This document shows, in pieces, positions 1 through 64,000 of a stretch of DNA of 64,000 bases (its first letter is position 1; each line of letters begins with the position of its first letter). The notes beneath the pieces were generated by a model that was not told the DNA's origin, searched no databases, and saw only the letters and a program-made list of their open reading frames with translations. Source of the stretch: Synergistaceae bacterium (GTDB lineage Bacteria > Synergistota > Synergistia > Synergistales > Aminithiophilaceae); contig JAESII010000004.1 in NCBI GenBank assembly GCA_016756725.1, forward strand, positions 597,472 to 661,471, in the 5' to 3' direction. Both the position numbers and the translations under genes were made by a program.

Positions 1-9
1 CCTCTGGGC

Positions 10-3000
10 GGTTCATCCCCACGTGCGTGGGGAACACCTGAACTCCCCTCTCAAGGCGATATATAGGTTCGGTTCATCCCCACGTGCGTGGGGAACACAG
101 CTCATGAACACACCATAGCTGCTGTTTGTGCGGTTCATCCCCACGTGCGTGGGGAACACGTTCCTCTCATCTCCTCTACATCAACGGATCCCGGTTCATC
201 CCCACGTGCGTGGGGAACACCGTCGACGTCGCCCTTCTCCCACGAGGGGGGCCGGTTCATCCCCACGTGCGTGGGGAACACTCCCCGAAGGGGAGGCCAG
301 CGAGCTCCGTTGCTGGTTCATCCCCACGTGCGTGGGGAACACAGCCCCGCGCTGGGAGACGGTCGGTGCGTCGCCTGGTTCATCCCCACGTGCGTGGGGA
401 ACACCTGACGCCTCCCGTAGTTCTTCCAATAGGGTACGGTTCATCCCCACGTGCGTGGGGAACACTCGGCGAGGGAGGAGGCGGTACTCGGAGACGACGG
501 TTCATCCCCACGTGCGTGGGGAACACCCCCCGCGTGGCCTTTTTGTGTTTCGAGGCGCCGGTTCATCCCCACGTGCGTGGGGAACACGTCTCGGCGCCGA
601 GCTGAGTCCTCAGGCGGTCCGGTTCATCCCCACGTGCGTGGGGAACACTTCTACGGGGGTGTCCCGGCGTTCGTCGGGCGCGGTTCATCCCCACGTGCGT
701 GGGGAACACCTTTTGGAATTGGGTCTGCCGGCCTATCCCATCGGTTCATCCCCACGTGCGTGGGGAACACCCGCGTGGGCCGGAACGGACGTCTCTACAA
801 GACGGTTCATCCCCACGTGCGTGGGGAACACCAGTCCTGGGGGGCCTCCACGAGGCGCTCCAGCGGTTCATCCCCACGTGCGTGGGGAACACAAGACAAC
901 GCCGATCCGCTCAAGCTGGGTCGCCGGTTCATCCCCACGTGCGTGGGGAACACGGTGCCGCCTCCGGAACGCTGAAAACCGTCGCTGGTTCATCCCCACG
1001 TGCGTGGGGAACACTTCCGGTAGTTGCCCTCGAGGACTTTGGGGAAAGGTTCATCCCCACGTGCGTGGGGAACACTATTTCGGAGAGGCGCTGCAATCGG
1101 CTGCCGCCGGTTCATCCCCACGTGCGTGGGGAACACAGCGACCGGAACGCCTTTTTGCCCCTCTTTGGCGGTTCATCCCCACGTGCGTGGGGAACACGTC
1201 GTCGCGTCGATGCTGCTGGCATCGATGGCCGGTTCATCCCCACGTGCGTGGGGAACACTTCTCGATCCGCGCCCCCCTGGGTGGGATAATCGGTTCATCC
1301 CCACGTGCGTGGGGAACACCTGAGGCAATTCCATCAGAAAAACCAGGTCTTCGGTTCATCCCCACGTGCGTGGGGAACACTTGACCCCCCCGGGGGGGGC
1401 GGAAAAAAGGGGGGGGGTTCATCCCCACGTGCGTGGGGAACACGCTGGCGCCGCTCCCCAAATAGGCTGGCTGGGCGGTTCATCCCCACGTGCGTGGGGA
1501 ACACAGGTCGTGATGACGGCTGAGGATTTCCGTGCCCGGTTCATCCCCACGTGCGTGGGGAACACGGAATTTGACCGCCAACTTCTTGTCGTCAGCCTGG
1601 TTCATCCCCACGTGCGTGGGGAACACGTCAATGAAATCGTAGAATCGGATGGGGTAATCGGTTCATCCCCACGTGCGTGGGGAACACCTCAACTCCGCCG
1701 TCCTTGCGCCATAGAATCCACGGTTCATCCCCACGTGCGTGGGGAACACCCCCCGCGTGGCCTTTTTGTGTTTATAGCCGCCGGTTCATCCCCACGTGCG
1801 TGGGGAACACGCTACGAACCGTTCACTGTTCCTGAGGGAATCCGGTTCATCCCCACGTGCGTGGGGAACACCCCTGTTAATCCCAGGAATCTGCCGAGGT
1901 TCTCGGTTCATCCCCACGTGCGTGGGGAACACGCGGGAGATCTTCTGGCGGGAACCCCGACAACGGGTTCATCCCCACGTGCGTGGGGAACACTGAATAT
2001 GCCTCTAGAGAAGGCCGCTGCAATGCGGTTCATCCCCACGTGCGTGGGGAACACTCCGATAGGACTCGTCATTGCGGCTGTGGCGGCGGTTCATCCCCAC
2101 GTGCGTGGGGAACACGCCTTCTGCGCAGCGTCCTTTGCTGCCTGATACGGTTCATCCCCACGTGCGTGGGGAACACACCAAGAAAAGGACAGCCGACCTG
2201 ATCAGACGCGGTTCATCCCCACGTGCGTGGGGAACACCCTCATCGCGCTTTTCACCGGGCCCATTTCAACGGTTCATCCCCACGTGCGTGGGGAACACCG
2301 CCGCGTGGCGCTTCAGGGAATATAGGCATTCGGTTCATCCCCACGTGCGTGGGGAACACGCCAGGGCAGGGAGCAGGTAGAGATCGAGTGCCGGTTCATC
2401 CCCACGTGCGTGGGGAACACCAGGGCAAGATCGCCGACCGTGGGGGCAACAGCGGTTCATCCCCACGTGCGTGGGGAACACAAGAGATGGCCCCTCGGGG
2501 TCGTGGCCGACCACGGTTCATCCCCACGTGCGTGGGGAACACATTCCTCCATCCTGTCTCTTAACTGTTCGATACGGTTCATCCCCACGTGCGTGGGGAA
2601 CACCTTTTTCTTCGTCCACGGTGTGTCCCGTCAGGCGGTTCATCCCCACGTGCGTGGGGAACACAACGCCCCAACGAAGCCCCAAAGGAATTTGTCCGGT
2701 TCATCCCCACGTGCGTGGGGAACACGCGAACGTCATCATGTCCACCATCGCCACCTTCGGTTCATCCCCACGTGCGTGGGGAACACCCGAAGACCGCCCC
2801 TTGGATGTTAACTTTTTACGGTTCATCCCCACGTGCGTGGGGAACACGGGAAAAGGGTTGGCCTGTTGACTATTCCTCCCGGTTCATCCCCACGTGCGTG
2901 GGGAACACGTTTCTATCGGATGCTCCGAAAGGTAGCGTTGCGGTTCATCCCCACGTGCGTGGGGAACACCACGCAGGAGTAGACTGCTGAGAACCTCATG

Positions 3001-4067
3001 GCGGTTCATCCCCACGTGCGTGGGGAACACTCGACGGAGAACCTGCCAAAAAGGCCGGGCTTCGGTTCATCCCCACGTGCGTGGGGAACACAGAAGGAGA
3101 GGGAAGCCATCAAGGCGCGCAACCGGTTCATCCCCACGTGCGTGGGGAACACGCAAGACAGCTCCATTTCCGCGCGAGCAGTCGTGGTTCATCCCCACGT
3201 GCGTGGGGAACACGCAAGACAGCTCCATTTCCGCGCGAGCAGTCGTGGTTCATCCCCACGTGCGTGGGGAACACCTCCTGGTCGGTCATGCCGTTGATCA
3301 GCCGGGCGGTTCATCCCCACGTGCGTGGGGAACACGGGTTATCAGAGATGCCGCAGATATAGTGTATCGGTTCATCCCCACGTGCGTGGGGAACACCTGA
3401 CAATCGGGGCATTGCAGGTAATGTTCGCCGGTTCATCCCCACGTGCGTGGGGAACACTCAACAAAGCCTACGAAGACGGAATGCAATGACGGTTCATCCC
3501 CACGTGCGTGGGGAACACCTCTCGTCCGCAATGTTCGCATTGCAGCAGGGCGGTTCATCCCCACGTGCGTGGGGAACACCATACGGGAGGATGATTCGTG
3601 GCGGCTCCTCGCGGTTCATCCCCACGTGCGTGGGGAACACTTCCGCACAATCGGGGCATAGCAGCATATATTCGGTTCATCCCCACGTGCGTGGGGAACA
3701 CGTCCGCTGGAGCATCGGCCCGAGCATCAGGAGCGGTTCATCCCCACGTGCGTGGGGAACACCATTGGAGACTGGAAGCAACTATCACGCTCAGCGGTTC
3801 ATCCCCACGTGCGTGGGGAACACCCCATCCCCTCACCTCCTTTTATTCTGGTCTACGGTTCATCCCCACGTGCGTGGGGAACACGCTGGCCGGCCAACGT
3901 TCCCGGGGCTGCAGAGCGGTTCATCCCCACGTGCGTGGGGAACACATCTATACCGCGTCGCAATCGGCCTATGTGAGCGGTTCATCCCCACGTGCGTGGG
4001 GAACACTTCGTCATGTCCGCAAGGTCGGAAGTTGTGTCCGGTTCATCCCCACGTGCGTGGGGAACAC
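10..4067 (-). CRISPR. Type I-E CRISPR array, 67 repeats, continues past left edge
   Basis: A 28-bp invariant repeat recurs every 61-62 bp. On the plus strand it starts GGTTCATCCCC, has the palindromic core CCCCACGTGCGTGGGG and ends GGGGAACAC. The base before GG is usually C but varies, as expected for a PAM-derived repeat end. The repeat is the reverse complement of the E. coli-type I-E repeat, so transcription is on the minus strand and the leader lies at the 4068 end beside cas2. Spacing from 10 to 4040 gives 67 repeats and 66 full spacers. Bases 1-9 belong to another spacer. Two adjacent spacers (3153-3185 and 3214-3246) are identical. Confidence 0.98.
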
Positions 4068-4098
4068 TCTCTTTTCTGCGGTAAAGAGGTTGCGTAAG
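4068..4098 (-). promoter_or_regulatory. Leader-proximal sequence of the I-E array
   Basis: This short stretch separates the cas2 stop from the first repeat. In I-E loci the leader sits exactly here and holds the array promoter and integration signals. The gap is only about 31 bp, so the promoter probably extends back into the cas2 coding sequence. I could not pick a convincing -35/-10 pair. Confidence 0.5.
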
Positions 4099-5307
<1,209 letters not shown>

Positions 5308-5311
<4 letters not shown>

Positions 5312-5868
5312 AGCCTTTTCAAAAGAAGGAGGCCACAACCGAATGCCTTGGCGGGGCCGATCCCTTGTTTTATCAGAAGAAGCAGCGCCTCCGGGTCATG
5401 AGGGGCTAGAAGGCCTTCGTAGTCGACACTGACGATTTTGCCTGGGATCCCGGCTTTCCTGAAGTGCATTTCCTCTCGGTGGCTGACGATGACTTTTTCA
5501 AAGGAGCAGATGCCTTCCGTTTTTCGGATCAGCCAGTTCCGAAGGCTGTCCTCTCCGACGACAGGAACGCGACATCGGGCCTGGGAGAGTCGTTTGACAG
5601 GATTGGCTCTTAAGGTGAACGCGTAAGGTGAAGGGCTGAGGCGAATGTCAAAAGGGTTCGCGCGAAGGAGATAATCGCCTTCAACAGGCAAGGGTTCCCT
5701 GTCAGATAGCATGATGACGGAAAGGTTCTTGCCGTTACAGTCTGCTCGAAAAAGGAACGGGCGCCGCGTTCCTTCCTCTCCAGGGAAAGCCTTCCATAAA
5801 ATACGGTGAAGAGAGTAGGGGTTTTTTCCCAGAGATGACGGAAGCTGCCATTTGCTAAGGTACATCAT
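5308..5868 (-). CDS. cas6e: Cas6e crRNA endoribonuclease
   Basis: Processes pre-crRNA of the I-E array by cutting at the base of the repeat hairpin, and stays in Cascade. About 186 aa. It starts MMYLSKWQLPSSLGKNPYSL and ends with the RAMP glycine-rich loop GIGPAKAFGCGLLLLKRL. A GGGGG ribosome site precedes two adjacent ATGs at 5868 and 5865, either of which could be used. The start lies inside the end of cas5e. The longer open frame up to 6030 is cas5e in another frame. Confidence 0.93.
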
Positions 5869-6511
5869 GTGCCCCCTCTCCTGCGACGTATACATAAACG
5901 AGGCGGGTTTCGAATTGACGGCTGCCTGCGATCGGCAAGTCGCGGATGCGCATGGCGACGGCATTTTGTGTGGGTTTTTCTTCGCTGTAAATGGTTCCCG
6001 AGCCGGGATCGACGGCACGGAGAGCTTCATCGAAGGATGAGGCGAGGAGGTAGGTCTCGAAGAGAGGGCGTCCCAGGGGGCAGCTTCGTCTGCCCAGGTA
6101 GGGCGTCAGTTCAGGTTGCTGAAGAGTTTCTCCGAGGCGATCCAGATCATAGGCGGCCTTTTCGCTCTGCCAGAGGGCGAGGGTGAAAGATGTGTCTTCA
6201 AGGTATTCCCGGCGGGTAATCTCTGTTTCTTTGGGACCGCTTTTTACGGTGCGAACGTTCTGGACGGTGTGGAAATCCACCATACGCGTTGCCAGGTAAG
6301 GAGATTTGTCACGCCGGACGGCATAGGAGTAGGAACGATTCAGGTTTGCCAGGGCCTCCTTTTCGTTGCGCCTCAGGCCGAGGCAGGCGCCAAGAAGTCC
6401 CGTGACTCCCGATCGGGTGGGAAAAAGCTCCGTCGGCCTGTAGGTTTCGAAAGTATGACCACCCCAGGCCTGAAAGAGCCCCTGGAGCTTGATGATCAGG
6501 TAGCGTGCCAC
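5855..6511 (-). CDS. cas5e: Cas5e Cascade subunit
   Basis: RAMP-fold subunit that caps the 5' handle of the crRNA in I-E Cascade. 218 aa. The N-terminus (ARYLIIKLQGLFQAWGG, then PTRSGVTGLLGACLGL) is diagnostic of Cas5e/CasD. The position between cas7e (4 bp upstream) and cas6e (overlapping) matches the canonical order. Confidence 0.95.
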   Translation of the reverse strand: MARYLIIKLQGLFQAWGGHTFETYRPTELFPTRSGVTGLLGACLGLRRNEKEALANLNRSYSYAVRRDKSPYLATRMVDFHTVQNVRTVKSGPKETEITRREYLEDTSFTLALWQSEKAAYDLDRLGETLQQPELTPYLGRRSCPLGRPLFETYLLASSFDEALRAVDPGSGTIYSEEKPTQNAVAMRIRDLPIAGSRQFETRLVYVYVAGEGAHDVP

Positions 6512-6515
6512 GACC

Positions 6516-7691
6516 TCACCGGCCGATCCAGTTCAGCAGGTCCGATAGTTTCCCCTTTTGCTCGGTTTGATCCATAAAAGGGGTGTCGTGAAGAGAAAAA
6601 ACGGCGCTTTCTTCCTCGAGCCCATAGCCACGGTGAATTTTCTCCCAATACTCAGCCAGCGCGTTGATGGAAGGCTGCATGAACCCCTCTGTTTTCCTGG
6701 CGCGCACGGGTTTCTCAAAGGCATTATGGAGAGCGATGGGCATGGGCGAGCGGACGACGAAGACAAGGTCGGCCAGGCTGTAAGAGGCGAAGCTCCGTTG
6801 TTTGCCCGTGGGAACGACAGTGGCGAAAAGCTCTGTGAAGCCTTTGGCCGTCTCCAATGCCCTTGTGCTGTCGCCGCCGAGGTTTTCCGTCAGAAGCTTC
6901 ATGTTGATGGAGGCATAGCGGTAGAAGACACCGGCTCCGAACTCCTGGCTGTTGAGGTGGCCCGCGCCCGCCTCTTCTGCGGCCTCTTCTTTGAGGTCGT
7001 CCATGGCGGTGAACCAGTCGATCTCGGCTTCCATGGCGTGGGTCGTGATGGAGTGGGCCATCGATAGAGCCCCCTCGACGTTTTGAAGAATGCCTGAGGC
7101 GCACATCCGTCCTGACAGGGCGATGTCGGTGCAGGAGATTCCCGCGGCGAGATACTCTTTGGAGCCTTTTTCTAGGGCCTTTGTCAATCCTTCGAGATGA
7201 TTGTTTTTAGATCCCTTTTTCCCCTTGCCTTTTTTCTTTTTGTCACTATCTTCTTTTTCGTCGCTTTCGTCAGTGTTTTCAAGAAGTGCTATCAATTCCT
7301 CTTCAGTGATGGTTTTTTCATCGATGTAGTTCTTTGCTATTGTAGCCAGGTGCTCCATCTCGTCGGCGATCCAAGGGGTAACCACCTTGTTGGCCATATT
7401 GGATACAGAAATGATCAATCGCAGTGTGCCATCTGAATATGAATTGAATCTTTCCAGCCTTCTGAAGTGATTAAATAAATCATTGTCTTGCCTGGTTCGT
7501 GTAGAAGGAGCACCAAAGAGTTCTCTGTATCTTTGGCTCATGCGTATGGCTCTTTTTAGGCACTGGCTGGAGACGCGTATTCGTCGAACTCCGCCAAAGT
7601 GTGCCGATTTCTGCATGTTCATATCGTCTCGATTGAGACATGAAGAGCTATGGGAAATCAGGGCATGAAGGTTTAGGAAGTTCAGGTTCAT
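6516..7691 (-). CDS. cas7e: Cas7e (CasC/Cse4) Cascade backbone
   Basis: Forms the six-fold backbone of I-E Cascade along the crRNA spacer. 391 aa, with the family N-terminus NLHALISHSSSCLNRDD followed by GGVRRIRVSSQCLKRAIR. A lysine/glycine-rich, low-complexity loop (KKKKGKGKKGSKN, around residue 150) interrupts the middle and is probably a surface insertion. It follows cse2 by 19 bp. Confidence 0.95.
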   Translation of the reverse strand: MNLNFLNLHALISHSSSCLNRDDMNMQKSAHFGGVRRIRVSSQCLKRAIRMSQRYRELFGAPSTRTRQDNDLFNHFRRLERFNSYSDGTLRLIISVSNMANKVVTPWIADEMEHLATIAKNYIDEKTITEEELIALLENTDESDEKEDSDKKKKGKGKKGSKNNHLEGLTKALEKGSKEYLAAGISCTDIALSGRMCASGILQNVEGALSMAHSITTHAMEAEIDWFTAMDDLKEEAAEEAGAGHLNSQEFGAGVFYRYASINMKLLTENLGGDSTRALETAKGFTELFATVVPTGKQRSFASYSLADLVFVVRSPMPIALHNAFEKPVRARKTEGFMQPSINALAEYWEKIHRGYGLEEESAVFSLHDTPFMDQTEQKGKLSDLLNWIGR

Positions 7692-7710
7692 TTCAAGGTC
7701 CTCCTTTGTG

Positions 7711-8157
7711 TTATGAGCTTGATTTGCTATGGCTCAGAAAATAGTCTTTGGCTATATTTCTCTTCTGTGATTCTCCCCAATACAAGAGGGTTTCTCCAAA
7801 GAACTGCCAATTCAGTGTCGGATTGCTGAATCTGAGTAAGCGGCGCAGGTGTAGGATGTCCAGAGGGAATTCGGAGCGCAGAAGCTGAAAGAGTCGTTGC
7901 TCGGAAATCTTCTTTTCTCCCTGGGCCAGGCCTTGGCCCAGGGAAGGGGCCTGGGGGTGATGGCCTGCCCAGGGGAGCATGAAGATGACACGCTGCCATT
8001 GGGGCGTCGGGGGTGCCCCTTCGGGCAGAAGTCTGTAGAAGGCTCCGTGGAGGACAAGATCCTCTGGAAGGGACGCTCTTCGAATGTCGGCCTTGGGGCC
8101 GCTTTTCATTGCCTCGAAGGTGGTTTTTATTCGGACGAAATCTATTTCTGATTTCAT
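7711..8157 (-). CDS. cse2: Cse2 (CasB) Cascade small subunit
   Basis: Small helical subunit that stabilises the R-loop in I-E Cascade. 148 aa. The order cse1-cse2-cas7e and the short helical pattern with an RVIFMLPWAG segment support the call; the family has few invariant motifs. The ATG at 8157 follows a GGAGG site. An overlapping open frame of similar length is a shadow. Confidence 0.85.
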   Translation of the reverse strand: MKSEIDFVRIKTTFEAMKSGPKADIRRASLPEDLVLHGAFYRLLPEGAPPTPQWQRVIFMLPWAGHHPQAPSLGQGLAQGEKKISEQRLFQLLRSEFPLDILHLRRLLRFSNPTLNWQFFGETLLYWGESQKRNIAKDYFLSHSKSSS

Positions 8158-8190
8158 GAAGTAGCATGCCTCCTTTCGTTCGGTTTGATT

Positions 8191-9651
8191 TTATTCTTCA
8201 AGTGGTTTGCGTAAGTCCTTCATGGCCTTGGTCAGCGTTCTCTGTGTGATGGAGTAGGCCTTGAGCCCTTTGGGTTGGCTCAGGTAGGGTGTGGTCACTT
8301 CCTCGAAGATGTCGCGGCAGACCTGTTCCAATTTCTCGGCGAGATCAAGGCAAAAGGCCTTTTCCTCATCCCACTTGGTTTCCTGGAGGGACTGATGCAT
8401 GAGGGCTTCCGTCCGCTGGAAGAAAAGATCTCTTGCGTTGGCTTTAAAGCTTTTTCCGTTTTTCGAGCAGTTTTCCCCGAATCCGTAAAGTTTCTTCTCT
8501 AGCATTTCTCCATAGGCCAGAGCGAGTCGGACCCGGCCGTGAATGTCGTCAATGTGCTCGGGCCAGCCGGCCCCGATGGTGATCATGTCATGGTGGCGAC
8601 GGGTGATGAGGGCCTGTTTGTTGGAATAGCCGCCGACGCTGAGAACGAGGGGGCTGTGGGGGGCGATCGCGCGGTAGTGCTGCAGGACCAGGGCCGGCTC
8701 CTTTTCGTCGCTGTCGATCATGATGTCGGAAAACCTGGCCCAGGGAGGGATGTCATTGCTATAGGTCACGGGGAACCATTTCTCCTTCGCCAGAACCCTC
8801 GGGCTGTGAGGATGAGGCCAAAGGGGGCCCTCAAGAGTGTAAGCAAATTTTCTTTTTCCAAAGAAGCGAACTCTCATCCCTGCCTCGGCTCCGCAGCCGC
8901 TGCAGGTGTCGCGCTCCCTTTCCCAGGAAAGCAGGAGGCTCGCCGGCTGCCAGAAAAGGCCTCGGACGAGTCCGATCCGAGAGGTGTTCAGCTTCTCGCC
9001 CGCGGTTATTTTGTCGACCCAGTTGGGCTCGTCGCGCCTTTGGTCGTTGTGGGAGGCGAATCTGTTTCGAATAAAATCGCTGGGCAGAATGTTTTGCCAG
9101 ATCATGCGGCGGAGATCGGCGTCGAAGACAAGCGTCGTGATGGGGTTGGCCTTTCTGAGAGGGTCCTTAAACCCTCCTCCGAAAGAGGGTGCTCCCGTTG
9201 CCTGGTTGAAAAGAGCGATGGCGGCACAGGAGGGGCAGAGGCACTGAATGTCATCTTTGTTGTTGAAGAGGCAGGCCGTTTCGTCCCCCTCGGGCAGGCC
9301 CGGGAGGAGTTTCTGGATGCCCGTGACGTTTTGGTCCTTCGCGTCTCGGTCCTGCATGAAGGGCGTCGTTTGATGATTCAGGTCGAACCATGACTTCTTT
9401 GCCTCGGCGGCACGGCGGTAACGGTCCCTGTCGAGAGGCTTCTCCAGGCGCAACAGGAGATTCCTGTCGTCTTCCGGTGTGAGGATGGCCTGAACCAGGC
9501 ACACGAGGAGCTGCAGCGCGGCCATCTCCATGTCGTCTCTTCTGTGGGAGAGGGCATAGGAGACGTCGCTGCACAGCAGCTCTTCGAGCGTGATCTGCTG
9601 TGGCTCGTCTCCGGCGGTTACGGGAACCCAGGGGTCTTCGAGAAGGTTCAT
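8191..9651 (-). CDS. cse1: Cse1 (CasA/Cas8e) Cascade large subunit
   Basis: Large subunit of I-E Cascade that recognises the PAM and recruits Cas3. 486 aa from the ATG at 9651, which begins MNLLEDPWVPV, the typical family N-terminus. Cysteine pairs (CLCPSC near residue 160, CSGC near 260) suggest the usual zinc site. The start overlaps the cas3 stop as ATGA. Codons upstream of 9651 are cas3 sequence and were excluded. Confidence 0.95.
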   Translation of the reverse strand: MNLLEDPWVPVTAGDEPQQITLEELLCSDVSYALSHRRDDMEMAALQLLVCLVQAILTPEDDRNLLLRLEKPLDRDRYRRAAEAKKSWFDLNHQTTPFMQDRDAKDQNVTGIQKLLPGLPEGDETACLFNNKDDIQCLCPSCAAIALFNQATGAPSFGGGFKDPLRKANPITTLVFDADLRRMIWQNILPSDFIRNRFASHNDQRRDEPNWVDKITAGEKLNTSRIGLVRGLFWQPASLLLSWERERDTCSGCGAEAGMRVRFFGKRKFAYTLEGPLWPHPHSPRVLAKEKWFPVTYSNDIPPWARFSDIMIDSDEKEPALVLQHYRAIAPHSPLVLSVGGYSNKQALITRRHHDMITIGAGWPEHIDDIHGRVRLALAYGEMLEKKLYGFGENCSKNGKSFKANARDLFFQRTEALMHQSLQETKWDEEKAFCLDLAEKLEQVCRDIFEEVTTPYLSQPKGLKAYSITQRTLTKAMKDLRKPLEE

Positions 9652-12167
9652 CCTTTGCGTCTCACCCTTTCCAGGCCCCTTTCGGGGGAATAGCGGAGGG
9701 CTAAGGGGGTTGAGGCGGACCACCCCTCGCCTTCCGTGGTGACGGGAAGAAGATGGAATCCGTCGATATTTTCCAGTTTTGCCAGATACTTCTTCCAGCT
9801 AGCGGGGACCGTGATGGACTGGAGGTAGACCACTTCGTGGGAGGAAGGATCGGGACGGATCGAGTCGAGGGCCGTCCCCGCGTCATCGAGGAGGTTTTGG
9901 GACCGGCCGTCGTAGGGGAGAAGGGTCAGGCTCGTCTCCCCGTCGCGGGTAAGGCCTGCGGTGTTTTCGTCCGTATCGGCAAGATCGAGGGCAGATTGAG
10001 ACAGGATGTGAGCGGCAAAATTCCTGCCCTGTTGTCTGTTCTGCCAGTCCTCGTGGGCAGCCGAGATATTGTGGGGTTCTCCATCGCAGGGAGAATCGCC
10101 GTAGACGATCTCGATCCATTCCCGGTAGGCCTGAGGAAAGCGGATTGACGAAGTCCCTTCCAGGAGGTGGCGAGTGCGCCAGAGCAGGGCCGCATTGTCG
10201 TAGATGAGACAATGAAGGCCGAAGTCGTCTTCCGGAGGGGCCAGGACGAGAGCCCTCGGAAGGCCGTCCACGTGGAGAGCGCTGTGGCGATGGAGACGAC
10301 CCAGCCGCTGAAAGAGGATGTCGACGGGGCAGAGTTGGGAGACCATGAAGTCGGAATCCAGATCGAGGCTCTGTTCCGCGACCTGGGTGGCGACCAGGAT
10401 GCGGCCCTGCCCCGCTCTCCGGTCGGGGCCGTAGTTTTTCACGACCGATTCCTCGATGCGGGAGCGGTCTTTGAAGGTGTACCGGGCGTGGAAGAGGTCG
10501 ACGGGGACTTCGGCCCTTGCTCGCAGTTTTTCCGCAATCGCCTGGGCGTGATCCACGAGGTTGCAGATGACAGCTACGGTCTGTCCTTGGGCGGCCTCGG
10601 TGATGAGCCTGTCGTAGACGCTTTCGTCAGGAAGGGCCTCCTGGCCTCGGTGGACATCGATGTGGACGGTTCGTTCCGGCGTCGGGTCGTCGGGAACGAG
10701 GAAACGGCTCTCTTCGGCTGTGGCGAGTGAGAGGAGAGGGTAGGGAGCGGGATCGCCGGGAGAGACCTCTTTCCCGTTCCAGTTTCGGAGAAGTTCCTGC
10801 AATCTCCGGGCCTGGAGCGTGGCCGAGAGGAGTATGGCGCAGCCCCCTGCCTTGCGGTGCTGCTCAAGGACATCGTCCATGAGGCCGTTCATGTAGCTGT
10901 CGTAGGCGTGGACTTCATCGACGATAAGGACGCTGCGGGAGATGGCGAAGGACCGAACGAAGCCGTGCCGGACGGGCAGGGCGCTCAGGAGGATCTGATC
11001 CAAGGTGCAGACGCCGATCTGACCCAGGAGGGCTCGCTTCTTGCCGGCCGTAAGCCAGCGGGAACACTGGGCCGCGCCGTCTTCAGGCGGGGCGGAAGAG
11101 CCCCGTTCGACGAGGGATTGAAACCCCCTGTTGAATCGTGATTTCCCGTGAGCCAGGACGACGTTGGCCGATTCGGGGAAGAGAAGAGGGGCGACCTTCT
11201 GCAGGCGATCGAACATGGCGTTGGCCGTGGCCTGAGTGGGGAGAGCGAAAAGGATCGAATCAGCCCGGTCTTCGGCCAGCCACTGCGAGGCGAGGGAGAG
11301 GGCCGCTTCCGTTTTTCCCGACCCTGTCGGGGCTTCCATGACGGCCAGAAGAGGAGCGGCGATGCCGGGGCCGGAAGAGGCGACTTTCTGGATTCCCCGG
11401 GGCGATCGGGAAGGGAAAAGGCCGGCCATTCCGTGAAGGCCCGATCGGCTGCGGACGAGTCCGCATTCGGTCAGGGCCCGGTCGGCGGCTTCAAGGCGAC
11501 TTTGCAGATAGTCCTGGGGTTCCCTGTTGGCCGGACAGTGGGGAAACCATGTTTCGTTCGAGGCGATCCAATCGCAGACGGAACAAAAGCCGTAGAGGCC
11601 ATCGGGGGGGTCTTCGGCGGGCCACTGCTCGTCTGTGTCGGGCAAGAAGAGTCCGCGCGCCAGAGAAATCAGGGTCTGCCGGGTTTTTTGGTCTCTTTGT
11701 TGCCAGAGGGCAGGAGCATAAGAACGAGAAACGTTTCGAAGGGAGCCGATTTGCAGAGAGCCGTGATGGGCGGCGACGGCCCTCATCCAGAGATGGGGAA
11801 TGTCGGAGTAAGTCATTTGCCGGTCTCTGTCGAACCACTGGAGGCCTGCTGCTCCGTGAGGGTATTCTCGGCTTTGGATTTTTGGGAGATCGGTTAGATC
11901 CTGTGCCGGATAAAGTTTGCCGAGGAGGTTCGGTGCTTTCGCCTGAAAGCGAATGTCGGCCTTGCCAAGGTCGTGAAGGAAGAGAAAGAAAAGGATCCAG
12001 GCAAGCTGGTGATCGGTTCTGAGAGCTCTCTGTAGGGCGGGGCTTTTGTTCAGCCACCTTTGCCCCACGGTGACGGTGTCCAGGCTGTGGTAAATCAGCG
12101 GGTGCCACGAGTCGTCGCCTGTTTTTCCCCAGTAGAGGAAGCTTTCGTTAATGATTGCCGAAGTCAT
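9648..12167 (-). CDS. cas3: Cas3 helicase-nuclease
   Basis: Degrades target DNA after Cascade binding. 839 aa. The N-terminal HD nuclease shows HSLDT and FLHDLGKADIRFQ. The SF2 helicase has Walker A APTGSGKTEAAL, the DEVH box (VDEVHAYDSYM), SAT (LLSATLQ) and motif VI QRLGRLHRH. I prefer the ATG at 12167 because GGAGG lies 8 nt upstream; an ATG at 12182 is also in frame. It is the first gene of the I-E operon. Confidence 0.96.
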   Translation of the reverse strand: MTSAIINESFLYWGKTGDDSWHPLIYHSLDTVTVGQRWLNKSPALQRALRTDHQLAWILFFLFLHDLGKADIRFQAKAPNLLGKLYPAQDLTDLPKIQSREYPHGAAGLQWFDRDRQMTYSDIPHLWMRAVAAHHGSLQIGSLRNVSRSYAPALWQQRDQKTRQTLISLARGLFLPDTDEQWPAEDPPDGLYGFCSVCDWIASNETWFPHCPANREPQDYLQSRLEAADRALTECGLVRSRSGLHGMAGLFPSRSPRGIQKVASSGPGIAAPLLAVMEAPTGSGKTEAALSLASQWLAEDRADSILFALPTQATANAMFDRLQKVAPLLFPESANVVLAHGKSRFNRGFQSLVERGSSAPPEDGAAQCSRWLTAGKKRALLGQIGVCTLDQILLSALPVRHGFVRSFAISRSVLIVDEVHAYDSYMNGLMDDVLEQHRKAGGCAILLSATLQARRLQELLRNWNGKEVSPGDPAPYPLLSLATAEESRFLVPDDPTPERTVHIDVHRGQEALPDESVYDRLITEAAQGQTVAVICNLVDHAQAIAEKLRARAEVPVDLFHARYTFKDRSRIEESVVKNYGPDRRAGQGRILVATQVAEQSLDLDSDFMVSQLCPVDILFQRLGRLHRHSALHVDGLPRALVLAPPEDDFGLHCLIYDNAALLWRTRHLLEGTSSIRFPQAYREWIEIVYGDSPCDGEPHNISAAHEDWQNRQQGRNFAAHILSQSALDLADTDENTAGLTRDGETSLTLLPYDGRSQNLLDDAGTALDSIRPDPSSHEVVYLQSITVPASWKKYLAKLENIDGFHLLPVTTEGEGWSASTPLALRYSPERGLERVRRKG

Positions 12168-12437
12168 TCTGAGAACCTCCATGCTTAAACAGAAAAGGCA
12201 ATGACAGGATTTGGTAAAGACAAATCAACGCGAATTTATTATACACCATGATGAGAAGGAAAAAGGTGGTTTTCCCGTTAAGGTTTCTCCGGGCCTGGTG
12301 TTGACGGGGAAGGTGTTTCCTGCTCTATGGCCTGATCATGAGATTGTTTCACTACGTACCTGCAGTATCAGGGGCAGCCCCATCGGGCTGCCCCTGTGGC
12401 CTGTCCTGTGCAAGTGCCTTTGAAAATGAAGTGAGGC
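12168..12437. other. Intergenic region upstream of the I-E cas operon
   Basis: About 270 bp without a supported gene. It must hold the cas3 operon promoter. It contains a perfect 11-bp hairpin (12370-12395) that probably ends the symporter transcript. No copy of the 25-bp element shared by other operons in this window is present here. Confidence 0.6.
12370..12395 (-). terminator. Hairpin downstream of symporter gene
   Basis: Perfect inverted repeat with an 11-bp stem (AGGGGCAGCCC and GGGCTGCCCCT) and a 4-base loop, about 40 bp after the symporter stop. There is no T-run, so intrinsic termination is uncertain. Confidence 0.45.
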
Positions 12438-13649
12438 TCACACCTCGTGATTCAGCTCTCCCTCGGTGCGGGCCACGACGGTGGCCACGCAGGCATCGCC
12501 GGTGATGTTCAGGGCCGTCCGGGCCATGTCGAGGACGGCGTCGATGCCCGCCAGAAGGGCCACGCCCTCCATGGGCAGGCCCGCCTGGGTGACGACGAGA
12601 GTGAGCATGATCAGGCCCGCTCCGGGGACTCCGGCCGTGCCCACCGAGGCCAGGGTGGCGGTGACGATGATGCCCGCCTGGGCTCCCAGAGAGAGGTCGA
12701 TGCCGAAGGCCTGGGCGATGAAGAGGGCGCAGACGCCCTGGTAGAGGGCCGTGCCGTCCATGTTGATCGTCGCGCCCAGGGGCAGGACGAAGGAGGTGAT
12801 CTTCTCCGAGACGCCCAGGTTGTCCTGGCTGCAGCGCATCGTCACGGGCAGGGTGGCCGAGCTGGAACGGGTGACGAAGGCCGTCAGGCTCGCCTCCTGG
12901 ATGCCCCGGAAAAACCAGACGGGTGTTTTGTGCGTCACCAGGGAGACGAGGCCCGAATAGACGACCACGGCGTGGATGAGGCAGCCGAGGTAGATGGCGC
13001 CGATGACCTTGGCGAAGGGGGCCATGACGGAAAGACCGTAGCGCGAGACGGTGACGGCGATGAGGGCAAAGACGCCGTAAGGGGCGAAGGCCATGACGAG
13101 GGTTGTGACCTTGTACATCGTCTCGGCGATGGCGTCCATCACGGCCAGGACGGGCTTGCCCTTCTCTCCGGCCAGGACGGCGGCGATGCCGAAGAAGATA
13201 GCGAAGACGATGATCTGCAACATCTTTCCCTGGGCCAGGGCCTGGATGGGGTTGGAGGGGAACATGTCCAGGATGACTTCCTTCAGCGCCGGGGCGGCCC
13301 GGCCTTCGGCGGCGACGGCTCCCTCGATGGCCATGCCCGCGCCGGGCTGGATGAGGTGGCCCATGGAAAGGCCGATGACGATGGCCAAGGCCGTCGTCAC
13401 CATGTAAATCAACACCGTCTTCACGCCGATCCGTCCCAGGGCCTTGGGGTCTCCCAGGGAGGCGACGCCGACGACGAGGCTGGAAAAGACAAGGGGCACG
13501 ATGAGCATCTGCAGAAGGGTGATAAAGATCTTCCCAATCGGTTCCACGACGGCGACTTTGGGGCCCAAAAGGGCTCCGGCCAGGACGCCCAGGACAAAAC
13601 CGGCCGTGATTTTCCAGATCAAGGGCACCTTCTTTTTCGCTTCCACCAT
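12438..13649 (-). CDS. Dicarboxylate/amino acid:cation symporter
   Basis: Inner-membrane secondary transporter of the DAACS (GltP/DctA) family. 403 aa. Hallmark motifs are SSSATLPVT (serine-rich hairpin), LPLGATINMDGTALYQG (substrate and cation site) and GVPGAGLIM. The ATG at 13649 has an AAGGAGG site and begins with a lysine-rich MVEAKKK before the first helix. It is monocistronic. The substrate (glutamate, aspartate or C4-dicarboxylate) cannot be read from sequence. A second family member lies at 59488-60747. Confidence 0.93.
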   Translation of the reverse strand: MVEAKKKVPLIWKITAGFVLGVLAGALLGPKVAVVEPIGKIFITLLQMLIVPLVFSSLVVGVASLGDPKALGRIGVKTVLIYMVTTALAIVIGLSMGHLIQPGAGMAIEGAVAAEGRAAPALKEVILDMFPSNPIQALAQGKMLQIIVFAIFFGIAAVLAGEKGKPVLAVMDAIAETMYKVTTLVMAFAPYGVFALIAVTVSRYGLSVMAPFAKVIGAIYLGCLIHAVVVYSGLVSLVTHKTPVWFFRGIQEASLTAFVTRSSSATLPVTMRCSQDNLGVSEKITSFVLPLGATINMDGTALYQGVCALFIAQAFGIDLSLGAQAGIIVTATLASVGTAGVPGAGLIMLTLVVTQAGLPMEGVALLAGIDAVLDMARTALNITGDACVATVVARTEGELNHEV

Positions 13650-13910
13650 AAGATCTCCTCCTTTTTTTCTTTCCGACAAAAGGGAAAGGGCACCTGAAAA
13701 ATGAAGGACAAGTTCATTATAGCCAAAGTTTGTCGGAGATGACCAGTCTTTTTGCCTTGAAATCTTGTCGGAAAAGGAGGCCGGTGCCATGATGTATCCA
13801 ACTGAGATTTTCCTATGATTATTCCTTCGCGATCCCTCGCGAAGAAGGAAAGAGGGGGCCCTTGTTGTTGCCCCAAGGAGCCGCCGAAAAGGAAAAACAA
13901 TCTCCGCCTC

Positions 13911-14432
13911 ATGGGACTGGTCATGATCGCCGTGACCTGCGCGACACCGTCCCGGAAAAGCTCACTTATGCCAGGCTCTACCGCCCCTACAGCTGGATCG
14001 TCGCCTTTGAACGGTGGTTTCACGGCAGAGACCGCAGGCTCCTCGAGGCCGAGGCCGATGAGGATTCCCTGACGGGGGCCCTCTCCCGTCGGGCCGCAGA
14101 GCGGGATCTGGCCCGGAAGTTCGCGGCCTTTGCGGAAGGGGCCGTGGCCCCGGCGGTCATGCTCTTTGACCTGGACGGTTTCAAGGATGTCAACGACAGC
14201 TACGGTCACGACAGCTACGGTCACGACAGCTACGACATCGTCCTCCGGGGGCTCGTCGCCACCCTTCGCAAGACCTTGAGACAGACCGATTCCACCTACC
14301 TACCGCTGGGGCGGCGACAAGTTTCTCCTCCTCTGCCGGGGGCTTCGTCCCGAAAACGCCCAAAGACGGGCCGATCAAGGCCTTTACCGGGCCAAGAGGG
14401 AAGGCAGAAACCGTGCTATCCTGGAAGCCTAA
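13911..14432 (+). pseudogene. Broken GGDEF (diguanylate cyclase-like) gene
   Basis: The first frame reads DSLTGALSRRAAERDL and VMLFDLDGFKDVND, the start of a GGDEF domain. The conserved loop is then disrupted by an in-frame 15-bp tandem duplication (SYGHD repeated at about 14200-14235). A 4-bp duplication near 14300 shifts the frame, so the signature (RWGGDKFLLL) and the C-terminus (GLYRAKREGRNRAIL) continue in another frame to a stop at 14432. No credible N-terminus or ribosome site is visible. I read it as a decayed gene. Confidence 0.7.
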
Positions 14433-14461
14433 CGCCTTTCGGGAATCGAGTTGAGGCTCTG

Positions 14462-15808
14462 ATGAAGATCAGCCTGACCGGTATCGCCGGAGGGGGAAAG
14501 ACGGTCTTTCTCACGGCCCTTCTCTGGCATCTGATGGAAATCGATTCGGGTCAGCTCTTCCCCGTGCGGGAGGGGTTCTGCCACTTTCGGGAACGTCCTG
14601 TCCGGGGCAAGGGGTGCGCGCCCTTTCCCCTGGACCGCCACCGCGACGCCCTGGCCCGGCGGGGGATCTGGCCCGAAAAGACCGTCGACTGCCACCGCTA
14701 CAGCTGCGAAATCGACCGGGGCGGCTCTCTGTCGCTGCTGGGCCGCCTCAGGCGGAGGCTTGCCCTCTCCCGGCGGAAGCTCGACTTTTTCGATTTCCCC
14801 GGCGAGCGGATCGCCGACGGTGCCATCGCCTCCTTCGACGACTATGGCCAATGGTCCGATCACATGCTCGACCACTTCCGCAGTCATTCCGATTATGCCG
14901 AGGCCGTCGCGCCCTACTTCCGTCTCCTCCAGGAGCTGGAATCAGGCGACGGCGGGCCGGAGCCGCTGGAGCGGATTGCCCTGACCTACCGGGAGACGCT
15001 GGCCCGGCTCATCCACGGCTACCGGCCCCTCATCGCCCCGTCGATCTTTCTCCTCGATGAAAAAGGGGGACGGGCCCCCAAGGTCTCCGTCGACGAGCTC
15101 GCCCGGACGCGCCTCTGCGGCCTCGAAGGGGCTCCCTTCGCCCCCCTGCCCCCGTCGGTGCGGGCCCGTCTTTCCGGAGCTGAGGCCATGGCGGCCCACT
15201 ACGGGGCCTACAGGGCCGAGATGATCCTGCCCCTCTTCCGCGAGATCGGGACCTCCGAGGCCCTCATCGTCCTCGTCGACATTCCCTCCATCCTGGCCGG
15301 AGGTGTGGGTCGCTACAACGACAACAGGCAGATCATCCTCGATCTTTTCGACGTCCTCCGTCCCGATTCGTCCCTGGGGGCGCGGATCTGGCGGCTTCTT
15401 ACCCTGGGCCGGGGCAGCCTGAAGAAGGTGGCCTTCGTCGCCTCCAAGGCCGATCTCGTCGATCCGGAAGACATCGCCTCGGGCCGCCTCGAATCGCTGC
15501 TGCGCCAGATGACCTCCCGCGCCCGGGCCATGCTTCCCGAGGCCCGCTTCGGCTGGTTCGCCGCCAGCGCCGTCCGTTCCACCCGATGCGGCGGCGCTCC
15601 GGGGCGCCTCATCGGACGCCTCGCCTACGGCAACCCCGAGAGGCTCGAAAAGGAGTTCGACGTGCCCCCCCTTCCCGAGACCTGGCCCGACGACTGGCAG
15701 GCCGGAACCTATCCCTTCCAGGCCGTCTATCCCGACGTGCCCCGCAATCTTCAGAACCCGCCGCCCCACCTGGGGCTGGACCGGATCGTCCGTTTCCTGC
15801 TTTCGTGA
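14462..15808 (+). CDS. YcjX-like P-loop NTPase (DUF463)
   Basis: 448 aa. The N-terminal P-loop GIAGGGKTVFLTAL, the Walker B-like FFDFPGER and the later VAFVASKADLV (an NKxD-like base-recognition motif) fit the YcjX/DUF463 family of GTPase-like proteins. These are usually encoded beside YcjF and linked in other bacteria to stress response. The ATG at 14462 was chosen because the open frame upstream is the broken GGDEF gene. It is followed 43 bp later by the YcjF-like gene. Confidence 0.85.
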   Translation: MKISLTGIAGGGKTVFLTALLWHLMEIDSGQLFPVREGFCHFRERPVRGKGCAPFPLDRHRDALARRGIWPEKTVDCHRYSCEIDRGGSLSLLGRLRRRLALSRRKLDFFDFPGERIADGAIASFDDYGQWSDHMLDHFRSHSDYAEAVAPYFRLLQELESGDGGPEPLERIALTYRETLARLIHGYRPLIAPSIFLLDEKGGRAPKVSVDELARTRLCGLEGAPFAPLPPSVRARLSGAEAMAAHYGAYRAEMILPLFREIGTSEALIVLVDIPSILAGGVGRYNDNRQIILDLFDVLRPDSSLGARIWRLLTLGRGSLKKVAFVASKADLVDPEDIASGRLESLLRQMTSRARAMLPEARFGWFAASAVRSTRCGGAPGRLIGRLAYGNPERLEKEFDVPPLPETWPDDWQAGTYPFQAVYPDVPRNLQNPPPHLGLDRIVRFLLS

Positions 15809-15851
15809 GACCGCAAGGCCCCGCCGGGGGCCCTGAGAGGGGAGAAAGACC

Positions 15852-17003
15852 ATGACCCAAGACGAGAGGCACGATCATCTCGGTGACCCCCTGGCCGGCC
15901 CGACCCGGGCGGCCGCCGGCGCCTCGCGCCGCGACGGCGATTCGGGCCTGGGCGTTCCCGAATTTGCCGCTCAGGGGGCCCGCACCCTCTCGGCGGAGGA
16001 GACGGAAGTCCACAGAAAGGCCCTTGATGACGCGGCGGCCCGGGAGGCCGAAGAGCTCCTGGCCGGCCTCGAAGAAGACGAGGGCTGGCTCCTGCCCCGG
16101 CCCCTCCGGCGCCTGGCCACGGGCCTTCTTCTCGTCGCCGAGGCGCTGCTGGGGCTCTTCCTCACGACCCAGACCGTCCGCTTCCTGGCGGACCTCTCCT
16201 CCCTGCCTCAAGGCTACCGTTATCCGGCCATCGGCCTGGCCCTGCTTTTCGGCTCCGTCCTGGCCGTGGCCTTCGTCGCCCTCCTGAGGGCCATCTTCCG
16301 CCTCCGCCGTGCCCCTCAGATCCGGCTTCGGGCGCTTGCCATCCTGGCCGAACGGCGCGATCTCCAGCAGGTCGCCCGCCGCAAGGAGGAAGAGGCCCGC
16401 AGAAGGCTCCAGGCCTACCTGCGGTTCTTCCCCCTGGAGGGGAGGGGCCGCCGACGCCTCGTGGCGGCGGGCTTTCCCCAGTCGACCCTGCCGCGCCTCG
16501 ACGAGATGAAAGCCCGCCTGCTCGACGAAGACCGGCCCCTGAAGGCGGCCGACTGGATCGACGATTTCACCCGAGGCTTTCAGACCCTCCTTGACGAAAC
16601 CGCCGAGGCCCGCGTCAAAAGTCACGCCAGGCGGGTGGCCGTCGGCACGGCGGCCTCGCCCGTCGGCATCGTCGACCAGGCCATCGTCCTCTTCGGCTGC
16701 ACGGCCATGGTCAAAGACCTCTTTGTCCTCTACAACCTCCGTCCCGCCATGGGCCAGACGGCCCTCATCCTGGGCCGAAGCATCGTCCTCACCTACCTCA
16801 GCGGCCTGGCCGGCGAAGTCACGGAAAAGGCCGCCGACACCCTCCTCGGTTCCGCCGAGGGTGCGGCCGACGAGGGCCTCGGCGCCCTCACGGGCACTCT
16901 GGGCAAGGCCTTCAGCGCCAGGGCCGCCGAGGCCAGCCTCAACGCCCTCCTCCTCTGGCGCCTGGGCAAGCGGGTCATCACCCTCCTTCAGCCCGTGCGC
17001 TGA
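15852..17003 (+). CDS. YcjF-like membrane protein (DUF697)
   Basis: 383 aa. A charged N-terminus is followed by two hydrophobic segments (near residues 90-115 and 125-150), then a soluble region with a DUF697-like glycine/alanine-rich C-terminus. The pairing with a YcjX-like gene supports the call. Its 3' end converges on the adaptation operon, whose last gene stops 15 bp away on the opposite strand. Confidence 0.75.
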   Translation: MTQDERHDHLGDPLAGPTRAAAGASRRDGDSGLGVPEFAAQGARTLSAEETEVHRKALDDAAAREAEELLAGLEEDEGWLLPRPLRRLATGLLLVAEALLGLFLTTQTVRFLADLSSLPQGYRYPAIGLALLFGSVLAVAFVALLRAIFRLRRAPQIRLRALAILAERRDLQQVARRKEEEARRRLQAYLRFFPLEGRGRRRLVAAGFPQSTLPRLDEMKARLLDEDRPLKAADWIDDFTRGFQTLLDETAEARVKSHARRVAVGTAASPVGIVDQAIVLFGCTAMVKDLFVLYNLRPAMGQTALILGRSIVLTYLSGLAGEVTEKAADTLLGSAEGAADEGLGALTGTLGKAFSARAAEASLNALLLWRLGKRVITLLQPVR

Positions 17004-17017
17004 CCCTTCCTGTCGGT

Positions 17018-17296
17018 TCAGAAGGGAATATCGTCGCCGCAATCAGCGAGGCCCCCCTCGTCCTGCAGGGCCTCGCTGATCTGTATCAGCCGCCGGAGGA
17101 GGTTCTCGATCAGGGCCAGATTCGTGTCGAAATGTTCGCTGCTGCCGTCATCGTCGACGCAATAGGCGAGGCTTTCGATCACGAGTTCCGTCAGGGGATT
17201 ATTGGCGAAGGCGTGGACGATGGCGGAAAGTTCTTCGAGGTGTTGTTGCCGGTCCGGATCGACGAGGGCCACCTGCCAGGTTTTGTCGTCTTTCAA
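17018..17296 (-). CDS. Small acidic protein of unknown function in adaptation operon
   Basis: 92 aa, acidic and largely helical, ending LADCGDDIPF. A strong GGAGG site 7 nt before a TTG codon at 17296 sets the start. It is the last gene of the operon carrying two cas1 and two cas2 genes, so a link to spacer acquisition is likely, but I recognise no family. Confidence 0.7.
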   Translation of the reverse strand: MKDDKTWQVALVDPDRQQHLEELSAIVHAFANNPLTELVIESLAYCVDDDGSSEHFDTNLALIENLLRRLIQISEALQDEGGLADCGDDIPF

Positions 17297-17315
17297 GGTC
17301 TTTCCTCCTCATCTG

Positions 17316-17591
17316 TCAGGCCAGACCACCCAGATCGCGCCCCCAGGTTTCGATGGAGAGGGTAAAGGGGTAGTTAAGCTGAAAAAGATAGACACTGTCA
17401 TAGCCGGGGTCAATGAGGGGAGCCAGGTCATAAACCAGCTTCCCCACGGTTTTCCGCCCCACCTGGCCGCAGAAGATACTTCGCTGGAGCCAGAAGTAAT
17501 TCTGGCGGAGAAAACGGTAGAGACGGGGAATTCGTTCCGACCCCGTGTCGTAAGTCAAAAGGAGGTTGCAGTTTTCAAGGATCATGGCCAT
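17316..17591 (-). CDS. cas2: Cas2 paralogue (second of tandem pair)
   Basis: 91 aa, Cas2-like ferredoxin fold. It shares the pattern YDxxxxRIxRLYRFLRxxxFWLQRSIFxG with its neighbour at 17596-17862, and both end with a GRDL motif. It follows the first cas2 by 4 bp. Two different Cas2 proteins in one operon could give an asymmetric Cas1-Cas2 complex. The sequences are too divergent for a recent duplication. Confidence 0.85.
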   Translation of the reverse strand: MAMILENCNLLLTYDTGSERIPRLYRFLRQNYFWLQRSIFCGQVGRKTVGKLVYDLAPLIDPGYDSVYLFQLNYPFTLSIETWGRDLGGLA

Positions 17592-17595
17592 GGCC

Positions 17596-17862
17596 TCAAT
17601 TCAGCCGCGTCTGGGGCGCAAGGTCCCTCCCCAGCACGGTCCGTTTCCAGGCCTGAGGGGTTTCGGTGTTGATCGTGAGAATCGAATCCGTCTCAGGATC
17701 GAGAAAGCGGCTCAGATCTTCGATCATCAGCCGGCGATGGAAGGAGGAGATTTCCCCCTCGAAGACGCTCCGCTGAATCCAGAAAAGGCGTCGCGTCAGG
17801 TAGCGATGGACCTTGGCGACGCGGGATTGGTCGACGTCGTAGAAAAAGAGAGTGTGCATCAT
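17596..17862 (-). CDS. cas2: Cas2 (first of tandem pair)
   Basis: 88 aa. Begins MMHTLFFYDVDQSRVAKVHRYL with the conserved early Asp, then LFWIQRSVFEGEIS, typical of type I/III Cas2. Two adjacent ATGs (17862 and 17859) follow a GGGAGG site; I used the first. It overlaps the end of the catalytic cas1 by 4 bp. Confidence 0.92.
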   Translation of the reverse strand: MMHTLFFYDVDQSRVAKVHRYLTRRLFWIQRSVFEGEISSFHRRLMIEDLSRFLDPETDSILTINTETPQAWKRTVLGRDLAPQTRLN

Positions 17863-18719
17863 CGTCCTCCCTTCCCTTTTTTCCTCAGAGCCCCGGAGAG
17901 ACCTGAAGGCAACCAGGTTCTCCCGAAATCGTCCTTTTGATAACGGTGACAGAGATCGACGGCCGTATCGTCCAGGGAAAGCAGAAAACATCTGGGCCAG
18001 CCCCAATGCTCGCCGGAATCCTTTCCCCAGAGCCAGTCAATCCGTTCTTTCATCGCTTCCCGAAAGATCTTTCGCCCCTCATCGGTGATCCAGCAGGCGG
18101 TCCCGTCGCTGTGAGCCATCTCCGGGACAAGCCGTCCCGACTGGGCGAGCTGCCACAGGGGCAGCTCGACGAGCAGCGGCTTGTAGAGCTCGGCCATGTC
18201 CAGGGCGAGGCTGTGCCGACGGGCTCCCGGCTCGTGGAGAAGCGAAAGGGCCGAGTGAAGGTGGCTTTTCTGGAGAGGGGCCACACAGAGGCCGTAGACG
18301 ATACTGTTGCCATAGGAGAGATAGGCATTCAACGGATCAAGGGGCGGCCGGCGGTTGCGGTCGTCAAAGGTCCAACGGCGGCCGAAGGTATCCTGCCATA
18401 GGGTAAAGAGATCACGATGGAGAGAGCCTTCGACGCCCCGAAGGGAGTCGATATCGGGCACGCTGTCGATGGCCTCCTCGGCCCTGTCGAGAATTTTCGT
18501 CGCCCGAGCTTCGGTGCCCCGCTGCCAGAGGCGATAGACGGCCACCACTCCTCGCAAAAGCGCCTGTGCGGCCTTGAGGCGTCTGTCCTTATCCAGAAGA
18601 AGGGCAGCCTGGGCGGAGCGAACGGGAAAAAAGGGGTTCAGGTCGCAGGCGCTGCCGGCCCAGAGGGCCAGGTGGGGGCCGCGATAGCCCTGCACCACGT
18701 CAAGATCCTGAGGACTCAT
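17859..18719 (-). CDS. cas1: Cas1 with intact active site but shortened N-terminal domain
   Basis: 286 aa. Catalytic residues are in place: Glu in RGVEGSLHRDLF, His in LLHEPGARRHS and Asp in LALDMAELYKP. The signature RRPPLDPLNAYLSYGNSIVYG is typical of type I/III Cas1. The ATG at 18719 overlaps the cas4-like stop as ATGA. Only about 15-20 residues precede the region that normally follows the beta-rich N-terminal dimerisation domain, so most of that domain is missing. The neighbouring paralogue at 19155-20048 has the N-terminal domain but not the full active site, suggesting that the two act together. Confidence 0.92.
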   Translation of the reverse strand: MSPQDLDVVQGYRGPHLALWAGSACDLNPFFPVRSAQAALLLDKDRRLKAAQALLRGVVAVYRLWQRGTEARATKILDRAEEAIDSVPDIDSLRGVEGSLHRDLFTLWQDTFGRRWTFDDRNRRPPLDPLNAYLSYGNSIVYGLCVAPLQKSHLHSALSLLHEPGARRHSLALDMAELYKPLLVELPLWQLAQSGRLVPEMAHSDGTACWITDEGRKIFREAMKERIDWLWGKDSGEHWGWPRCFLLSLDDTAVDLCHRYQKDDFGRTWLPSGLSGALRKKGKGGR

Positions 18720-19180
18720 AGGCTCACCTCTTCGATAAAGGTCGGATAAACGATCTGGCAGATGTCGCTGTAGGGACAGAGGCAGCAGCGTCGCGTCCAG
18801 GGGCGGCTGCGCGGAGGCCCTGACAGAGCCCGGTTCAGCGCCTTGTCGCCTTCTTCTGTTCGGAAGATCAGCAGGTCGTCCTTTGCCTCTTGTCGAAGAA
18901 GAGCCAGGGGAAGTTCCAGGTGTTCCATGAGAAGCCGCGTTGCCGCTACCCAGACCGGCGCCGGAGGGAAAGGCAAAGCCTTGACGACGAGGTCCCCCCT
19001 TTCCCTGCTGAGGCAGAGCCTCTCCAGGGTCTCTTCGGGATCCTCGTCCTCCTCGGCATCCCAGCGCAGAAGGCCCATGAGAGAAAAGTTCGGCGCCAGA
19101 TGATCGCCGCACTCCCAGAAATCTGCCGCCCGTCCGCAGAAGAGATTCCAGCCTTCATCGAGAGCTTTCAAGAGACTCAA
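18716..19180 (-). CDS. Cas4-like protein, nuclease motifs not evident
   Basis: 154 aa. The C-terminal cysteine cluster (RRCCLCPYSDIC) matches the iron-sulfur ligands of Cas4. The usual RecB-type motifs (GxxD, ExK) are not recognisable: where ExK is expected the sequence is GDLVVKALPF. Start is TTG at 19180 with GGAGG 8 nt upstream, overlapping the previous gene by 26 bp. Cas4 normally trims prespacers and selects the PAM. This copy may keep only a structural role. Assignment rests on the cysteines and its place next to cas1. Confidence 0.65.
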   Translation of the reverse strand: MSLLKALDEGWNLFCGRAADFWECGDHLAPNFSLMGLLRWDAEEDEDPEETLERLCLSRERGDLVVKALPFPPAPVWVAATRLLMEHLELPLALLRQEAKDDLLIFRTEEGDKALNRALSGPPRSRPWTRRCCLCPYSDICQIVYPTFIEEVSL

Positions 19181-20048
19181 CGGTTTTCACCTCCACATTC
19201 CAGGCCGGCCGGTAAGGGCCGCCCGACCGGAAGGCGCCAAGCAGAAAATAGGCTTCCTGCCGCGCCAGCGAGCGCAGGCTCCAGGTTTTGCCCCTGTTGC
19301 GGGCAAAAGGCTCTTTCAGAAGTTGCGGAAGGACCTTGGCCCATTGAGGCAGTGCCTCGGGCAGATGGTGTCCGCTCAATCCCTCGACGAAACAGGGTTC
19401 GAGGAGGAAGGCCAGGTCTCTGGCCAGGGGGAAAGATCCCGTCTCCGTGATCAGAGAACACCAGGGGTCAAGGGAGACATTGGCAAAGGTCCCGACAGCC
19501 AGGGCCAGCCCGATCGAGCGGCCGTTCAAAGCGAGACGGGAAAGCCCCCACTGTTGTCGACGCTCGTCGTCGATGGCCGAGACGGCCTCCATGCAGACCT
19601 GAAGGGGGCGGGCCGGATAAACCTGGGCCTCCCGGTAGGTCGCCAGGTAGCGCTCTTCCCAATGACGTTCCTCATCGGGGCGGATCTTCTTTACCCAGGC
19701 AATCCGCAGAATCAGGGACCGGTGCATCAGGCGCAGGGCGAGATGGCGTCGTCTTTTCTCGTCTTTCCAGGCCTTGTACTGAACGAGCGTCGTTTTGCCG
19801 GAAATCAGTCCCTGGTAGGGCATCCACGATCCCTCATAGCCGCTCGGGCCGAAACAGTGCAGGGGCGTTCGCGTCTCGGCCAGAAGGCTTGTCAGAGAGG
19901 GGTCCACATTGGCTCCGGCGAGGGCAAAAATCTCAGAAATCTGCAGCAGGGGCAGCAATTGCGGAGCTTGCTCCTCCCGCGCCACGGCGAGGGTTCCGTT
20001 TTTTCGAAAAAGCTGCACGGCCCTGGAATAGCAGAAGATTTGTGCCAT
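19155..20048 (-). CDS. Divergent Cas1 paralogue lacking the catalytic histidine
   Basis: 297 aa. The N-terminal half has the Cas1 beta-domain pattern (LFRKNGTLAVAR, LLQISEIFALAGANVDPSL, RTPLHCFGPSGYEGSW) and the transition SGKTTLVQYKAWKDEKRRRHLALRL. The C-terminal half follows the Cas1 helical domain. The segment aligned with the active site reads SLITETGSFPLARDLAFLLEP, with no His in place and only the Asp kept. It appears catalytically dead but able to pair. It starts 2 bp after the stop of the gene at 20051-20512. Confidence 0.8.
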   Translation of the reverse strand: MAQIFCYSRAVQLFRKNGTLAVAREEQAPQLLPLLQISEIFALAGANVDPSLTSLLAETRTPLHCFGPSGYEGSWMPYQGLISGKTTLVQYKAWKDEKRRRHLALRLMHRSLILRIAWVKKIRPDEERHWEERYLATYREAQVYPARPLQVCMEAVSAIDDERRQQWGLSRLALNGRSIGLALAVGTFANVSLDPWCSLITETGSFPLARDLAFLLEPCFVEGLSGHHLPEALPQWAKVLPQLLKEPFARNRGKTWSLRSLARQEAYFLLGAFRSGGPYRPAWNVEVKTVESLESSR

Positions 20049-20050
20049 CG

Positions 20051-20512
20051 TCAGGCGCTCGTTGCCGCTGCCGTCCGCTCCCCCAGGCGGGCGATGAACT
20101 TGCTGTAGGAAGAAAAGACCTCGCGCGTATCGACGCCATCCTCAAGGGCAAGGCGTCCCAGCAGCCATTGGGCGTCTCGCTGGGCGATCTTTTCCAGGGT
20201 CACCCAGGGGGCGCAGCTTGATGCGGTCTCTCTCTGACGTTTGACCCAGCAATGGTTCTCACGGCATTCAAGAAAGTGGTAAATCTGCTTGCGGATCTGA
20301 TACTCCATGCCGTTGTGATGGGCGGCGCGGGGCAGAGAACGGGCCAGTTTATCCGACACCAGTTGAGGAATGCGACTGATGCAGAAGCGTCTCACGTCGT
20401 TGATTGACGGGGGGAGGACGTTGAAGCTTTCCGCCCGGTCTTTGAACGTCAGATTCAGCTGTCCCTGGGGGTTGCGACGGTTCGCTGCCTTGTTCATCAA
20501 CGCTTTGGACAC
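20051..20512 (-). CDS. Unknown protein opening the adaptation operon
   Basis: 153 aa from a GTG at 20512 with GGAGGG 7 nt upstream. Largely helical and basic, no family recognised. It is the first gene after the shared 25-bp element (20548-20572), with only 35 bp between element and start codon, and is tightly followed by the dead cas1 paralogue. A role in acquisition or its regulation is inferred from position only. The in-frame sequence upstream belongs to zorE in another frame. Confidence 0.75.
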   Translation of the reverse strand: MSKALMNKAANRRNPQGQLNLTFKDRAESFNVLPPSINDVRRFCISRIPQLVSDKLARSLPRAAHHNGMEYQIRKQIYHFLECRENHCWVKRQRETASSCAPWVTLEKIAQRDAQWLLGRLALEDGVDTREVFSSYSKFIARLGERTAAATSA

Positions 20513-20547
20513 GACAATCCCTCCTTGATCCGCATAGGTGGTTTCAA

Positions 20548-20572
20548 GGGATATAGGCGATCTTTCAGTGAA
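20548..20572 (-). promoter_or_regulatory. Shared 25-bp element, copy A (adaptation operon)
   Basis: Minus-strand TTCACTGAAAGA, four variable bases, then CTATATCCC. It matches the consensus TTCAC[CT][GC]AAAGA-N4-[AC]TATAT at all invariant columns. It overlaps the zorE stop codon and lies 35 bp before the GTG of the first adaptation gene. Confidence 0.85.
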
Positions 20573-21425
20573 GCTCATCTTCCCCGGCCCATCTCCCTGA
20601 GCGGCGGCGGCTTTCGATCTCCCGTCGGGCTTGGGCCGGAACTTTGACATGGCCGTGATAAGGGGTTTGGCTGTGGCAGACGATGCAGAGGGGTTCCAGG
20701 TTTTGGGGGGAGTTGTCGCTGCGGTTTCCGTTTTTGTGGTGGACGTGAAGGAGGTGGCGCAGCCAGGGAGGAGAAAGATCGACGCCGCAGCTGCTGCAGC
20801 GCCAGCCAGAAGCCTCCCGGTGGCGCAAGGACAGGGCCTGCCAATTGGCGGTGTAGTCGGGGTCAACGGGCGTGGTCTCTCTTCTTTGGGGCAGGCGGGC
20901 GAAGGAGGTGTCAGAATCGTTGAGAAAGGCGGCGAGATCAAAGGTCTGGGCGAGCTCGTTTCTTTTCTGGCGGCTCAAGGAAGGAAAGAGCAGGGACAGG
21001 CAGTTCTTGCAGACCTTAAGGGAGATGTCGATTTCCTTTGTTGCGCCGGGACAGGCGACCTTGAACAGACCTTTCCGTGTGTTGCTGATGACGTAGCGCT
21101 CCAGGCGGTTGGCCGCTGTCATCTCCTTGATGGTCTTGCAGTCGAGCAGGTGGTACTTAGGCCCCTTTTCGGGATGAAGCAGAATCTCTTCCTGAGATAA
21201 AGAGCAGGCTTTGATGTAGAGCACGACGGTCTGGCCGTTTCTCGTGAAGAGCCCCTTCGGACCTCTTCGTTCCAGGGAGAGCAGCTCGCTCATGCCGATT
21301 TCCATCTCGATCAGGGGGGGCTGAAAGGTCCGGCCAGATTTTGTCTCAGGATTCCAGAGAACGTCCGGCGCCTTCATTTTGCGTGCCAGAGCTTTCAGCG
21401 GCTCAAAGAGAAGATTGAGTTTCAT
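20565..21425 (-). CDS. zorE: ZorE-like HNH endonuclease (Zorya type II)
   Basis: 286 aa. The C-terminal HNH domain shows CSSCG, LHVHHKNGNRSDN, NLEPLCIVCHSQT, giving the H-N-H residues and two CxxC zinc pairs. The N-terminal 180 residues are unassigned and contain another CKNC pair. The order zorA-zorB-HNH is that of type II Zorya, where ZorE is the DNA-cleaving effector activated by the ZorAB motor. The ATG at 21425 overlaps the zorB stop. It ends inside element copy A. Confidence 0.85.
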   Translation of the reverse strand: MKLNLLFEPLKALARKMKAPDVLWNPETKSGRTFQPPLIEMEIGMSELLSLERRGPKGLFTRNGQTVVLYIKACSLSQEEILLHPEKGPKYHLLDCKTIKEMTAANRLERYVISNTRKGLFKVACPGATKEIDISLKVCKNCLSLLFPSLSRQKRNELAQTFDLAAFLNDSDTSFARLPQRRETTPVDPDYTANWQALSLRHREASGWRCSSCGVDLSPPWLRHLLHVHHKNGNRSDNSPQNLEPLCIVCHSQTPYHGHVKVPAQARREIESRRRSGRWAGEDELH

Positions 21426-22135
21426 CGGCGACCCTCTCCTTCAGCGAGAATCGTCGCGATGCGGTGCTCGGCATCGGTACGGACGCGAAACTCCACGCGC
21501 CGGCTCAAGGACCGGTTTTCGTTGCCCTTTTGGTCGGTGATGGCATGACTCGAAGAAAGGCCGTTGGCCGTGATCGTCTTCCGGGCCCACTCCTTATCGC
21601 CTTTGACGGCCTCCATGCGGAGGCAGAACTCGAGAACGGCGCGGGTGCGGTTTTGCGAAAGCTCCATGTTGAAAAAATAGGCGTCAAGCTGGTCGTCGGT
21701 GCCGTTCCACTCGGAAGAGGTGTGTCCCTCGATCCGTACCTCGGAGATGAACTCCCTGTAGCGGCGGAGGACCTGAAGGTAGCGGGGAAAGAAGTCGGTG
21801 AGAATTTCGCGAAACCGAGGCGTCAGGACAGAGCTCCCCGTTTCAAAAAAGACCGAAGGCTCACGGAAGCGGACGGCCAAGGTGGCTTCTTCGATTTCCG
21901 CTTTCCAGCGATGAAGATCATCGTGAAACTCCTCAAGGAGATCGTCGTAGATTTTCCGTTGCATCTCGTGCCAGGCGACGGCGACCTCTTGGATCCGCTC
22001 TTTCTCCAAAGTGACGTCGCGCATGTAGAGAAGGGAGATGAACAAAAACACGATCATCAGGCCCGACATGAGATCGGCCACAGGAGTAAAGGCCTCCCCT
22101 TCGGCTTCAAGTGGAGCAAAATCGCCCCTTTCCAC
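21422..22135 (-). CDS. zorB: ZorB-like OmpA/MotB-family protein
   Basis: 237 aa. A single N-terminal helix (PVADLMSGLMIVFLFISLL) carries the early Asp that in MotB and ZorB conducts ions. A helical linker and a C-terminal OmpA-like peptidoglycan-binding domain follow (VRIEGHTSSEWNG, LSQNRTRAVLEFC, NRSLSRRVEFRV). The start is a GTG at 22135 just after the zorA stop. Together with ZorA it should form an inner-membrane rotary motor that senses phage entry. Confidence 0.9.
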   Translation of the reverse strand: MERGDFAPLEAEGEAFTPVADLMSGLMIVFLFISLLYMRDVTLEKERIQEVAVAWHEMQRKIYDDLLEEFHDDLHRWKAEIEEATLAVRFREPSVFFETGSSVLTPRFREILTDFFPRYLQVLRRYREFISEVRIEGHTSSEWNGTDDQLDAYFFNMELSQNRTRAVLEFCLRMEAVKGDKEWARKTITANGLSSSHAITDQKGNENRSLSRRVEFRVRTDAEHRIATILAEGEGRR

Positions 22136-22141
22136 GGTCTA

Positions 22142-23473
22142 TCACCCCCGTCTGCGGCCCTGACCGACACCGACGGGCAGATCTCGCCCGAGGTCGTGGA
22201 TAAGCGTCGAAAGGCTCTCTGTCAGAGGCGTGTAATCGTCGACGAACTTGGCTGAGAGTGCGGCCAGGTGGCTGCCGAGCTGACTGATCGCCTCGCGAAG
22301 CTCCGACTCCATTGCCCCATCGAAGGCCTTGAACTGACTTTTGAGAAGTTCCTGACTTTCATGAAGGGTCGAGCTCAGCAGTTCATGAATCGTCTCGGCA
22401 TTCTCCCGCACCGAGGCGGCCGTCGTCTGGCTCAGCTTTGTCAGCTCTCCCGTCTCCTGCTCCATCGTCTCTTCCAGGTTTCGGACAAAGCGCTTCGTCG
22501 ATTCGGCCAGGTCTTCTGTCAGACCCTGGAGTCTTTGTTCCATCAGGGGCAGGGCCTCTCCGGCCTGTTCTCTCAGATGGGCAAAGCTTCCCAACAGAGC
22601 TGTGGCCTCACGGTTCTGGGCGTCCAGGCCCTGTAGCAGCTCCGCAAGGGACTCCATCGTCTCCGGCAGGGCCTCTGCGCCCTTACGGATCGCCTCAAGA
22701 CTTGTCTCGCAGCGGCTGATTCCCTCCAGGCTTCGTTCAAACTGAGCCTCCATCTCCTCAACGGAGTGGCGGTAGTTCTCCTGCCACGTCAACAAGGCCC
22801 CCACGGCCCTGTTGAGCTCGCGAAAATTTTCGCCGAACTGCTCGGTCAGCTTGTCGTTGAAATCATGAATGATATCCCGCAGGGCCTCGAGCAACGCCTT
22901 CGAGTTGCTCTCGGCCAGAGTCCTACCGAACCCGGCGAGCTCTCCGCGGATCTTTTCAAATGAGGCAGTCAGCAGCGTGGCCATTTCCTTTCTTCCGGCA
23001 TCAGCCTGAGAGGCATCCTCCCTTAAGGTTGTGACGATCTTCTCGCCCATGGCCTCAATACTCTCCGTCAGAGCCCTCAGAGGAGAAATCGCTCCCTGCG
23101 GGTTCGGTGAAAAAGAAGCTGCCATATTGAGGAGCAGGGCGTAGACAACGCCCAGAACGCTCGTGGCGAAGGCCAGCTTCATTCCTTCCAGGAGCGCGGG
23201 AACGCTGCCGTCGATATCGTTCGCGTCAAACTGACTCAGGGCAAGGCAGATCCCCATAAAGGTTCCGAGGATGCCCAGATTCATCAGCAGGTTGCGGTTG
23301 CCGCTATGAAGGCGGAAAAAGAAGGCCCTCACTCCGCCTCTTTTCGTAGGGCGACGGAGAAGGGCCGACAGAATCATCAGGAAAAGCAACGACATCGACA
23401 GCGTCGATGCGGAAGAAAGACGGTTGTTGAAAAACAGCTGTATCAGCAGATCTGGTCCTCCCAGAATGGCCAC
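22142..23473 (-). CDS. zorA: ZorA-like MotA/TolQ-family motor protein with long coiled-coil tail
   Basis: 443 aa from the GTG at 23473; a TTG at 23530 is also in frame but abuts element copy B. Transmembrane helices (LSMSLLFLMILSALL, NLGILGTFMGICLAL, AFATSVLGVVYALLL) match the MotA/TolQ/ExbB channel domain. Residues from about 150 to 420 form a continuous helical, Glu/Leu/Ala-rich tail, as in ZorA, where the tail extends into the cytoplasm and transmits the infection signal. It is followed by zorB and zorE. The true start is unsettled because no ribosome site is well spaced. Confidence 0.88.
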   Translation of the reverse strand: MAILGGPDLLIQLFFNNRLSSASTLSMSLLFLMILSALLRRPTKRGGVRAFFFRLHSGNRNLLMNLGILGTFMGICLALSQFDANDIDGSVPALLEGMKLAFATSVLGVVYALLLNMAASFSPNPQGAISPLRALTESIEAMGEKIVTTLREDASQADAGRKEMATLLTASFEKIRGELAGFGRTLAESNSKALLEALRDIIHDFNDKLTEQFGENFRELNRAVGALLTWQENYRHSVEEMEAQFERSLEGISRCETSLEAIRKGAEALPETMESLAELLQGLDAQNREATALLGSFAHLREQAGEALPLMEQRLQGLTEDLAESTKRFVRNLEETMEQETGELTKLSQTTAASVRENAETIHELLSSTLHESQELLKSQFKAFDGAMESELREAISQLGSHLAALSAKFVDDYTPLTESLSTLIHDLGRDLPVGVGQGRRRG

Positions 23474-23530
23474 CTCCCTTCGGATCCGAGTAGGCGCAGG
23501 GCCGCACCGGGTGAGTTGCTCTGTCTTCAA

Positions 23531-23555
23531 GAGATATATCCATTCTTTCGGTGAA
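23531..23555 (-). promoter_or_regulatory. Shared 25-bp element, copy B (Zorya operon)
   Basis: Minus-strand TTCACCGAAAGA, four variable bases, then ATATATCTC. It lies about 57 bp before the preferred zorA start. Confidence 0.85.
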
Positions 23556-23603
23556 AAAGGGATCTGCCCCCCCGAACTCAGCGCAAAGACAAGTCTAGGA
23601 GAG

Positions 23604-23637
23604 ATAAAAAGAGGCCCCGGGGTTTGCCCGGGGCCTC
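23604..23637 (-). terminator. Strong intrinsic terminator
   Basis: Minus-strand stem GGCCCCGGG/CCCGGGGCC with a short CAAAC loop followed by TCTTTTTATC. It closes the candidate small RNA that starts at element copy C and lies just before copy B. Confidence 0.85.
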
Positions 23638-23776
23638 CTGCCCTGCTGTCAGCGGATCACGCCGCAAGCTTTCGCCGCCCGAGGGGCCATCAATGGCCCC
23701 TCGGGCGCTGTCTCGTGGCCTCGGTTTGCAGCCGGGGTTCTACTTTTAGCTCCTTTCTCTGCGTCGCCAGGTGCTG
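23604..23776 (-). ncRNA. Candidate small RNA driven by element copy C
   Basis: Element C (23783-23807) is followed on the minus strand by about 170 bp that hold no convincing protein gene and end in a strong intrinsic terminator. The interval includes an internal hairpin around GAGGGGCCATTGATGGCCCCTC. The longest open stretches are about 30 codons and lack a ribosome site next to an ATG. A promoter-like element, structure and a terminator without an ORF make a short regulatory RNA the simplest reading. The exact 5' end is inferred. Confidence 0.6.
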
Positions 23777-23782
23777 TTTCTT

Positions 23783-23807
23783 GGGATATATGCAGTCTTT
23801 CGGTGAA
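23783..23807 (-). promoter_or_regulatory. Shared 25-bp element, copy C (candidate small RNA)
   Basis: Minus-strand TTCACCGAAAGA, CTGC, then ATATATCCC. It differs from copy D at only two positions, both in the variable block. Confidence 0.85.
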
Positions 23808-23941
23808 GATTGTCTTGAACCGCCAAGGGGGCGAGACCGCCTCTTTGGGGCCCCTGTGACTCCTTCCGCTGCCGGAAGTTTTGCGACACGATAAAAAGTA
23901 GTTCTTGTTCCAAGGAAAAAAGGCTCTACTCCAGGGGTGTT

Positions 23942-24238
23942 CTATTTCTCATCTGAAGCCGTTAATGCGCAACCCACGAGCATTAACAAGAACAGACCCA
24001 CAACAACAAGAGATGAAATCCCATAAATATTAAATATCGTCCCATATGCTTTCCAAAATCTATAAAACCAGTAAATCCAAGAAATAAATGGGAAACAAAG
24101 AGTAATGACGGCAGAAACAAGCCCACTAGTTGCAAAAGCCAAATAAACAGTGAAGAAATGCAACCCAGTCATTGCAATTTGCATCATCGACATTGATATG
24201 CAACCAAGTCCAATTCCAACAAAGCCTTTAATACCCAA
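23942..24238 (-). CDS. Small AT-rich membrane protein, unknown function
   Basis: 98 aa with three hydrophobic stretches (starting near residues 5, 33 and 70). The TTG at 24238 follows GGAGGAG at good spacing. Its base composition is far more AT-rich than the neighbouring defence genes, as is the adjacent gene at 24277-24636, suggesting recent transfer. No family recognised. Confidence 0.65.
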   Translation of the reverse strand: MGIKGFVGIGLGCISMSMMQIAMTGLHFFTVYLAFATSGLVSAVITLCFPFISWIYWFYRFWKAYGTIFNIYGISSLVVVGLFLLMLVGCALTASDEK

Positions 24239-24276
24239 AGCGTCTCCTCCATTCTTAGTCTTTGGTTTCTGAGTTT

Positions 24277-24636
24277 TTAAGAGGCTAACATTTCAAATAT
24301 GACTCTAAGTGCCGATAATACTAGTAATGTCCTTGCTAAATAAAACCAAAACTTATTTTTCGTATTTGGGGCGCATCTCCAAGCAGATAGCCACCAAAAT
24401 ATTTCAGGCCCTATCATTGAAATTCCCCATATTTCGAGGAATGTCTCTGCTGAAGTTGGCCGCAATAAATACGCGCCTAAGAACAAAGAACTCCATTTTA
24501 TAATTGATAAACCAAGGTGAAAGAGCCACCAAGCCTCCCAAAGAGGACGATCGCCACGCCAAAGGGCTTTTAGCCATGTTGTGCTGAAATACCGCATTTT
24601 CGGGAAAATATTTACTGTTTGGTGATCAACCGACAT
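24277..24636 (-). CDS. Small AT-rich membrane protein, unknown function
   Basis: 119 aa, rich in Trp and Phe, with two or three predicted membrane helices (LFHLGLSIIKWSSLFLGAYLL and FWFYLARTLLVLSALRVIF). The ATG at 24636 follows AGAGG. It probably forms an operon with 23942-24238 (38 bp gap). It shares the low GC of that gene. Function unknown. Its position beside Zorya is suggestive but not evidence. Confidence 0.65.
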   Translation of the reverse strand: MSVDHQTVNIFPKMRYFSTTWLKALWRGDRPLWEAWWLFHLGLSIIKWSSLFLGAYLLRPTSAETFLEIWGISMIGPEIFWWLSAWRCAPNTKNKFWFYLARTLLVLSALRVIFEMLAS

Positions 24637-25109
24637 TTTTTTTAACCTCTTTTCAACATTTTGATTTCAATACTCCCTTTGCATTAGTTTGTCAATCAGG
24701 GATTCTCCTGGTTTGTCTTTCTTTTGAAAGATGGGGGAGAGGAATCGGACCCCCTCTCCCCCCTCTTTTCTTTCTCTAGTGACTTCGTCTTGCGGTACGC
24801 TAACAAGTTGACCCTAGCGCCACTCTCTCTCGACTGTCACAGCCCTGCCGGTTGAGGCTATTAGCGTGGACTTCCCGCTGGCCGATAGCCCTGGTTCCTT
24901 ACTCAAGTCAACGGTGATCGTGAGTGTGTCCCCCCTCCAGCATGTTTTTTGCCTCCTTCCTCCGGCTCCGTCCATGCCGCCCGATCCACGCAATCAAGCG
25001 ATTGCCAGAGGCACGCCCCTGCTTCGAGGCATTTCTTCCTTGCCATCGTGACCACTCGTCGGATCCCCGCAGCCGCGACCTCCCCCCTCTTACTTCAACC
25101 CTTCGGAAG
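24637..25109. other. Intergenic region without a supported gene
   Basis: Short open frames here lack ribosome sites or recognisable products. The only clear structure is a GC-rich hairpin at 24733-24762. The stretch may be the degraded remainder of the mobile element represented by the primase fragment beside it. Confidence 0.5.
24733..24762 (+). terminator. GC hairpin followed by T-rich tract
   Basis: GGGGGAGAGG pairs with CCTCTCCCCC around a 10-base loop and is followed on the plus strand by CCTCTTTTCTTTCTC. It would terminate plus-strand transcription, but no plus-strand gene precedes it. Confidence 0.45.
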
Positions 25110-25559
25110 TCACAGAGAGGGCAATACCCTCCTCCGTAGTTCTATGAGCAGTTCTAAGCACCATTCCGCATAACGCGCCTTGAAGTCTTTCGTAAGGACT
25201 TTATCCTGATCCTCTTGGATGCACTCTTCCGCCAGGAATCGGCCCAGAGAATCCTGTTCCTGTCGGTATTCCTCGGTGGCTATCCTGACTTCCTCGGGGC
25301 TTTCGAGTCCGTCTTGCCGCCACAGCCGGGCTCCTTCGACCGCCCAGGCCAGGATCCCTTCCGCTTCGGCTTTTAGCTTTTCTGGAATAGACTTGTCCGG
25401 CTTGTCAGGGGGGAAGGTCGCCGTGAATGGGATCAAACGGATTCGCCGGAAAAGCGCCTGGTCGTTAGCATCAAAACTCGGCTTACGATTCGTAGCCATC
25501 CAGATTTTCCAGGTCGGCTTATAGACAAAGAAGTCACAATAGTGTTTTCGGTGTTGCAA
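25110..25559 (-). pseudogene. C-terminal fragment of phage/plasmid D5-like primase-helicase
   Basis: The frame reads TWKIWMATNRKPSFDANDQALFRRI, then RIRLIPFTATFPP, ILAWAVEGARLW and EEYRQEQDSLGRFL. This is the typical end of P4/D5-family primase-helicases, including the sensor region of the helicase and the start of the winged domain. The family is usually over 500 aa. Only about 145 aa remain, and the missing part would lie where the CRISPR array now ends. I read it as a remnant of a phage or plasmid. Confidence 0.75.
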
Positions 25560-25601
25560 GGTGTCTGCGCCTGAAAGCCGTTTAGCCAGAACTTCGTCCT
25601 A

Positions 25602-28600
25602 GTTTCCATCCCGATGCGGTCCAATTTGAATACGACGCGGGGAGGGCTTCGGCCCTCCCCTTTAGTTTCCATCCCGATACGGTTCGATTTGAATGTGCAT
25701 AGGGTTTGATGTTCTTGGTAGGCAGGAGTTTCCATCCCGATACGGTTCGATTTGAATGACTACACCAAGCCACCGGACGCCCCCTCCGAGTTTCCATCCC
25801 GATACGGTTCGATTTGAATTTTTGTGTTTCTGATTATGTGCCGAACCGCACAGTTTCCATCCCGATACGGTTCGATTTGAATTGCTTCACGGGGAGTGAA
25901 AGGTTCACTTCATCCAGTTTCCATCCCGATACGGTTCGATTTGAATGCAACTGATTATGACGAGATGGCCAGGAAGACCGGTTTCCATCCCGATACGGTT
26001 CAATTTGAATTTGTCTATGGCTTGGCATCTGACATCGTGCACAGTTTCCATCCCGATACGGTTCGATTTGAATTGCAGCCTGGGACGTGGCCCGCGCCTA
26101 TCGCCGTTTCCATCCCGATACGGTTCGATTTGAATACAGGGAACGTTGGCCAAGTATCCTCAGTACGCCGTTTCCATCCCGATACGGTTCGATTTGAATT
26201 TCATCGACGAGGGGGCCATGGGCGCCGGCGTCGTTTCCATCCCGATACGGTTCGATTTGAATGGTGGAAATGGGAAGTTGATTGTGGCACATGACGTTTC
26301 CATCCCGATACGGTTCGATTTGAATGCCTAGTACGCACCACGAATTTTCAAGAGGGGGTTTCCATCCCGATACGGTTCGATTTGAATTTAGGATGTGGGT
26401 TAAAGTTAATTGGAAAGATAGTTTCCATCCCGATACGGTTCGATTTGAATATGGCCAGCTTGCCGTAGGGACAATTCACTGCAGTTTCCATCCCGATACG
26501 GTTCGATTTGAATTCTGCCAGGTAGAAGGAACCTGGCGGATGTTGGTTTCCATCCCGATACGGTTCGATTTGAATGAACGGATTTTTCGCCTATACGGTC
26601 CGCTGCTCCGTTTCCATCCCGATACGGTTCGATTTGAATCGCCGCGACATCCAGTCCGCGAAAGAACGGTTGTTTCCATCCCGATACGGTTCGATTTGAA
26701 TTTAGGATGTGGGTTAAAGTTAATTGGAAAGATAGTTTCCATCCCGATACGGTTCGATTTGAATTCGCTGGCCTGCATAGGTTGTCCTATCCGGCGTTTC
26801 CATCCCGATACGGTTCGATTTGAATAGGCCAAGGCTCACCCCCTGGCCTGCGTCGAGGGTTTCCATCCCGATACGGTTCGATTTGAATAGGATGAATCTG
26901 AACGAATTTGCGCCGAAAACGAGTTTCCATCCCGATACGGTTCGATTTGAATTCTCATGGATGCGGTGTAAAGGCGAAGTCGGCTGTTTCCATCCCGATA
27001 CGGTTCGATTTGAATGTTATGAGCCTTCCACAGGCCGCATAAAGCACAGTTTCCATCCCGATACGGTTCGATTTGAATGATGGAGGCCAGGCTTTCCACT
27101 CTCGAAATGGAGTTTCCATCCCGATACGGTTCGATTTGAATGTGTACGCGTTCTCCGTCCGAGAGAGCGTCGAGTTTCCATCCCGATACGGTTCGATTTG
27201 AATTGCCAGGATCGGGACGCCTACCTCTTTGCCCGGTTTCCATCCCGATACGGTTCGATTTGAATTTGAACCGCCGGGTCGACGCGGAGGCATCCGACCG
27301 TTTCCATCCCGATACGGTTCGATTTGAATGGGGTGTGAAGGCCGAGGAAATGGCGGCCTTCGTTTCCATCCCGATACGGTTCGATTTGAATCCGACGGGG
27401 AGATTGACAACGGAAAGGCCGCGATGTTTCCATCCCGATACGGTTCGATTTGAATGAAGGCGTGTACGGCCCCGAAACAGGGCCTGTAGTTTCCATCCCG
27501 ATACGGTTCGATTTGAATCCGGAATCTGATGTTTGCCTACCGGAGGTGGTTTCCATCCCGATACGGTTCGATTTGAATTGGGCGGCCGACAGAAAGCCGG
27601 GCGGGAGGAGGTTTCCATCCCGATACGGTTCGATTTGAATGGGACCGACGGCGGGTACCGGATCGACCCCACCGTTTCCATCCCGATACGGTTCGATTTG
27701 AATTTTTGTGTTTCTGATTATGTGCCGAACCGCACAGTTTCCATCCCGATACGGTTCGATTTGAATCCGGTTTCAGGGGTTAAAGCCGCTCCCCGTAAGT
27801 TTCCATCCCGATACGGTTCGATTTGAATTCGCAGGATTTTTCGAATGTCATGGACGCCATAGTTTCCATCCCGATACGGTTCGATTTGAATTCAACGAAC
27901 TGGCGCCAAAAACGATGGTATGCGGTTTCCATCCCGATACGGTTCGATTTGAATTTGAGGGGAGGGGGCAATGGTGCAGATTGACCGCCGTTTCCATCCC
28001 GATACGGTTCGATTTGAATTCAAGAAGCAGAAGGGTATTGCGGTAGTCGGGTAGGTTTCCATCCCGATACGGTTCGATTTGAATGACGACAACGACGCAG
28101 CCTGGGCCATCGCTCAGGGTTTCCATCCCGATACGGTTCGATTTGAATGAGGAGGAGGCTGCCGAATGGGCGGCTCTCATGAGGTTTCCATCCCGATACG
28201 GTTCGATTTGAATAGCATGGTACGCCAAGAGGGACGGATCGTTGAGGTTTCCATCCCGATACGGTTCGATTTGAATGCAAATTGAGGACAAACTACGACA
28301 AGGAAAAGGGTTTCCATCCCGATACGGTTCGATTTGAATCATGAATCTCACACAGCACAAAGCCTCGGGAGAGTTTCCATCCCGATACGGTTCGATTTGA
28401 ATGCTGAGATCCGCATGGATCACGCGCTATGTGAGTTTCCATCCGGATACGGTTCGATTTGAATCAGTCAGTACGAATAAGATGGGAATCAGCGTCGTGT
28501 TTCCATCCCGATACGGTTCGATTTGAATTATCATGTAGCGCGCAACCAGGTCTTTGTGATCGTTTCCATCCCGATACGGTTCGATTTGAATTATCTTTTC

Positions 28601-31427
28601 ACTCAAGACATTGAGGATTTCGCCGTTTCCATCCCGATACGGTTCGATTTGAATGCCACGTGCGGGGACTCCGGGGAGGTCTTCATGTTTCCATCCCGAT
28701 ACGGTTCGATTTGAATGAGGCCTCTGAGTGGCTCTCCGCGGCGGAGGAGTTTCCATCCCGATACGGTTCGATTTGAATATCAGGGAAAGGGAGTGTTGTA
28801 ATGAAAGTGGTTTCCATCCCGATACGGTTCGATTTGAATTAAAGGAGGCCTCCACCAATGAGGCCGGGAAGAGTTTCCATCCCGATACGGTTCGATTTGA
28901 ATGGTACGACATTAAGATTTTGCAGATGGTTGAGGGTTTCCATCCCGATACGGTTCGATTTGAATTCGCCACTCCGGCCACGCCGGAGATGGCGCGTCAA
29001 GTTTCCATCCCGATACGGTTCGATTTGAATCCAGGCCACGGCCGAACAGGTCGAGGCCGGGGTTTCCATCCCGATACGGTTCGATTTGAATGAGAGCACG
29101 TCCTGGTTTCAATCGTCGAGGTCGTTTCCATCCCGATACGGTTCGATTTGAATGATCGGGGGGGCCATGTGGCTGATGGCCCCGCTCGAGTTTCCATCCC
29201 GATACGGTTCGATTTGAATGCGAGTGGGGGGAGAATGTGCTGGCGGGTATCGTTTCCATCCCGATACGGTTCGATTTGAATGCGGCCGGAGACGTCGCCG
29301 AAGACGAGGAAGTGTTTCCATCCCGATACGGTTCGATTTGAATCGAGAATGGGAACAAGATGAAAAATTGCCCGAAGTTTCCATCCCGATACGGTTCGAT
29401 TTGAATCCATGCAGGACCGCTATATCATCGACCCAAAGGGTTTCCATCCCGATACGGTTCGATTTGAATTCGCAGGCTGCGCAGAAGGGGCGCGAGTGGC
29501 TCGCGTTTCCATCCCGATACGGTTCGATTTGAATGCGCTAGAGGGTGAGGGCGGAAAGAAACTGGCGTTTCCATCCCGATACGGTTCGATTTGAATGGAG
29601 GCCGCGCTTGCGAACGCGGGCATCGCGCCCGGTTTCCATCCCGATACGGTTCGATTTGAATGTTCAGGATGATCCTGAACCTAACGCAGCACCAGGGTTT
29701 CCATCCCGATACGGTTCGATTTGAATGTTGGCAGGGACCACAAGGCTATCGGTCGATGGGAGTTTCCATCCCGATACGGTTCGATTTGAATTTGGATGAT
29801 CTGGCACACTCGCATCGCCTCCATCGGTTTCCATCCCGATACGGTTCGATTTGAATTAGCGAAGGAGGTAAGGCCGTGATTGCCATTAGGTTTCCATCCC
29901 GATACGGTTCGATTTGAATCACAATCAGTAACCAAAAAGGCGGATGGTACGTAGTTTCCATCCCGATACGGTTCGATTTGAATTCTTTAGGAAACAGAAA
30001 AGGAAGGAAAGGAGCGGTTTCCATCCCGATACGGTTCGATTTGAATCCGGCACAGAGGATTCTACGCGCCTGAGCTGCCGTTTCCATCCCGATACGGTTC
30101 GATTTGAATTGGAAGGGAGAAAGGAAGGGGTGAATCCGGAGCGGTTTCCATCCCGATACGGTTCGATTTGAATCGTCGGCGAGGACGAAGTCCTCGCTAT
30201 GATCGGAGGGTTTCCATCCCGATACGGTTCGATTTGAATTGGTTTGTCCGGAATGCGCGCGGCGGCGGCCAAGTTTCCATCCCGATACGGTTCGATTTGA
30301 ATCACTTCAGGACGGCTTTGAGATTGTCTCAATGCGTTTCCATCCCGATACGGTTCGATTTGAATGCCGGAGAATTTAGACGCTTCGCCACTGAGGCAGT
30401 TTCCATCCCGATACGGTTCGATTTGAATGTTCAGATGATTCTGAACCTGACGCAACACAGGGTTTCCATCCCGATACGGTTCGATTTGAATTAACAATGT
30501 TAATGTTTTTTGGATTTGCCGTTATGTTTCCATCCCGATACGGTTCGATTTGAATACTTCGCGGGCATCGTACGCTTTTTGATACGCGTTTCCATCCCGA
30601 TACGGTTCGATTTGAATGCAAGTCGTGGTCAAAATCGTCGAGGTAGAGGGTTTCCATCCCGATACGGTTCGATTTGAATCCTTGAAGGCAGGAACAACGG
30701 ACCGAAAAGGCGTTTCCATCCCGATACGGTTCGATTTGAATGCAAGCCTAGCGCAGATACAGCGATTAAAAACAGTTTCCATCCCGATACGGTTCGATTT
30801 GAATGGCATCATCCGCGTACTGCGAAAGCGGTACCCAGTTTCCATCCCGATACGGTTCGATTTGAATGAGGTACGAAGACATCATCAAGGTTCTTCGTAA
30901 GGTTTCCATCCCGATACGGTTCGATTTGAATGGTTGTCGAGGTTCTCTGTGAAATCGAGGGAAGTTTCCATCCCGATACGGTTCGATTTGAATGAATATT
31001 GCGCTGGAAACAAAGCTACAAGTCGTTTCCATCCCGATACGGTTCGATTTGAATTGCGGGCGGTGGGCGACGTCGCCGAAGGTGAGGGTTTCCATCCCGA
31101 TACGGTTCGATTTGAATAAAAAGGGATTATGAGGCCATCATTAGAGTGGTTTCCATCCCGATACGGTTCGATTTGAATCCTGCTCGACGTAGAACCCGAA
31201 ACCAATGCCGAGGTTTCCATCCCGATACGGTTCGATTTGAATGGCGAGGCCGAGCCTCAACGCTTACTTCGGCGTTTCCATCCCGATACGGTTCGATTTG
31301 AATGGTACCACACTAAAGAAAGGAAGTGTTGTTATGGTTTCCATCCCGATACGGTTCGATTTGAATGCCCACTCAGAAGAAGAGGCAGCTGAGTGGGGTT
31401 TCCATCCCGATACGGTTCGATTTGAAT
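25602..31427 (-). CRISPR. Type III CRISPR array, 93 repeats
   Basis: I counted 93 copies of a 30-bp repeat (plus strand starts GTTTCCATCCCG, ends TTCGATTTGAAT) with 92 spacers of about 30-36 bp. The transcribed strand is minus: the repeat then ends in GGAAAC, as type III and I-A/B repeats do. The copy at 25602 is degenerate (two changes), marking the distal end, so the leader is at 31428-31560 next to cas6. Variant repeats occur at 25981 and 28435. Two spacers are present twice (25820 = 27704; 26388 = 26702). The last spacer (25632-25664) is a perfect GGGGAGGGC-TTCG-GCCCTCCCC hairpin. Confidence 0.98.
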
Positions 31428-31531
31428 AGCTGCTGGGAAGGCTCTTGAGCACTGGCTTCAGAGAAAGTGAAGAGGATCCTGAAGTTATGAAAAGAAGGAG
31501 GTTTCCCCTAAAGGGACATCTCTTCCTTTTC

Positions 31532-31560
31532 AGGTTAGGCAGGAGCTCCCATCTTGTCAA
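31532..31560 (-). promoter_or_regulatory. Sigma70-like promoter in the type III array leader
   Basis: On the minus strand TTGACA (perfect -35) is followed after 17 bp by TAACCT (-10-like), overlapping the cas6 stop and about 105 bp upstream of the first repeat. The 25-bp shared element is absent, so the array would be transcribed by the housekeeping polymerase. Confidence 0.6.
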
Positions 31561-32381
31561 GCTTTGTCGTGATACTGCGTTTTGGTTGCTTCCGATCGTG
31601 ATCGCAATCCTGATGTCCTCTGGGTTGCTGCACCGATCATGCCGAAACCGAGAGCGTTGCGGCTGCCGATTCCTCCATGGTAGAGAAGCGAAAGCAGGGG
31701 CGGATGAGCCTCGATGGCAAACGGAATGAGATGGCCGATGATGATTTCTCGTTCCTTGAAACGGATGAGTTTGCTGGTTTTCTTATGGCGCGTCAGGTAG
31801 TCCATATCGGGCAGGAAGCGGGGTCTTTCGGGCACAGGATCTCCAAAGAGGGCCTGCCATTTTCTCAAGGCATTGACGGCCAGCCCCTCCCAGAAGGCCG
31901 GGTCTGTCGGCGCCAGGTAGCGGTGACCCATTTTATCGTCATAGACGCTGGAGACGACAGGTGAGAGACAGGTGCAGTTCAGGATGCCATGGCTGAAGTC
32001 AGGGTCTTCGACGTTATGAATGTCGGCAACGTGGGCTTCGAGGGTGCCGATGCGGATTTTTTCTGCCTGAAGCAGGCCGTTGGAGACGACGCTCGTGATG
32101 GCGGGGTGGGCTGAGTCAAAGGTCCATCGCAGTTTTTCGGTGTGAAAGACGAGGTGACCCTTTTGATATTCCGTCGTGCCGGGGCCTCCGTAGAGCTGAC
32201 TGAAGGTGAAGTATTTGAAGCTCCTATTTTCGTTGTGCCATTGTGTCCCTTCGTGGAGGGTCTGGGCGAAGCGGGGGGCGTTCCGGGAGATGAGGTCATA
32301 GGCGAGAGCCGAAAGGTAGTGCTGGTAGTTGACGTTGAGGCGGCTTCCCGAAGGGATGGCAAGGGTGATTTGCAGTCTCAT
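31557..32381 (-). CDS. cas6: Cas6 crRNA-processing endoribonuclease
   Basis: Cuts type III pre-crRNA within the repeat. 274 aa. The C-terminal glycine-rich loop GGIGSRNALGFGMIG and the double RAMP layout are typical of Cas6, and it sits next to the array leader. The start overlaps the preceding RAMP gene as ATGA. As the only clear Cas6 of this part of the window it probably serves both the Csm and Cmr complexes. Confidence 0.92.
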   Translation of the reverse strand: MRLQITLAIPSGSRLNVNYQHYLSALAYDLISRNAPRFAQTLHEGTQWHNENRSFKYFTFSQLYGGPGTTEYQKGHLVFHTEKLRWTFDSAHPAITSVVSNGLLQAEKIRIGTLEAHVADIHNVEDPDFSHGILNCTCLSPVVSSVYDDKMGHRYLAPTDPAFWEGLAVNALRKWQALFGDPVPERPRFLPDMDYLTRHKKTSKLIRFKEREIIIGHLIPFAIEAHPPLLSLLYHGGIGSRNALGFGMIGAATQRTSGLRSRSEATKTQYHDKA

Positions 32382-33097
32382 GGCAGAGGTCTCCTTTTTG
32401 AGCTGTCGAGGCAGAGGTCGAGATGGCCGAAACCGTTTCTTTTGTCGGAACCGAAGCCCTTCAGGAGGGCATATTGGAGGATGAGCCCCCCGAAGGGGTG
32501 GGACGATGTGAGCGTGATGTGCCCTTTCCGATGAGTTGCGTTGGAGGAGAGGGCGTTCATGGAGATTTCCAGAAAATTCCAGTGCGGCAGTTCTCCCTCG
32601 GGCGATAGTGACGGTTGTTGGAGTCTCTTCGCAAGCTCTCTTTGGGCTCTGTCGAGGTCGGCCAGAATGTCGACAGGAGCGACGAGGGGGGAGTAGGCTT
32701 TGAGTCTCACCGGTCCCGACAGGGGCGCTGGCGCGGTGTGGGTGAAGGAGAGATGCCTTACGAAGGGGCTGTTCCCCTGCTCCGATTCTACCCGAACCAT
32801 TCGGTGGATGCCCCAGGGAGAAAAGAAGGGAGCGGTGAGGCTGCGAGCCGCAGCGTAGAGGAGGAGGTCATAGGCCTCCTCCTCTACGGCGCAGGCCAGA
32901 ATGGCCAGGTAACCTTTTCGGGCGGCAAGTTGAGGTCCGGCCCGAAGCGGCGTGTCGGGGTCACTCAGAACTTCCGAGGCTCCGGAACAGGCGGCTTCCA
33001 GAAGGGCCCCCAGGAGAGCGGCTCGTGTTTCGGGTTTTTCTACGGAGCAGGTGTCTTCCGCCGTGAAGTAGAGGGCGAGACTGCCGATGGCTCTCAC
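32378..33097 (-). CDS. RAMP-superfamily protein, possibly a second Cas6-like
   Basis: 239 aa. The C-terminal GFGSDKRNGFGHLDL is a RAMP glycine-rich loop, and the preceding HPFGGLILQYALLKG fits a Cas6 or Cas5-like fold. It lies between csm5 and cas6 with almost no spacing. It is not a standard Csm subunit. It could be a divergent Cas6 for one repeat variant, or an accessory subunit of the III-A complex. Confidence 0.65.
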   Translation of the reverse strand: MRAIGSLALYFTAEDTCSVEKPETRAALLGALLEAACSGASEVLSDPDTPLRAGPQLAARKGYLAILACAVEEEAYDLLLYAAARSLTAPFFSPWGIHRMVRVESEQGNSPFVRHLSFTHTAPAPLSGPVRLKAYSPLVAPVDILADLDRAQRELAKRLQQPSLSPEGELPHWNFLEISMNALSSNATHRKGHITLTSSHPFGGLILQYALLKGFGSDKRNGFGHLDLCLDSSKRRPLP

Positions 33098-33099
33098 GG

Positions 33100-34197
33100 T
33101 CAGGCCTCTTCTATCTTCAGCCTGGCCCAGCCGAGCATGGATCGGGGGTGCCCTCTATCGTCGACGACAAGACGCCGCGAGCGGGGACTGCGGGGCGCTT
33201 CCTCTATTTCCGGCCCGTAGGCGAGAAGAGGAAAGAGCGAGTGTCCCATCCAGCCACAGCCCCAGCCGAGTCGGGCGACGGCGGATTGGCCGTCATCGGC
33301 GGTGTAGGTTTCGTCCCAGAGCGACGAGAGGCTGTGGGTTTCGAGAAAGGCCTTTTCCAGGTCGGCTACGAGTCCGGCCTGGTCCTGAAGTGCGAGGAGA
33401 AGGTCTGTCGCGGTGCGGAGACGGATGGTCCGGCCGTCGGTTTCACAGGTTTTGAGGAAGGCTTCGTCGAGGGCGATGTCGAAGACGAAGCGCTGGCCCT
33501 TCTGGAGGGTTTCGCGGAAGAGGGGCGGGTTGTTCGGGCTCAGGGGAACCATGGCCTCTCCCTTGGCGGTGAAGACGTCGATTGCTTCCAGCGCGAGCGT
33601 TTCGTCGTCGACGGGGAAGGCATCGCTGATGCGGAGGCCCCGGAGGAGATCGTTTTTGGGGTCGGGGTCCCGGCCGTTGCGGAAGAGCTTTTCCAGGCTG
33701 TTGGCGCGCCTCCAATCCTGACGGCGGATGTCTTTGATGTTGTCCCGGTTGGCGCGGCCCATCTTTTCGAGGAGCTCTCCCATCTGGCTTCGGAGGGTGC
33801 TGTGGAGTTTTTCGTCGATGAGGACCGCCGAGAAGAGCAGCGCCTGGCGGAACATGCCCTTGAGGCTTGAGCCGGGGATGTAGGGCCGCCCGAAGGGGTC
33901 TCGGATGAAGGGGTGGACTTCCTTGTTGAGGCGCGTCGCCGCCGGAGCGAGGTGGAGAGGGTAGAGGATGTCTTCGTCGTCGACGGCGTGGAGCTCCGAA
34001 GGACGGGTCATGATCTGCTGAATGTTTTTGCCCTGGCGGAGCTGTCTGTGGAGGTGTCTTTCTTTGAGCACGGCACCTTTGCCGCCGTCGAAGGCGTAGC
34101 GACAGGCCGGAAGAAGGTCGGTGGCGCCGATGTGAACGGGCGAGAGAGCCTCCACTGTGCCGCGGTACCGTTTAAAGGGCGAAGCGAAGCGCTTCAT
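33100..34197 (-). CDS. csm5: Csm5 type III-A subunit
   Basis: Caps the 3' end of crRNA in the Csm complex and helps its maturation. 365 aa. YRGTVEALSPVHIGATDLL and RDPFGRPYIPGSSLKGMFRQAL are the family N-terminal motifs. Near the C-terminus it has GWGCGWMGHS. It follows csm4 by 24 bp, in the order csm4-csm5-RAMP-cas6. Confidence 0.93.
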   Translation of the reverse strand: MKRFASPFKRYRGTVEALSPVHIGATDLLPACRYAFDGGKGAVLKERHLHRQLRQGKNIQQIMTRPSELHAVDDEDILYPLHLAPAATRLNKEVHPFIRDPFGRPYIPGSSLKGMFRQALLFSAVLIDEKLHSTLRSQMGELLEKMGRANRDNIKDIRRQDWRRANSLEKLFRNGRDPDPKNDLLRGLRISDAFPVDDETLALEAIDVFTAKGEAMVPLSPNNPPLFRETLQKGQRFVFDIALDEAFLKTCETDGRTIRLRTATDLLLALQDQAGLVADLEKAFLETHSLSSLWDETYTADDGQSAVARLGWGCGWMGHSLFPLLAYGPEIEEAPRSPRSRRLVVDDRGHPRSMLGWARLKIEEA

Positions 34198-34221
34198 GGT
34201 CGGGTCTCCTTTCCGGTTCGG

Positions 34222-35130
34222 TCAGGCCAGGGCGAGGGCCGGAGGGCGCCCGTTGAAGACGACGGGGTGCCCCTCGGCCTGAAGGATGGTTTCCGTCCGG
34301 CCTTGGGGGCGGAAGGGCAGGAGGCTGCCGTGGGCGAGGCAGGTGACGGTCGGTTTGAGGGTGTCGCTTGTGCCGACGTAGCCCCGAAGTTTCCAGAGGG
34401 CGTAGCCGTAGGGGAGGGCCATGCCTTCGATTCGTTGGATTTCATCGTCGTGGGGCAGGAAGGCGCCGAGGTTCAGATAGTGGCGCCCGTTTCCCGTGAG
34501 GGCCTGAAGCAGAGATGTCTTTTCGAGATCGAAAGGGTGGCTTTCGAAGAGGCCCCAGCCGTGGCTGCGCTCCCCTCCGAGGCCGCTGTCGCCGAGGAGG
34601 GCCAGAGCCGAGCGGAAGAGCTCTTCCAGGTCGTCCGGGAGCTGGGCGATCAAGAGGCCGTCGCAGCCTGCGGCGGGACGGATACGGCGTCGGGGGTAGG
34701 GAAGGGCGGCCTGGCTTGACCGGTCGACGGATGTGGAGGTGAGGGCCTCTTCGACGAAGGGCTGCGAGGGGGTCCTTTGAGGAGTTTCTCCCCTGCCTAC
34801 GAGGTTGTTCAGCTCTTCCAGAGTGATCCAGCGGTGTTTCTTGAGGTTTTTCGCCTTCTGCAGATCCAGATCGGGGGGCGGCACGAAGACCGGGGCCGGG
34901 AAGAGCGGGCTGTCGCCGTCGATCCAGAGGAGGGAGGAGAGACGGCTTTCGGTGACGAGTCGGCAGACGGTCTCTTTTTCAGCGAGAAGGGCCGCGCAAC
35001 AGCCCAGGCCACCCCAGAGGGTCGAGGCCGTCACGGCATCGCTCTGACGGTTGACGTCGCCCACGTTGGCTCCGGCCCGGAGCCCTCCGGAGAAGGCCAG
35101 GCGGAAGGCCAGTGTTTTCGCCATGCCCAT
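34222..35130 (-). CDS. csm4: Csm4 type III-A subunit
   Basis: Cas5-like subunit that binds the crRNA 5' tag and contacts Cas10. 302 aa. LAFRLAFSGGLRAGANVGDVNRQSD followed by SDAVTASTLWGGL, and an internal glycine-rich GLGGERSHGWGLFE, are typical. The ATG at 35130 overlaps the csm3 stop by one base; a second ATG two codons on is also usable. Confidence 0.92.
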   Translation of the reverse strand: MGMAKTLAFRLAFSGGLRAGANVGDVNRQSDAVTASTLWGGLGCCAALLAEKETVCRLVTESRLSSLLWIDGDSPLFPAPVFVPPPDLDLQKAKNLKKHRWITLEELNNLVGRGETPQRTPSQPFVEEALTSTSVDRSSQAALPYPRRRIRPAAGCDGLLIAQLPDDLEELFRSALALLGDSGLGGERSHGWGLFESHPFDLEKTSLLQALTGNGRHYLNLGAFLPHDDEIQRIEGMALPYGYALWKLRGYVGTSDTLKPTVTCLAHGSLLPFRPQGRTETILQAEGHPVVFNGRPPALALA

Positions 35131-35894
35131 CAGCCTTTCAGATGGGGCTGGAGGGCTTCGCCCAGGCTATGGCCTTCAAGTTCGAGGCGGCGTGCCTCTT
35201 CTCCCTGAAGGTAGTGCTTCCTGTGGCGATAGAGGGCCTGCTTGACGGTGAAGGTGACGCGCCCGTTGCCGCGGCTTCCGCCGCCGCCGAGGGCATCGTC
35301 TTCGAGAAGGCGAAGAAGGGCCTCCAGATGGTCCAGGTCTTCTGCCGCCTGGTCGCGGTCTTCTACGGAGTAGATGATCTGGAAGTCAAAGCCGGCTCCG
35401 GCGGGTACGCGCTCGATCTGGCGGGGGTTGGCGGCGCAGGTGACGCGGTCGAGACCGTTTTCCGTCTTCTCTTCCGTGTAGGGAAGGTTGCCCTCGATCT
35501 CCTCCAGCTCGGCGGCGCTTTCGTCGTTGAGGAAGGCGTCACGGACGATGAGGCGTGAGGGCAGGTTGCAGCCGTTCACGTCTTGAGCGTCGACGGAGGC
35601 TCCGAAGAGACGGCAGACCGGGCAGGAAGGGTCGTTGCACTCGTGCCGCCTGATGCCGCTGCCGCCGTTGCGGTTGAAATCCTTTTCCAGGGCCCGCTCA
35701 AGCAAGCTGCGGAGCTTGCCTTTGAGAGAGCTGCCGGGGATGTAGGGCCTGCCGGTCAGGGGATCGCGGATGACGGCCGAATCGACGCCGCCGATGGCCA
35801 GAGCCGATTCGCTGCCTCCGATGTGAAGGCCCGTCTTGCAGAGGATGTTGCCGTCGATGATCACTTTCCCGATGAGAGGACGAGTCCGGGTCAT
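35130..35894 (-). CDS. csm3: Csm3 backbone subunit with target-RNA nuclease site
   Basis: Cas7-like backbone subunit that cleaves target RNA at 6-nt intervals. 254 aa. GLHIGGSESALAIGGVDSAVIRDPLTG contains the catalytic Asp, and GRPYIPGSSLKGKLRSLLE is the RAMP signature. Cysteine pairs CNDPSCPVC suggest the zinc site seen in Csm3. It ends next to csm4. Confidence 0.95.
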   Translation of the reverse strand: MTRTRPLIGKVIIDGNILCKTGLHIGGSESALAIGGVDSAVIRDPLTGRPYIPGSSLKGKLRSLLERALEKDFNRNGGSGIRRHECNDPSCPVCRLFGASVDAQDVNGCNLPSRLIVRDAFLNDESAAELEEIEGNLPYTEEKTENGLDRVTCAANPRQIERVPAGAGFDFQIIYSVEDRDQAAEDLDHLEALLRLLEDDALGGGGSRGNGRVTFTVKQALYRHRKHYLQGEEARRLELEGHSLGEALQPHLKG

Positions 35895-35915
35895 GGTCGT
35901 TCTCCTTTCCCCTTC

Positions 35916-36398
35916 CTAATCTCTGCCGCCGTGGTAGCGGTGAAAGGCGATGAGCGATTCCGAGAGCTGACGGAGCCGCTCCAGGTCGTCGCGGTCTTTC
36001 ACTTTTTCCGAGGCGGCACCGAGGAGCCCGGCGAGGGGCCTGAAAAGGTCCTTTTCCCGGTTGCCGCAACGGCCCACGGCATAGGCCAGGTGATACTTGA
36101 TGAGCTGCACTTCCGCGGGGCTGCTTTTGCCGGAACGGGCTCGGGTGACGTGGAGGACGATCTGCCCGTGGATCTTGCGGAGTTTGCGTGTTGCCAGAGT
36201 TCGGGCGGCTTCCCGGCCGAAATTCTGGCCGATGCTGATGATTCTTTCGGCGCTCAGGTCGGCCAGCTTGTTGAGGCCCTTGATGTGCTGGGTCTCCGGG
36301 CCGAGAAGGTCGGCACTTGCGTTGCCGTTTCCCTGAGGACGCTGGGCGGGGCCTCCGCGGCGGTCCCCCTGGGAGTTTCGGTTCCCGTAAACAGCCAT
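35916..36398 (-). CDS. csm2: Csm2 small subunit
   Basis: 160 aa helical small subunit of the Csm complex. The N-terminal 30 residues are Gly/Gln/Asn-rich and likely flexible. The C-terminal half (LRKIHGQIVLHVTRAR, LIKYHLAYAVGR, LSESLIAFHRYHGG) follows the Csm2 pattern. Position between cas10 and csm3 is canonical. Confidence 0.9.
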   Translation of the reverse strand: MAVYGNRNSQGDRRGGPAQRPQGNGNASADLLGPETQHIKGLNKLADLSAERIISIGQNFGREAARTLATRKLRKIHGQIVLHVTRARSGKSSPAEVQLIKYHLAYAVGRCGNREKDLFRPLAGLLGAASEKVKDRDDLERLRQLSESLIAFHRYHGGRD

Positions 36399-36420
36399 GG
36401 TTTACCTCCTTGATCTCGTC

Positions 36421-38847
36421 TTACCCGTCCCGGCCGGTGCTGCGGCGCAGGGCCAGGTCGACCCATTCGACGGCGGTCCGGGCGGCCCGGAGTTCGTCGG
36501 CTTTGTCGAGGAGCCCGGAAAGGGCCTGTTTTTCCTGTCTGCTGTTGCTGCGTCCGGCGGCATAGGCGCCCTGGATTTTCCAGAGGGCGTCGCCACGGCG
36601 CTGTTGCAGGCGCAGGGCGAAAAGGCGGCGCAGGAAGGCCCGGTCCGTTTTGACGGTGATGTGGCGTCTGCCGTCTGACGCATCGGTCTTCGCCCCCTCG
36701 ACGAGGCCGAGGGCCCATCGTTCCAGAGTGGGGAGCTCTTCCCGGACGTTGAAGGCGAAATCTTCTTCCCGGGCTTCTCCGTCTCCGAAGGAGGGGGTGT
36801 AGAAGAAAGCCAGGCTGTCCTTGGTCCGTCCGCCGAAGCGGTGATTCTTGGCGTGGTCTTCGGCTTCACCGGCGAGCTGCGCCGCCTGATAGACGGGCGT
36901 CTTGTCGTTGAGCAGGACGAGCCCACCGGAAAGGGTCACGTCGGGGTTGCCGCCGGTGAAGGCCCGGAAGGCTCTGGTGATGTCAATGGCGAATTCGGCC
37001 GCCTCGTTCCAGGCGCCGAGGGCGAAGAGGTCGTCGCCGCCGGCATAGACGACGATGAGCTTCCGCTTGCCCGTCAGTCCCGGAAGGATCCGGGTCATCG
37101 GGGCGGAGGCGACCTGGGCGACGGCCTCTTTGAAAAAGAGCGTCATCATCCGCGAGAGGGTGGCCAGGCGGGAGAGGCTGTAGCGCTTGCCCTCCTCGGG
37201 AGAATCGGGGAGCCCTTCGTGGAAGATCCGGCCCAGGTTGTCGACGTCAAGGCGGAGGGCGGCCAGGCGTCGGGCGCCGATGCAGCCGTCGTCGAGGACT
37301 TTCTCGATTTCTCTGTCGTAGCTGTAGATCTCGGCGGGAAGGGCGATGAAACGGCCGTCTTCTCCTCGGGGGAGGTGGCGCGTTTTGCGAAGGACGAAGA
37401 CCCAGGGCGTCCCGTCGGGGATGCCCTTCTGCTCTGCGGCGAGAGCGTAGGGTTGGTCGAGAACGGTGAAGTCGCCGTTTCCGCCTTCAGGGACAGGGTA
37501 GGCGTAGCGGCTTTCTTCGCCGGCCAGTCTGCTCCCGAGGCGGGCGAAGTCGCGGCATCGGCGGCAGCAGAGGCCGTCGAGATCGTCGATGAGCCTTTCC
37601 GTCCGGGTTCCGCAGATGGGACAGCTGGCGTGGCCGGTCCTGCTGTCGGGGCCAAGGGTCTTTTTCAGCAGGCCCTCAAGGGGGCGCACCTTTTTCAGGG
37701 TCATTCGGCCGGCGAGACGGCGGTAGGCCTGGCGGACGTCGCGATTTTTCAGCTCCTGCCAGGTCAGGGGAGTCCACCCTAAAGAGAGGGAGAGGGTTCC
37801 TTCGGCAAGCAGTTTTTCGTTGCTTGCTCCGGCGAAGGCGGCAAGGCGGTCCCTGACGGCTTCGGTGTTGGGCAGAAGAAGGGTGAAGTGGCCGCCGCCG
37901 ATGTAGAGCACCTGGGTTCGGGGAAGACCGAGGTCCTGCAGCAGCTGCGCCACCAGGTGTTCCTGGGCGATCTCCAGATAGAAGGAGCGGGTCCGCAGCA
38001 GCTTCAGGGCCCGTTGGGTGGCGATGTCATAGATGAAGTGCTGGACGCCGCGAAGGTCGCCTCCGACGAGGAGAAAGGGGGCCTTGTCGCCTTCGGCTTT
38101 GCCGTAGAGGCGGCTGAGGGCTGTGGCGACAGTATCGGCCTGTTTTTCGACAAGCAGTTCGGGGTGGTTGGCCGCAGTGGCGTCGACAAGGCAGACGGCG
38201 AGCATGGCCGTGGTGCGCAGGTGGTCGAAGAGAGAGATGTCGGGATGGCGGTCTTCGCTTCGGGCCGTATCGGAGGGAATGAAGGAGGTGTAGCGTTCCA
38301 GGGCTCTCAGCAGAAAGGTCGATTCCGCCTGGCCCGTGTCGGCCAGGAGCACGCGGAGATTTTCTGTGATTTTCTCGTAGGCGGGGCCGAGAAGGGTTTT
38401 GGGTTTTGCCGCCGGCAGGGGAAGGCCTTCGTTCAGTTCGGCAAGATCGAAAAAGGTTGCCGACGATGAGCGAGGGGCACTGCTGTCGAGACGGATTTCA
38501 TCAAAGACATTGCGTAACGGTGCGTTCGGGTCCCAATCCGTCCCTGTCAGGTCTTCCCGTTCCGAGGCGGAGAGGCTGTCACCTTCGGCAATGGCTGCTG
38601 CGGCCAGGGCCAATCGGGGGTGGTCCAGGTCTTTGAGAGTCAGCCGATAACGACTGTCGCGGTGATGGTGCCGGGCCGCCCAGGCGAAGCGGGCCCAGGG
38701 TTCGCCCAGTGACTCCAGCCACTGGCCCCCCTGTTCCATGTGATTCAGGTTCTGGCTTCGACCTCGCTGGACCACCTTGCCCACGTCATGGAGAAGGCCG
38801 CCGATGGCCGTCTCTTCGAGCAGGCGTTGTCGTTCCTGCTGTGTCAA
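36421..38847 (-). CDS. csm1: Cas10/Csm1 with HD nuclease and cyclase palm
   Basis: 808 aa. The HD domain lies at the N-terminus (GGLLHDVGKVV, His20-Asp21; WAARHHHRDSR follows), so ssDNA cleavage is expected. The palm signature IVVYAGGDDLFALG (GGDD, residues 603-606) should make cyclic oligoadenylate. A zinc ribbon CPIC...CCRRC is near residue 415. The start is a TTG at 38847 with GGAGG 8 nt upstream. It opens the Csm operon, which has its own sigma70-like promoter and no shared 25-bp element. Confidence 0.96.
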   Translation of the reverse strand: MTQQERQRLLEETAIGGLLHDVGKVVQRGRSQNLNHMEQGGQWLESLGEPWARFAWAARHHHRDSRYRLTLKDLDHPRLALAAAAIAEGDSLSASEREDLTGTDWDPNAPLRNVFDEIRLDSSAPRSSSATFFDLAELNEGLPLPAAKPKTLLGPAYEKITENLRVLLADTGQAESTFLLRALERYTSFIPSDTARSEDRHPDISLFDHLRTTAMLAVCLVDATAANHPELLVEKQADTVATALSRLYGKAEGDKAPFLLVGGDLRGVQHFIYDIATQRALKLLRTRSFYLEIAQEHLVAQLLQDLGLPRTQVLYIGGGHFTLLLPNTEAVRDRLAAFAGASNEKLLAEGTLSLSLGWTPLTWQELKNRDVRQAYRRLAGRMTLKKVRPLEGLLKKTLGPDSRTGHASCPICGTRTERLIDDLDGLCCRRCRDFARLGSRLAGEESRYAYPVPEGGNGDFTVLDQPYALAAEQKGIPDGTPWVFVLRKTRHLPRGEDGRFIALPAEIYSYDREIEKVLDDGCIGARRLAALRLDVDNLGRIFHEGLPDSPEEGKRYSLSRLATLSRMMTLFFKEAVAQVASAPMTRILPGLTGKRKLIVVYAGGDDLFALGAWNEAAEFAIDITRAFRAFTGGNPDVTLSGGLVLLNDKTPVYQAAQLAGEAEDHAKNHRFGGRTKDSLAFFYTPSFGDGEAREEDFAFNVREELPTLERWALGLVEGAKTDASDGRRHITVKTDRAFLRRLFALRLQQRRGDALWKIQGAYAAGRSNSRQEKQALSGLLDKADELRAARTAVEWVDLALRRSTGRDG

Positions 38848-38896
38848 GGAGCAGACCTCCTTTCCTGCTTCATGTTCGTAGCCTTCTTCACTGCCA

Positions 38897-38925
38897 TGTT
38901 AACCCATTTAATGCAAGTTGGCCAA
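38897..38925 (-). promoter_or_regulatory. Sigma70-like promoter of the Csm operon
   Basis: Minus strand TTGGCC, 17 bp, TTAACA, lying after the terminator hairpin at 38936-38960 and about 50 bp before the cas10 start. The match is modest. Confidence 0.45.
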
Positions 38926-38935
38926 AGAAGAAGCC

Positions 38936-38960
38936 GGTCCCGGCCGATTCGGCCGGGACC
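38936..38960 (-). terminator. Hairpin terminator between Synergist-CTERM gene and cas10
   Basis: GGTCCCGGCC and GGCCGGGACC form a 10-bp stem with a 5-base loop. On the minus strand it is followed by GGCTTCTTCTTTGG. It separates the transcript started at element D from the Csm operon. Confidence 0.65.
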
Positions 38961-38967
38961 GTGGGGT

Positions 38968-39510
38968 TTAACGGCGGGCGAGGTAGATCAAAGGCAGGGC
39001 GAAAAGGAGCATGGAGGGGGCGAATCCGACGGAACATCCCCCACCGCCGCTGCCGCCGCTGTCGCGGGTGGCTTCATAGATCATGTCGTAACGGTGACCC
39101 GTGGAGTATTGGCGGCCGACCTGGCTGAAGCGGATCTTGTCTTCGTTGACGATGGTCAGGGTCAGGGTGATGCCGTCATAGGTACGTGTCCCGCCGCCGA
39201 TTTCGGGGTTGACGAGCAGGCCGTCGCCACTGTTGGGGTCGCCGTAGCGGTAGCTGTAGGATTCTTCGGCGCCGTATTCGGTGCGGAGAACTCCCTGGAC
39301 GTAAAAGGATGTGGCCACTTCGAGGTTGTCGGGGCGCACATAGGTGGTGATTTCGGCCATTCCGCTGTCGGTCACGGAGATGCCGTTGATGCTCCCCGTC
39401 CCGTTGAAGTTCCAGTGGCCTCCGATGCGGGTGACTTCGGCTGCTCCCAGGGCCGCGGCGGAAAGAAGTAGGGCTGCGCAGAAAGCGAGGAAAAGTAGGC
39501 GGTGCTTTTT
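38968..39510 (-). CDS. Secreted Synergist-CTERM protein with disrupted start codon
   Basis: About 181 codons. A signal peptide (KKHRLLFLAFC followed by Ala/Leu-rich residues to GAAEV), a beta-rich middle (TRIGGHWNF, YDGITLTLTIVNEDKI) and a C-terminus SGGGGCSVGFAP plus hydrophobic helix plus RR mark a secreted, probably surface-anchored protein with the Synergist-CTERM sorting signal. An AGGAGG site is followed at ideal spacing by ATAG-AAA-AAG, where ATG-AAA-AAG is expected. One extra A destroys the start codon and puts TAG in frame. It is either a recent mutation or a sequence error. The gene is transcribed from element copy D. Confidence 0.75.
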   Translation of the reverse strand, partial: KKHRLLFLAFCAALLLSAAALGAAEVTRIGGHWNFNGTGSINGISVTDSGMAEITTYVRPDNLEVATSFYVQGVLRTEYGAEESYSYRYGDPNSGDGLLVNPEIGGGTRTYDGITLTLTIVNEDKIRFSQVGRQYSTGHRYDMIYEATRDSGGSGGGGCSVGFAPSMLLFALPLIYLARR

Positions 39511-39643
39511 CTATGGTTGACCTCCTTCGTTCAGTGGATCCAGATTGCTGGAGATGTCCCTGTTCTCAGAGGGCCTGGTGGTGGGCGTTCTCGTTCCTTG
39601 GGGGATCGCTGGTCTGCTTTCAGGGGGCATCCCTCCCTTCAGG

Positions 39644-39668
39644 GGGATATATGCGTTCTTTCGGTGAA
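39644..39668 (-). promoter_or_regulatory. Shared 25-bp element, copy D (Synergist-CTERM gene)
   Basis: Minus-strand TTCACCGAAAGA, ACGC, then ATATATCCC. About 130 bp of untranslated sequence separate it from the signal-peptide coding start. Confidence 0.85.
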
Positions 39669-39675
39669 GATTTAC

Positions 39676-39722
39676 GTCACGACAAGGGCCCCGAGCTTTG
39701 AGCTCGGGGCCCTTGTCGTGAC
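39676..39722 (-). terminator. Perfect 22-bp inverted repeat after cmr6
   Basis: Two exact 22-bp arms (beginning GTCACGACAAGGGCCCC) surround a 3-base loop, 32 bp downstream of the cmr6 stop and 8 bp from element D. A T-run is lacking, so it may act as a terminator for the Cmr operon or as a barrier between the two transcripts. Confidence 0.6.
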
Positions 39723-39753
39723 GCTCTTGTCCGTTTTCGATAGTCGGATTCTT

Positions 39754-40815
39754 TTACTCGACTTCGGCTTCGAGGTAGGGGTTCTGTTCGTTGAGTCTAT
39801 TCTGGGTGATACGGAGCGTGGCTTTTTCACCGATGGCGATGTCTTTGACGGAATCGAGGTCTCGGACGATGATGAGGTACTTTTCCTCACTTAGAGAGAG
39901 AAATTCGGCCCGCTCTTTTGCCTTTTTGTTCTTTTTGCCCCCTCGCGCCGTTCCCTGTCTGATCCGCTCGGCGACGATGACGTTGCCATCCGCGTAGAGA
40001 TCGGGCTTGGGCGGTTTGGGGAGCTTGACGACATCCTTGGCGATCATTCGGCCGTAGCCGCTGCGGGTCTTGCCGCCGATGCCGGTTGTGGCCAGGCTCT
40101 CCCCGACGAGCTCCATGGCCAGGTCGAGCCACCGGCGACCTTCGTCGGAGGGGTCGTCGCAGGTCAGGACGACGACGAAGGTCCCCGTCACGGAAAGGAA
40201 ACTCACCGGAACGGGCGAATCGAAGTCGGTCGGTGCTTTCGTCCCCTTCTCGCCATAATAGTCGCCGTGGTGAGGTGTCATGATGTCGCGATGGAGTTGG
40301 ACGGTTTTTCCTTTCGGCAGGGCGTCGTGGAAACGGATGTGGCCCTGGTCGTCGGTGGTTCCGAAGAGTGTTTCGTAGGCGGTTCCGCCTTCAAGAAAGT
40401 CGGGGTTTTCCTTGCCCCAGCGGCTGTGGCAGTAGTGGGCCGCCACGCCTTTGAGGGTGCTTCCGGGAATGAAGGGGACGCCGTAGGTATGGTGAAGGGC
40501 CAGGCCTGTCTCGACGGGGCTGGCGATGCCCAGCCCGCAGATGAGGCGGCCTTGGGTTTCAAAGCCTTTGATGGAGATGGGGGCTCGCTCTTCTTCCGTT
40601 CCGAAGGCCTTGAGCCAGCGCCGGAAGAGGGCGTCATAAAGGGTTTTCGCGCCGTTACAGCTGGCGATGACGGCTTCGAAGTGACAATCCCAGTCGGCGC
40701 TGGCTCCACCGGCCTCTTTCTGGGTCTTCAGGTAGCGCTGGAGAATGAGACCGGGGTGACTGGCGTCGGCTGGAGACTGGTTTTTCAGGCTTTCACGAAT
40801 GGCCATGATCGTCAC
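39754..40815 (-). CDS. cmr6: Cmr6 type III-B subunit with C-terminal extension
   Basis: 353 aa. Cas7-like end subunit of the Cmr backbone. Motifs: GLGIASPVETGLALHHTYG, PFIPGSTLKGVAAHYC and the glycine-rich ATTGIGGKTRSGYGRM. About 90 residues follow this loop, including a lysine-rich stretch (GGKKNKKAKERAE), making it longer than usual; the tail resembles a small beta-barrel. The ATG at 40815 overlaps the cmr5 stop as ATGA. Last gene of the Cmr operon. Confidence 0.93.
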   Translation of the reverse strand: MTIMAIRESLKNQSPADASHPGLILQRYLKTQKEAGGASADWDCHFEAVIASCNGAKTLYDALFRRWLKAFGTEEERAPISIKGFETQGRLICGLGIASPVETGLALHHTYGVPFIPGSTLKGVAAHYCHSRWGKENPDFLEGGTAYETLFGTTDDQGHIRFHDALPKGKTVQLHRDIMTPHHGDYYGEKGTKAPTDFDSPVPVSFLSVTGTFVVVLTCDDPSDEGRRWLDLAMELVGESLATTGIGGKTRSGYGRMIAKDVVKLPKPPKPDLYADGNVIVAERIRQGTARGGKKNKKAKERAEFLSLSEEKYLIIVRDLDSVKDIAIGEKATLRITQNRLNEQNPYLEAEVE

Positions 40816-41192
40816 GGCTCGTCACTTCCTTCGGGGTCTTTAAGCAGTGTCGCCGCGTAGCGCTTGATCCACCCTGCTCCTTCCAGGGCCTCCCGGGAAA
40901 GAAGCAGATAGTCTTTCAGCGGGGCCTTTCGGCTTTCTTCTGCTAAGGCTTCGCCTGAAGACTTGCCCAGGGTTGCGGCCAGGTCGTCGGCCAGGTCTCC
41001 CCTTTTCTTCGCGATGGCGAAGCTCAGCGCCTGAGTTAGCCCGCAGCTGTGGATAAGGGCGGGGAAGGAGAGGGCGAGGCTGTGGTATTTTTCCTGATCT
41101 TTTGCGTTTTCCGTCTCCTTTCGTTTCTTGACGGCGGCGAAGGCTCTCTGGGCGAAGCGCTGTTCCCGGGTTTTGATCGTTGTCTCCGTCAT
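40812..41192 (-). CDS. cmr5: Cmr5 small subunit
   Basis: 126 aa helical subunit. Starts MTETTIKTREQRFAQRAFAAV, then PALIHSCGLTQALSFAIAK, both characteristic of Cmr5. The ATG at 41192 lies 5 bp after the cmr4 stop. The open frame upstream is cmr4 in another frame. Confidence 0.92.
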   Translation of the reverse strand: MTETTIKTREQRFAQRAFAAVKKRKETENAKDQEKYHSLALSFPALIHSCGLTQALSFAIAKKRGDLADDLAATLGKSSGEALAEESRKAPLKDYLLLSREALEGAGWIKRYAATLLKDPEGSDEP

Positions 41193-41197
41193 CAGAG

Positions 41198-42094
41198 TCA
41201 CCTCGTTTCGTCGGCGAAGGAGAGGCGCACCCGTCCCCGGCCGACAGTGGCCTTGCCTCCGACCTGGATCAGGGCCTGATCGGTGGCGAAGCGCTGCAGC
41301 AGTTCCTCGGCCTTCTGCCGCCCGATACGGTTGCCGTCGCACCAGACGAGGCCGGCCAGAATCGTTTCGGCCGGCAGGGATTCCTCATACCAGAGGCCTC
41401 CCGTGGCGACGGTTCCCTTTTCGCCGTCGATGCGGATTCGGGCATCGACCTGGGTGCCGAGGACGCAGAGATAGTCGAAGAGGTCGTTGGAGATGATGGC
41501 AAAACGCTCGGCGAAGATTTTCTTCCATTCCTCGTCGTCGGCGAAGAGCTTTTTGCCCAGGAACTGGGCCCATTCTGTCGCCGCTGCGTCGGCGGAAGCG
41601 TCGCAATCGAGATCCTGCAGGTAGATCTTTTTCTTCGGCGCAAGCAGGCTCGTTTCGGGAAGGGCGGCCCAGGGGGAATCCGATCCCCTATCGACCGGCA
41701 GGGCCGGTGTTTGTGTCCCTGCCGCTTCGAGGTCCCGTTTGAGGTTTTGAAGAACCAGTGGTGAGGCGCACCAGGCGAAGGTCCCGTAGAAACTCTGGAC
41801 GGGGAGGCAGACGAGTCGGGCGTCGGTGAAGACGAGGGCTCCCGCGGCGGCCTCGTCGTCGCCTCCGAGGCCGAAGGCCAGTTTTTTCAGGGTCTCCCCT
41901 TTTCTCGAGGCTTCGTCGGAGGCGCCATGGTGATCGGCGAGGACTCCTTTGACGGCGCTTCCGGGGACATAGGGCCAATGGGTCGTCTTTTCCCGGGCAA
42001 TGGGCAGGTCGATGTGTCCCAGGCCACGCCCTGCTCCGACGTGGAGGGGCGAAAGGGCATGAAGCCAATAGTTTTTGGTCATGGTGGCGCTCAT
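41198..42094 (-). CDS. cmr4: Cmr4 backbone subunit
   Basis: 298 aa Cas7-like backbone that cleaves target RNA. Motifs: YWLHALSPLHVGAGRGLGHIDLPI (including the catalytic Asp in HIDLPI), WPYVPGSAVKGVLADH and GGKATVGRGRVRL. The ATG at 42094 follows AAGGAGG. The upstream in-frame codons are cmr3 sequence. Confidence 0.95.
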   Translation of the reverse strand: MSATMTKNYWLHALSPLHVGAGRGLGHIDLPIAREKTTHWPYVPGSAVKGVLADHHGASDEASRKGETLKKLAFGLGGDDEAAAGALVFTDARLVCLPVQSFYGTFAWCASPLVLQNLKRDLEAAGTQTPALPVDRGSDSPWAALPETSLLAPKKKIYLQDLDCDASADAAATEWAQFLGKKLFADDEEWKKIFAERFAIISNDLFDYLCVLGTQVDARIRIDGEKGTVATGGLWYEESLPAETILAGLVWCDGNRIGRQKAEELLQRFATDQALIQVGGKATVGRGRVRLSFADETR

Positions 42095-42116
42095 CGTTCC
42101 ATCCTCCTTGATGTGG

Positions 42117-43259
42117 TCAGCACAAGCCCCAGAGGGCCAGTCCGTAGCCGTCGTTTCGGGCTTCCTCGTCGTCGCTGATCGGCTCAAGCCAGAGCGGGAC
42201 GAGTGTCTTCCCGTCGCCTTTCAGGATTTCGAAGAAGTAGACGCTGCCCGCCGGGACGAGGCGGGAGAGTGGTTTGGGACCGCCTGTCTCGTAAGACCAT
42301 CCCGAAAGGGGCTCCCACCGTCCGGTGACGGCCGAGACGAGGCGTACCTTGACGGTTGTCCCGGGAATGGTTCCTGTCCCTTTCGCATCAAGCCACTTCG
42401 GTTTCCAGCCCGATTCGAAGCGGGCCGGGGTGGCAAGGATCAGCCGCAACCCCTCTCCCGGCTCGAGGCGGGAGAGTCTTTCGGCGACCCCTTCGGGGCA
42501 GCTCCAGAGGCCGTCGAGGTCCTGTTCTCTTTTCCAGCGCAGGAGCCTCCTCTCTCCTCCGCAGGGGTGAAGGGCGTCGAGCCTTTCGAGGAGGATGTCG
42601 AAATGTCCCTGTCTGTCCTCAAGGCGCAGAGCCAGATCGACGCCCCGAAGGTCGAGGCCCGTCGACGAGAAGAGCATGCCTTCCTCGGCGGCGCCGCTGG
42701 CGCTGTCGATCCTGACGTGGATGCGGTCCTCTTTGTGAGGGTAGGCCAGGTAGGGCATTCCCTCGTCCAGTTCCTTCGGGTCCGGCGGAATCGGAGCAGG
42801 TTCTTCGCCACAGAGCCAGCGGGTCATGACGTCGATGGACCAGAAGGCGGGTGTCCCTGCCGGTTTGAAGTTGGCCTCCTCTTTCATGAAAGGCAGCTCG
42901 TCGGCGCCGAAGTCGGTCCCCTCGCCGTCTTGCAGCTTTTGGGGGAGCAGGCGATGGACGAAGCGCTCTGTTTTTCCGCCGTCCTTATCTTCACGGATGA
43001 GGATGTCCTTCGGGGCGGGAACGAAGAGCGTTCTCTCCCGAAGCGGCAGGGGGCCGGCCAGGGCCAGGCCTTTGAGCCGGGCGATGAGGTCGGCGTCGAA
43101 GACGCCGCCGGCGGCCTTGCCCAGCAGGGTCCGCAGCGATCCGGCCACTGTCGAGGGCCTAGGCCAGTCGAGAGAGTGCATCCGCTGCCCGAAGCCGAAG
43201 GGGCGGCTGTCACGGGCGATGAGGGGGTCTCGGGCGATGGCCCTGAGGGTGCTTTTCAT
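42117..43259 (-). CDS. cmr3: Cmr3 subunit
   Basis: 380 aa Cas5-like subunit that holds the crRNA 5' tag beside Cmr2. It begins with the family pattern ARDPLIARDSRPFGFGQRMHSLDWPRPSTVAGSL (positions 9-42) and ends with EEARNDGYGLALWG. The ATG overlaps the cmr2 stop as ATGA. Confidence 0.92.
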   Translation of the reverse strand: MKSTLRAIARDPLIARDSRPFGFGQRMHSLDWPRPSTVAGSLRTLLGKAAGGVFDADLIARLKGLALAGPLPLRERTLFVPAPKDILIREDKDGGKTERFVHRLLPQKLQDGEGTDFGADELPFMKEEANFKPAGTPAFWSIDVMTRWLCGEEPAPIPPDPKELDEGMPYLAYPHKEDRIHVRIDSASGAAEEGMLFSSTGLDLRGVDLALRLEDRQGHFDILLERLDALHPCGGERRLLRWKREQDLDGLWSCPEGVAERLSRLEPGEGLRLILATPARFESGWKPKWLDAKGTGTIPGTTVKVRLVSAVTGRWEPLSGWSYETGGPKPLSRLVPAGSVYFFEILKGDGKTLVPLWLEPISDDEEARNDGYGLALWGLC

Positions 43260-45010
43260 GAGCGCACCTCCTTCGGCGGCTCGCCGTCAGCCAGATGGCG
43301 GGCGACGAGCAGTTCAAGGACAAGGTCTTCCAGATGGCGGGCGGAGGCCAGTTTTTTGATATGCTTGGCCATTTCGCTTTTCAGGGTCTCCCTTTTCGGC
43401 TCGCAAAGGCGAAGCTCCTTGCGGCCGAAGACCCGGGAGATGTCCCCCATGAGGGCTTCGGCCACGTCGTCGCCACTGTCCCAGTTTTCGTAGGTGCCGA
43501 CGAGACGGCGCAGTTCGTAGGGGTAGCGGGAGGGCAGTCCGCCGGTGGCGAAGAGTTCTTTCCAGTACCGAAGACGCTCGTCGAGTTTCGAGCTCCACCG
43601 GCCCCGGACGGCGATGGGGGCGTTGCCCCGGGACCGGACGACGACGGCCAGGCCGTCTCGGTCGGGCTCTTTGGCCATCCGCTCCGCTTCGTCGGCGAAG
43701 CGGAGCAGGTCTTCGAGGGGCTCCAGAAAATGGCCGACGGCGATGCCCACAGAAAGAGTGGGATGGTCCTCTTCTTTCAGGGCTTCCTTGGTTTTGACGA
43801 AGCTTTTGGTAAAGCTTTCGGCCAGCTCGTGGGCACAGGGAAGACAGGTCTCCAGGGGCAGCAGGGCCAGAACGTCGTCGCCGCCGGCGTAGATGCAGGC
43901 GCCGTCGTGGGCTTCGACGATCTCGCGGGCCTTGTGGGCAAAGCGGGCCAGATCGGCCGAGAATTTCTGGTGTCCCTCAATGGTGGTGAGGGTGGAGATG
44001 GCCCTGCCCATCTTGTCGCCGTCGGCTTTGACAATGGCCAGATAGGGAAAGGGCTCGCCGAGCTTTTTCGTGAGGGCTGTAAGAGCCGACCGGAGTTTCG
44101 AGGCGTCCAACCCCGTCTCCTTCTCGAAGTCGGTCAGTCGCCCCGGGAAAAGGTCGCCGTCGTAGGTCTTCCAGCCCGTTTTACTTTCCGAGGCGCCGAT
44201 GGTTGCGGCCCAGGCGTCATGGAGATTCTGCATCAGGTCGGGACAGAGGGAATCGGCGGCCTTGAGCCAGGGGGTGGCGGCGATGCGGTCTACGGGAGGG
44301 AAGGCCCCTTTCTGGGCGCTTTCGGGCTGGGCGGCACGCTTGATGAGGCCCATGGCATCGAGGGCCTCTCCCTGCTTGAGACGGAGGCGGTAGCGTTCCG
44401 CCTTCCCGATTTTGCCGTCTCGAAGAAAGGCTTCCATGTCTTTGCCGACGAGCAGGGCCTCGTTGCGGCCGTCGAGAGAGGATTTTTCCCTCGGCCTCTC
44501 AGGCTGTGCCGAAGGAGGGGCGAAGTCCCGCACGTTCTTTCTGGCTGCCATGAGGGAGGCCAGGCGTTTTCGGGCGTCGTCATAGTCGGCGTCGCCCTTG
44601 CAGGGCACCCAGGCGGCGAAGAATTCCAGGGCGTCGGCGAGCTGGGCACGCCAGAGATTCTCATCGATGACGTTGGAAAAGCGGGACAGGACCTGGTCGC
44701 CGTAGCGTTCCAGGCACGCCTGGGCGGCCTCCCTTGCCTTGCGGGCCGTTTCTTGAGGGTCATCTACGAGGGCGATGATGACGTTGGCGACGTTCGGCTC
44801 GTCTTTGCCGTTCAGGGCGGACTTATCAGGAAAGATGAGCGGACTGTCGCCGTTACGGACGGGGCGGGACGTCTCGTGGACGGATCGGGCCGCTTCGAGG
44901 CAGATTTCAGAAAGCAGGCGGGAGCCGAACCAGAGATCGCGCGTCCGCCTGGCGGCGGCGATGAAGGGCTGAACGGGTCCGATGGAGAGGTTGAGGAGAT
45001 AGGAGGTCAT
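43256..45010 (-). CDS. cmr2: Cmr2 (Cas10) without HD domain
   Basis: 584 aa. It starts directly with LLNLSIGPVQPFIAAARRTRDLW, the D1 palm of Cmr2, and lacks an N-terminal HD nuclease domain, so DNA cleavage is not expected from this complex. The cyclase motif ACIYAGGDDVLALLPLE (GGDD, residues 376-379) and IVKADGDKMGRAIS are intact, so cyclic oligoadenylate synthesis is possible. It overlaps cmr1 and cmr3 by 4 bp each. Confidence 0.95.
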   Translation of the reverse strand: MTSYLLNLSIGPVQPFIAAARRTRDLWFGSRLLSEICLEAARSVHETSRPVRNGDSPLIFPDKSALNGKDEPNVANVIIALVDDPQETARKAREAAQACLERYGDQVLSRFSNVIDENLWRAQLADALEFFAAWVPCKGDADYDDARKRLASLMAARKNVRDFAPPSAQPERPREKSSLDGRNEALLVGKDMEAFLRDGKIGKAERYRLRLKQGEALDAMGLIKRAAQPESAQKGAFPPVDRIAATPWLKAADSLCPDLMQNLHDAWAATIGASESKTGWKTYDGDLFPGRLTDFEKETGLDASKLRSALTALTKKLGEPFPYLAIVKADGDKMGRAISTLTTIEGHQKFSADLARFAHKAREIVEAHDGACIYAGGDDVLALLPLETCLPCAHELAESFTKSFVKTKEALKEEDHPTLSVGIAVGHFLEPLEDLLRFADEAERMAKEPDRDGLAVVVRSRGNAPIAVRGRWSSKLDERLRYWKELFATGGLPSRYPYELRRLVGTYENWDSGDDVAEALMGDISRVFGRKELRLCEPKRETLKSEMAKHIKKLASARHLEDLVLELLVARHLADGEPPKEVRS

Positions 45011-46311
45011 GATGTCACCTCCCGGAAGCCCTGTTCTTTCGCGAAGGCGATCAAGGCTTCGATCGCGTCGCCGCGAGGGGAGCGGTTTTTCAGCGGCGAC
45101 TTGCCGTAGGTGGCCGAAGCGGAGGTGATGATCTCGGCTTGCTGACCTTTCAAAAGATTTTCCCCCTTCAGGTGCAATTCGAGGTTGTCGGGAAGAGGGG
45201 CGTTGAGAACGGCGATGAGGGCAACGGCTTTCGTTTTATCTGTTGCCAGGGGTTTGACGATCACCGGGCTTGCCATGCGGTCTTTCTTCTCTTTGTCTTT
45301 CACGGGGTAGAGCTCCGTGTCTTCCGGGTCAAGACCGTTTCTCCCGCTGTCTTTGAAGTGGGTGATGATGGGCAGGCCGAAGGAGGCCCGTGGGAAGGCG
45401 CAGGGCTTGTGGGGGTCCGGCTCGTGCTGAAGGTCATGCGTTCCGGCCAGGTTGCGGATGGCGTCGGCCTCGGGCCAGCGGGAACGGCCGGGCCTGTTAT
45501 GCTCTCTGCCGGGGTTACGGCCAACCTCTTTGCCTTGGCGAAAGTCTTTGTAGAGATTGATGGCCTGATTCCAGACCCGGATGGGGTCGCCGGATTTCTT
45601 CTCGATGAGAACGGCTCTTCCCAACGTCGGCCAGGGAAGCGGCCCAGTCTTGTCGCCGCTGAGGTTGCCGAAGTGCTCCTGAAGCCAGAGGGCCAGATTG
45701 TCCTGGACATCGGGAGAAAGAGTGGGGCAGTAAAGAGAGCCCGCTCCCTTTCGGGTTCGGGCACCCAGTCCGCCGAAACAGACCCAGGCACGGAGAGCCT
45801 GGAAAAGTTCGGATCGCGCTGATTGAGGCCCGCGAACCAGAAGCGTGAAGGCGCTCCCTTTCAGGGCCTCTCCCGGTTCTTGCGTCACTCTTCCGTTTGC
45901 TTTTTTCCCCTGAAAGGGAAAGAGGGCGTAAGGGGGGAATCCGTCGTTGAAGCGTGGGAAGTTCTTGTCCGGAGGGAAAGAGGCACAGGGGAAGAGAGAT
46001 CCCTTCTGACAATTCGCAACAGAGAGGGAGACTCTGCTTGCCCTTCCCGTGTTTCCCCACAGCGCCGATTCCCGCTCGTAAAGCTCTTTGGATGACGTGC
46101 AGCTCCGCCCGACCGTGGCGCGCCACCAGAAGCGCAATTGGCCCCTGATGGACGTTCCCCGGATAGGGTTTGTCGCGTCAACGACTCCGGCAGTGACGCC
46201 CCCTCCGAAAAGGGGCGTGACGACGTGAATCTCGAAAGATTCCTCGAAAAACTCCTCCTGTCTGCCGGGAGACGGTTTTTCAGGAGGAGGGCCGCCGATG
46301 GTGCGTGCCAT
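45007..46311 (-). CDS. cmr1: Cmr1 subunit
   Basis: 434 aa. FEIHVVTPLFGGGVTAGVVD followed by IRGTSIRGQLRFWWRATVGR is the Cmr1 signature. Cmr1 sits at the 3' end of crRNA and gates target binding. The ATG at 46311 follows GGAGAG. It is preceded by the CARF gene, 71 bp away. Confidence 0.94.
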   Translation of the reverse strand: MARTIGGPPPEKPSPGRQEEFFEESFEIHVVTPLFGGGVTAGVVDATNPIRGTSIRGQLRFWWRATVGRSCTSSKELYERESALWGNTGRASRVSLSVANCQKGSLFPCASFPPDKNFPRFNDGFPPYALFPFQGKKANGRVTQEPGEALKGSAFTLLVRGPQSARSELFQALRAWVCFGGLGARTRKGAGSLYCPTLSPDVQDNLALWLQEHFGNLSGDKTGPLPWPTLGRAVLIEKKSGDPIRVWNQAINLYKDFRQGKEVGRNPGREHNRPGRSRWPEADAIRNLAGTHDLQHEPDPHKPCAFPRASFGLPIITHFKDSGRNGLDPEDTELYPVKDKEKKDRMASPVIVKPLATDKTKAVALIAVLNAPLPDNLELHLKGENLLKGQQAEIITSASATYGKSPLKNRSPRGDAIEALIAFAKEQGFREVTS

Positions 46312-46382
46312 GAACGATCACTCTCCTTCAACGGGGTCACTGAGATTTCTGACACCTGAGAACGGTTTTCCCTCGGTTCTGC

Positions 46383-47522
46383 TCAGAAACCATGAGGCAG
46401 CAGATCTTCGAGGATGAAGGTCTGGCCGTCGAAACGCCCGCAGATGCGCCAGGCCCCTCCTTCGGCCCAGGCGTCGATTTCATGGGTCGCCGGCGGGCAG
46501 GGGTTGCCCCTAAGGGGTTTCAGGTCGAGGCGTTTGAGATTGGCCCGCACCTTGCCGTCGCCTTCGAGGTGGCGGGCCAGGTCGTCGAGGCGTTCGTTGA
46601 GGTAGCGCCGGTATTTGCCCTCCGAGAGAGCGGCGGCTTTTTTCTCGAATTTGTCGGTGTAGACGATGAGCGGCGAGGGGGAGGGCCAGAGCCGCTCTTC
46701 GAATGCGGCCGCTCGAAACTGGTCCCAGAGCATGCGGCCCCAGGGAGAGAGTTCGCATTCGTCGCCCAGGCGGTAGAGAAGGGTTTCCGGAATAGGGGCG
46801 CATTCGGAGGCGCTTACGGCGGACCGGCTAATTTTGCGAAAGAGGGTGATGTTCTCCCTCATCAGTTTTTTGGCGCTTTCGTCGAGGTCGATGGGCAGAC
46901 GGGGGATGCGGAGGAGAGTCCGCTCGCCCTCGAAGAGGTAGATGCTCTCGTCGGCGTGGAACATTCCCAGGGTCTGCATGAAGCCCTGGAGGCTTTTGAA
47001 GCCGCCGATGAGGTTGAAGACGATGCGGTAGCCGCTGCTGCGGTAGCCCGGCAGGGTGTTGGCGCACCAGGCAGCCAGGTTGGCCATGCCTTCGTGAAAG
47101 TCTTCCACCCGAGCGGCGTTGAGACGGTCGATCCTGAGGGTTTCCGAGATAAGGCCCTTGCCCCGGCTCCAGTGAGCCAGGGTTTCGGCAACGGCCTCAC
47201 CCTGGTAGGTGTCGGTATGGAGGAAGATGTGGTGGTCGCCTTTCGCCCGGGAAAGGTCCTCATCGTAGAGGCCCAGGAGGCCGTTGAGTTCGGCGCTTAA
47301 GTCCCGGGCCTCACCGGGTGAGGCCTTCGCCAGGCTGTCCCTTTTTTCCTTCAGCCGATCGTCGATGAAACTCCGGTCCGTTGCGGCCAGGGTTTTTCCC
47401 GTCTCGTTGGCGGTCCTGCGGAGCAGTTTCCTCAGTTCGTCAGACATGGGGCCGTTGGTGAGCAGGCTCGTCCCGCAGGTCGAGACGATGAGCAGGCGTG
47501 TCGGGGTTCTGTCGGTATCCAT
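46383..47522 (-). CDS. CARF-domain protein (APE2256-like), possible RelE-like C-terminus
   Basis: 379 aa. The N-terminus (LLIVSTCGTSLLTNG) and VFNLIGGFKSLQGFMQTLGMF match the CARF ligand-binding fold of the APE2256/TIGR02619 family, so it should bind cyclic oligoadenylate from the Cas10 proteins. The last 90 residues (YRRYLNERLDDLARHL, ATHEIDAWAEGGAWRICGRFDG) resemble a RelE/YoeB-type mRNA interferase, as in Cami1. This part is a weak match. It is translationally close to the small basic gene and starts the Cmr operon proper. Confidence 0.8.
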   Translation of the reverse strand: MDTDRTPTRLLIVSTCGTSLLTNGPMSDELRKLLRRTANETGKTLAATDRSFIDDRLKEKRDSLAKASPGEARDLSAELNGLLGLYDEDLSRAKGDHHIFLHTDTYQGEAVAETLAHWSRGKGLISETLRIDRLNAARVEDFHEGMANLAAWCANTLPGYRSSGYRIVFNLIGGFKSLQGFMQTLGMFHADESIYLFEGERTLLRIPRLPIDLDESAKKLMRENITLFRKISRSAVSASECAPIPETLLYRLGDECELSPWGRMLWDQFRAAAFEERLWPSPSPLIVYTDKFEKKAAALSEGKYRRYLNERLDDLARHLEGDGKVRANLKRLDLKPLRGNPCPPATHEIDAWAEGGAWRICGRFDGQTFILEDLLPHGF

Positions 47523-47524
47523 GG

Positions 47525-47695
47525 TCAGTCTCCTTTCCGGTCGGCTTCGCCTCTCGGGTGGAGGCGGAGCTCTTCTCGCGTCTCCAGCTGGCCGGCGCTG
47601 CGTTCCGCCTTGGAGCGGAAGCGGTGTATCCGGCGCCGGCTGCGGCTGTTGGAGGTCCCATAGGTCCAGGAGAAGATCTTTCGTCTGGCCTTCAT
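47525..47695 (-). CDS. Small basic protein opening the Cmr operon
   Basis: 56 aa, strongly basic in its first half (MKARRKIFSW, NSRSRRRIHRFRSK), followed by a charged helix. The ATG at 47695 has a GAGGTG site. It is the first ORF after element copy E and ends 2 bp before the CARF start. It could be a leader peptide, RNA-binding factor or small regulator. No family recognised. Confidence 0.6.
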   Translation of the reverse strand: MKARRKIFSWTYGTSNSRSRRRIHRFRSKAERSAGQLETREELRLHPRGEADRKGD

Positions 47696-47757
47696 GACTT
47701 CACCTCTTTCGGGCCCCCTGGGAATGGGCGTTTTTTCGGAATTCAGGGGCCTCTGAG

Positions 47758-47782
47758 GCTATATATGGATTCTTTGAGTGAA
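47758..47782 (-). promoter_or_regulatory. Shared 25-bp element, copy E (Cmr operon)
   Basis: Minus-strand TTCACTCAAAGA, ATCC, then ATATATAGC. It is the most divergent copy but keeps all invariant columns. It lies 62 bp before the small basic gene and 24 bp after the AAA+ gene stop. Confidence 0.8.
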
Positions 47783-47805
47783 AAGTGCGGATGCCATGGG
47801 TCCCT

Positions 47806-49206
47806 TCATCTCAGATGGCGCAGACAGAGAATCCGGCTTTCCTCGGCCTCGGCTCTTTCGACGGCTCTGGCGAGAACAGTCCGCAGGTCGCGGAAGTTGC
47901 CGGGATAGGGTCGGCTTTCCAGTTCGCTGACGGCGTCGAGGGAGATGCGCTCGACGGTCCGTTCCCTTCTTTTCGGGGGGTTCACGTCGTCGGCCTGGAG
48001 GGTGAGGCTGATGAGCAGGCGCAGGTCCTGGCGGCGCTCCCTCAGGGGCGGGATTTCGACGATCCGGTCGAAGCGGTGGAGCAGGTCGGCCCGGAATCGC
48101 TCGTCGTGGCCCTGGGCCCAGTCGCGGACGGGGCGGTTCGTGGCGGCGACGACGACGGAGGGGGCCTGGAAGGGTTTCCCGTTCCAGCCCGTGGGGCGGA
48201 CCTGTCCGCTGTCGAGGTAGAGGAGAAGGCGGGTCTGGTGTTCGGGGAGCATGTCGCCGATTTCATCGAGGAAGATGACCTTCCCCCTGTTGGCCAGAAA
48301 GGCGCCGGGGTTGTCTGGGGCGTCGGTGTAGCTTCCTCTGACGGAGCCGAAGAGCTCTCCGTCGATCAGTTCGCGCCCGACGGCGGAGATGTTGACCTGG
48401 TAGAGGCAGTCGTTTTTGCCGAGGAGGCTTTCGGCGATCCAACGGGCCAGGAGGGTCTTGCCCGTTCCCGTTTCGCCCAGAAGCAGAACGGAGGGGATGC
48501 GGCCCGTCCGGACGCGCCGATCCTCTTCGGATCGGGCAAGTGCCTCCCAGTCGATGCCTCCTTCTCCCTCCTTCAGAGGCAGAGGGCTGTCGCGGAGTTC
48601 GTCGAAAATGGACCGCTCGGAGGCCAGGTGTCTTTGCACCCAGAGGATGGCCCTCTTGAGGTCCGATGCCATCTGTTTTGTGGCCGGGTCGGCGAAGAGG
48701 CTGACAAAGCCGGGGTCGATTGTTTCCTCCAGAAGGGCCTTCCATCCGATGGGCTTGGAGATCCTCTCCTCCTGGAGCTTTTTCCGCAGGAGCTTTCTGG
48801 CGGCTTCCTTGAGGACTCTCTCCAGGAGGGCCGATTCATCAGGGTCGGGAAGCTGCTCTCCGAAGAGGCGGGAACCCCTGACGATGCCGACGATATCGTA
48901 GTCGAGGGAGCGGAAGGCGCTGACGACGTCGTTGTTCCATTGACCGCGGGGGTCGTCCTTGTCGAGGACGATGAGCGTCGGCAGAGGAGGCTCCCAGTTC
49001 CGCTTGTGGCTCAGGAAGTCCGGCGCGGCGACGAGGAGGTGGGGCCTGGCCTCGCTTTCGCCGGTGACGACGGTAAGTTCGGTTGCGGCCATTTCAGGGC
49101 GTTGCTCCGTCGCTGAGAGGGCTTCAAAGTGCTTTCCGAGAAGTTGTCGGGCCGTCTCGAAGTCGTTCCATTCGATCTGGACGACAAGGGGCGTCTTGTC
49201 GGTCAT
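47806..49206 (-). CDS. AAA+ ATPase resembling sigma54 activators, altered GAFTGA loop, no HTH
   Basis: 466 aa. Walker A GETGTGKT (244-251), ELFGSVRGSYTDA (285-296), Walker B VIFLDEIGD (310-318) and FRADLLHRF with PPLRERRQDL match the central domain of bacterial enhancer-binding proteins. The sigma54-contacting loop GAFTGA reads GSYTDA. The protein ends straight after the AAA+ lid, without the usual DNA-binding helix-turn-helix. The first 165 residues form a Rossmann-like domain of unknown ligand, perhaps receiver-like. It overlaps the preceding gene as ATGA and closes the polymerase operon. Confidence 0.85.
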   Translation of the reverse strand: MTDKTPLVVQIEWNDFETARQLLGKHFEALSATEQRPEMAATELTVVTGESEARPHLLVAAPDFLSHKRNWEPPLPTLIVLDKDDPRGQWNNDVVSAFRSLDYDIVGIVRGSRLFGEQLPDPDESALLERVLKEAARKLLRKKLQEERISKPIGWKALLEETIDPGFVSLFADPATKQMASDLKRAILWVQRHLASERSIFDELRDSPLPLKEGEGGIDWEALARSEEDRRVRTGRIPSVLLLGETGTGKTLLARWIAESLLGKNDCLYQVNISAVGRELIDGELFGSVRGSYTDAPDNPGAFLANRGKVIFLDEIGDMLPEHQTRLLLYLDSGQVRPTGWNGKPFQAPSVVVAATNRPVRDWAQGHDERFRADLLHRFDRIVEIPPLRERRQDLRLLISLTLQADDVNPPKRRERTVERISLDAVSELESRPYPGNFRDLRTVLARAVERAEAEESRILCLRHLR

Positions 49207-50075
49207 TGCAGGGGCTCCTTCCGTTTCGTGGGACGATTGTCCGCTCTCAGTTCGGCAAGCCATTTGCGCTGCAGCGTCGACTCTTGCGGCTGCTGGAAGG
49301 GGATGACGGTTTCCTTGAGGGGGAAGGCTTCGGCGGTGATGCGGCCCAGGTCGCGGCAGAAGTTTTCGACGGCCTCCGGCAGCCAGGTTTTGACCTGGCG
49401 CCATGAGACGGAAGCGAGTGCGTCGAGGCCGAGTTTTTTACGGATCGTCTCCTCCAGCCAGGCCGCCTTCAGATATTTCGGGAGCTCGCCTTCGGCGTTT
49501 CCCTGGTCGGCGAGGAGCCGGGCCAGGGGAAAGAGATGTCCGTCCAGGTCCGTCATGGCCTGCCCTTCGAGGTTGGCCGAACCGGATCTGTTATCCGTGA
49601 GGCCGTCGATCCAGGTCGACTGGGCCAGTCCCTGAAGGGCCTGAAAGTCGCAAAAGATCGGGTCGACCTCGGGCAGTCGCTTCAGGAGCGTCTCCACGGC
49701 CAGGCGAAGCTTTTCCCAAAAGAGCGGTTTTTTCCGGGGAAGGCGGCGCCCGCACCAGAGCAGGCATTCGCCGTCCCAGAGCCAGATGAGGTTCAGCCGG
49801 AGTCCCTGATGAAGCTCTTCAAAGGGATCGGGCTCTTCGTCGGTCGGCTCGTCGTATTCGTCCTCTTCCGTCTCGATGTCCTCGCAGTCGGGCTCCTCCT
49901 CGATGATTTCCGGGAGCGGGTCGTCGAAAGGGGCGATTTCGTTGAAGCCCATCAGCCCCGGTCCTCTCTGGTGCCGGGAGGCGGATGTCCTGGCCTGGGG
50001 CGATGGCTCCGGAATTTGAGCAGGGGCGGGTTTTTGCCTGGTGCTTCGGCCAGGGCGCATCCGTTGAGCGGTCAT
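49203..50075 (-). CDS. Unknown protein coupled to the CRISPR-linked RNA polymerase
   Basis: 290 aa. A basic, proline-rich N-terminus (to about residue 45) is followed by a very acidic segment (residues 55-80), then a helical, Trp/Leu-rich body (GLRLNLIWLWDGECLLWCG, LFWEKLRLAVETLLKRL) and a basic tail. It overlaps the RNA polymerase stop and the AAA+ start as ATGA on both sides, which argues for a stoichiometric partner. It could be a promoter-specificity or bridging factor between polymerase and ATPase. No sigma-factor motif is recognisable. Confidence 0.8.
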   Translation of the reverse strand: MTAQRMRPGRSTRQKPAPAQIPEPSPQARTSASRHQRGPGLMGFNEIAPFDDPLPEIIEEEPDCEDIETEEDEYDEPTDEEPDPFEELHQGLRLNLIWLWDGECLLWCGRRLPRKKPLFWEKLRLAVETLLKRLPEVDPIFCDFQALQGLAQSTWIDGLTDNRSGSANLEGQAMTDLDGHLFPLARLLADQGNAEGELPKYLKAAWLEETIRKKLGLDALASVSWRQVKTWLPEAVENFCRDLGRITAEAFPLKETVIPFQQPQESTLQRKWLAELRADNRPTKRKEPLQ

Positions 50076-53000
50076 GGCTGTTCCCCCCTTGTTTTCAGGC
50101 TGACCGGCCGGAGCAGGACGGAGCTTTTCAGGCCCAAGAGATCGTCCCGCCTGCCGGGCTGGAGCTTCTCGTCGAGCCGCTCGTAGGCCAGGGCGGCCAG
50201 CCAGCGTTTCTCGTCGTCGTCGGCCCATGCCTCGAGCCCTTCCGGGGCTCTCAGGGCGATTTCGTAGTGGATCAGGGCCTGGGGCAGGTTGTTCCCTTCG
50301 TCCGCCAGAAGGCTCAGAAGGTCGGCGATTTCCTCAGGCAGGCTTCCTTTTTTTCTCCGGTTCAGAAGGAGCTCCTTCAGCCGGACGGCGCTGCTGACCT
50401 TGGAGCCGACGTCGTGGAAAGCCTTCATGGAAAGCTGCGTTCCCCGCTCGCCGATGGCCATGGCGGCGTCGAGTCCGACGGGGCGGCCGATTTTCTGAAA
50501 AGCAGGCCTGTCGAAGGGCATGAGAGCCCGGTCGGCGCCGGCACAGCAGGCGCAGAGGCCTCTGCCGGAGGTCCTGCAGGTCAGAGGGCTTCGCAGGACC
50601 AGGGAGCCGCCGTTTCGGGCCATGTGGTCGGCGAGGTCTTTCTTCTTCAACAGCCTGCCCTCTTTCCAGTAACCGAGGATCGCCGAAAGGTCGTCACTGT
50701 CGAGGAGGCGCTTCATGCCGACGGGACAGCGTCCCCAGGCGATTCGCGAAAGGGCTCGGCCTGGGTCGGCCTCGAAAAAGTCGAGAGGATCACCGCCTGT
50801 GGCGAGACGGATCCTCTCTTGCCCCTCAGGTCCGTTCCGGAAGGAGAGGCTCAAACCCTTTTCGGAGAGACAGTCGTCTTCGGTGATGCGGCTGTCGTAA
50901 AGCCCTTCGGCGAGACGCCGGGCCAGGTAGCCGCCCTGAGCGACGAGGAGTTTTTTGGAGGCCATGGCACGGCGGGATTCGTAGCTGTAAAGGAAGAGGT
51001 TCTTTTCACTGAGCCCCTCCCAGAGGCAGGCTGTGATCCATGCGCGGGCGAGGTCGGGGCCCCCAAAGTTCTCGATGACGGCGGCCTCCTCCTGAAAACC
51101 CAGGCAGCCCATGGCCTGGACGAGATCCGAAGGTTTTCCCTTGGCCTTGCCGGAGATGAGGCGGACGAGGTCCCCGTCCTCCTGCCTTTTCAGGAAGGTC
51201 TTGACGGCCTCTTCCATTTTTCGCCGCAGATCCTCCCAGCTCCGCCGATGATGAGAGATGCCGTCGCCGGAGAGGTCGCCAGCGGCTCTGTCGCGGCATC
51301 GGGGGGCCTCCTCCCGAAGTTTGGCGAGGTTTCCGTCGTTCCAGAGGGCTTCCAGTTCGAGGGGGCCCAGGGAACAGGAGGCCGTCGAGGCTTTTGCCAG
51401 CTCGGCCTGAAGAGCCCCCAGGGTTTCGGCGAGGTCCCGGGCGCTCTGACCGCGGCAGAGGCCCAGGAGAAGGTCGCTCAGAGAGGTCTTTTGCTTCTCC
51501 TGTTCCTTGAGGCCGGCCTGAGTGAGCCAAAAGAGTCGTCTTTGTCCGCTCAGGGCGAGCCAGCCCAGGGCGAGGTCGTTTTCTGCCGAGAGGGCCGGCG
51601 CCCCCGTGCCGAGAAGGCCCGGGTGAAAGACGAGGCTCCAGGAGGAGAGATCCTCGAATCCCTCTGGGGGGACGACGACGGCCATGGTGTCGCCGTCGAA
51701 GTCGGCGTTGTAGCCCGGAGTGGCCAGGGGGGGGAGGCCGATGACATTCTCGCCGTGACAGCGGACGCGGAAGGCCTGGGCGTTGTGGCGATGAAGGCTG
51801 GGTTGACGGATCAGGAGGACCCAGAAGGGATGTCCGTTCAGGGCCTCGTTGAGCCTTCGGAAAAGATCGGCCGTGCCGTCGCCGCGGCGGAGAGATTGCC
51901 AGTCGCTCTCGTCAAGGCCGGCGGCGTCGATGAGTTGCCGGGCCGACCCGTGGCCGTCGAGCATGCGGGCGATCATGGAAGCGGGGAGAAGGGTTTCGTC
52001 GGGGCGGAGTCCGGGTCGGGGAACGATGACGGCTCTTCCCGTGCGGTTGTAGCGTCGCCCCAGGAGGTGTCCTCTCAGAAGGCCTTTCTTCCCCTTGAGG
52101 AGGCCGACGAGCTTTTTGCGGTAGTTTGAGAGGGCGTCGAGGAGGTCTTCCAGATTCTCTCCCTTTCCGTAGGCGAGGGACAGCAGAGCCGTCAGGACCC
52201 GTCGGAGGGAGGCGGTGTCGTCGAGAACCTCCACGATGGCCGGGTCGAAGGGGAAGCCGTAGCGGGGTCCGGTGGAGGCGTCGGTCCAGGCGAGGAAGAA
52301 GAGGAGCCCTTCGAGGGGGATGGTGTCTTTCTTCTTGCCGTCCTGGGGCTTCCGGGGGAGACGGGCCAGCTCGCGCAGCGGTTCTGCCATGGGGTGCTCG
52401 GCGCCGTCGACCTGGGATCTTTCAAAGAGGGAGAGAAGCCGGAGGATCTTTTCACGAGACGGCAGTTTCTTCGGCTTGTCGGCAAGCCGAAGAAGGGATG
52501 CGGCGAGGGCCGAAGGCAGTGAAGGGACCGCTTCGGAAGGGGTTTCGTCTTCTCCGGCCGAAGCATCCGATGGCGTCGTTTCTGGGAAAGCGGCGAAGTC
52601 GAGCAGGTAGAGAGGTTCCTCTGCGGAAGGTTTGGCCGGACCTTCCCGGCGGGCCTCTGCCTGAGGGAGCTTCTGCATGATCCCTTCCTGCAGGGAGAGA
52701 GGCTCCCCCCTGGCGGCAGTCGTGATGATGCCGATGTCGTCGGAGATGACATCAAGCCCGAGGGAGCGCAGGATGGTGCGAAAAACCCGCCATGTCCGGT
52801 CGGGAGGGCTGTTCTGTTTCCGGAGGGCCGTCAGGAAATCCTCGGCGTCGACGGCGCCGTCGTGGCTGAGGATGGCCCAGTTTTCCATCTCTCCCAGCCT
52901 CTGCCCCGAGAGCGTCCCCGCCTTGATCGGCTCGGAGAGGAGGGTGCTCCTGGGGCCGCCGTCTCCTCGGGCCTGAAGCTTTTTAGCGCTGTGGTGATGG

Positions 53001-54685
53001 AGGCGGCAGATGTACTGGTAGCCGCAGAAGGCCCGGCCCTTTCTGCCGTCGCCGCAGTCGATCTCAAAGCGCCCTCCGTCATCGGCTCCCTGTCCTTTGA
53101 GATCGGGGAGCCGTTGACGCCAGTTTCTGTCTGTCTCCGACGCGATATCCTCCGTAAAGAGCGACTGGACCATTTCGGCGATCTGGCCGAAGTTCTTGCG
53201 GCCGATGATCGAACAGGGGGAGATGATGAGGTCGATGTCGCGGCGTTTGCCGTCGATGAGAGCTTGAGGCGGTCGGTCGAGAATGGCGGTGACGACTCCC
53301 TTGTTGCCGTGACGCCCCGTGATCTTGTCGCCGATGGCGAGGGGACGGTTCAGACTGAAGCGGTAAAGAAGGCGAACCTCCAGCGGTTGGCGGCGGGTCC
53401 GCCCCTTTCCCCGGGGTCGTCCCTGGAGGAGGCGGACCGTGACCGAATCGAGCCGTGCCCTGTCGTTCCAGTGATAGCGCCTCGGCCGGAATCCCAGAAG
53501 GCGGAGGGTCGGCGGCAGGGGGAGTGGGTCGTCGAAGCGGCAGTAGCACCCGACAAGGGCCTCGACTTCCCGCTGGAGCTCTTTTTGCGTGAGGGTGGCC
53601 GGAGAGCTCTCTTCGAGGAGGAGCGTTTCCCGCTGTTCCAGCGTTGCCTCGGGGAGGGCCAGCCTCTCGGCGAAAGAGCGGGAGACGACAAGGCCGTCTT
53701 CGTAGGTGAGCCCTTCCCAGGGCATGACGGCGACAAGGGCGTTGACGCCGAGATAGGGGAATAGGCGGCCCTTCTCGGTCGCCTCGCCGCCGAGATCCAG
53801 TCGCCGGAGACGGTGCCCCTCGCAGTCTCCGGGAATGCGGGAGGGTTCGCCCCGGATTCCCGCCTCGGCCTGCTTGAGGTTTTTGCCTCCCATGAGGAGA
53901 CGGGGGCCGTCGTTGTGGCGGCCGTGGGGGACGAGGCCTACGGCCAGGGATAGGCGGGAGCGGCCGGATCGGATAGCCTTGTCCTTGATCACGGCGTCGG
54001 CGGTCAGGTGGAGCTGGAGGCCGATGCGTTCCGATTCGGGAGTGTGATAAGGGCAGAGGCGCCCTTCGTGGCTGTGGTGGGGCCGTCGCAGCGGGCCGTC
54101 GCCCCGGGGATTGAGGGCGATTTCGACCTTGCGGCGCTCCTCCAGGCGCCGCAGGGGATTGCCCGTCAAGGGGCTCATCAAGGCCAGGCTGCGGCTTTTG
54201 CCGGAAACCCAGAGGGAATTGATCACGGCTTCGAGCCCCAGAAACCATTCGATGCGGGCCTCTCCCTCCCGGTTGAGATTCCGGGCGAAGCGGCCCCAGG
54301 CGTTTTCGACGAAGTCGGACCAGGTCGAAACGATCTCCATCTGATCCAGGTCAGCGACCCCCTTGAGCTTGATCGATTCGCTGTCGTTGCTTCCCGACGG
54401 TTTGTGACGGGCCCTGTAGCTGAAAATCCGAAGTTCTCCCTCGGGCAGGCAGAGGACGTCTGTCGCCGGAATCAGCCAGCGGAGCCTCCATTCATCCAAG
54501 CCGAAGGTGTGCTTGACGGCAGATCCCGACAGGAGGATCTCCTGACGCAGCAGGTCCGGTCTGTCGGGAACGGGATTTCTCAGTCCCCTTTTCGCCGAAA
54601 GCCGACGCTGGCCCCGGAGGCCGGCCAGGCAGCGGTCGATGACCTGATCGACTTCGTCGAGCCAGGCCCTTGAGTCACCGGCCAT
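50072..54685 (-). CDS. Single-chain DNA-dependent RNA polymerase (beta-like and beta'-like halves)
   Basis: 1537 aa. Residues 1-650 follow RpoB: RRPHHSHEGRLCPYHTPE (200-217), VNALVAVMPWEGLTYEDGL (314-332), IGDKITGRHGNKG (451-463), IISPCSIIGRKNFGQI and SGQRLGEMENWAI (593-605). After an acidic linker (about 680-725), residues 730-1537 follow RpoC: LLGRRYNRTGRAVIVPR, PSLHRHNAQAF, the catalytic NADFDGD (993-999), a bridge-helix-like LVAQGGYLARRLAEGL, a CRTSGRGLCACC zinc site and the trigger-loop GERGTQLSMKAFH. All catalytic signatures are intact. It is little over half the summed size of housekeeping beta plus beta'. No alpha or sigma gene is nearby. The ATG at 54685 overlaps the CARF-HD gene by 11 bp. 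Confidence 0.93.
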   Translation of the reverse strand: MAGDSRAWLDEVDQVIDRCLAGLRGQRRLSAKRGLRNPVPDRPDLLRQEILLSGSAVKHTFGLDEWRLRWLIPATDVLCLPEGELRIFSYRARHKPSGSNDSESIKLKGVADLDQMEIVSTWSDFVENAWGRFARNLNREGEARIEWFLGLEAVINSLWVSGKSRSLALMSPLTGNPLRRLEERRKVEIALNPRGDGPLRRPHHSHEGRLCPYHTPESERIGLQLHLTADAVIKDKAIRSGRSRLSLAVGLVPHGRHNDGPRLLMGGKNLKQAEAGIRGEPSRIPGDCEGHRLRRLDLGGEATEKGRLFPYLGVNALVAVMPWEGLTYEDGLVVSRSFAERLALPEATLEQRETLLLEESSPATLTQKELQREVEALVGCYCRFDDPLPLPPTLRLLGFRPRRYHWNDRARLDSVTVRLLQGRPRGKGRTRRQPLEVRLLYRFSLNRPLAIGDKITGRHGNKGVVTAILDRPPQALIDGKRRDIDLIISPCSIIGRKNFGQIAEMVQSLFTEDIASETDRNWRQRLPDLKGQGADDGGRFEIDCGDGRKGRAFCGYQYICRLHHHSAKKLQARGDGGPRSTLLSEPIKAGTLSGQRLGEMENWAILSHDGAVDAEDFLTALRKQNSPPDRTWRVFRTILRSLGLDVISDDIGIITTAARGEPLSLQEGIMQKLPQAEARREGPAKPSAEEPLYLLDFAAFPETTPSDASAGEDETPSEAVPSLPSALAASLLRLADKPKKLPSREKILRLLSLFERSQVDGAEHPMAEPLRELARLPRKPQDGKKKDTIPLEGLLFFLAWTDASTGPRYGFPFDPAIVEVLDDTASLRRVLTALLSLAYGKGENLEDLLDALSNYRKKLVGLLKGKKGLLRGHLLGRRYNRTGRAVIVPRPGLRPDETLLPASMIARMLDGHGSARQLIDAAGLDESDWQSLRRGDGTADLFRRLNEALNGHPFWVLLIRQPSLHRHNAQAFRVRCHGENVIGLPPLATPGYNADFDGDTMAVVVPPEGFEDLSSWSLVFHPGLLGTGAPALSAENDLALGWLALSGQRRLFWLTQAGLKEQEKQKTSLSDLLLGLCRGQSARDLAETLGALQAELAKASTASCSLGPLELEALWNDGNLAKLREEAPRCRDRAAGDLSGDGISHHRRSWEDLRRKMEEAVKTFLKRQEDGDLVRLISGKAKGKPSDLVQAMGCLGFQEEAAVIENFGGPDLARAWITACLWEGLSEKNLFLYSYESRRAMASKKLLVAQGGYLARRLAEGLYDSRITEDDCLSEKGLSLSFRNGPEGQERIRLATGGDPLDFFEADPGRALSRIAWGRCPVGMKRLLDSDDLSAILGYWKEGRLLKKKDLADHMARNGGSLVLRSPLTCRTSGRGLCACCAGADRALMPFDRPAFQKIGRPVGLDAAMAIGERGTQLSMKAFHDVGSKVSSAVRLKELLLNRRKKGSLPEEIADLLSLLADEGNNLPQALIHYEIALRAPEGLEAWADDDEKRWLAALAYERLDEKLQPGRRDDLLGLKSSVLLRPVSLKTRGEQP

Positions 54686-56990
54686 CGCGTCTTCCTCCCA
54701 TGACTTCGGGCTTCAGGCCAAGGGATTCCAGGATGTCTCCGATGCCTCCCAGCCGTTGCTTGCCTCGGGCCTGGTCATCCGCTTTCCCCGAAAGCTCCTC
54801 TTGGATGCTCTCGCGGACTTTTTCCAAAGCTGCATTGTCCGGACGGAGTTCATTGTTGGGCCAGATGCCGATGGTGACGCCTTTGCCGTCGGCGGAGGGC
54901 ATGGGAAGAACAAAGCCGACGGCCTGGTGCTTGCCGAAGTGAAGGAACTGCTCCCACTTGAAGGCAACCCGGTTGGCCAGCGAAAGGGCCTGGATTTTCT
55001 CGAAGTCTTTGTTGATGAAGGCCCAGTCTCCAGAGCCTTTGAGAGCGTTGAGCTTGTCGAAGACGGCGGTGTAGATGTCTCCGGTCAGCGTTTTTATGGC
55101 TTCCACCTGATCGTTATCGCGAAGAAGATCGTCGATGCGCTCGGGATTGATAAGGTCACTGAGTGTGTCCAGTTTGCAGCGAAGGTCGGCGGGGAGTTTC
55201 GAGTTAAAGAACGACAGCTGCTGCCAGAGGGCCTGGGCTTCCTTTTCCGTCCGTTTCTGGCGGGCCTTCAGGTAGACGTCGTCGACGGTTCTGTCAGCCT
55301 GGACGTCGCAGCCGTCGACGACGCGAAGCAGGGCGGCGCAGGCCAGCACCTTGGGGATCGAGAGGCCCCAGGCAGCGATTTTCCCCTTTTTGGCCTCAAG
55401 TACCTCTTCCAGAGGGCGCAGCGTCTCGTTGAAGTGCTCGTCGCCGAAGAGGAGCTTCCCCACCTGAGAGACGGCGCCCTTGGGCTGTGCCGTCTTCTGC
55501 TCTTTAAGCAGATGGGTGTAGCCCCGATGGTAGGCGCAGACGAGGGGTACCAGTTCCCGAAGCATGGGGGCCAGATCGCTGCCGTCGTCAGGGAGGAGGT
55601 CTTCTCCCTCGGCCAGGATCAGGTCTCTTGAGAGGAGATGGTGGACCTCGCGCACCGACGAGGGGAAAAGGCCTAGAGGGAAGGCGCCGCCTCCGCTGGG
55701 CGTGACGGGAAAGGCCAGAGCCGTGTGGCCGATGTCGTGGAGGTAGATGGCGGTGACGAAGAGGGCCAAAGCCTTGGCGTCATTCAGGCCCACGGCCTCG
55801 ACGTCTTCCGGGCGTGCCGACCGGAAGACGTTGGCGGCGATTTCCATGAGCCGTTTCGAGTGGCGGCGGCTGTGCTCGACCGTCTCGGGGATCTGGTCGC
55901 CCAGCCAGAGCTCGGCCCACTCCTTCTGGATCCGTTCTTCAATGTAATCGGCGATGGGTCCGCCGCCCTTTTGCTGCCTGATCCTTTCGATCATGCCCTG
56001 GCCGACACCGGAAGTCTTGCGCCTGTTGGTCCTGTAGTGATCGACGAGGACCCCGGCAAGGCCGAGTGTCTTCCTGTTGCCCTCTTCGTCTTGGGTCATC
56101 AGGCCCTTTAGCCAGTCAGGCAGGGCCTCGGCCTGTTTGTCGTTCAGAAGTCCCCCCGCTCCTTCCTTGACGCCCTGGAGGAGGGCCATTTCGTCATCGA
56201 GCTCTGCCAGGGCGAAGGAAAGGGGAAGGGGGGTGAGGTGGAGATAGTCTTTAGTGTTGTTCTCGAAAGAATAGATGCAAGGTAGCTGGTTGATCTGGCC
56301 GTAGAGCGTGGCGTAAGTGACGACGGCCTTATAGCTGCCGGTGCTGTTGATGAGGAACGAAGTGTCCTTTTCTTTTTCGTCCATGCGTTTCCTGTCGAAG
56401 GTTTCGAAAAGGCTATCGATGCTTCGGGCAAATTTCTCACTGCTTTCAACGGAAATGTCGATGGGCTCGATGGTGACTTCGATGGAAGAAAGTCCCCATC
56501 GGTCGAGAAAAGGAAGATCGTCTTGGGCTAGGCGCCTCAGATAATTCTGGATAACCAGCGCATTGCGCAGACATTTCTTGTTATTGTCCTTGTCCTTCTG
56601 CCCGTCTTCCTCCTTGTACTTCGAGGGGAAGAGGGCGATTTCCAGAGCCGGTTTGTCATCGCCTTCTTTGATCGGACGGTTTTCAAGCCAAAGACAAAGG
56701 CTCTGCAGCTCGGCGTTGGCCATTATAAATCCCTTGATTTTGACATTATCTTGTTTTGGATCGGGCAGATGGCCCGCTGCGATAATCGCATCGACAAGGT
56801 TGTCAAGGGCACCCACATGCTTGTCCTGCAAGGGTACGGCGATATTGTCGAGAGGCAGTTCCTTGAATCGCTCGAGCATAGCCTCATGGAGTCTCCGATT
56901 ATTTCCAGTCAACTTGTCGTTTTCTTTGTTTTTTCCTTCCAGTGAAGTTCCCACAGTGGTCAGGACGCAGATTTTTTTACAACTGGCCAT
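54675..56990 (-). CDS. CARF-HD protein
   Basis: 771 aa. The N-terminal CARF domain (KKICVLTTVGTSLEG; SFLINSTGSYKAVVTYATLYG near 211-231) should bind cyclic oligoadenylate. A central HD phosphohydrolase domain shows HSRRHSKRLM (373-382), AIYLHDIGHT (414-423), VHHLLSRDL, YHRGYTHLL and LLRVVDGCD, a complete metal-binding set. The C-terminal 170 residues are unassigned. It could be a cyclic-oligoadenylate-activated nuclease or a ring phosphodiesterase that switches the signal off. It is the first gene of the operon with the RNA polymerase. Confidence 0.9.
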   Translation of the reverse strand: MASCKKICVLTTVGTSLEGKNKENDKLTGNNRRLHEAMLERFKELPLDNIAVPLQDKHVGALDNLVDAIIAAGHLPDPKQDNVKIKGFIMANAELQSLCLWLENRPIKEGDDKPALEIALFPSKYKEEDGQKDKDNNKKCLRNALVIQNYLRRLAQDDLPFLDRWGLSSIEVTIEPIDISVESSEKFARSIDSLFETFDRKRMDEKEKDTSFLINSTGSYKAVVTYATLYGQINQLPCIYSFENNTKDYLHLTPLPLSFALAELDDEMALLQGVKEGAGGLLNDKQAEALPDWLKGLMTQDEEGNRKTLGLAGVLVDHYRTNRRKTSGVGQGMIERIRQQKGGGPIADYIEERIQKEWAELWLGDQIPETVEHSRRHSKRLMEIAANVFRSARPEDVEAVGLNDAKALALFVTAIYLHDIGHTALAFPVTPSGGGAFPLGLFPSSVREVHHLLSRDLILAEGEDLLPDDGSDLAPMLRELVPLVCAYHRGYTHLLKEQKTAQPKGAVSQVGKLLFGDEHFNETLRPLEEVLEAKKGKIAAWGLSIPKVLACAALLRVVDGCDVQADRTVDDVYLKARQKRTEKEAQALWQQLSFFNSKLPADLRCKLDTLSDLINPERIDDLLRDNDQVEAIKTLTGDIYTAVFDKLNALKGSGDWAFINKDFEKIQALSLANRVAFKWEQFLHFGKHQAVGFVLPMPSADGKGVTIGIWPNNELRPDNAALEKVRESIQEELSGKADDQARGKQRLGGIGDILESLGLKPEVMGGRRDGR

Positions 56991-57028
56991 CGGGCATCCC
57001 TTCTTTCTTGAACACTTAATACTATTGA

Positions 57029-57057
57029 AACATAAAGTTGCATGTTATGCCAGACAA
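57029..57057 (-). promoter_or_regulatory. Sigma70-like promoter of the CARF-HD/polymerase operon
   Basis: Minus strand TTGTCT, 17 bp, TATGTT, about 40 bp before the CARF-HD start. The shared 25-bp element is absent, implying that the polymerase operon is made by the housekeeping polymerase. Confidence 0.5.
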
Positions 57058-57176
57058 CCCTGGCCTTTTTGCACGAGATTGTCAGCCCGGTCTGCCCTTT
57101 TTCCAGATCCTTGACAGCCCCGGAAGGCGGGCCTATCGTGAAGTTGTCTGAAATTTCAGTTGAAGGGGGTTCGGTC

Positions 57177-58148
57177 ATGAAGAAACAGAGCATGGCAACC
57201 GGTCTGGTGCTTATCTTGGGTCTTGTCCTGCTTCTGCTTGCCTCGCCGTCCTTTGCCGGGCCGACGGTGACGGCTCAGGAGGGGTACATCCCCGTCGAGG
57301 GCGGCCTCGTCTGGTACCGCATGGCCGGCATGGACAAGGAGGCCACGCCTCTGCTCCTCCTTCACGGCGGCCCCGGCATGGCTCACCACTACCTGGATTC
57401 CCTCGAGGCCCTCGCCTCGGAGCGGCCCGTCATCTTCTACGATCAGCTCGGCTGCGGCAGTTCCATCACCACCGAAGAGGACAGGAAGTCGCTCTGGACG
57501 GTGGAGCGTTTCGTCGGCGAGGTGCAGGCCGTCCGCGATGCCCTGGACCTGAAGGAGCTTCACATCCTCGGTCAGTCCTGGGGTTCCATGCTGGCCGTCG
57601 AGTACTACTCCTCTCTGAAGGAGCCCAAGGGGATCAAGAGTCTCATCCTCGCCGGTCCCTTCATGGGGACCCAGCGGTGGATCGCCGATGCCAAAGAGCT
57701 TCTCAAGACCCTGCCCGAAGAGATCCGCAAGACCGTCGAAGAGGCCGAGGCCAAGGGCGACTTCGAGAGCGAAGGCTACCTGAACGCCATGGACGTCTTC
57801 TACCAGAACTTCAACTGCCGCCTCGATCCCTGGCCTCCCAGTCTGCTAAAGACCTTCGAGGTCATGGGCGTCGAGGTCTACAACTACATGTGGGGCCCCA
57901 GCGAGTTCACCGCCACGGGGACCCTGAAGAACCACGATGTCTTCGACAAGCTCAAGACCATCACGGTGCCGGTCCTCTTCACGGCCGGCGAATATGACGA
58001 GGCCCGCCCCGAGACGGCGGCCTACTACCAGAGCCTTGTCCCGGGATCGGAGCTGTACATCGTCAAAGACGGCTCCCACTGTCATCATCTGGAAAAGCCG
58101 GAGGAGTACAACAAGCTCCTTTCGGAGTGGCTCAAAAGACAGGATTAA
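57177..58148 (+). CDS. Exported alpha/beta hydrolase, proline iminopeptidase-like
   Basis: 323 aa. A signal peptide (KKQSMATGLVLILGLVLLLL, ending near SFA) precedes the fold. HGGPG (oxyanion region), DQLGCGSS, the nucleophile elbow GQSWGSM and a late Asp and His (AGEYDEARP, DGSHCHH) give a complete catalytic triad of the S33/prolyl aminopeptidase-like family. The ATG at 57177 was chosen because it begins the signal peptide. It may take part in extracytoplasmic peptide breakdown, in keeping with an amino-acid-fermenting organism. Confidence 0.88.
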   Translation: MKKQSMATGLVLILGLVLLLLASPSFAGPTVTAQEGYIPVEGGLVWYRMAGMDKEATPLLLLHGGPGMAHHYLDSLEALASERPVIFYDQLGCGSSITTEEDRKSLWTVERFVGEVQAVRDALDLKELHILGQSWGSMLAVEYYSSLKEPKGIKSLILAGPFMGTQRWIADAKELLKTLPEEIRKTVEEAEAKGDFESEGYLNAMDVFYQNFNCRLDPWPPSLLKTFEVMGVEVYNYMWGPSEFTATGTLKNHDVFDKLKTITVPVLFTAGEYDEARPETAAYYQSLVPGSELYIVKDGSHCHHLEKPEEYNKLLSEWLKRQD

Positions 58149-58288
58149 CCGAGGACCACTTGGGGCCTCCCCTCCTGTGAGCCATATTGACGAAACCTGA
58201 AAATGAGTTAATATCACTTGCGTGACTGCTCGCGCAGGCTGAGGCAGGGCCGGGTTTTTCCTGTTTCAGAAGAAGGAGGAGAAGCACC

Positions 58289-58618
58289 GTGATCGTGACG
58301 ACGACGCATGCCGTCGAGGGGAAAAAAGTCCGCAGCTACAGGGGCATTGTCTTTGGCGAGGTGATTGTGGGCGCCAACTTCATCAAGGACTTCAAGGCGG
58401 GGCTGACGAACTTTTTCGGGGGCCGTTCGGGAGCCTACGAACAGGAGCTCCAGCAGGCCCGTGACAGCGCCCTGGCCGAAATGAAAGAGAGGGCTGCCGC
58501 TCAGGGAGCCGACGCCGTGTTGGGCATGCTCGTCAACTATGAGGTGCTCGGCAGCAACGGCCAAAACATGCTCATGGTGACCGTCTGCGGTACGGCAGTG
58601 AAGCTCGAGTCTCTCTGA
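58289..58618 (+). CDS. YbjQ-like UPF0145 protein
   Basis: 109 aa. MIVTTTHAVEGKKVRSYRGIVFGEVIVGANFIKD and GADAVLGMLVNYEVLGSNG (in parts) are typical of the YbjQ/UPF0145 family, small beta-rich pentameric proteins of unclear function. The start is a GTG at 58289 with AAGGAGG upstream. Confidence 0.9.
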   Translation: MIVTTTHAVEGKKVRSYRGIVFGEVIVGANFIKDFKAGLTNFFGGRSGAYEQELQQARDSALAEMKERAAAQGADAVLGMLVNYEVLGSNGQNMLMVTVCGTAVKLESL

Positions 58619-58663
58619 TCAAGGTCCTGCTGTTCCTGTAAAGAAAGAGAGTAAGAAAATCGC

Positions 58664-58711
58664 GAAGGAAGCCCCGGACAGGAATCGTCCGGGGGCTTCC
58701 TTCTTTATTTA
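58664..58711 (+). terminator. Intrinsic terminator after ybjQ-like gene
   Basis: GAAGGAAGCCCCGGAC pairs with GTCCGGGGGCTTCCTTC around a short loop and is followed by TTTATTT. Symmetry suggests that it also ends the convergent regulator gene. Confidence 0.85.
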
Positions 58712-58746
58712 GCGACAGGGTTCGTTTGGTTTGATCGAAGCTGAAG

Positions 58747-59460
58747 TCACTCCTCCAGCGCTTCGACGTCGCGGAGGACGTTGTCGAGATGATCGGCCAT
58801 GGCCTGTCTTGCCCCATCGCCGTCGCCGTCGGCGATGGCCTGGAGGATCCGCTCGTGGTCCCCGCCGAGGGTGCGGCCCAGACGGTACCGGATTACCTCC
58901 AGGAGGGGCGAGTACTGGCCGTTGTGCCAGATGAGCTGGAGGGCGGCCTCGAGGATGGGGTTGCGGGCCATGGCGGCGATGGTGGCGTGAAAGCGGCCGT
59001 CCGATCCGGCCATGCTCCGTCCCGAGGCGATGAGGCGTTTCGTTTCGGCCATGACGGACCGCAGCTCCTCGATCTCCTCAGGGGTGCCGTTGCTGGCGGC
59101 CAGGCGGGCCGCCTCCGCTTCGAGAGCCCGTCGGGTGACGATGAGGTCGACCAGTTCCTTTTTTTTCGTCGTCCTCAGCGAGTCGAGCAGGGCCTCCGTC
59201 GAGGCCTCGTTGGTGCGGTGGCGGCGGATCTCGGCCACGGCCCGTTGTCCCTCCTCGGTGAGTCGCCGGCCCTGGACGCCGATTTTGACGGCCAGTCCCT
59301 CACGCTCGAGATCGCGGAGGAGACGCCCCGCCGTGGCCTCGCTGAGGTCGATGCCGGCCTCAAGAAGCACCTCCCGTGCCGCTCCCGCCCCGAGAGGTCT
59401 TTCCCCGTCCAGAGCCAGGAGCAGTTCCGTCCGGGCCGAAGGTTCGGCCTTGTCTGTCAT
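58747..59460 (-). CDS. FCD-domain transcriptional regulator
   Basis: 237 aa. The N-terminal winged helix (residues 8-75: LGAGAAREVLLEAGIDLSEATAGRLLRDLEREGL) precedes a helical FCD domain typical of FadR-type GntR regulators (LIVTRRALEAEAARLAA, FHATIAAMARNPILEAAL, DHERILQAIADGDGDGA). It probably controls the symporter gene directly upstream (59488-60747). Confidence 0.85.
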   Translation of the reverse strand: MTDKAEPSARTELLLALDGERPLGAGAAREVLLEAGIDLSEATAGRLLRDLEREGLAVKIGVQGRRLTEEGQRAVAEIRRHRTNEASTEALLDSLRTTKKKELVDLIVTRRALEAEAARLAASNGTPEEIEELRSVMAETKRLIASGRSMAGSDGRFHATIAAMARNPILEAALQLIWHNGQYSPLLEVIRYRLGRTLGGDHERILQAIADGDGDGARQAMADHLDNVLRDVEALEE

Positions 59461-59487
59461 CCCTATCCCTCCTCGGCCCGATGGGAA

Positions 59488-60747
59488 TCAGGCCGTTGTT
59501 TTAAGCGCCTCCTGGCCTTTGCGGAACCAGTCCTTCCCCTCGACGATGCGGGAGATGAGGAGGGAGGAGCAGGTGTCGCCCGTGGCGTTGACCATCGTGG
59601 CCGCCGGATCGACGAGGAAGCCGATGGTGGCGACGATGGGGAAGGCCTCGGGCGGGAAGCCGTAGAGGCTGACGATGAGCATTTCTCCTACCAGGCCGCC
59701 GCCGGGGATGCCGGAGAGGACGACGCCGCTCAGGACGGCGACGGCGATGGCGCTGGCGTAGGTGCCGATGCCGGCGAAGGGCATTTCGAAGACGCCGAAG
59801 AGGAAGGCGATCTTGAGGATGCCGCTCAGGCAGGAGCCCTCCATGTGGGCTGTGGCGCCGATGGGCAGGACCATCTCGCGGATGTCGGCGGGAATGCCCA
59901 TGCGGCTGGCGGCCTCGAGGTTGACGGGCAGGGTGGCCGTGCTGCTCTGCGTTCCCAGGGCCGTCACGGCGGGGGTGATGATGTTTTTCCAGAAGAGCCC
60001 CACTCCCTCGCCGCCGGTGGCGAGCCAGGCGTAGATCGTGAAGGCGATGAAGAAGTAGCCGAAGGTGACGACGTGGTAGACCGCCATGGAGCGCATGTAG
60101 GCGCCCAGCAGGTTGGGGCCGAAGTCGCCGACGAGGGCGGCGAAGTAGGCGGCCAGCCCGATGGGGGCGTAGTACATGACGATCTTGACGAGGTTGAGCA
60201 TGGCGTCGGCGGCGATGGAGATGGCCCGCGAGAGGGGCCGGGCCTTCTCGCCCAGCATCTGGAGGCTGACGCCGAAAAGGAGGGAGAAGAGAATGAGCGG
60301 CAGCATGTGACGCCGCGAGAGGAGGTCCTGGAAGTCGCTGACGGTGAAGGCCTTGACGATCTGGTCGGCCGTGCTGAGGGGCTGGAGGTCGTCAGGGGCC
60401 GTCAGGGTCAGGGCCGCTCCCGCCGCAGGCGGATAGAGCTTGACGGTGACGAGCATGAGGACGGCGGCGATGGCGCCGGTGACGAGAAAGACCGTGACGA
60501 GGGCGCCCATGACCTTGCCGAGGCGGTTCATGGAAGCCATGTTGGCTACGGCGCTGCAGATGGTGGTGAAGACGAGGGGGACGACGATCATGAACATGGC
60601 GTTGAGGAAGACGTCTCCGAGAGGCTTGAAGACGAGGGCGTCCTTGCCCATGGAGAGTCCCAGCAGGGAGCCGCCGATGATGGCGGCGATGAGGATCAGG
60701 GGAAAGCGGTAGGTTTTCCATAGACTGTTTTTTGCGGTCTGACTCAT
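59488..60747 (-). CDS. Dicarboxylate/amino acid:cation symporter
   Basis: 419 aa DAACS-family membrane transporter. LGTQSSTATLPVNLEAA and VLPIGATAHMEGSCLSG correspond to the serine-rich hairpin and substrate motif of the family (the usual NMDG is HMEG, so substrate or cation use may differ), and GIPGGGLVGEML matches the later hairpin. It forms a likely unit with the downstream regulator. Confidence 0.9.
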   Translation of the reverse strand: MSQTAKNSLWKTYRFPLILIAAIIGGSLLGLSMGKDALVFKPLGDVFLNAMFMIVVPLVFTTICSAVANMASMNRLGKVMGALVTVFLVTGAIAAVLMLVTVKLYPPAAGAALTLTAPDDLQPLSTADQIVKAFTVSDFQDLLSRRHMLPLILFSLLFGVSLQMLGEKARPLSRAISIAADAMLNLVKIVMYYAPIGLAAYFAALVGDFGPNLLGAYMRSMAVYHVVTFGYFFIAFTIYAWLATGGEGVGLFWKNIITPAVTALGTQSSTATLPVNLEAASRMGIPADIREMVLPIGATAHMEGSCLSGILKIAFLFGVFEMPFAGIGTYASAIAVAVLSGVVLSGIPGGGLVGEMLIVSLYGFPPEAFPIVATIGFLVDPAATMVNATGDTCSSLLISRIVEGKDWFRKGQEALKTTA

Positions 60748-60971
60748 AATCTTGGCCTCCTCTGTCGCTTCAGGACTTGCGATGAGAACCGTTTGCTCCC
60801 CTGAGGGCGTCGGGCGTTATTCCTCGGGCTTGCCGGGATCACCTCCCTGGGAAGGCGTGCTATTCGCGGGACTTATTCTTCTTAAATTAGGCCAAGATTC
60901 CCTCTTTGGGTCGAATCATAGGATCAATGGCAGGTTTTACGCAAGTCCTTTCCCGTCTTTCAGGGGCCTTT

Positions 60972-62027
60972 TCATCCTTCCGGGGCGAGCCAGCGGTCCC
61001 GTGTCTTGCGGCTGCCCGCCGAGAGGGGGTAGTCGTTCAGTCCTTCCGGCCTGACCCAGAGGGTCTGGCGTGAGCCGAAGGGGCTCTCTCCGTCGCGGAC
61101 CTGGCCAACCTGGCAGGAGAAGACGGTGAGAGTCCTCCGGAAGCGGGTGAAGGCGTGGCTCACCGTTCCCCGTTTCGTCCAGGTGATTCGCGGGGCGTCG
61201 AGCCAGACCGCCAGGCTCTCGCCGTCGTCGTCGACGGTGGGGAACTCCCACAGTCCCGCCCAGCGTTCGTCCCGGTGGTGGCGCACCAGCAGGTAAGCTC
61301 CCTCCCGGGAGGCCAGGAGGGTCAGGGCCCGGAGCTTTTCCTGGGGGGGCCTGGGGCTCTTGACGGGCCGGGCCTCGATGGTCCCTCGCCTCAGGGCGAG
61401 GCAGTCGTCGCGCCAGGGGCAGGTCGGGCAGAGGGGCCTGCGGGGGAGGCAGACCAGGGCGCCCAGCTCCATGAGGGCCTGATTGAAGTCTCGGGCCCTT
61501 CCCGTCGGGATGAGTTCTTCGATCTGCCGGCGCAGCTCCCGCTTGGCAGGCGGTCTGTCCACGGGATCGTCCTGATCGCGGAGGCGGGTCATGACCCGTT
61601 CGACATTGCCGTCCAGGGCGGGGACGTCGACGTTGAAGGCCAGGCTCAGGAGGGCTCCCGCCGTGTAGGGGCCCACGCCGGGGAGGGCGAGGAGGGCCTC
61701 TTCGTCACGGGGGAGGTTTCCGCCCCAGTCGTCCATGACCCGACGGGCGATGGCCCGCAGGGATCGGGCCCGCCGGTAGTAGCCCAGCCCCTCCCAGAGG
61801 CGGAGGACCTCCTCTTCGTCGGCCTCGGCCAGGCTGGCGAAGTCGGGGAAACGCTCCATCCAGCGGAGGAAGAAGGGGATCACCGTCGCCACCTGGGTCT
61901 GCTGGAGCATGAACTCCGAGACGAGGACGGCATAGGGCGAGCCGTCGCGCCGCCAGGGAAGGTCCCTGGCCCGGGTGCCGTACCAGGCGAGAAGCCTTTC
62001 GGCCAGTCGGGCCCGTTCCGGCCTCAG
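60972..62027 (-). CDS. mutY: A/G-specific adenine glycosylase MutY, unusual start
   Basis: Removes adenine mispaired with 8-oxoguanine. About 351 aa. SEFMLQQTQVATVIPFF carries the catalytic Glu; the helix-hairpin-helix reads LLALPGVGPYTAGALLSLAF, with ALDGNVERVMTR next; the iron-sulfur cluster ligands are CLPRRPLCPTCPWRDDC; a C-terminal NUDIX-like domain follows. No ATG, GTG or TTG is in a sensible place. A CTG at 62027 overlapping the dapF stop is the best candidate, implying translational coupling. Confidence 0.88.
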   Translation of the reverse strand: MRPERARLAERLLAWYGTRARDLPWRRDGSPYAVLVSEFMLQQTQVATVIPFFLRWMERFPDFASLAEADEEEVLRLWEGLGYYRRARSLRAIARRVMDDWGGNLPRDEEALLALPGVGPYTAGALLSLAFNVDVPALDGNVERVMTRLRDQDDPVDRPPAKRELRRQIEELIPTGRARDFNQALMELGALVCLPRRPLCPTCPWRDDCLALRRGTIEARPVKSPRPPQEKLRALTLLASREGAYLLVRHHRDERWAGLWEFPTVDDDGESLAVWLDAPRITWTKRGTVSHAFTRFRRTLTVFSCQVGQVRDGESPFGSRQTLWVRPEGLNDYPLSAGSRKTRDRWLAPEG

Positions 62028-62848
62028 AGGAAGGCCTCCTCCGTCGTCTCCACCCAGCCGACGAGGGCGGCCTCGCCCGTCAGGGAGGGGAAGACCGTCC
62101 TGGGGCCGTCGAAGCGGAGGGAGACGTCGTTGACGCCGCCGGGGTTGCGGACGGCAACATCCCGGCCCGTCTTGGCCAGGAGGCAGGCGACGATGGCCGA
62201 CGCCGTCGATCCCGTGCCGCAGGAGCGGGTCAGGTCCTCGACGCCCCGCTCGTAGGTGGTGACGAAAAGATCCTCGCCGTCTTCGACGACGAAGTTGACG
62301 TTTGCCCCTTGGGGGAAGAGATCCTGTCTGTGCCGGAGCGTCTCGCCCAGAAGGAGGAGGTTCCTTTCGGGAAGGGGGCGCCGGAGGAAGACGACGCAGT
62401 GGGGCACGCCGACGGTGAGGAAGGAGTAGCGCAGGGCCTCGTCTCCGACGACGACGGGCTCGTCGAGGACCATGCCTTCCAGGGAGACGGGAGCGAGGAG
62501 AAGGCGGACGCGCCTGCCCTCGACGACGGCTCTCACGTCGCCGCCGAGGGTCTCGAAGGTCATCTCGCCCGTGCCGGCGATGATTTCCGTCTCCACGGCG
62601 AAGCGGGCCATGCAGCGGGCCCCGTTGCCGCACATCTCCCCTTCCGAGCCGTCGCTGTTGAAAAGGCGCATCGAGAAGGCGGCCCGGTCCGAAGGGCCCG
62701 CCACGAGGATGCCGTCGGCGCCGAAGGCCTCGCGCCTCCGGCAGAGGAGGCGGGCCATGCGGGAGAGGGCTTCGGCGTCGAAGCGCCTCTTCCGGTCGTC
62801 GAAGACGAGGAAGTCGTTGCCGTTGCCGTTCATCTTGGCCCATCTCAT
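62024..62848 (-). CDS. dapF: Diaminopimelate epimerase DapF
   Basis: Interconverts LL- and meso-diaminopimelate for lysine and peptidoglycan synthesis. 274 aa. Both active-site cysteines are present (EMCGNGARC and TRSCGTGSTAS), along with the N-terminal KMNGNGNDFLVFD. It lies downstream of a decayed ddh gene, an alternative route to meso-diaminopimelate. Confidence 0.95.
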   Translation of the reverse strand: MRWAKMNGNGNDFLVFDDRKRRFDAEALSRMARLLCRRREAFGADGILVAGPSDRAAFSMRLFNSDGSEGEMCGNGARCMARFAVETEIIAGTGEMTFETLGGDVRAVVEGRRVRLLLAPVSLEGMVLDEPVVVGDEALRYSFLTVGVPHCVVFLRRPLPERNLLLLGETLRHRQDLFPQGANVNFVVEDGEDLFVTTYERGVEDLTRSCGTGSTASAIVACLLAKTGRDVAVRNPGGVNDVSLRFDGPRTVFPSLTGEAALVGWVETTEEAFL

Positions 62849-62878
62849 GGGGACATCACCTCTATTCTTTCCGTCCTG

Positions 62879-63219
62879 CTAGATGAGGCGCCGCAGGAGG
62901 GGCTCCCTGGCACCGACGAGAAAATCGATGACGGGGATCTCGAGGAGAGTGTAACATCCCGGCCTCTGGCGTGTCGCCGCCCGGGCCGATGCCACGAGAA
63001 CCTGGGCCGTCGCGGCGGGGTTGTTGACGGTCATGGAAAAGGCGAGGCGCGGCTCGGAAGGGCCAGAATGGCCACGTCGACGGCCTCGAGTTCGTCCAGG
63101 TCGAGAACGACGGGGTGACCTTCAAGGAGAGGGCGGGCCCGGTCCGCCTCCTCCTGATCGGCGACGACGACGCAGTCGACGTTTCCAAAGCCCAGAAGGG
63201 CCGTGTGTGCCTTGTTCAT
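62879..63219 (-). pseudogene. Remnant of meso-diaminopimelate dehydrogenase
   Basis: The 5' part encodes KAHTALLGFGNVDCVVVADQEEADRARP, a dehydrogenase-like N-terminus with damaged nucleotide motif. After a frame change the 3' part reads NNPAATAQVLVASARAATRQ and GCYTLLEIPVIDFLVGAREPLL, the typical Ddh C-terminus. Only about 113 codons remain of roughly 300, so most of the middle is deleted and the frame is broken. Assignment is from recalled family patterns. Confidence 0.65.
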
Positions 63220-63269
63220 CTCGGGGCCTCCTCGCAGATCCACCGTCGGGCCCCCCGGCGGGGCTCCCC

Positions 63270-64000
63270 TTTAAGGCAGATCATCAGCGATGATGAGATC
63301 ATCATAAGGCGAAAGGCCGCCGAAGAAAATCCCCGCGTTCTTCGGGCGGCGGGGGGGGGCGGTCTTTCCGGAGCGCCGACGTCCCGTCCGCGCAGGACGA
63401 AGCCCTAAGGGCCTTCGGCCCTTCGGCGGGCGGGACGCCCGCCCCCCGAACCTCCAGGTGTTCGCTTTCCGGGGCGCGGCCATCTTGGCCGCGAGCGGGC
63501 CGGTTCACAGGCCCGCCGGGTTTGGGGCAGAGTCAGACCCTAAGGGCCTTCGGCCCTTTTGCGCATCGAGACGCCCGCACTCCGAAAACCTGGGCCTTCG
63601 GAGCGCGGCCATCCTGGCCGCGAGCGGGCCGGTTCACAGGCCCGCCGGGTTTGGGGCAGAGTCAGACCCTAAGGGCCTTCGGCCCTTTTGCGCATCGAGA
63701 CGCCCGCACTCCGAAAACCTGGGCCTTCGGGGCGCGGCCATCCTGGCCGCGGTGGGTCGTGTTTTCGGTTTTCCCGGAGCGCCGACGTCCCGTCCGCGCA
63801 GGACGGAGCCATAAGGGCCTTCGGCCCTTCGGCGGGCGGGACGCCCGCCCCCCGAGAACCTGGGCCTTCGGGGCGCGGCCATCTTGGCCGCGAGCGGGCC
63901 GGTTCACAGGCCCGCCGGGTTTGGGGCAGAGTCAGACCCTAAGGGCCTTCGGCCCTTTTGCGCATCGAGACGCCCGCACTCCGAAAACCTGGGCCTTCGG
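63270..64000 (+). repeat. GC-rich imperfect tandem repeats with UUCG-type hairpins
   Basis: A unit of about 130 bp containing CGGGCCGGTTCACAGGCCCG, CTAAGGGCCTTCGGCCCTT and CTCCGAAAACCTGGGCC recurs from about 63490, 63620 and 63880. It is interleaved with a related unit carrying GGCGGGCGGGACGCCCGCC at 63430 and 63830. The short palindromes would form stable hairpins. The long open frames across it, on both strands, are by-products of the repeat. The array runs past the right edge. Confidence 0.85.

Follow-up and report, generated by a model that had tools for sequence, protein, structure and literature searches.

The window analysed here, a 64,000-nucleotide stretch of a Synergistaceae genome, contains a defence island in which type III-B (cmr) and type III-A (csm) gene sets with Cas10 are accompanied by a Zorya II system comprising zorA, zorB and zorE (Table 1). 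Upstream of cmr, the island carries a block of four genes in the order CARF-HD, a 1537-aa RNA polymerase, U290 (290 aa) and an AAA+ ATPase of the sigma54-activator type. The CARF-HD gene ends at 54675 and the polymerase gene starts at 54685, giving an overlap of 11 nt, while the U290 gene (50075–49203) lies between the polymerase and AAA+ genes with a 4-nt overlap on either side. Translational coupling of the polymerase to both CARF-HD and the AAA+ protein had been proposed in the original prediction; this holds for CARF-HD, but the AAA+ gene is not a direct neighbour, as the 290-aa gene intervenes. A consensus scan of positions 46000–57400 found no sigma70-type promoters on the operon strand, and a comparison of four genomes for a conserved stretch upstream of CARF-HD returned similarity between pairs only. 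Elsewhere in the island, the likely start of the surface-protein gene further upstream reads TAG here, and the predicted small RNA past E3 matched no Rfam family at the gathering score, giving chance-level matches only.

Table 1. Features of the defence island, in operon-strand order
Feature	Position	Strand	Basis
CARF7-HD protein (771 aa), predicted to be the block's sensor or gate	54675..56990	-	PADLOC, Pfam, invariant residues
Single-chain beta/beta'-type RNA polymerase, 1537 aa	50072..54685	-	Pfam, NCBIfam, homologues, invariant catalytic columns, tree
U290, 290 aa, predicted sigma54-like and a candidate specificity factor; evolves fast, N-terminus acidic	49203..50075	-	Family alignment, AlphaFold2 model
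bEBP-type (sigma54-activator) AAA+ ATPase; Rossmann-like front domain, no C-terminal DNA-binding domain	47806..49206	-	Sigma54_activat, motifs, fold
E1, promoter-like, before small ORF, CARF-RelE and cmr1-6	47761..47782	-	Genome and window element scans
Small basic ORF (56 aa), the first frame past E1	47525..47695	-	
CARF7-RelE protein, 379 aa	46383..47522	-	PADLOC 4.2e-116
cmr1-cmr6, type III-B effector genes	39754..46311	-	cmr2-6 above NCBIfam cut-offs; cmr1 from its RAMP domain and location
Probable terminator: inverted repeat of 23 nt, perfect, between cmr6 and E2	39675..39723	-	
E2, promoter-like, before surface-protein gene and csm genes	39647..39668	-	Element scans
Surface-protein gene, Synerg-CTERM sorting domain	38968..39375	-	TIGR04564 above cut-off
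csm1-csm5, type III-A effector genes	33100..38847	-	All five above NCBIfam cut-offs
cas6	31557..32381	-	TIGR01877 above cut-off; PADLOC Cas6b
CRISPR array with 93 copies listed; right boundary approximate	25602..31430	-	
E3, promoter-like, before short stretch without operon-strand gene	23786..23807	-	Element scans
Predicted small RNA, ends in strong GC stem and T run	23605..23785	-	Sequence folded
E4, promoter-like, before Zorya genes	23534..23555	-	Element scans
Zorya II: zorA 22142-23530, zorB 21422-22135, zorE 20565-21425	20565..23530	-	PADLOC ZorA2 2.1e-79, ZorB2 2e-91, ZorE2 2.3e-62
E5, promoter-like, before adaptation genes; overlaps final bases of zorE	20551..20572	-	Element scans
Adaptation genes: Cas1-like N-part 19155-20048, Cas1 C-part 17859-19112, cas2 17596-18006	17596..20048	-	

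The polymerase reading frame corresponds exactly to a single chain of 1537 aa, and the original prediction of a single-chain RNA polymerase within a type III CRISPR locus was confirmed by this frame, by Pfam beta and beta' domains (Rpb2_3, Rpb2_6, Rpb1_2 and Rpb1_5 above their cut-offs, Rpb2_7 under its own) and by invariant catalytic residues. The motifs noted at the outset, namely NADFDGD, the trigger-loop GTQLSMKAFH and those of RpoB (GDKITGRHGNKG), all occur in it, and an alignment of 39 proteins shows no variation at the key residues. Invariant positions include D995, D997 and D999 of NADFDGD, the metal motif of the beta' barrel (39 of 39 rows; PF00623, 1.2e-14), the lysines K454 and K462 of the beta barrel motif GDKxxGRxGNKG (PF00562, 1.2e-18), and G1415, T1416, Q1417, L1418, M1420, F1423 and H1424 of the trigger loop GTQLxMKxFH. 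The features of beta and beta' from DNA-dependent enzymes, including the fork region, two barrels and the trigger loop, are retained, as are the cysteines C1272, C1370, C1378 and C1381. Judged by its motifs, the protein is a multisubunit-type (two-barrel) DNA-dependent RNA polymerase that is predicted to synthesize RNA from a DNA template.

The assembly also contains a separate rpoC, and reading frames for rpoB and rpoC lie together on contig C10, in line with the expectation that housekeeping subunits are encoded elsewhere in the genome. In a quick tree of 54 rows, which did not include YonO and P23-45, the polymerase family forms one clade on a long stem, distinct from host RpoB–RpoC and from 23 viral single-chain polymerases (SH-aLRT 100 for the CRISPR clade and 99 for the viral clade), and its origin as a duplicate of host rpoBC is ruled out by this topology. 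The kinship with fused polymerases of phages and plasmids that had been proposed therefore stands for layout but not for descent, as the family clade lies apart from the viral one. On 38 viral contigs from IMG/VR, beta/beta' polymerases are encoded in one chain, most of them around 2000 aa long; a search of viral_contigs with the window polymerase sequence returned no close relative. Weak matches occur in 22 phage and 62 plasmid records, all below 60 % identity and none above 80 % cover, and phage cargo was accordingly rejected as an account of the gene.

The polymerase family is present in 15 of 185 Synergistota genomes. CARF-HD precedes it in all 13 carriers whose contig reaches that far, the AAA+ gene follows in 14 of 15, and the block order is maintained at about 36 % identity. 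That homologues should lie beside CRISPR genes was also checked: type III effector genes occur in the polymerase neighbourhood, within the fetched pieces, in ten of the 15 carriers (cmr in nine), and in G109 this neighbourhood includes a III-D-like Cas10 and Cas7. A Cas10 palm match above the cut-off was obtained in 12 of the 15 carrier genomes. The earlier statement that no CRISPR locus with such an enzyme has been described agrees with the literature searched, the main CARF census (gkaa635) lying outside that search.

The CARF-HD protein is matched by PADLOC CARF7--CARF_HD (8.3e-180, residues 5–734) and by Pfam HD-CE and Cas_APE2256, and its residues H373, H377, H418, D419, H422, H488, D559 and D562 are invariant across nine orthologues. 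The AAA+ protein matches Sigma54_activat (PF00158, 3.3e-30), its fold is closest to NtrC1 (1ny5/1ny6), and Walker A and Walker B are conserved among orthologues, with a nearly conserved GSYTG-type loop; the counterpart of GAFTGA reads GSYTDA here and G[SA][YF][TS] in relatives. No C-terminal DNA-binding HTH was seen in ten aligned orthologues, which end shortly past the lid. Such an HTH is usual among bEBPs, though not universal. Host sigma54 was matched in seven of the 15 carriers, this genome included by a weak match; in the remaining eight the match is missing, and in seven of these the AAA+ protein is the sole strong activator. Because a bEBP-type ATPase is present in genomes without sigma54, a sigma54-like target elsewhere is suggested.

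U290 is a candidate for this target. In a second structural look at its AlphaFold2 model, the best matches were six sigma54 chains, the only chains to stand out, the resemblance being weak and without sequence support: Pfam, PDB sequences and profile–profile comparison with decoys gave no link to sigma54 (PF04552/RpoN), and a viral fold library gave no significant match. U290 may be a reduced sigma54-like specificity factor. The main alternative, which is rather unlikely yet the strongest of those considered, is that U290 is a structural partner (a stand-in for alpha or omega, or an adaptor to CARF-HD), the polymerase itself recognizing the promoter as some phage enzymes do. The missing sequence link, the fast evolution and the acidic N-terminus are compatible with such a role, whereas the sigma54 chains that alone stand out in the second structural look and the activator ATPase in sigma54-less genomes argue for a sigma54-like one.

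A 22-bp element, very probably the same as the 25-bp element of the original prediction, occurs five times in the whole assembled genome at up to two mismatches, with all copies in the CRISPR island and on the operon strand (E1–E5), while the reversed pattern gives none. Within the window, five matches at up to three mismatches compare with 0.01 expected by chance. Its two conserved boxes, TTCACY and TATAT, stand 11 nt apart, and the key bases C6 and T18 lie 12 bp apart, as do those of sigma54 promoters (-24/-12). The stretch past the AAA+ gene that contains E1 is nearly identical across three species, and diverged versions of the element precede defence genes in several distant carriers, not in all. 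No copy was found near the CRISPR array on its upstream side. When G106, G109, G061 and G020 were searched for motifs recurring between genes, the matches listed comprised only CRISPR repeats, overlaps of the retrieved pieces and weak pairs. A third copy in G058 was excluded from the defence promoters, being located at the start of what we take to be a tmRNA gene.

Taken together, the four-gene block probably constitutes a dedicated transcription machine that would turn on the surrounding defence genes from the 22-bp element. Alternatively, host RNA polymerase could use the element as an operator or promoter, with a transcription factor (the AAA+ or CARF-HD protein, perhaps) reading it and the single-chain enzyme employed elsewhere, e.g. 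in RNA-templated synthesis amplifying guide or alarm RNA. The AAA+ family is one of transcription activators, host sigma54 exists in some carriers and TATAT could act as a -10 box, but the 11-nt gap differs from the 16–18 nt of -35/-10 promoters, the AAA+ protein stops past its lid without a DNA-binding domain, over half of the carriers have no sigma54 match and the polymerase retains its DNA-dependent features, cysteines included, so that this explanation is unlikely. Still less probable is a toxic effector whose alarm-licensed, non-specific transcription burns NTPs or jams the phage genome, the element being unrelated; broad damage or arrest is common among type III ancillary proteins (PMC11229360), and the polymerase gene directly follows a CARF gene, yet specific initiation is favoured by the AAA+ activator and by an element that precedes defence operons in consistent strand orientation, also in distant carriers. 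It is hardly credible that the polymerase comes from a phage or plasmid, was carried along in the island and serves a mobile element, despite the viral single-chain enzymes, given the separate clades, the lack of a close relative in viral_contigs, the retained block order and the position of the element before cas and Zorya genes.

On the best reading, the dedicated machine serves a defence regulon and is probably sigma54-like and alarm-gated, its activity, promoter use and gating all being predicted. The starting point is the observed conservation of the block and its order in a genome that also has ordinary rpoB and rpoC. Basal expression of the block would depend on the host polymerase, and a Cmr or Csm complex meeting phage RNA would generate cyclic oligoadenylate, presumably bound by the CARF domain of CARF-HD. 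This binding may release the AAA+ ring to remodel a closed complex of polymerase, U290 and promoter, in which U290, as a reduced sigma54-like factor, would read the TTCACY and TATAT boxes. By position, the element lies upstream of CARF-RelE/cmr, csm, the predicted small RNA, Zorya II and cas1/cas2, so that activation there would boost interference, effector, innate-defence and spacer-acquisition functions at once, even with host RNA polymerase disabled by a phage. Phages commonly disable or redirect this enzyme. We tentatively go further and propose, at somewhat less than even confidence, that type III CRISPR has captured an entire orthogonal transcription system, made up of the single-chain polymerase, a pared-down sigma54-like factor and the AAA+ activator. 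Gated by the nucleotide alarm of type III CRISPR, this system would control an immune regulon that is defined by its promoters and covers genes for interference, effectors, Zorya, the small RNA and spacer acquisition, independently of the phage-attacked host polymerase.

If this is true, the island would express its defence genes through a polymerase and promoters of its own, a cellular parallel to T7-type expression, and defence would not rely on the normal polymerase of the cell. Such an arrangement would offer a mechanism by which a hit could induce the defence genes jointly, wire CRISPR interference, Zorya and spacer acquisition together, open a new route for type III signals to act and provide a sigma54-type system free of host sigma54, with possible use as an orthogonal expression tool.

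Among known systems, sigma54-RNA polymerase with its bEBP shares the AAA+ activator fold and two promoter boxes, but sigma54 boxes carry GG and GC in place of TTCACY and TATAT, and here the polymerase is minimal and the sigma unrecognizable. CalpL–CalpT–CalpS, a type III effector in which a sigma factor is freed upon cA4 sensing (PMC11229360), likewise links a type III alarm to transcription via a dedicated specificity factor; CalpS, however, would redirect host RNA polymerase, whereas the present island encodes an entire polymerase together with an activator and a promoter-like element for it. RtcR and the RtcR/PspF-like CARF-AAA-HTH activators (PMC4012209; PADLOC) also serve defence or repair and combine a sigma54-activator AAA+ domain with the sensing function of CARF; in the present block the AAA+ protein lacks an HTH, the recognized CARF domain resides on a separate HD protein and eight of 15 carriers have no sigma54 match. 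The CARF-HTH regulator Csa3 similarly exerts alarm-responsive control of cas transcription (PMC9704534), but it binds DNA and works through the host machinery instead of being a polymerase. Phages and prophages are known to have single-chain two-barrel polymerases, with YonO (PMC5467207) and P23-45 (PMC10770324) carrying the catalytic parts of beta and beta' in one chain, as do the 38 viral loci; the latter form a separate clade, and the enzyme described here differs in its cellular CRISPR setting and its bEBP-type AAA+ and CARF-HD partners. A 1924-aa protein of G024 was rejected as a family member, having RpoC domains only, and P0037 and P0038 look like outlying relatives.

The original prediction described a 1537-aa single-chain RNA polymerase with every key catalytic element; the length of the open reading frame is exact, and the metal-binding aspartates, two beta-barrel lysines and the trigger-loop residues are invariant in an alignment of 39 proteins (the window polymerase and its homologues P0001–P0038), as are cysteines C1272, C1370, C1378 and C1381. 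Domains of both Rpb2 (3 and 6) and Rpb1 (2 and 5) exceeded their Pfam cut-offs, and as Pfam found domain 1 of neither, the enzyme looks like a reduced core. That it is not the housekeeping rpoB-rpoC is borne out by the ordinary, separate rpoB and rpoC encoded elsewhere in the assembly (82.9 % complete). The proposed coupling to the CARF-HD gene holds, as the two genes overlap, whereas the AAA+ gene is not directly adjacent to the polymerase gene: the gene for the 290-aa protein U290 intervenes. The AAA+ protein is of the sigma54-activator type (PF00158, 3.3e-30); its Walker motifs are conserved in the alignment, as is a loop of the GSYTG type, and NtrC1 is the best structural match to its fold. 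Its front domain is Rossmann-like and matches the receiver of NtrC1 only in a different domain arrangement (rmsd 23.6 Å over the whole chain), and the protein lacks an HTH.

Genes of the polymerase block and copies of the 22-bp promoter-like element (E1–E5) in the window
Feature	Position	Strand	Context	Evidence
CARF7-HD gene	54675-56990		upstream of polymerase, start overlapped	PADLOC 8.3e-180
Single-chain RNA polymerase, 1537 aa	50072-54685	(-)		ORF + Pfam
U290, 290 aa	49203-50075		downstream of polymerase, 4-nt overlap	
AAA+ gene	47806-49206		downstream of U290, 4-nt overlap	
E1	47782		precedes small ORF, CARF-RelE, cmr1-6	
E2	39668		precedes Synerg-CTERM surface-protein gene and csm1-5; directly after 23-nt perfect inverted repeat	
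E3	23807		precedes ~180 nt ending in strong stem and T run	
E4	23555		precedes Zorya II	
E5	20572		precedes cas1/cas2	

The polymerase family is present in 15 of 185 Synergistota genomes (E at or below 2.4e-52), a call made by reading the match list, in which the matches that follow (8e-22 and weaker) resemble RpoC; at least 36 database proteins score 668 bits or more among the 7992 best word-sharers scored. In a tree calculated by a quick method, without bootstrap, from 54 rows with 772 core columns, the 18 sampled family members form one clade (SH-aLRT 100) on a long stem (1.18), outside of which lie 23 viral single-chain polymerases (SH-aLRT 99) and host RpoB-RpoC (SH-aLRT 91). The nearest outsiders, P0037 and P0038, are joined to it weakly (SH-aLRT 70). 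Other polymerases encountered include single-chain beta/beta' enzymes of about 1900–3400 aa on 38 viral contigs (L055–L092), a second RpoC-type protein of 1924 aa besides the ordinary rpoC in G024 (L054:6009-11780), and consecutive rpoB, rpoC and rpoA in an 898 kb Pontibacillus plasmid record (L101).

The block is conserved as a unit. CARF-HD lies upstream of the polymerase in all 13 carriers whose contig extends there (those of G020 and G054 start inside the polymerase), with a 152–165-aa ORF between the two in G106 and G109. U290 follows in 15 of 15 carriers, identified by BLAST or, for G035, G058, G064 and G109, from position and alignment together, and AAA+ in 14, split in two frames in G079 and absent from the block of G054. 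The predicted association with CRISPR genes was recovered, type III effector genes occurring in the examined neighbourhood of 10 of the 15 carriers and the Cas10 palm family exceeding the cut-off in 12 carrier genomes (about 31 kb from the block in G036, on another contig in G079), with a sub-cut-off match only in G035 and none in G044 and G054. The cmr genes lie near the block in G000 (the window's genome), G020, G021, G022, G023, G058, G061, G064 and G106; since the G109 block (L043:7432-9650) adjoins III-D-like Cas10 and Cas7 instead of cmr, the block may work with several subtypes of type III. A full-text literature search returned no CRISPR-linked RNA polymerase in the titles and abstract starts among the matches listed, although the neighbourhood may have been mentioned earlier in the CARF census gkaa635; none is described in passages of PMC4012209, PMC9704534 and PMC11229360, the last using the term 'RNA polymerase' 0 times.

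Sigma54 (PF04552) was found in 42 of 185 genomes, yet in just 7 of the 15 carriers, with none in G035, G036, G044, G054, G058, G061, G064 and G079 (89–99 % complete). When PF00158 activators above 41 bits are counted, each of the seven sigma54-positive carriers has, in addition to the block AAA+, a host activator scoring 204 bits or more, and in seven of the eight others the block AAA+ (89–127 bits) is the sole activator, G054 having none. The retention of AAA+ where its known partner was not found points, on gene content, to a partner encoded in the block.

The pattern TTCACNNAAAGAANNCATATAT has five window matches at up to three mismatches against 0.01 expected, and five genome-wide at up to two; the latter all fall inside the island on the operon strand, and the reversed pattern has 0. 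The window's separate type I-E system (2400-12182) is without the element, none being found at Cas7e, Cas8e and Cas3e (4.4–12.2 kb), and no copy adjoins the CRISPR array in the window. Exact matches among the 185 genomes occur only in four same-genus genomes, two in each; at up to two mismatches these hold 14 copies versus 0 reversed, and 28 of the remaining 181 genomes have at least one copy (34 in total versus 22 reversed, by our own count of the table). As in the window, two copies in G021, G022 and G023 precede CARF-RelE/cmr and csm. In G021 and G022 the third lies ahead of cas2 and cas1-like genes; in G023 it is on a short contig ahead of ORFs that by eye resemble the first adaptation genes, the cut-off cas1-like ORF having no PADLOC match. 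The gap between the TTCACY and TATAT boxes is 11 nt, versus 16–18 between −35 and −10 boxes. A distance of 12 bp separates the key bases C6 and T18, which is also the spacing in sigma54 −24/−12 promoters.

Among the diverged carriers, the examined regions of G036 (one site 75 nt before CARF-RelE), G044, G058, G061 and G064 (eight in intergenic positions on the same strand within 4.2 kb, L048:2280-6406) contain sites that fit [AT]TCAC[CT]NA[AT]A-N7-T[AT][AT], which are absent from those of G020, G054, G079, G106 and G109. None of 60 dinucleotide shuffles reached the observed count in G000, G035, G036, G058, G061 and G064; in G044 (one site) 7 did. The form was defined once the sites were known, and a fairer test is the genome-wide placement of TTCACYNAWA-N7-TWWW. 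All of its matches lie no more than 40 kb from the block in G000 (5), G021 (3), G036 (2) and G061 (2), and half of them do in G058 (2/4) and G064 (8/16), but none in G079 (0/4), G054 (0/6), G106 (0/1) and G109 (0/2, one sharing a contig with the stronger Cas10 match of that genome). The one G035 match is inside CARF-HD, and the single G044 match is on a contig other than the block's, where it is followed by a small ORF that looks secreted and by reverse transcriptase, Cas1 and Cas2. In twelve non-carriers belonging to one genus the pattern matches 58 times, versus 49 for the reversed control (own sums).

The most economical reading of the genes, their conservation, the placement of the element and the lack of detectable sigma54 in eight carriers is that the block serves a defence regulon as its own transcription machine, which the type III alarm would control via CARF-HD. 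The element would be used as a promoter, U290 would take the sigma role and AAA+ would remodel the complex; defence expression might escape phage takeover.

Several G064 copies precede genes without a PADLOC match, which are candidate new effectors, and one G061 copy precedes an E1-E2/JAB gene. In G058 (L051:16097-17562) and G044 (L175:132-1643) the element is followed by a small hydrophobic, seemingly secreted protein and then a reverse transcriptase, a pair that may be a new effector unit. The surface-protein gene after E2 (39260-39560) reads ATG in G021–G023 versus ATAG in the window, which probably reflects a lost start there or, at that base, an error of the assembly. Cas1 is apparently split over two genes (17859-20048), one matching the N-terminal part only and the other the C-terminal part, a layout also seen in G021 and G022 (L152, L153). 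Direct repeats of 90–164 nt lie close to the window's right end (63360-64000).
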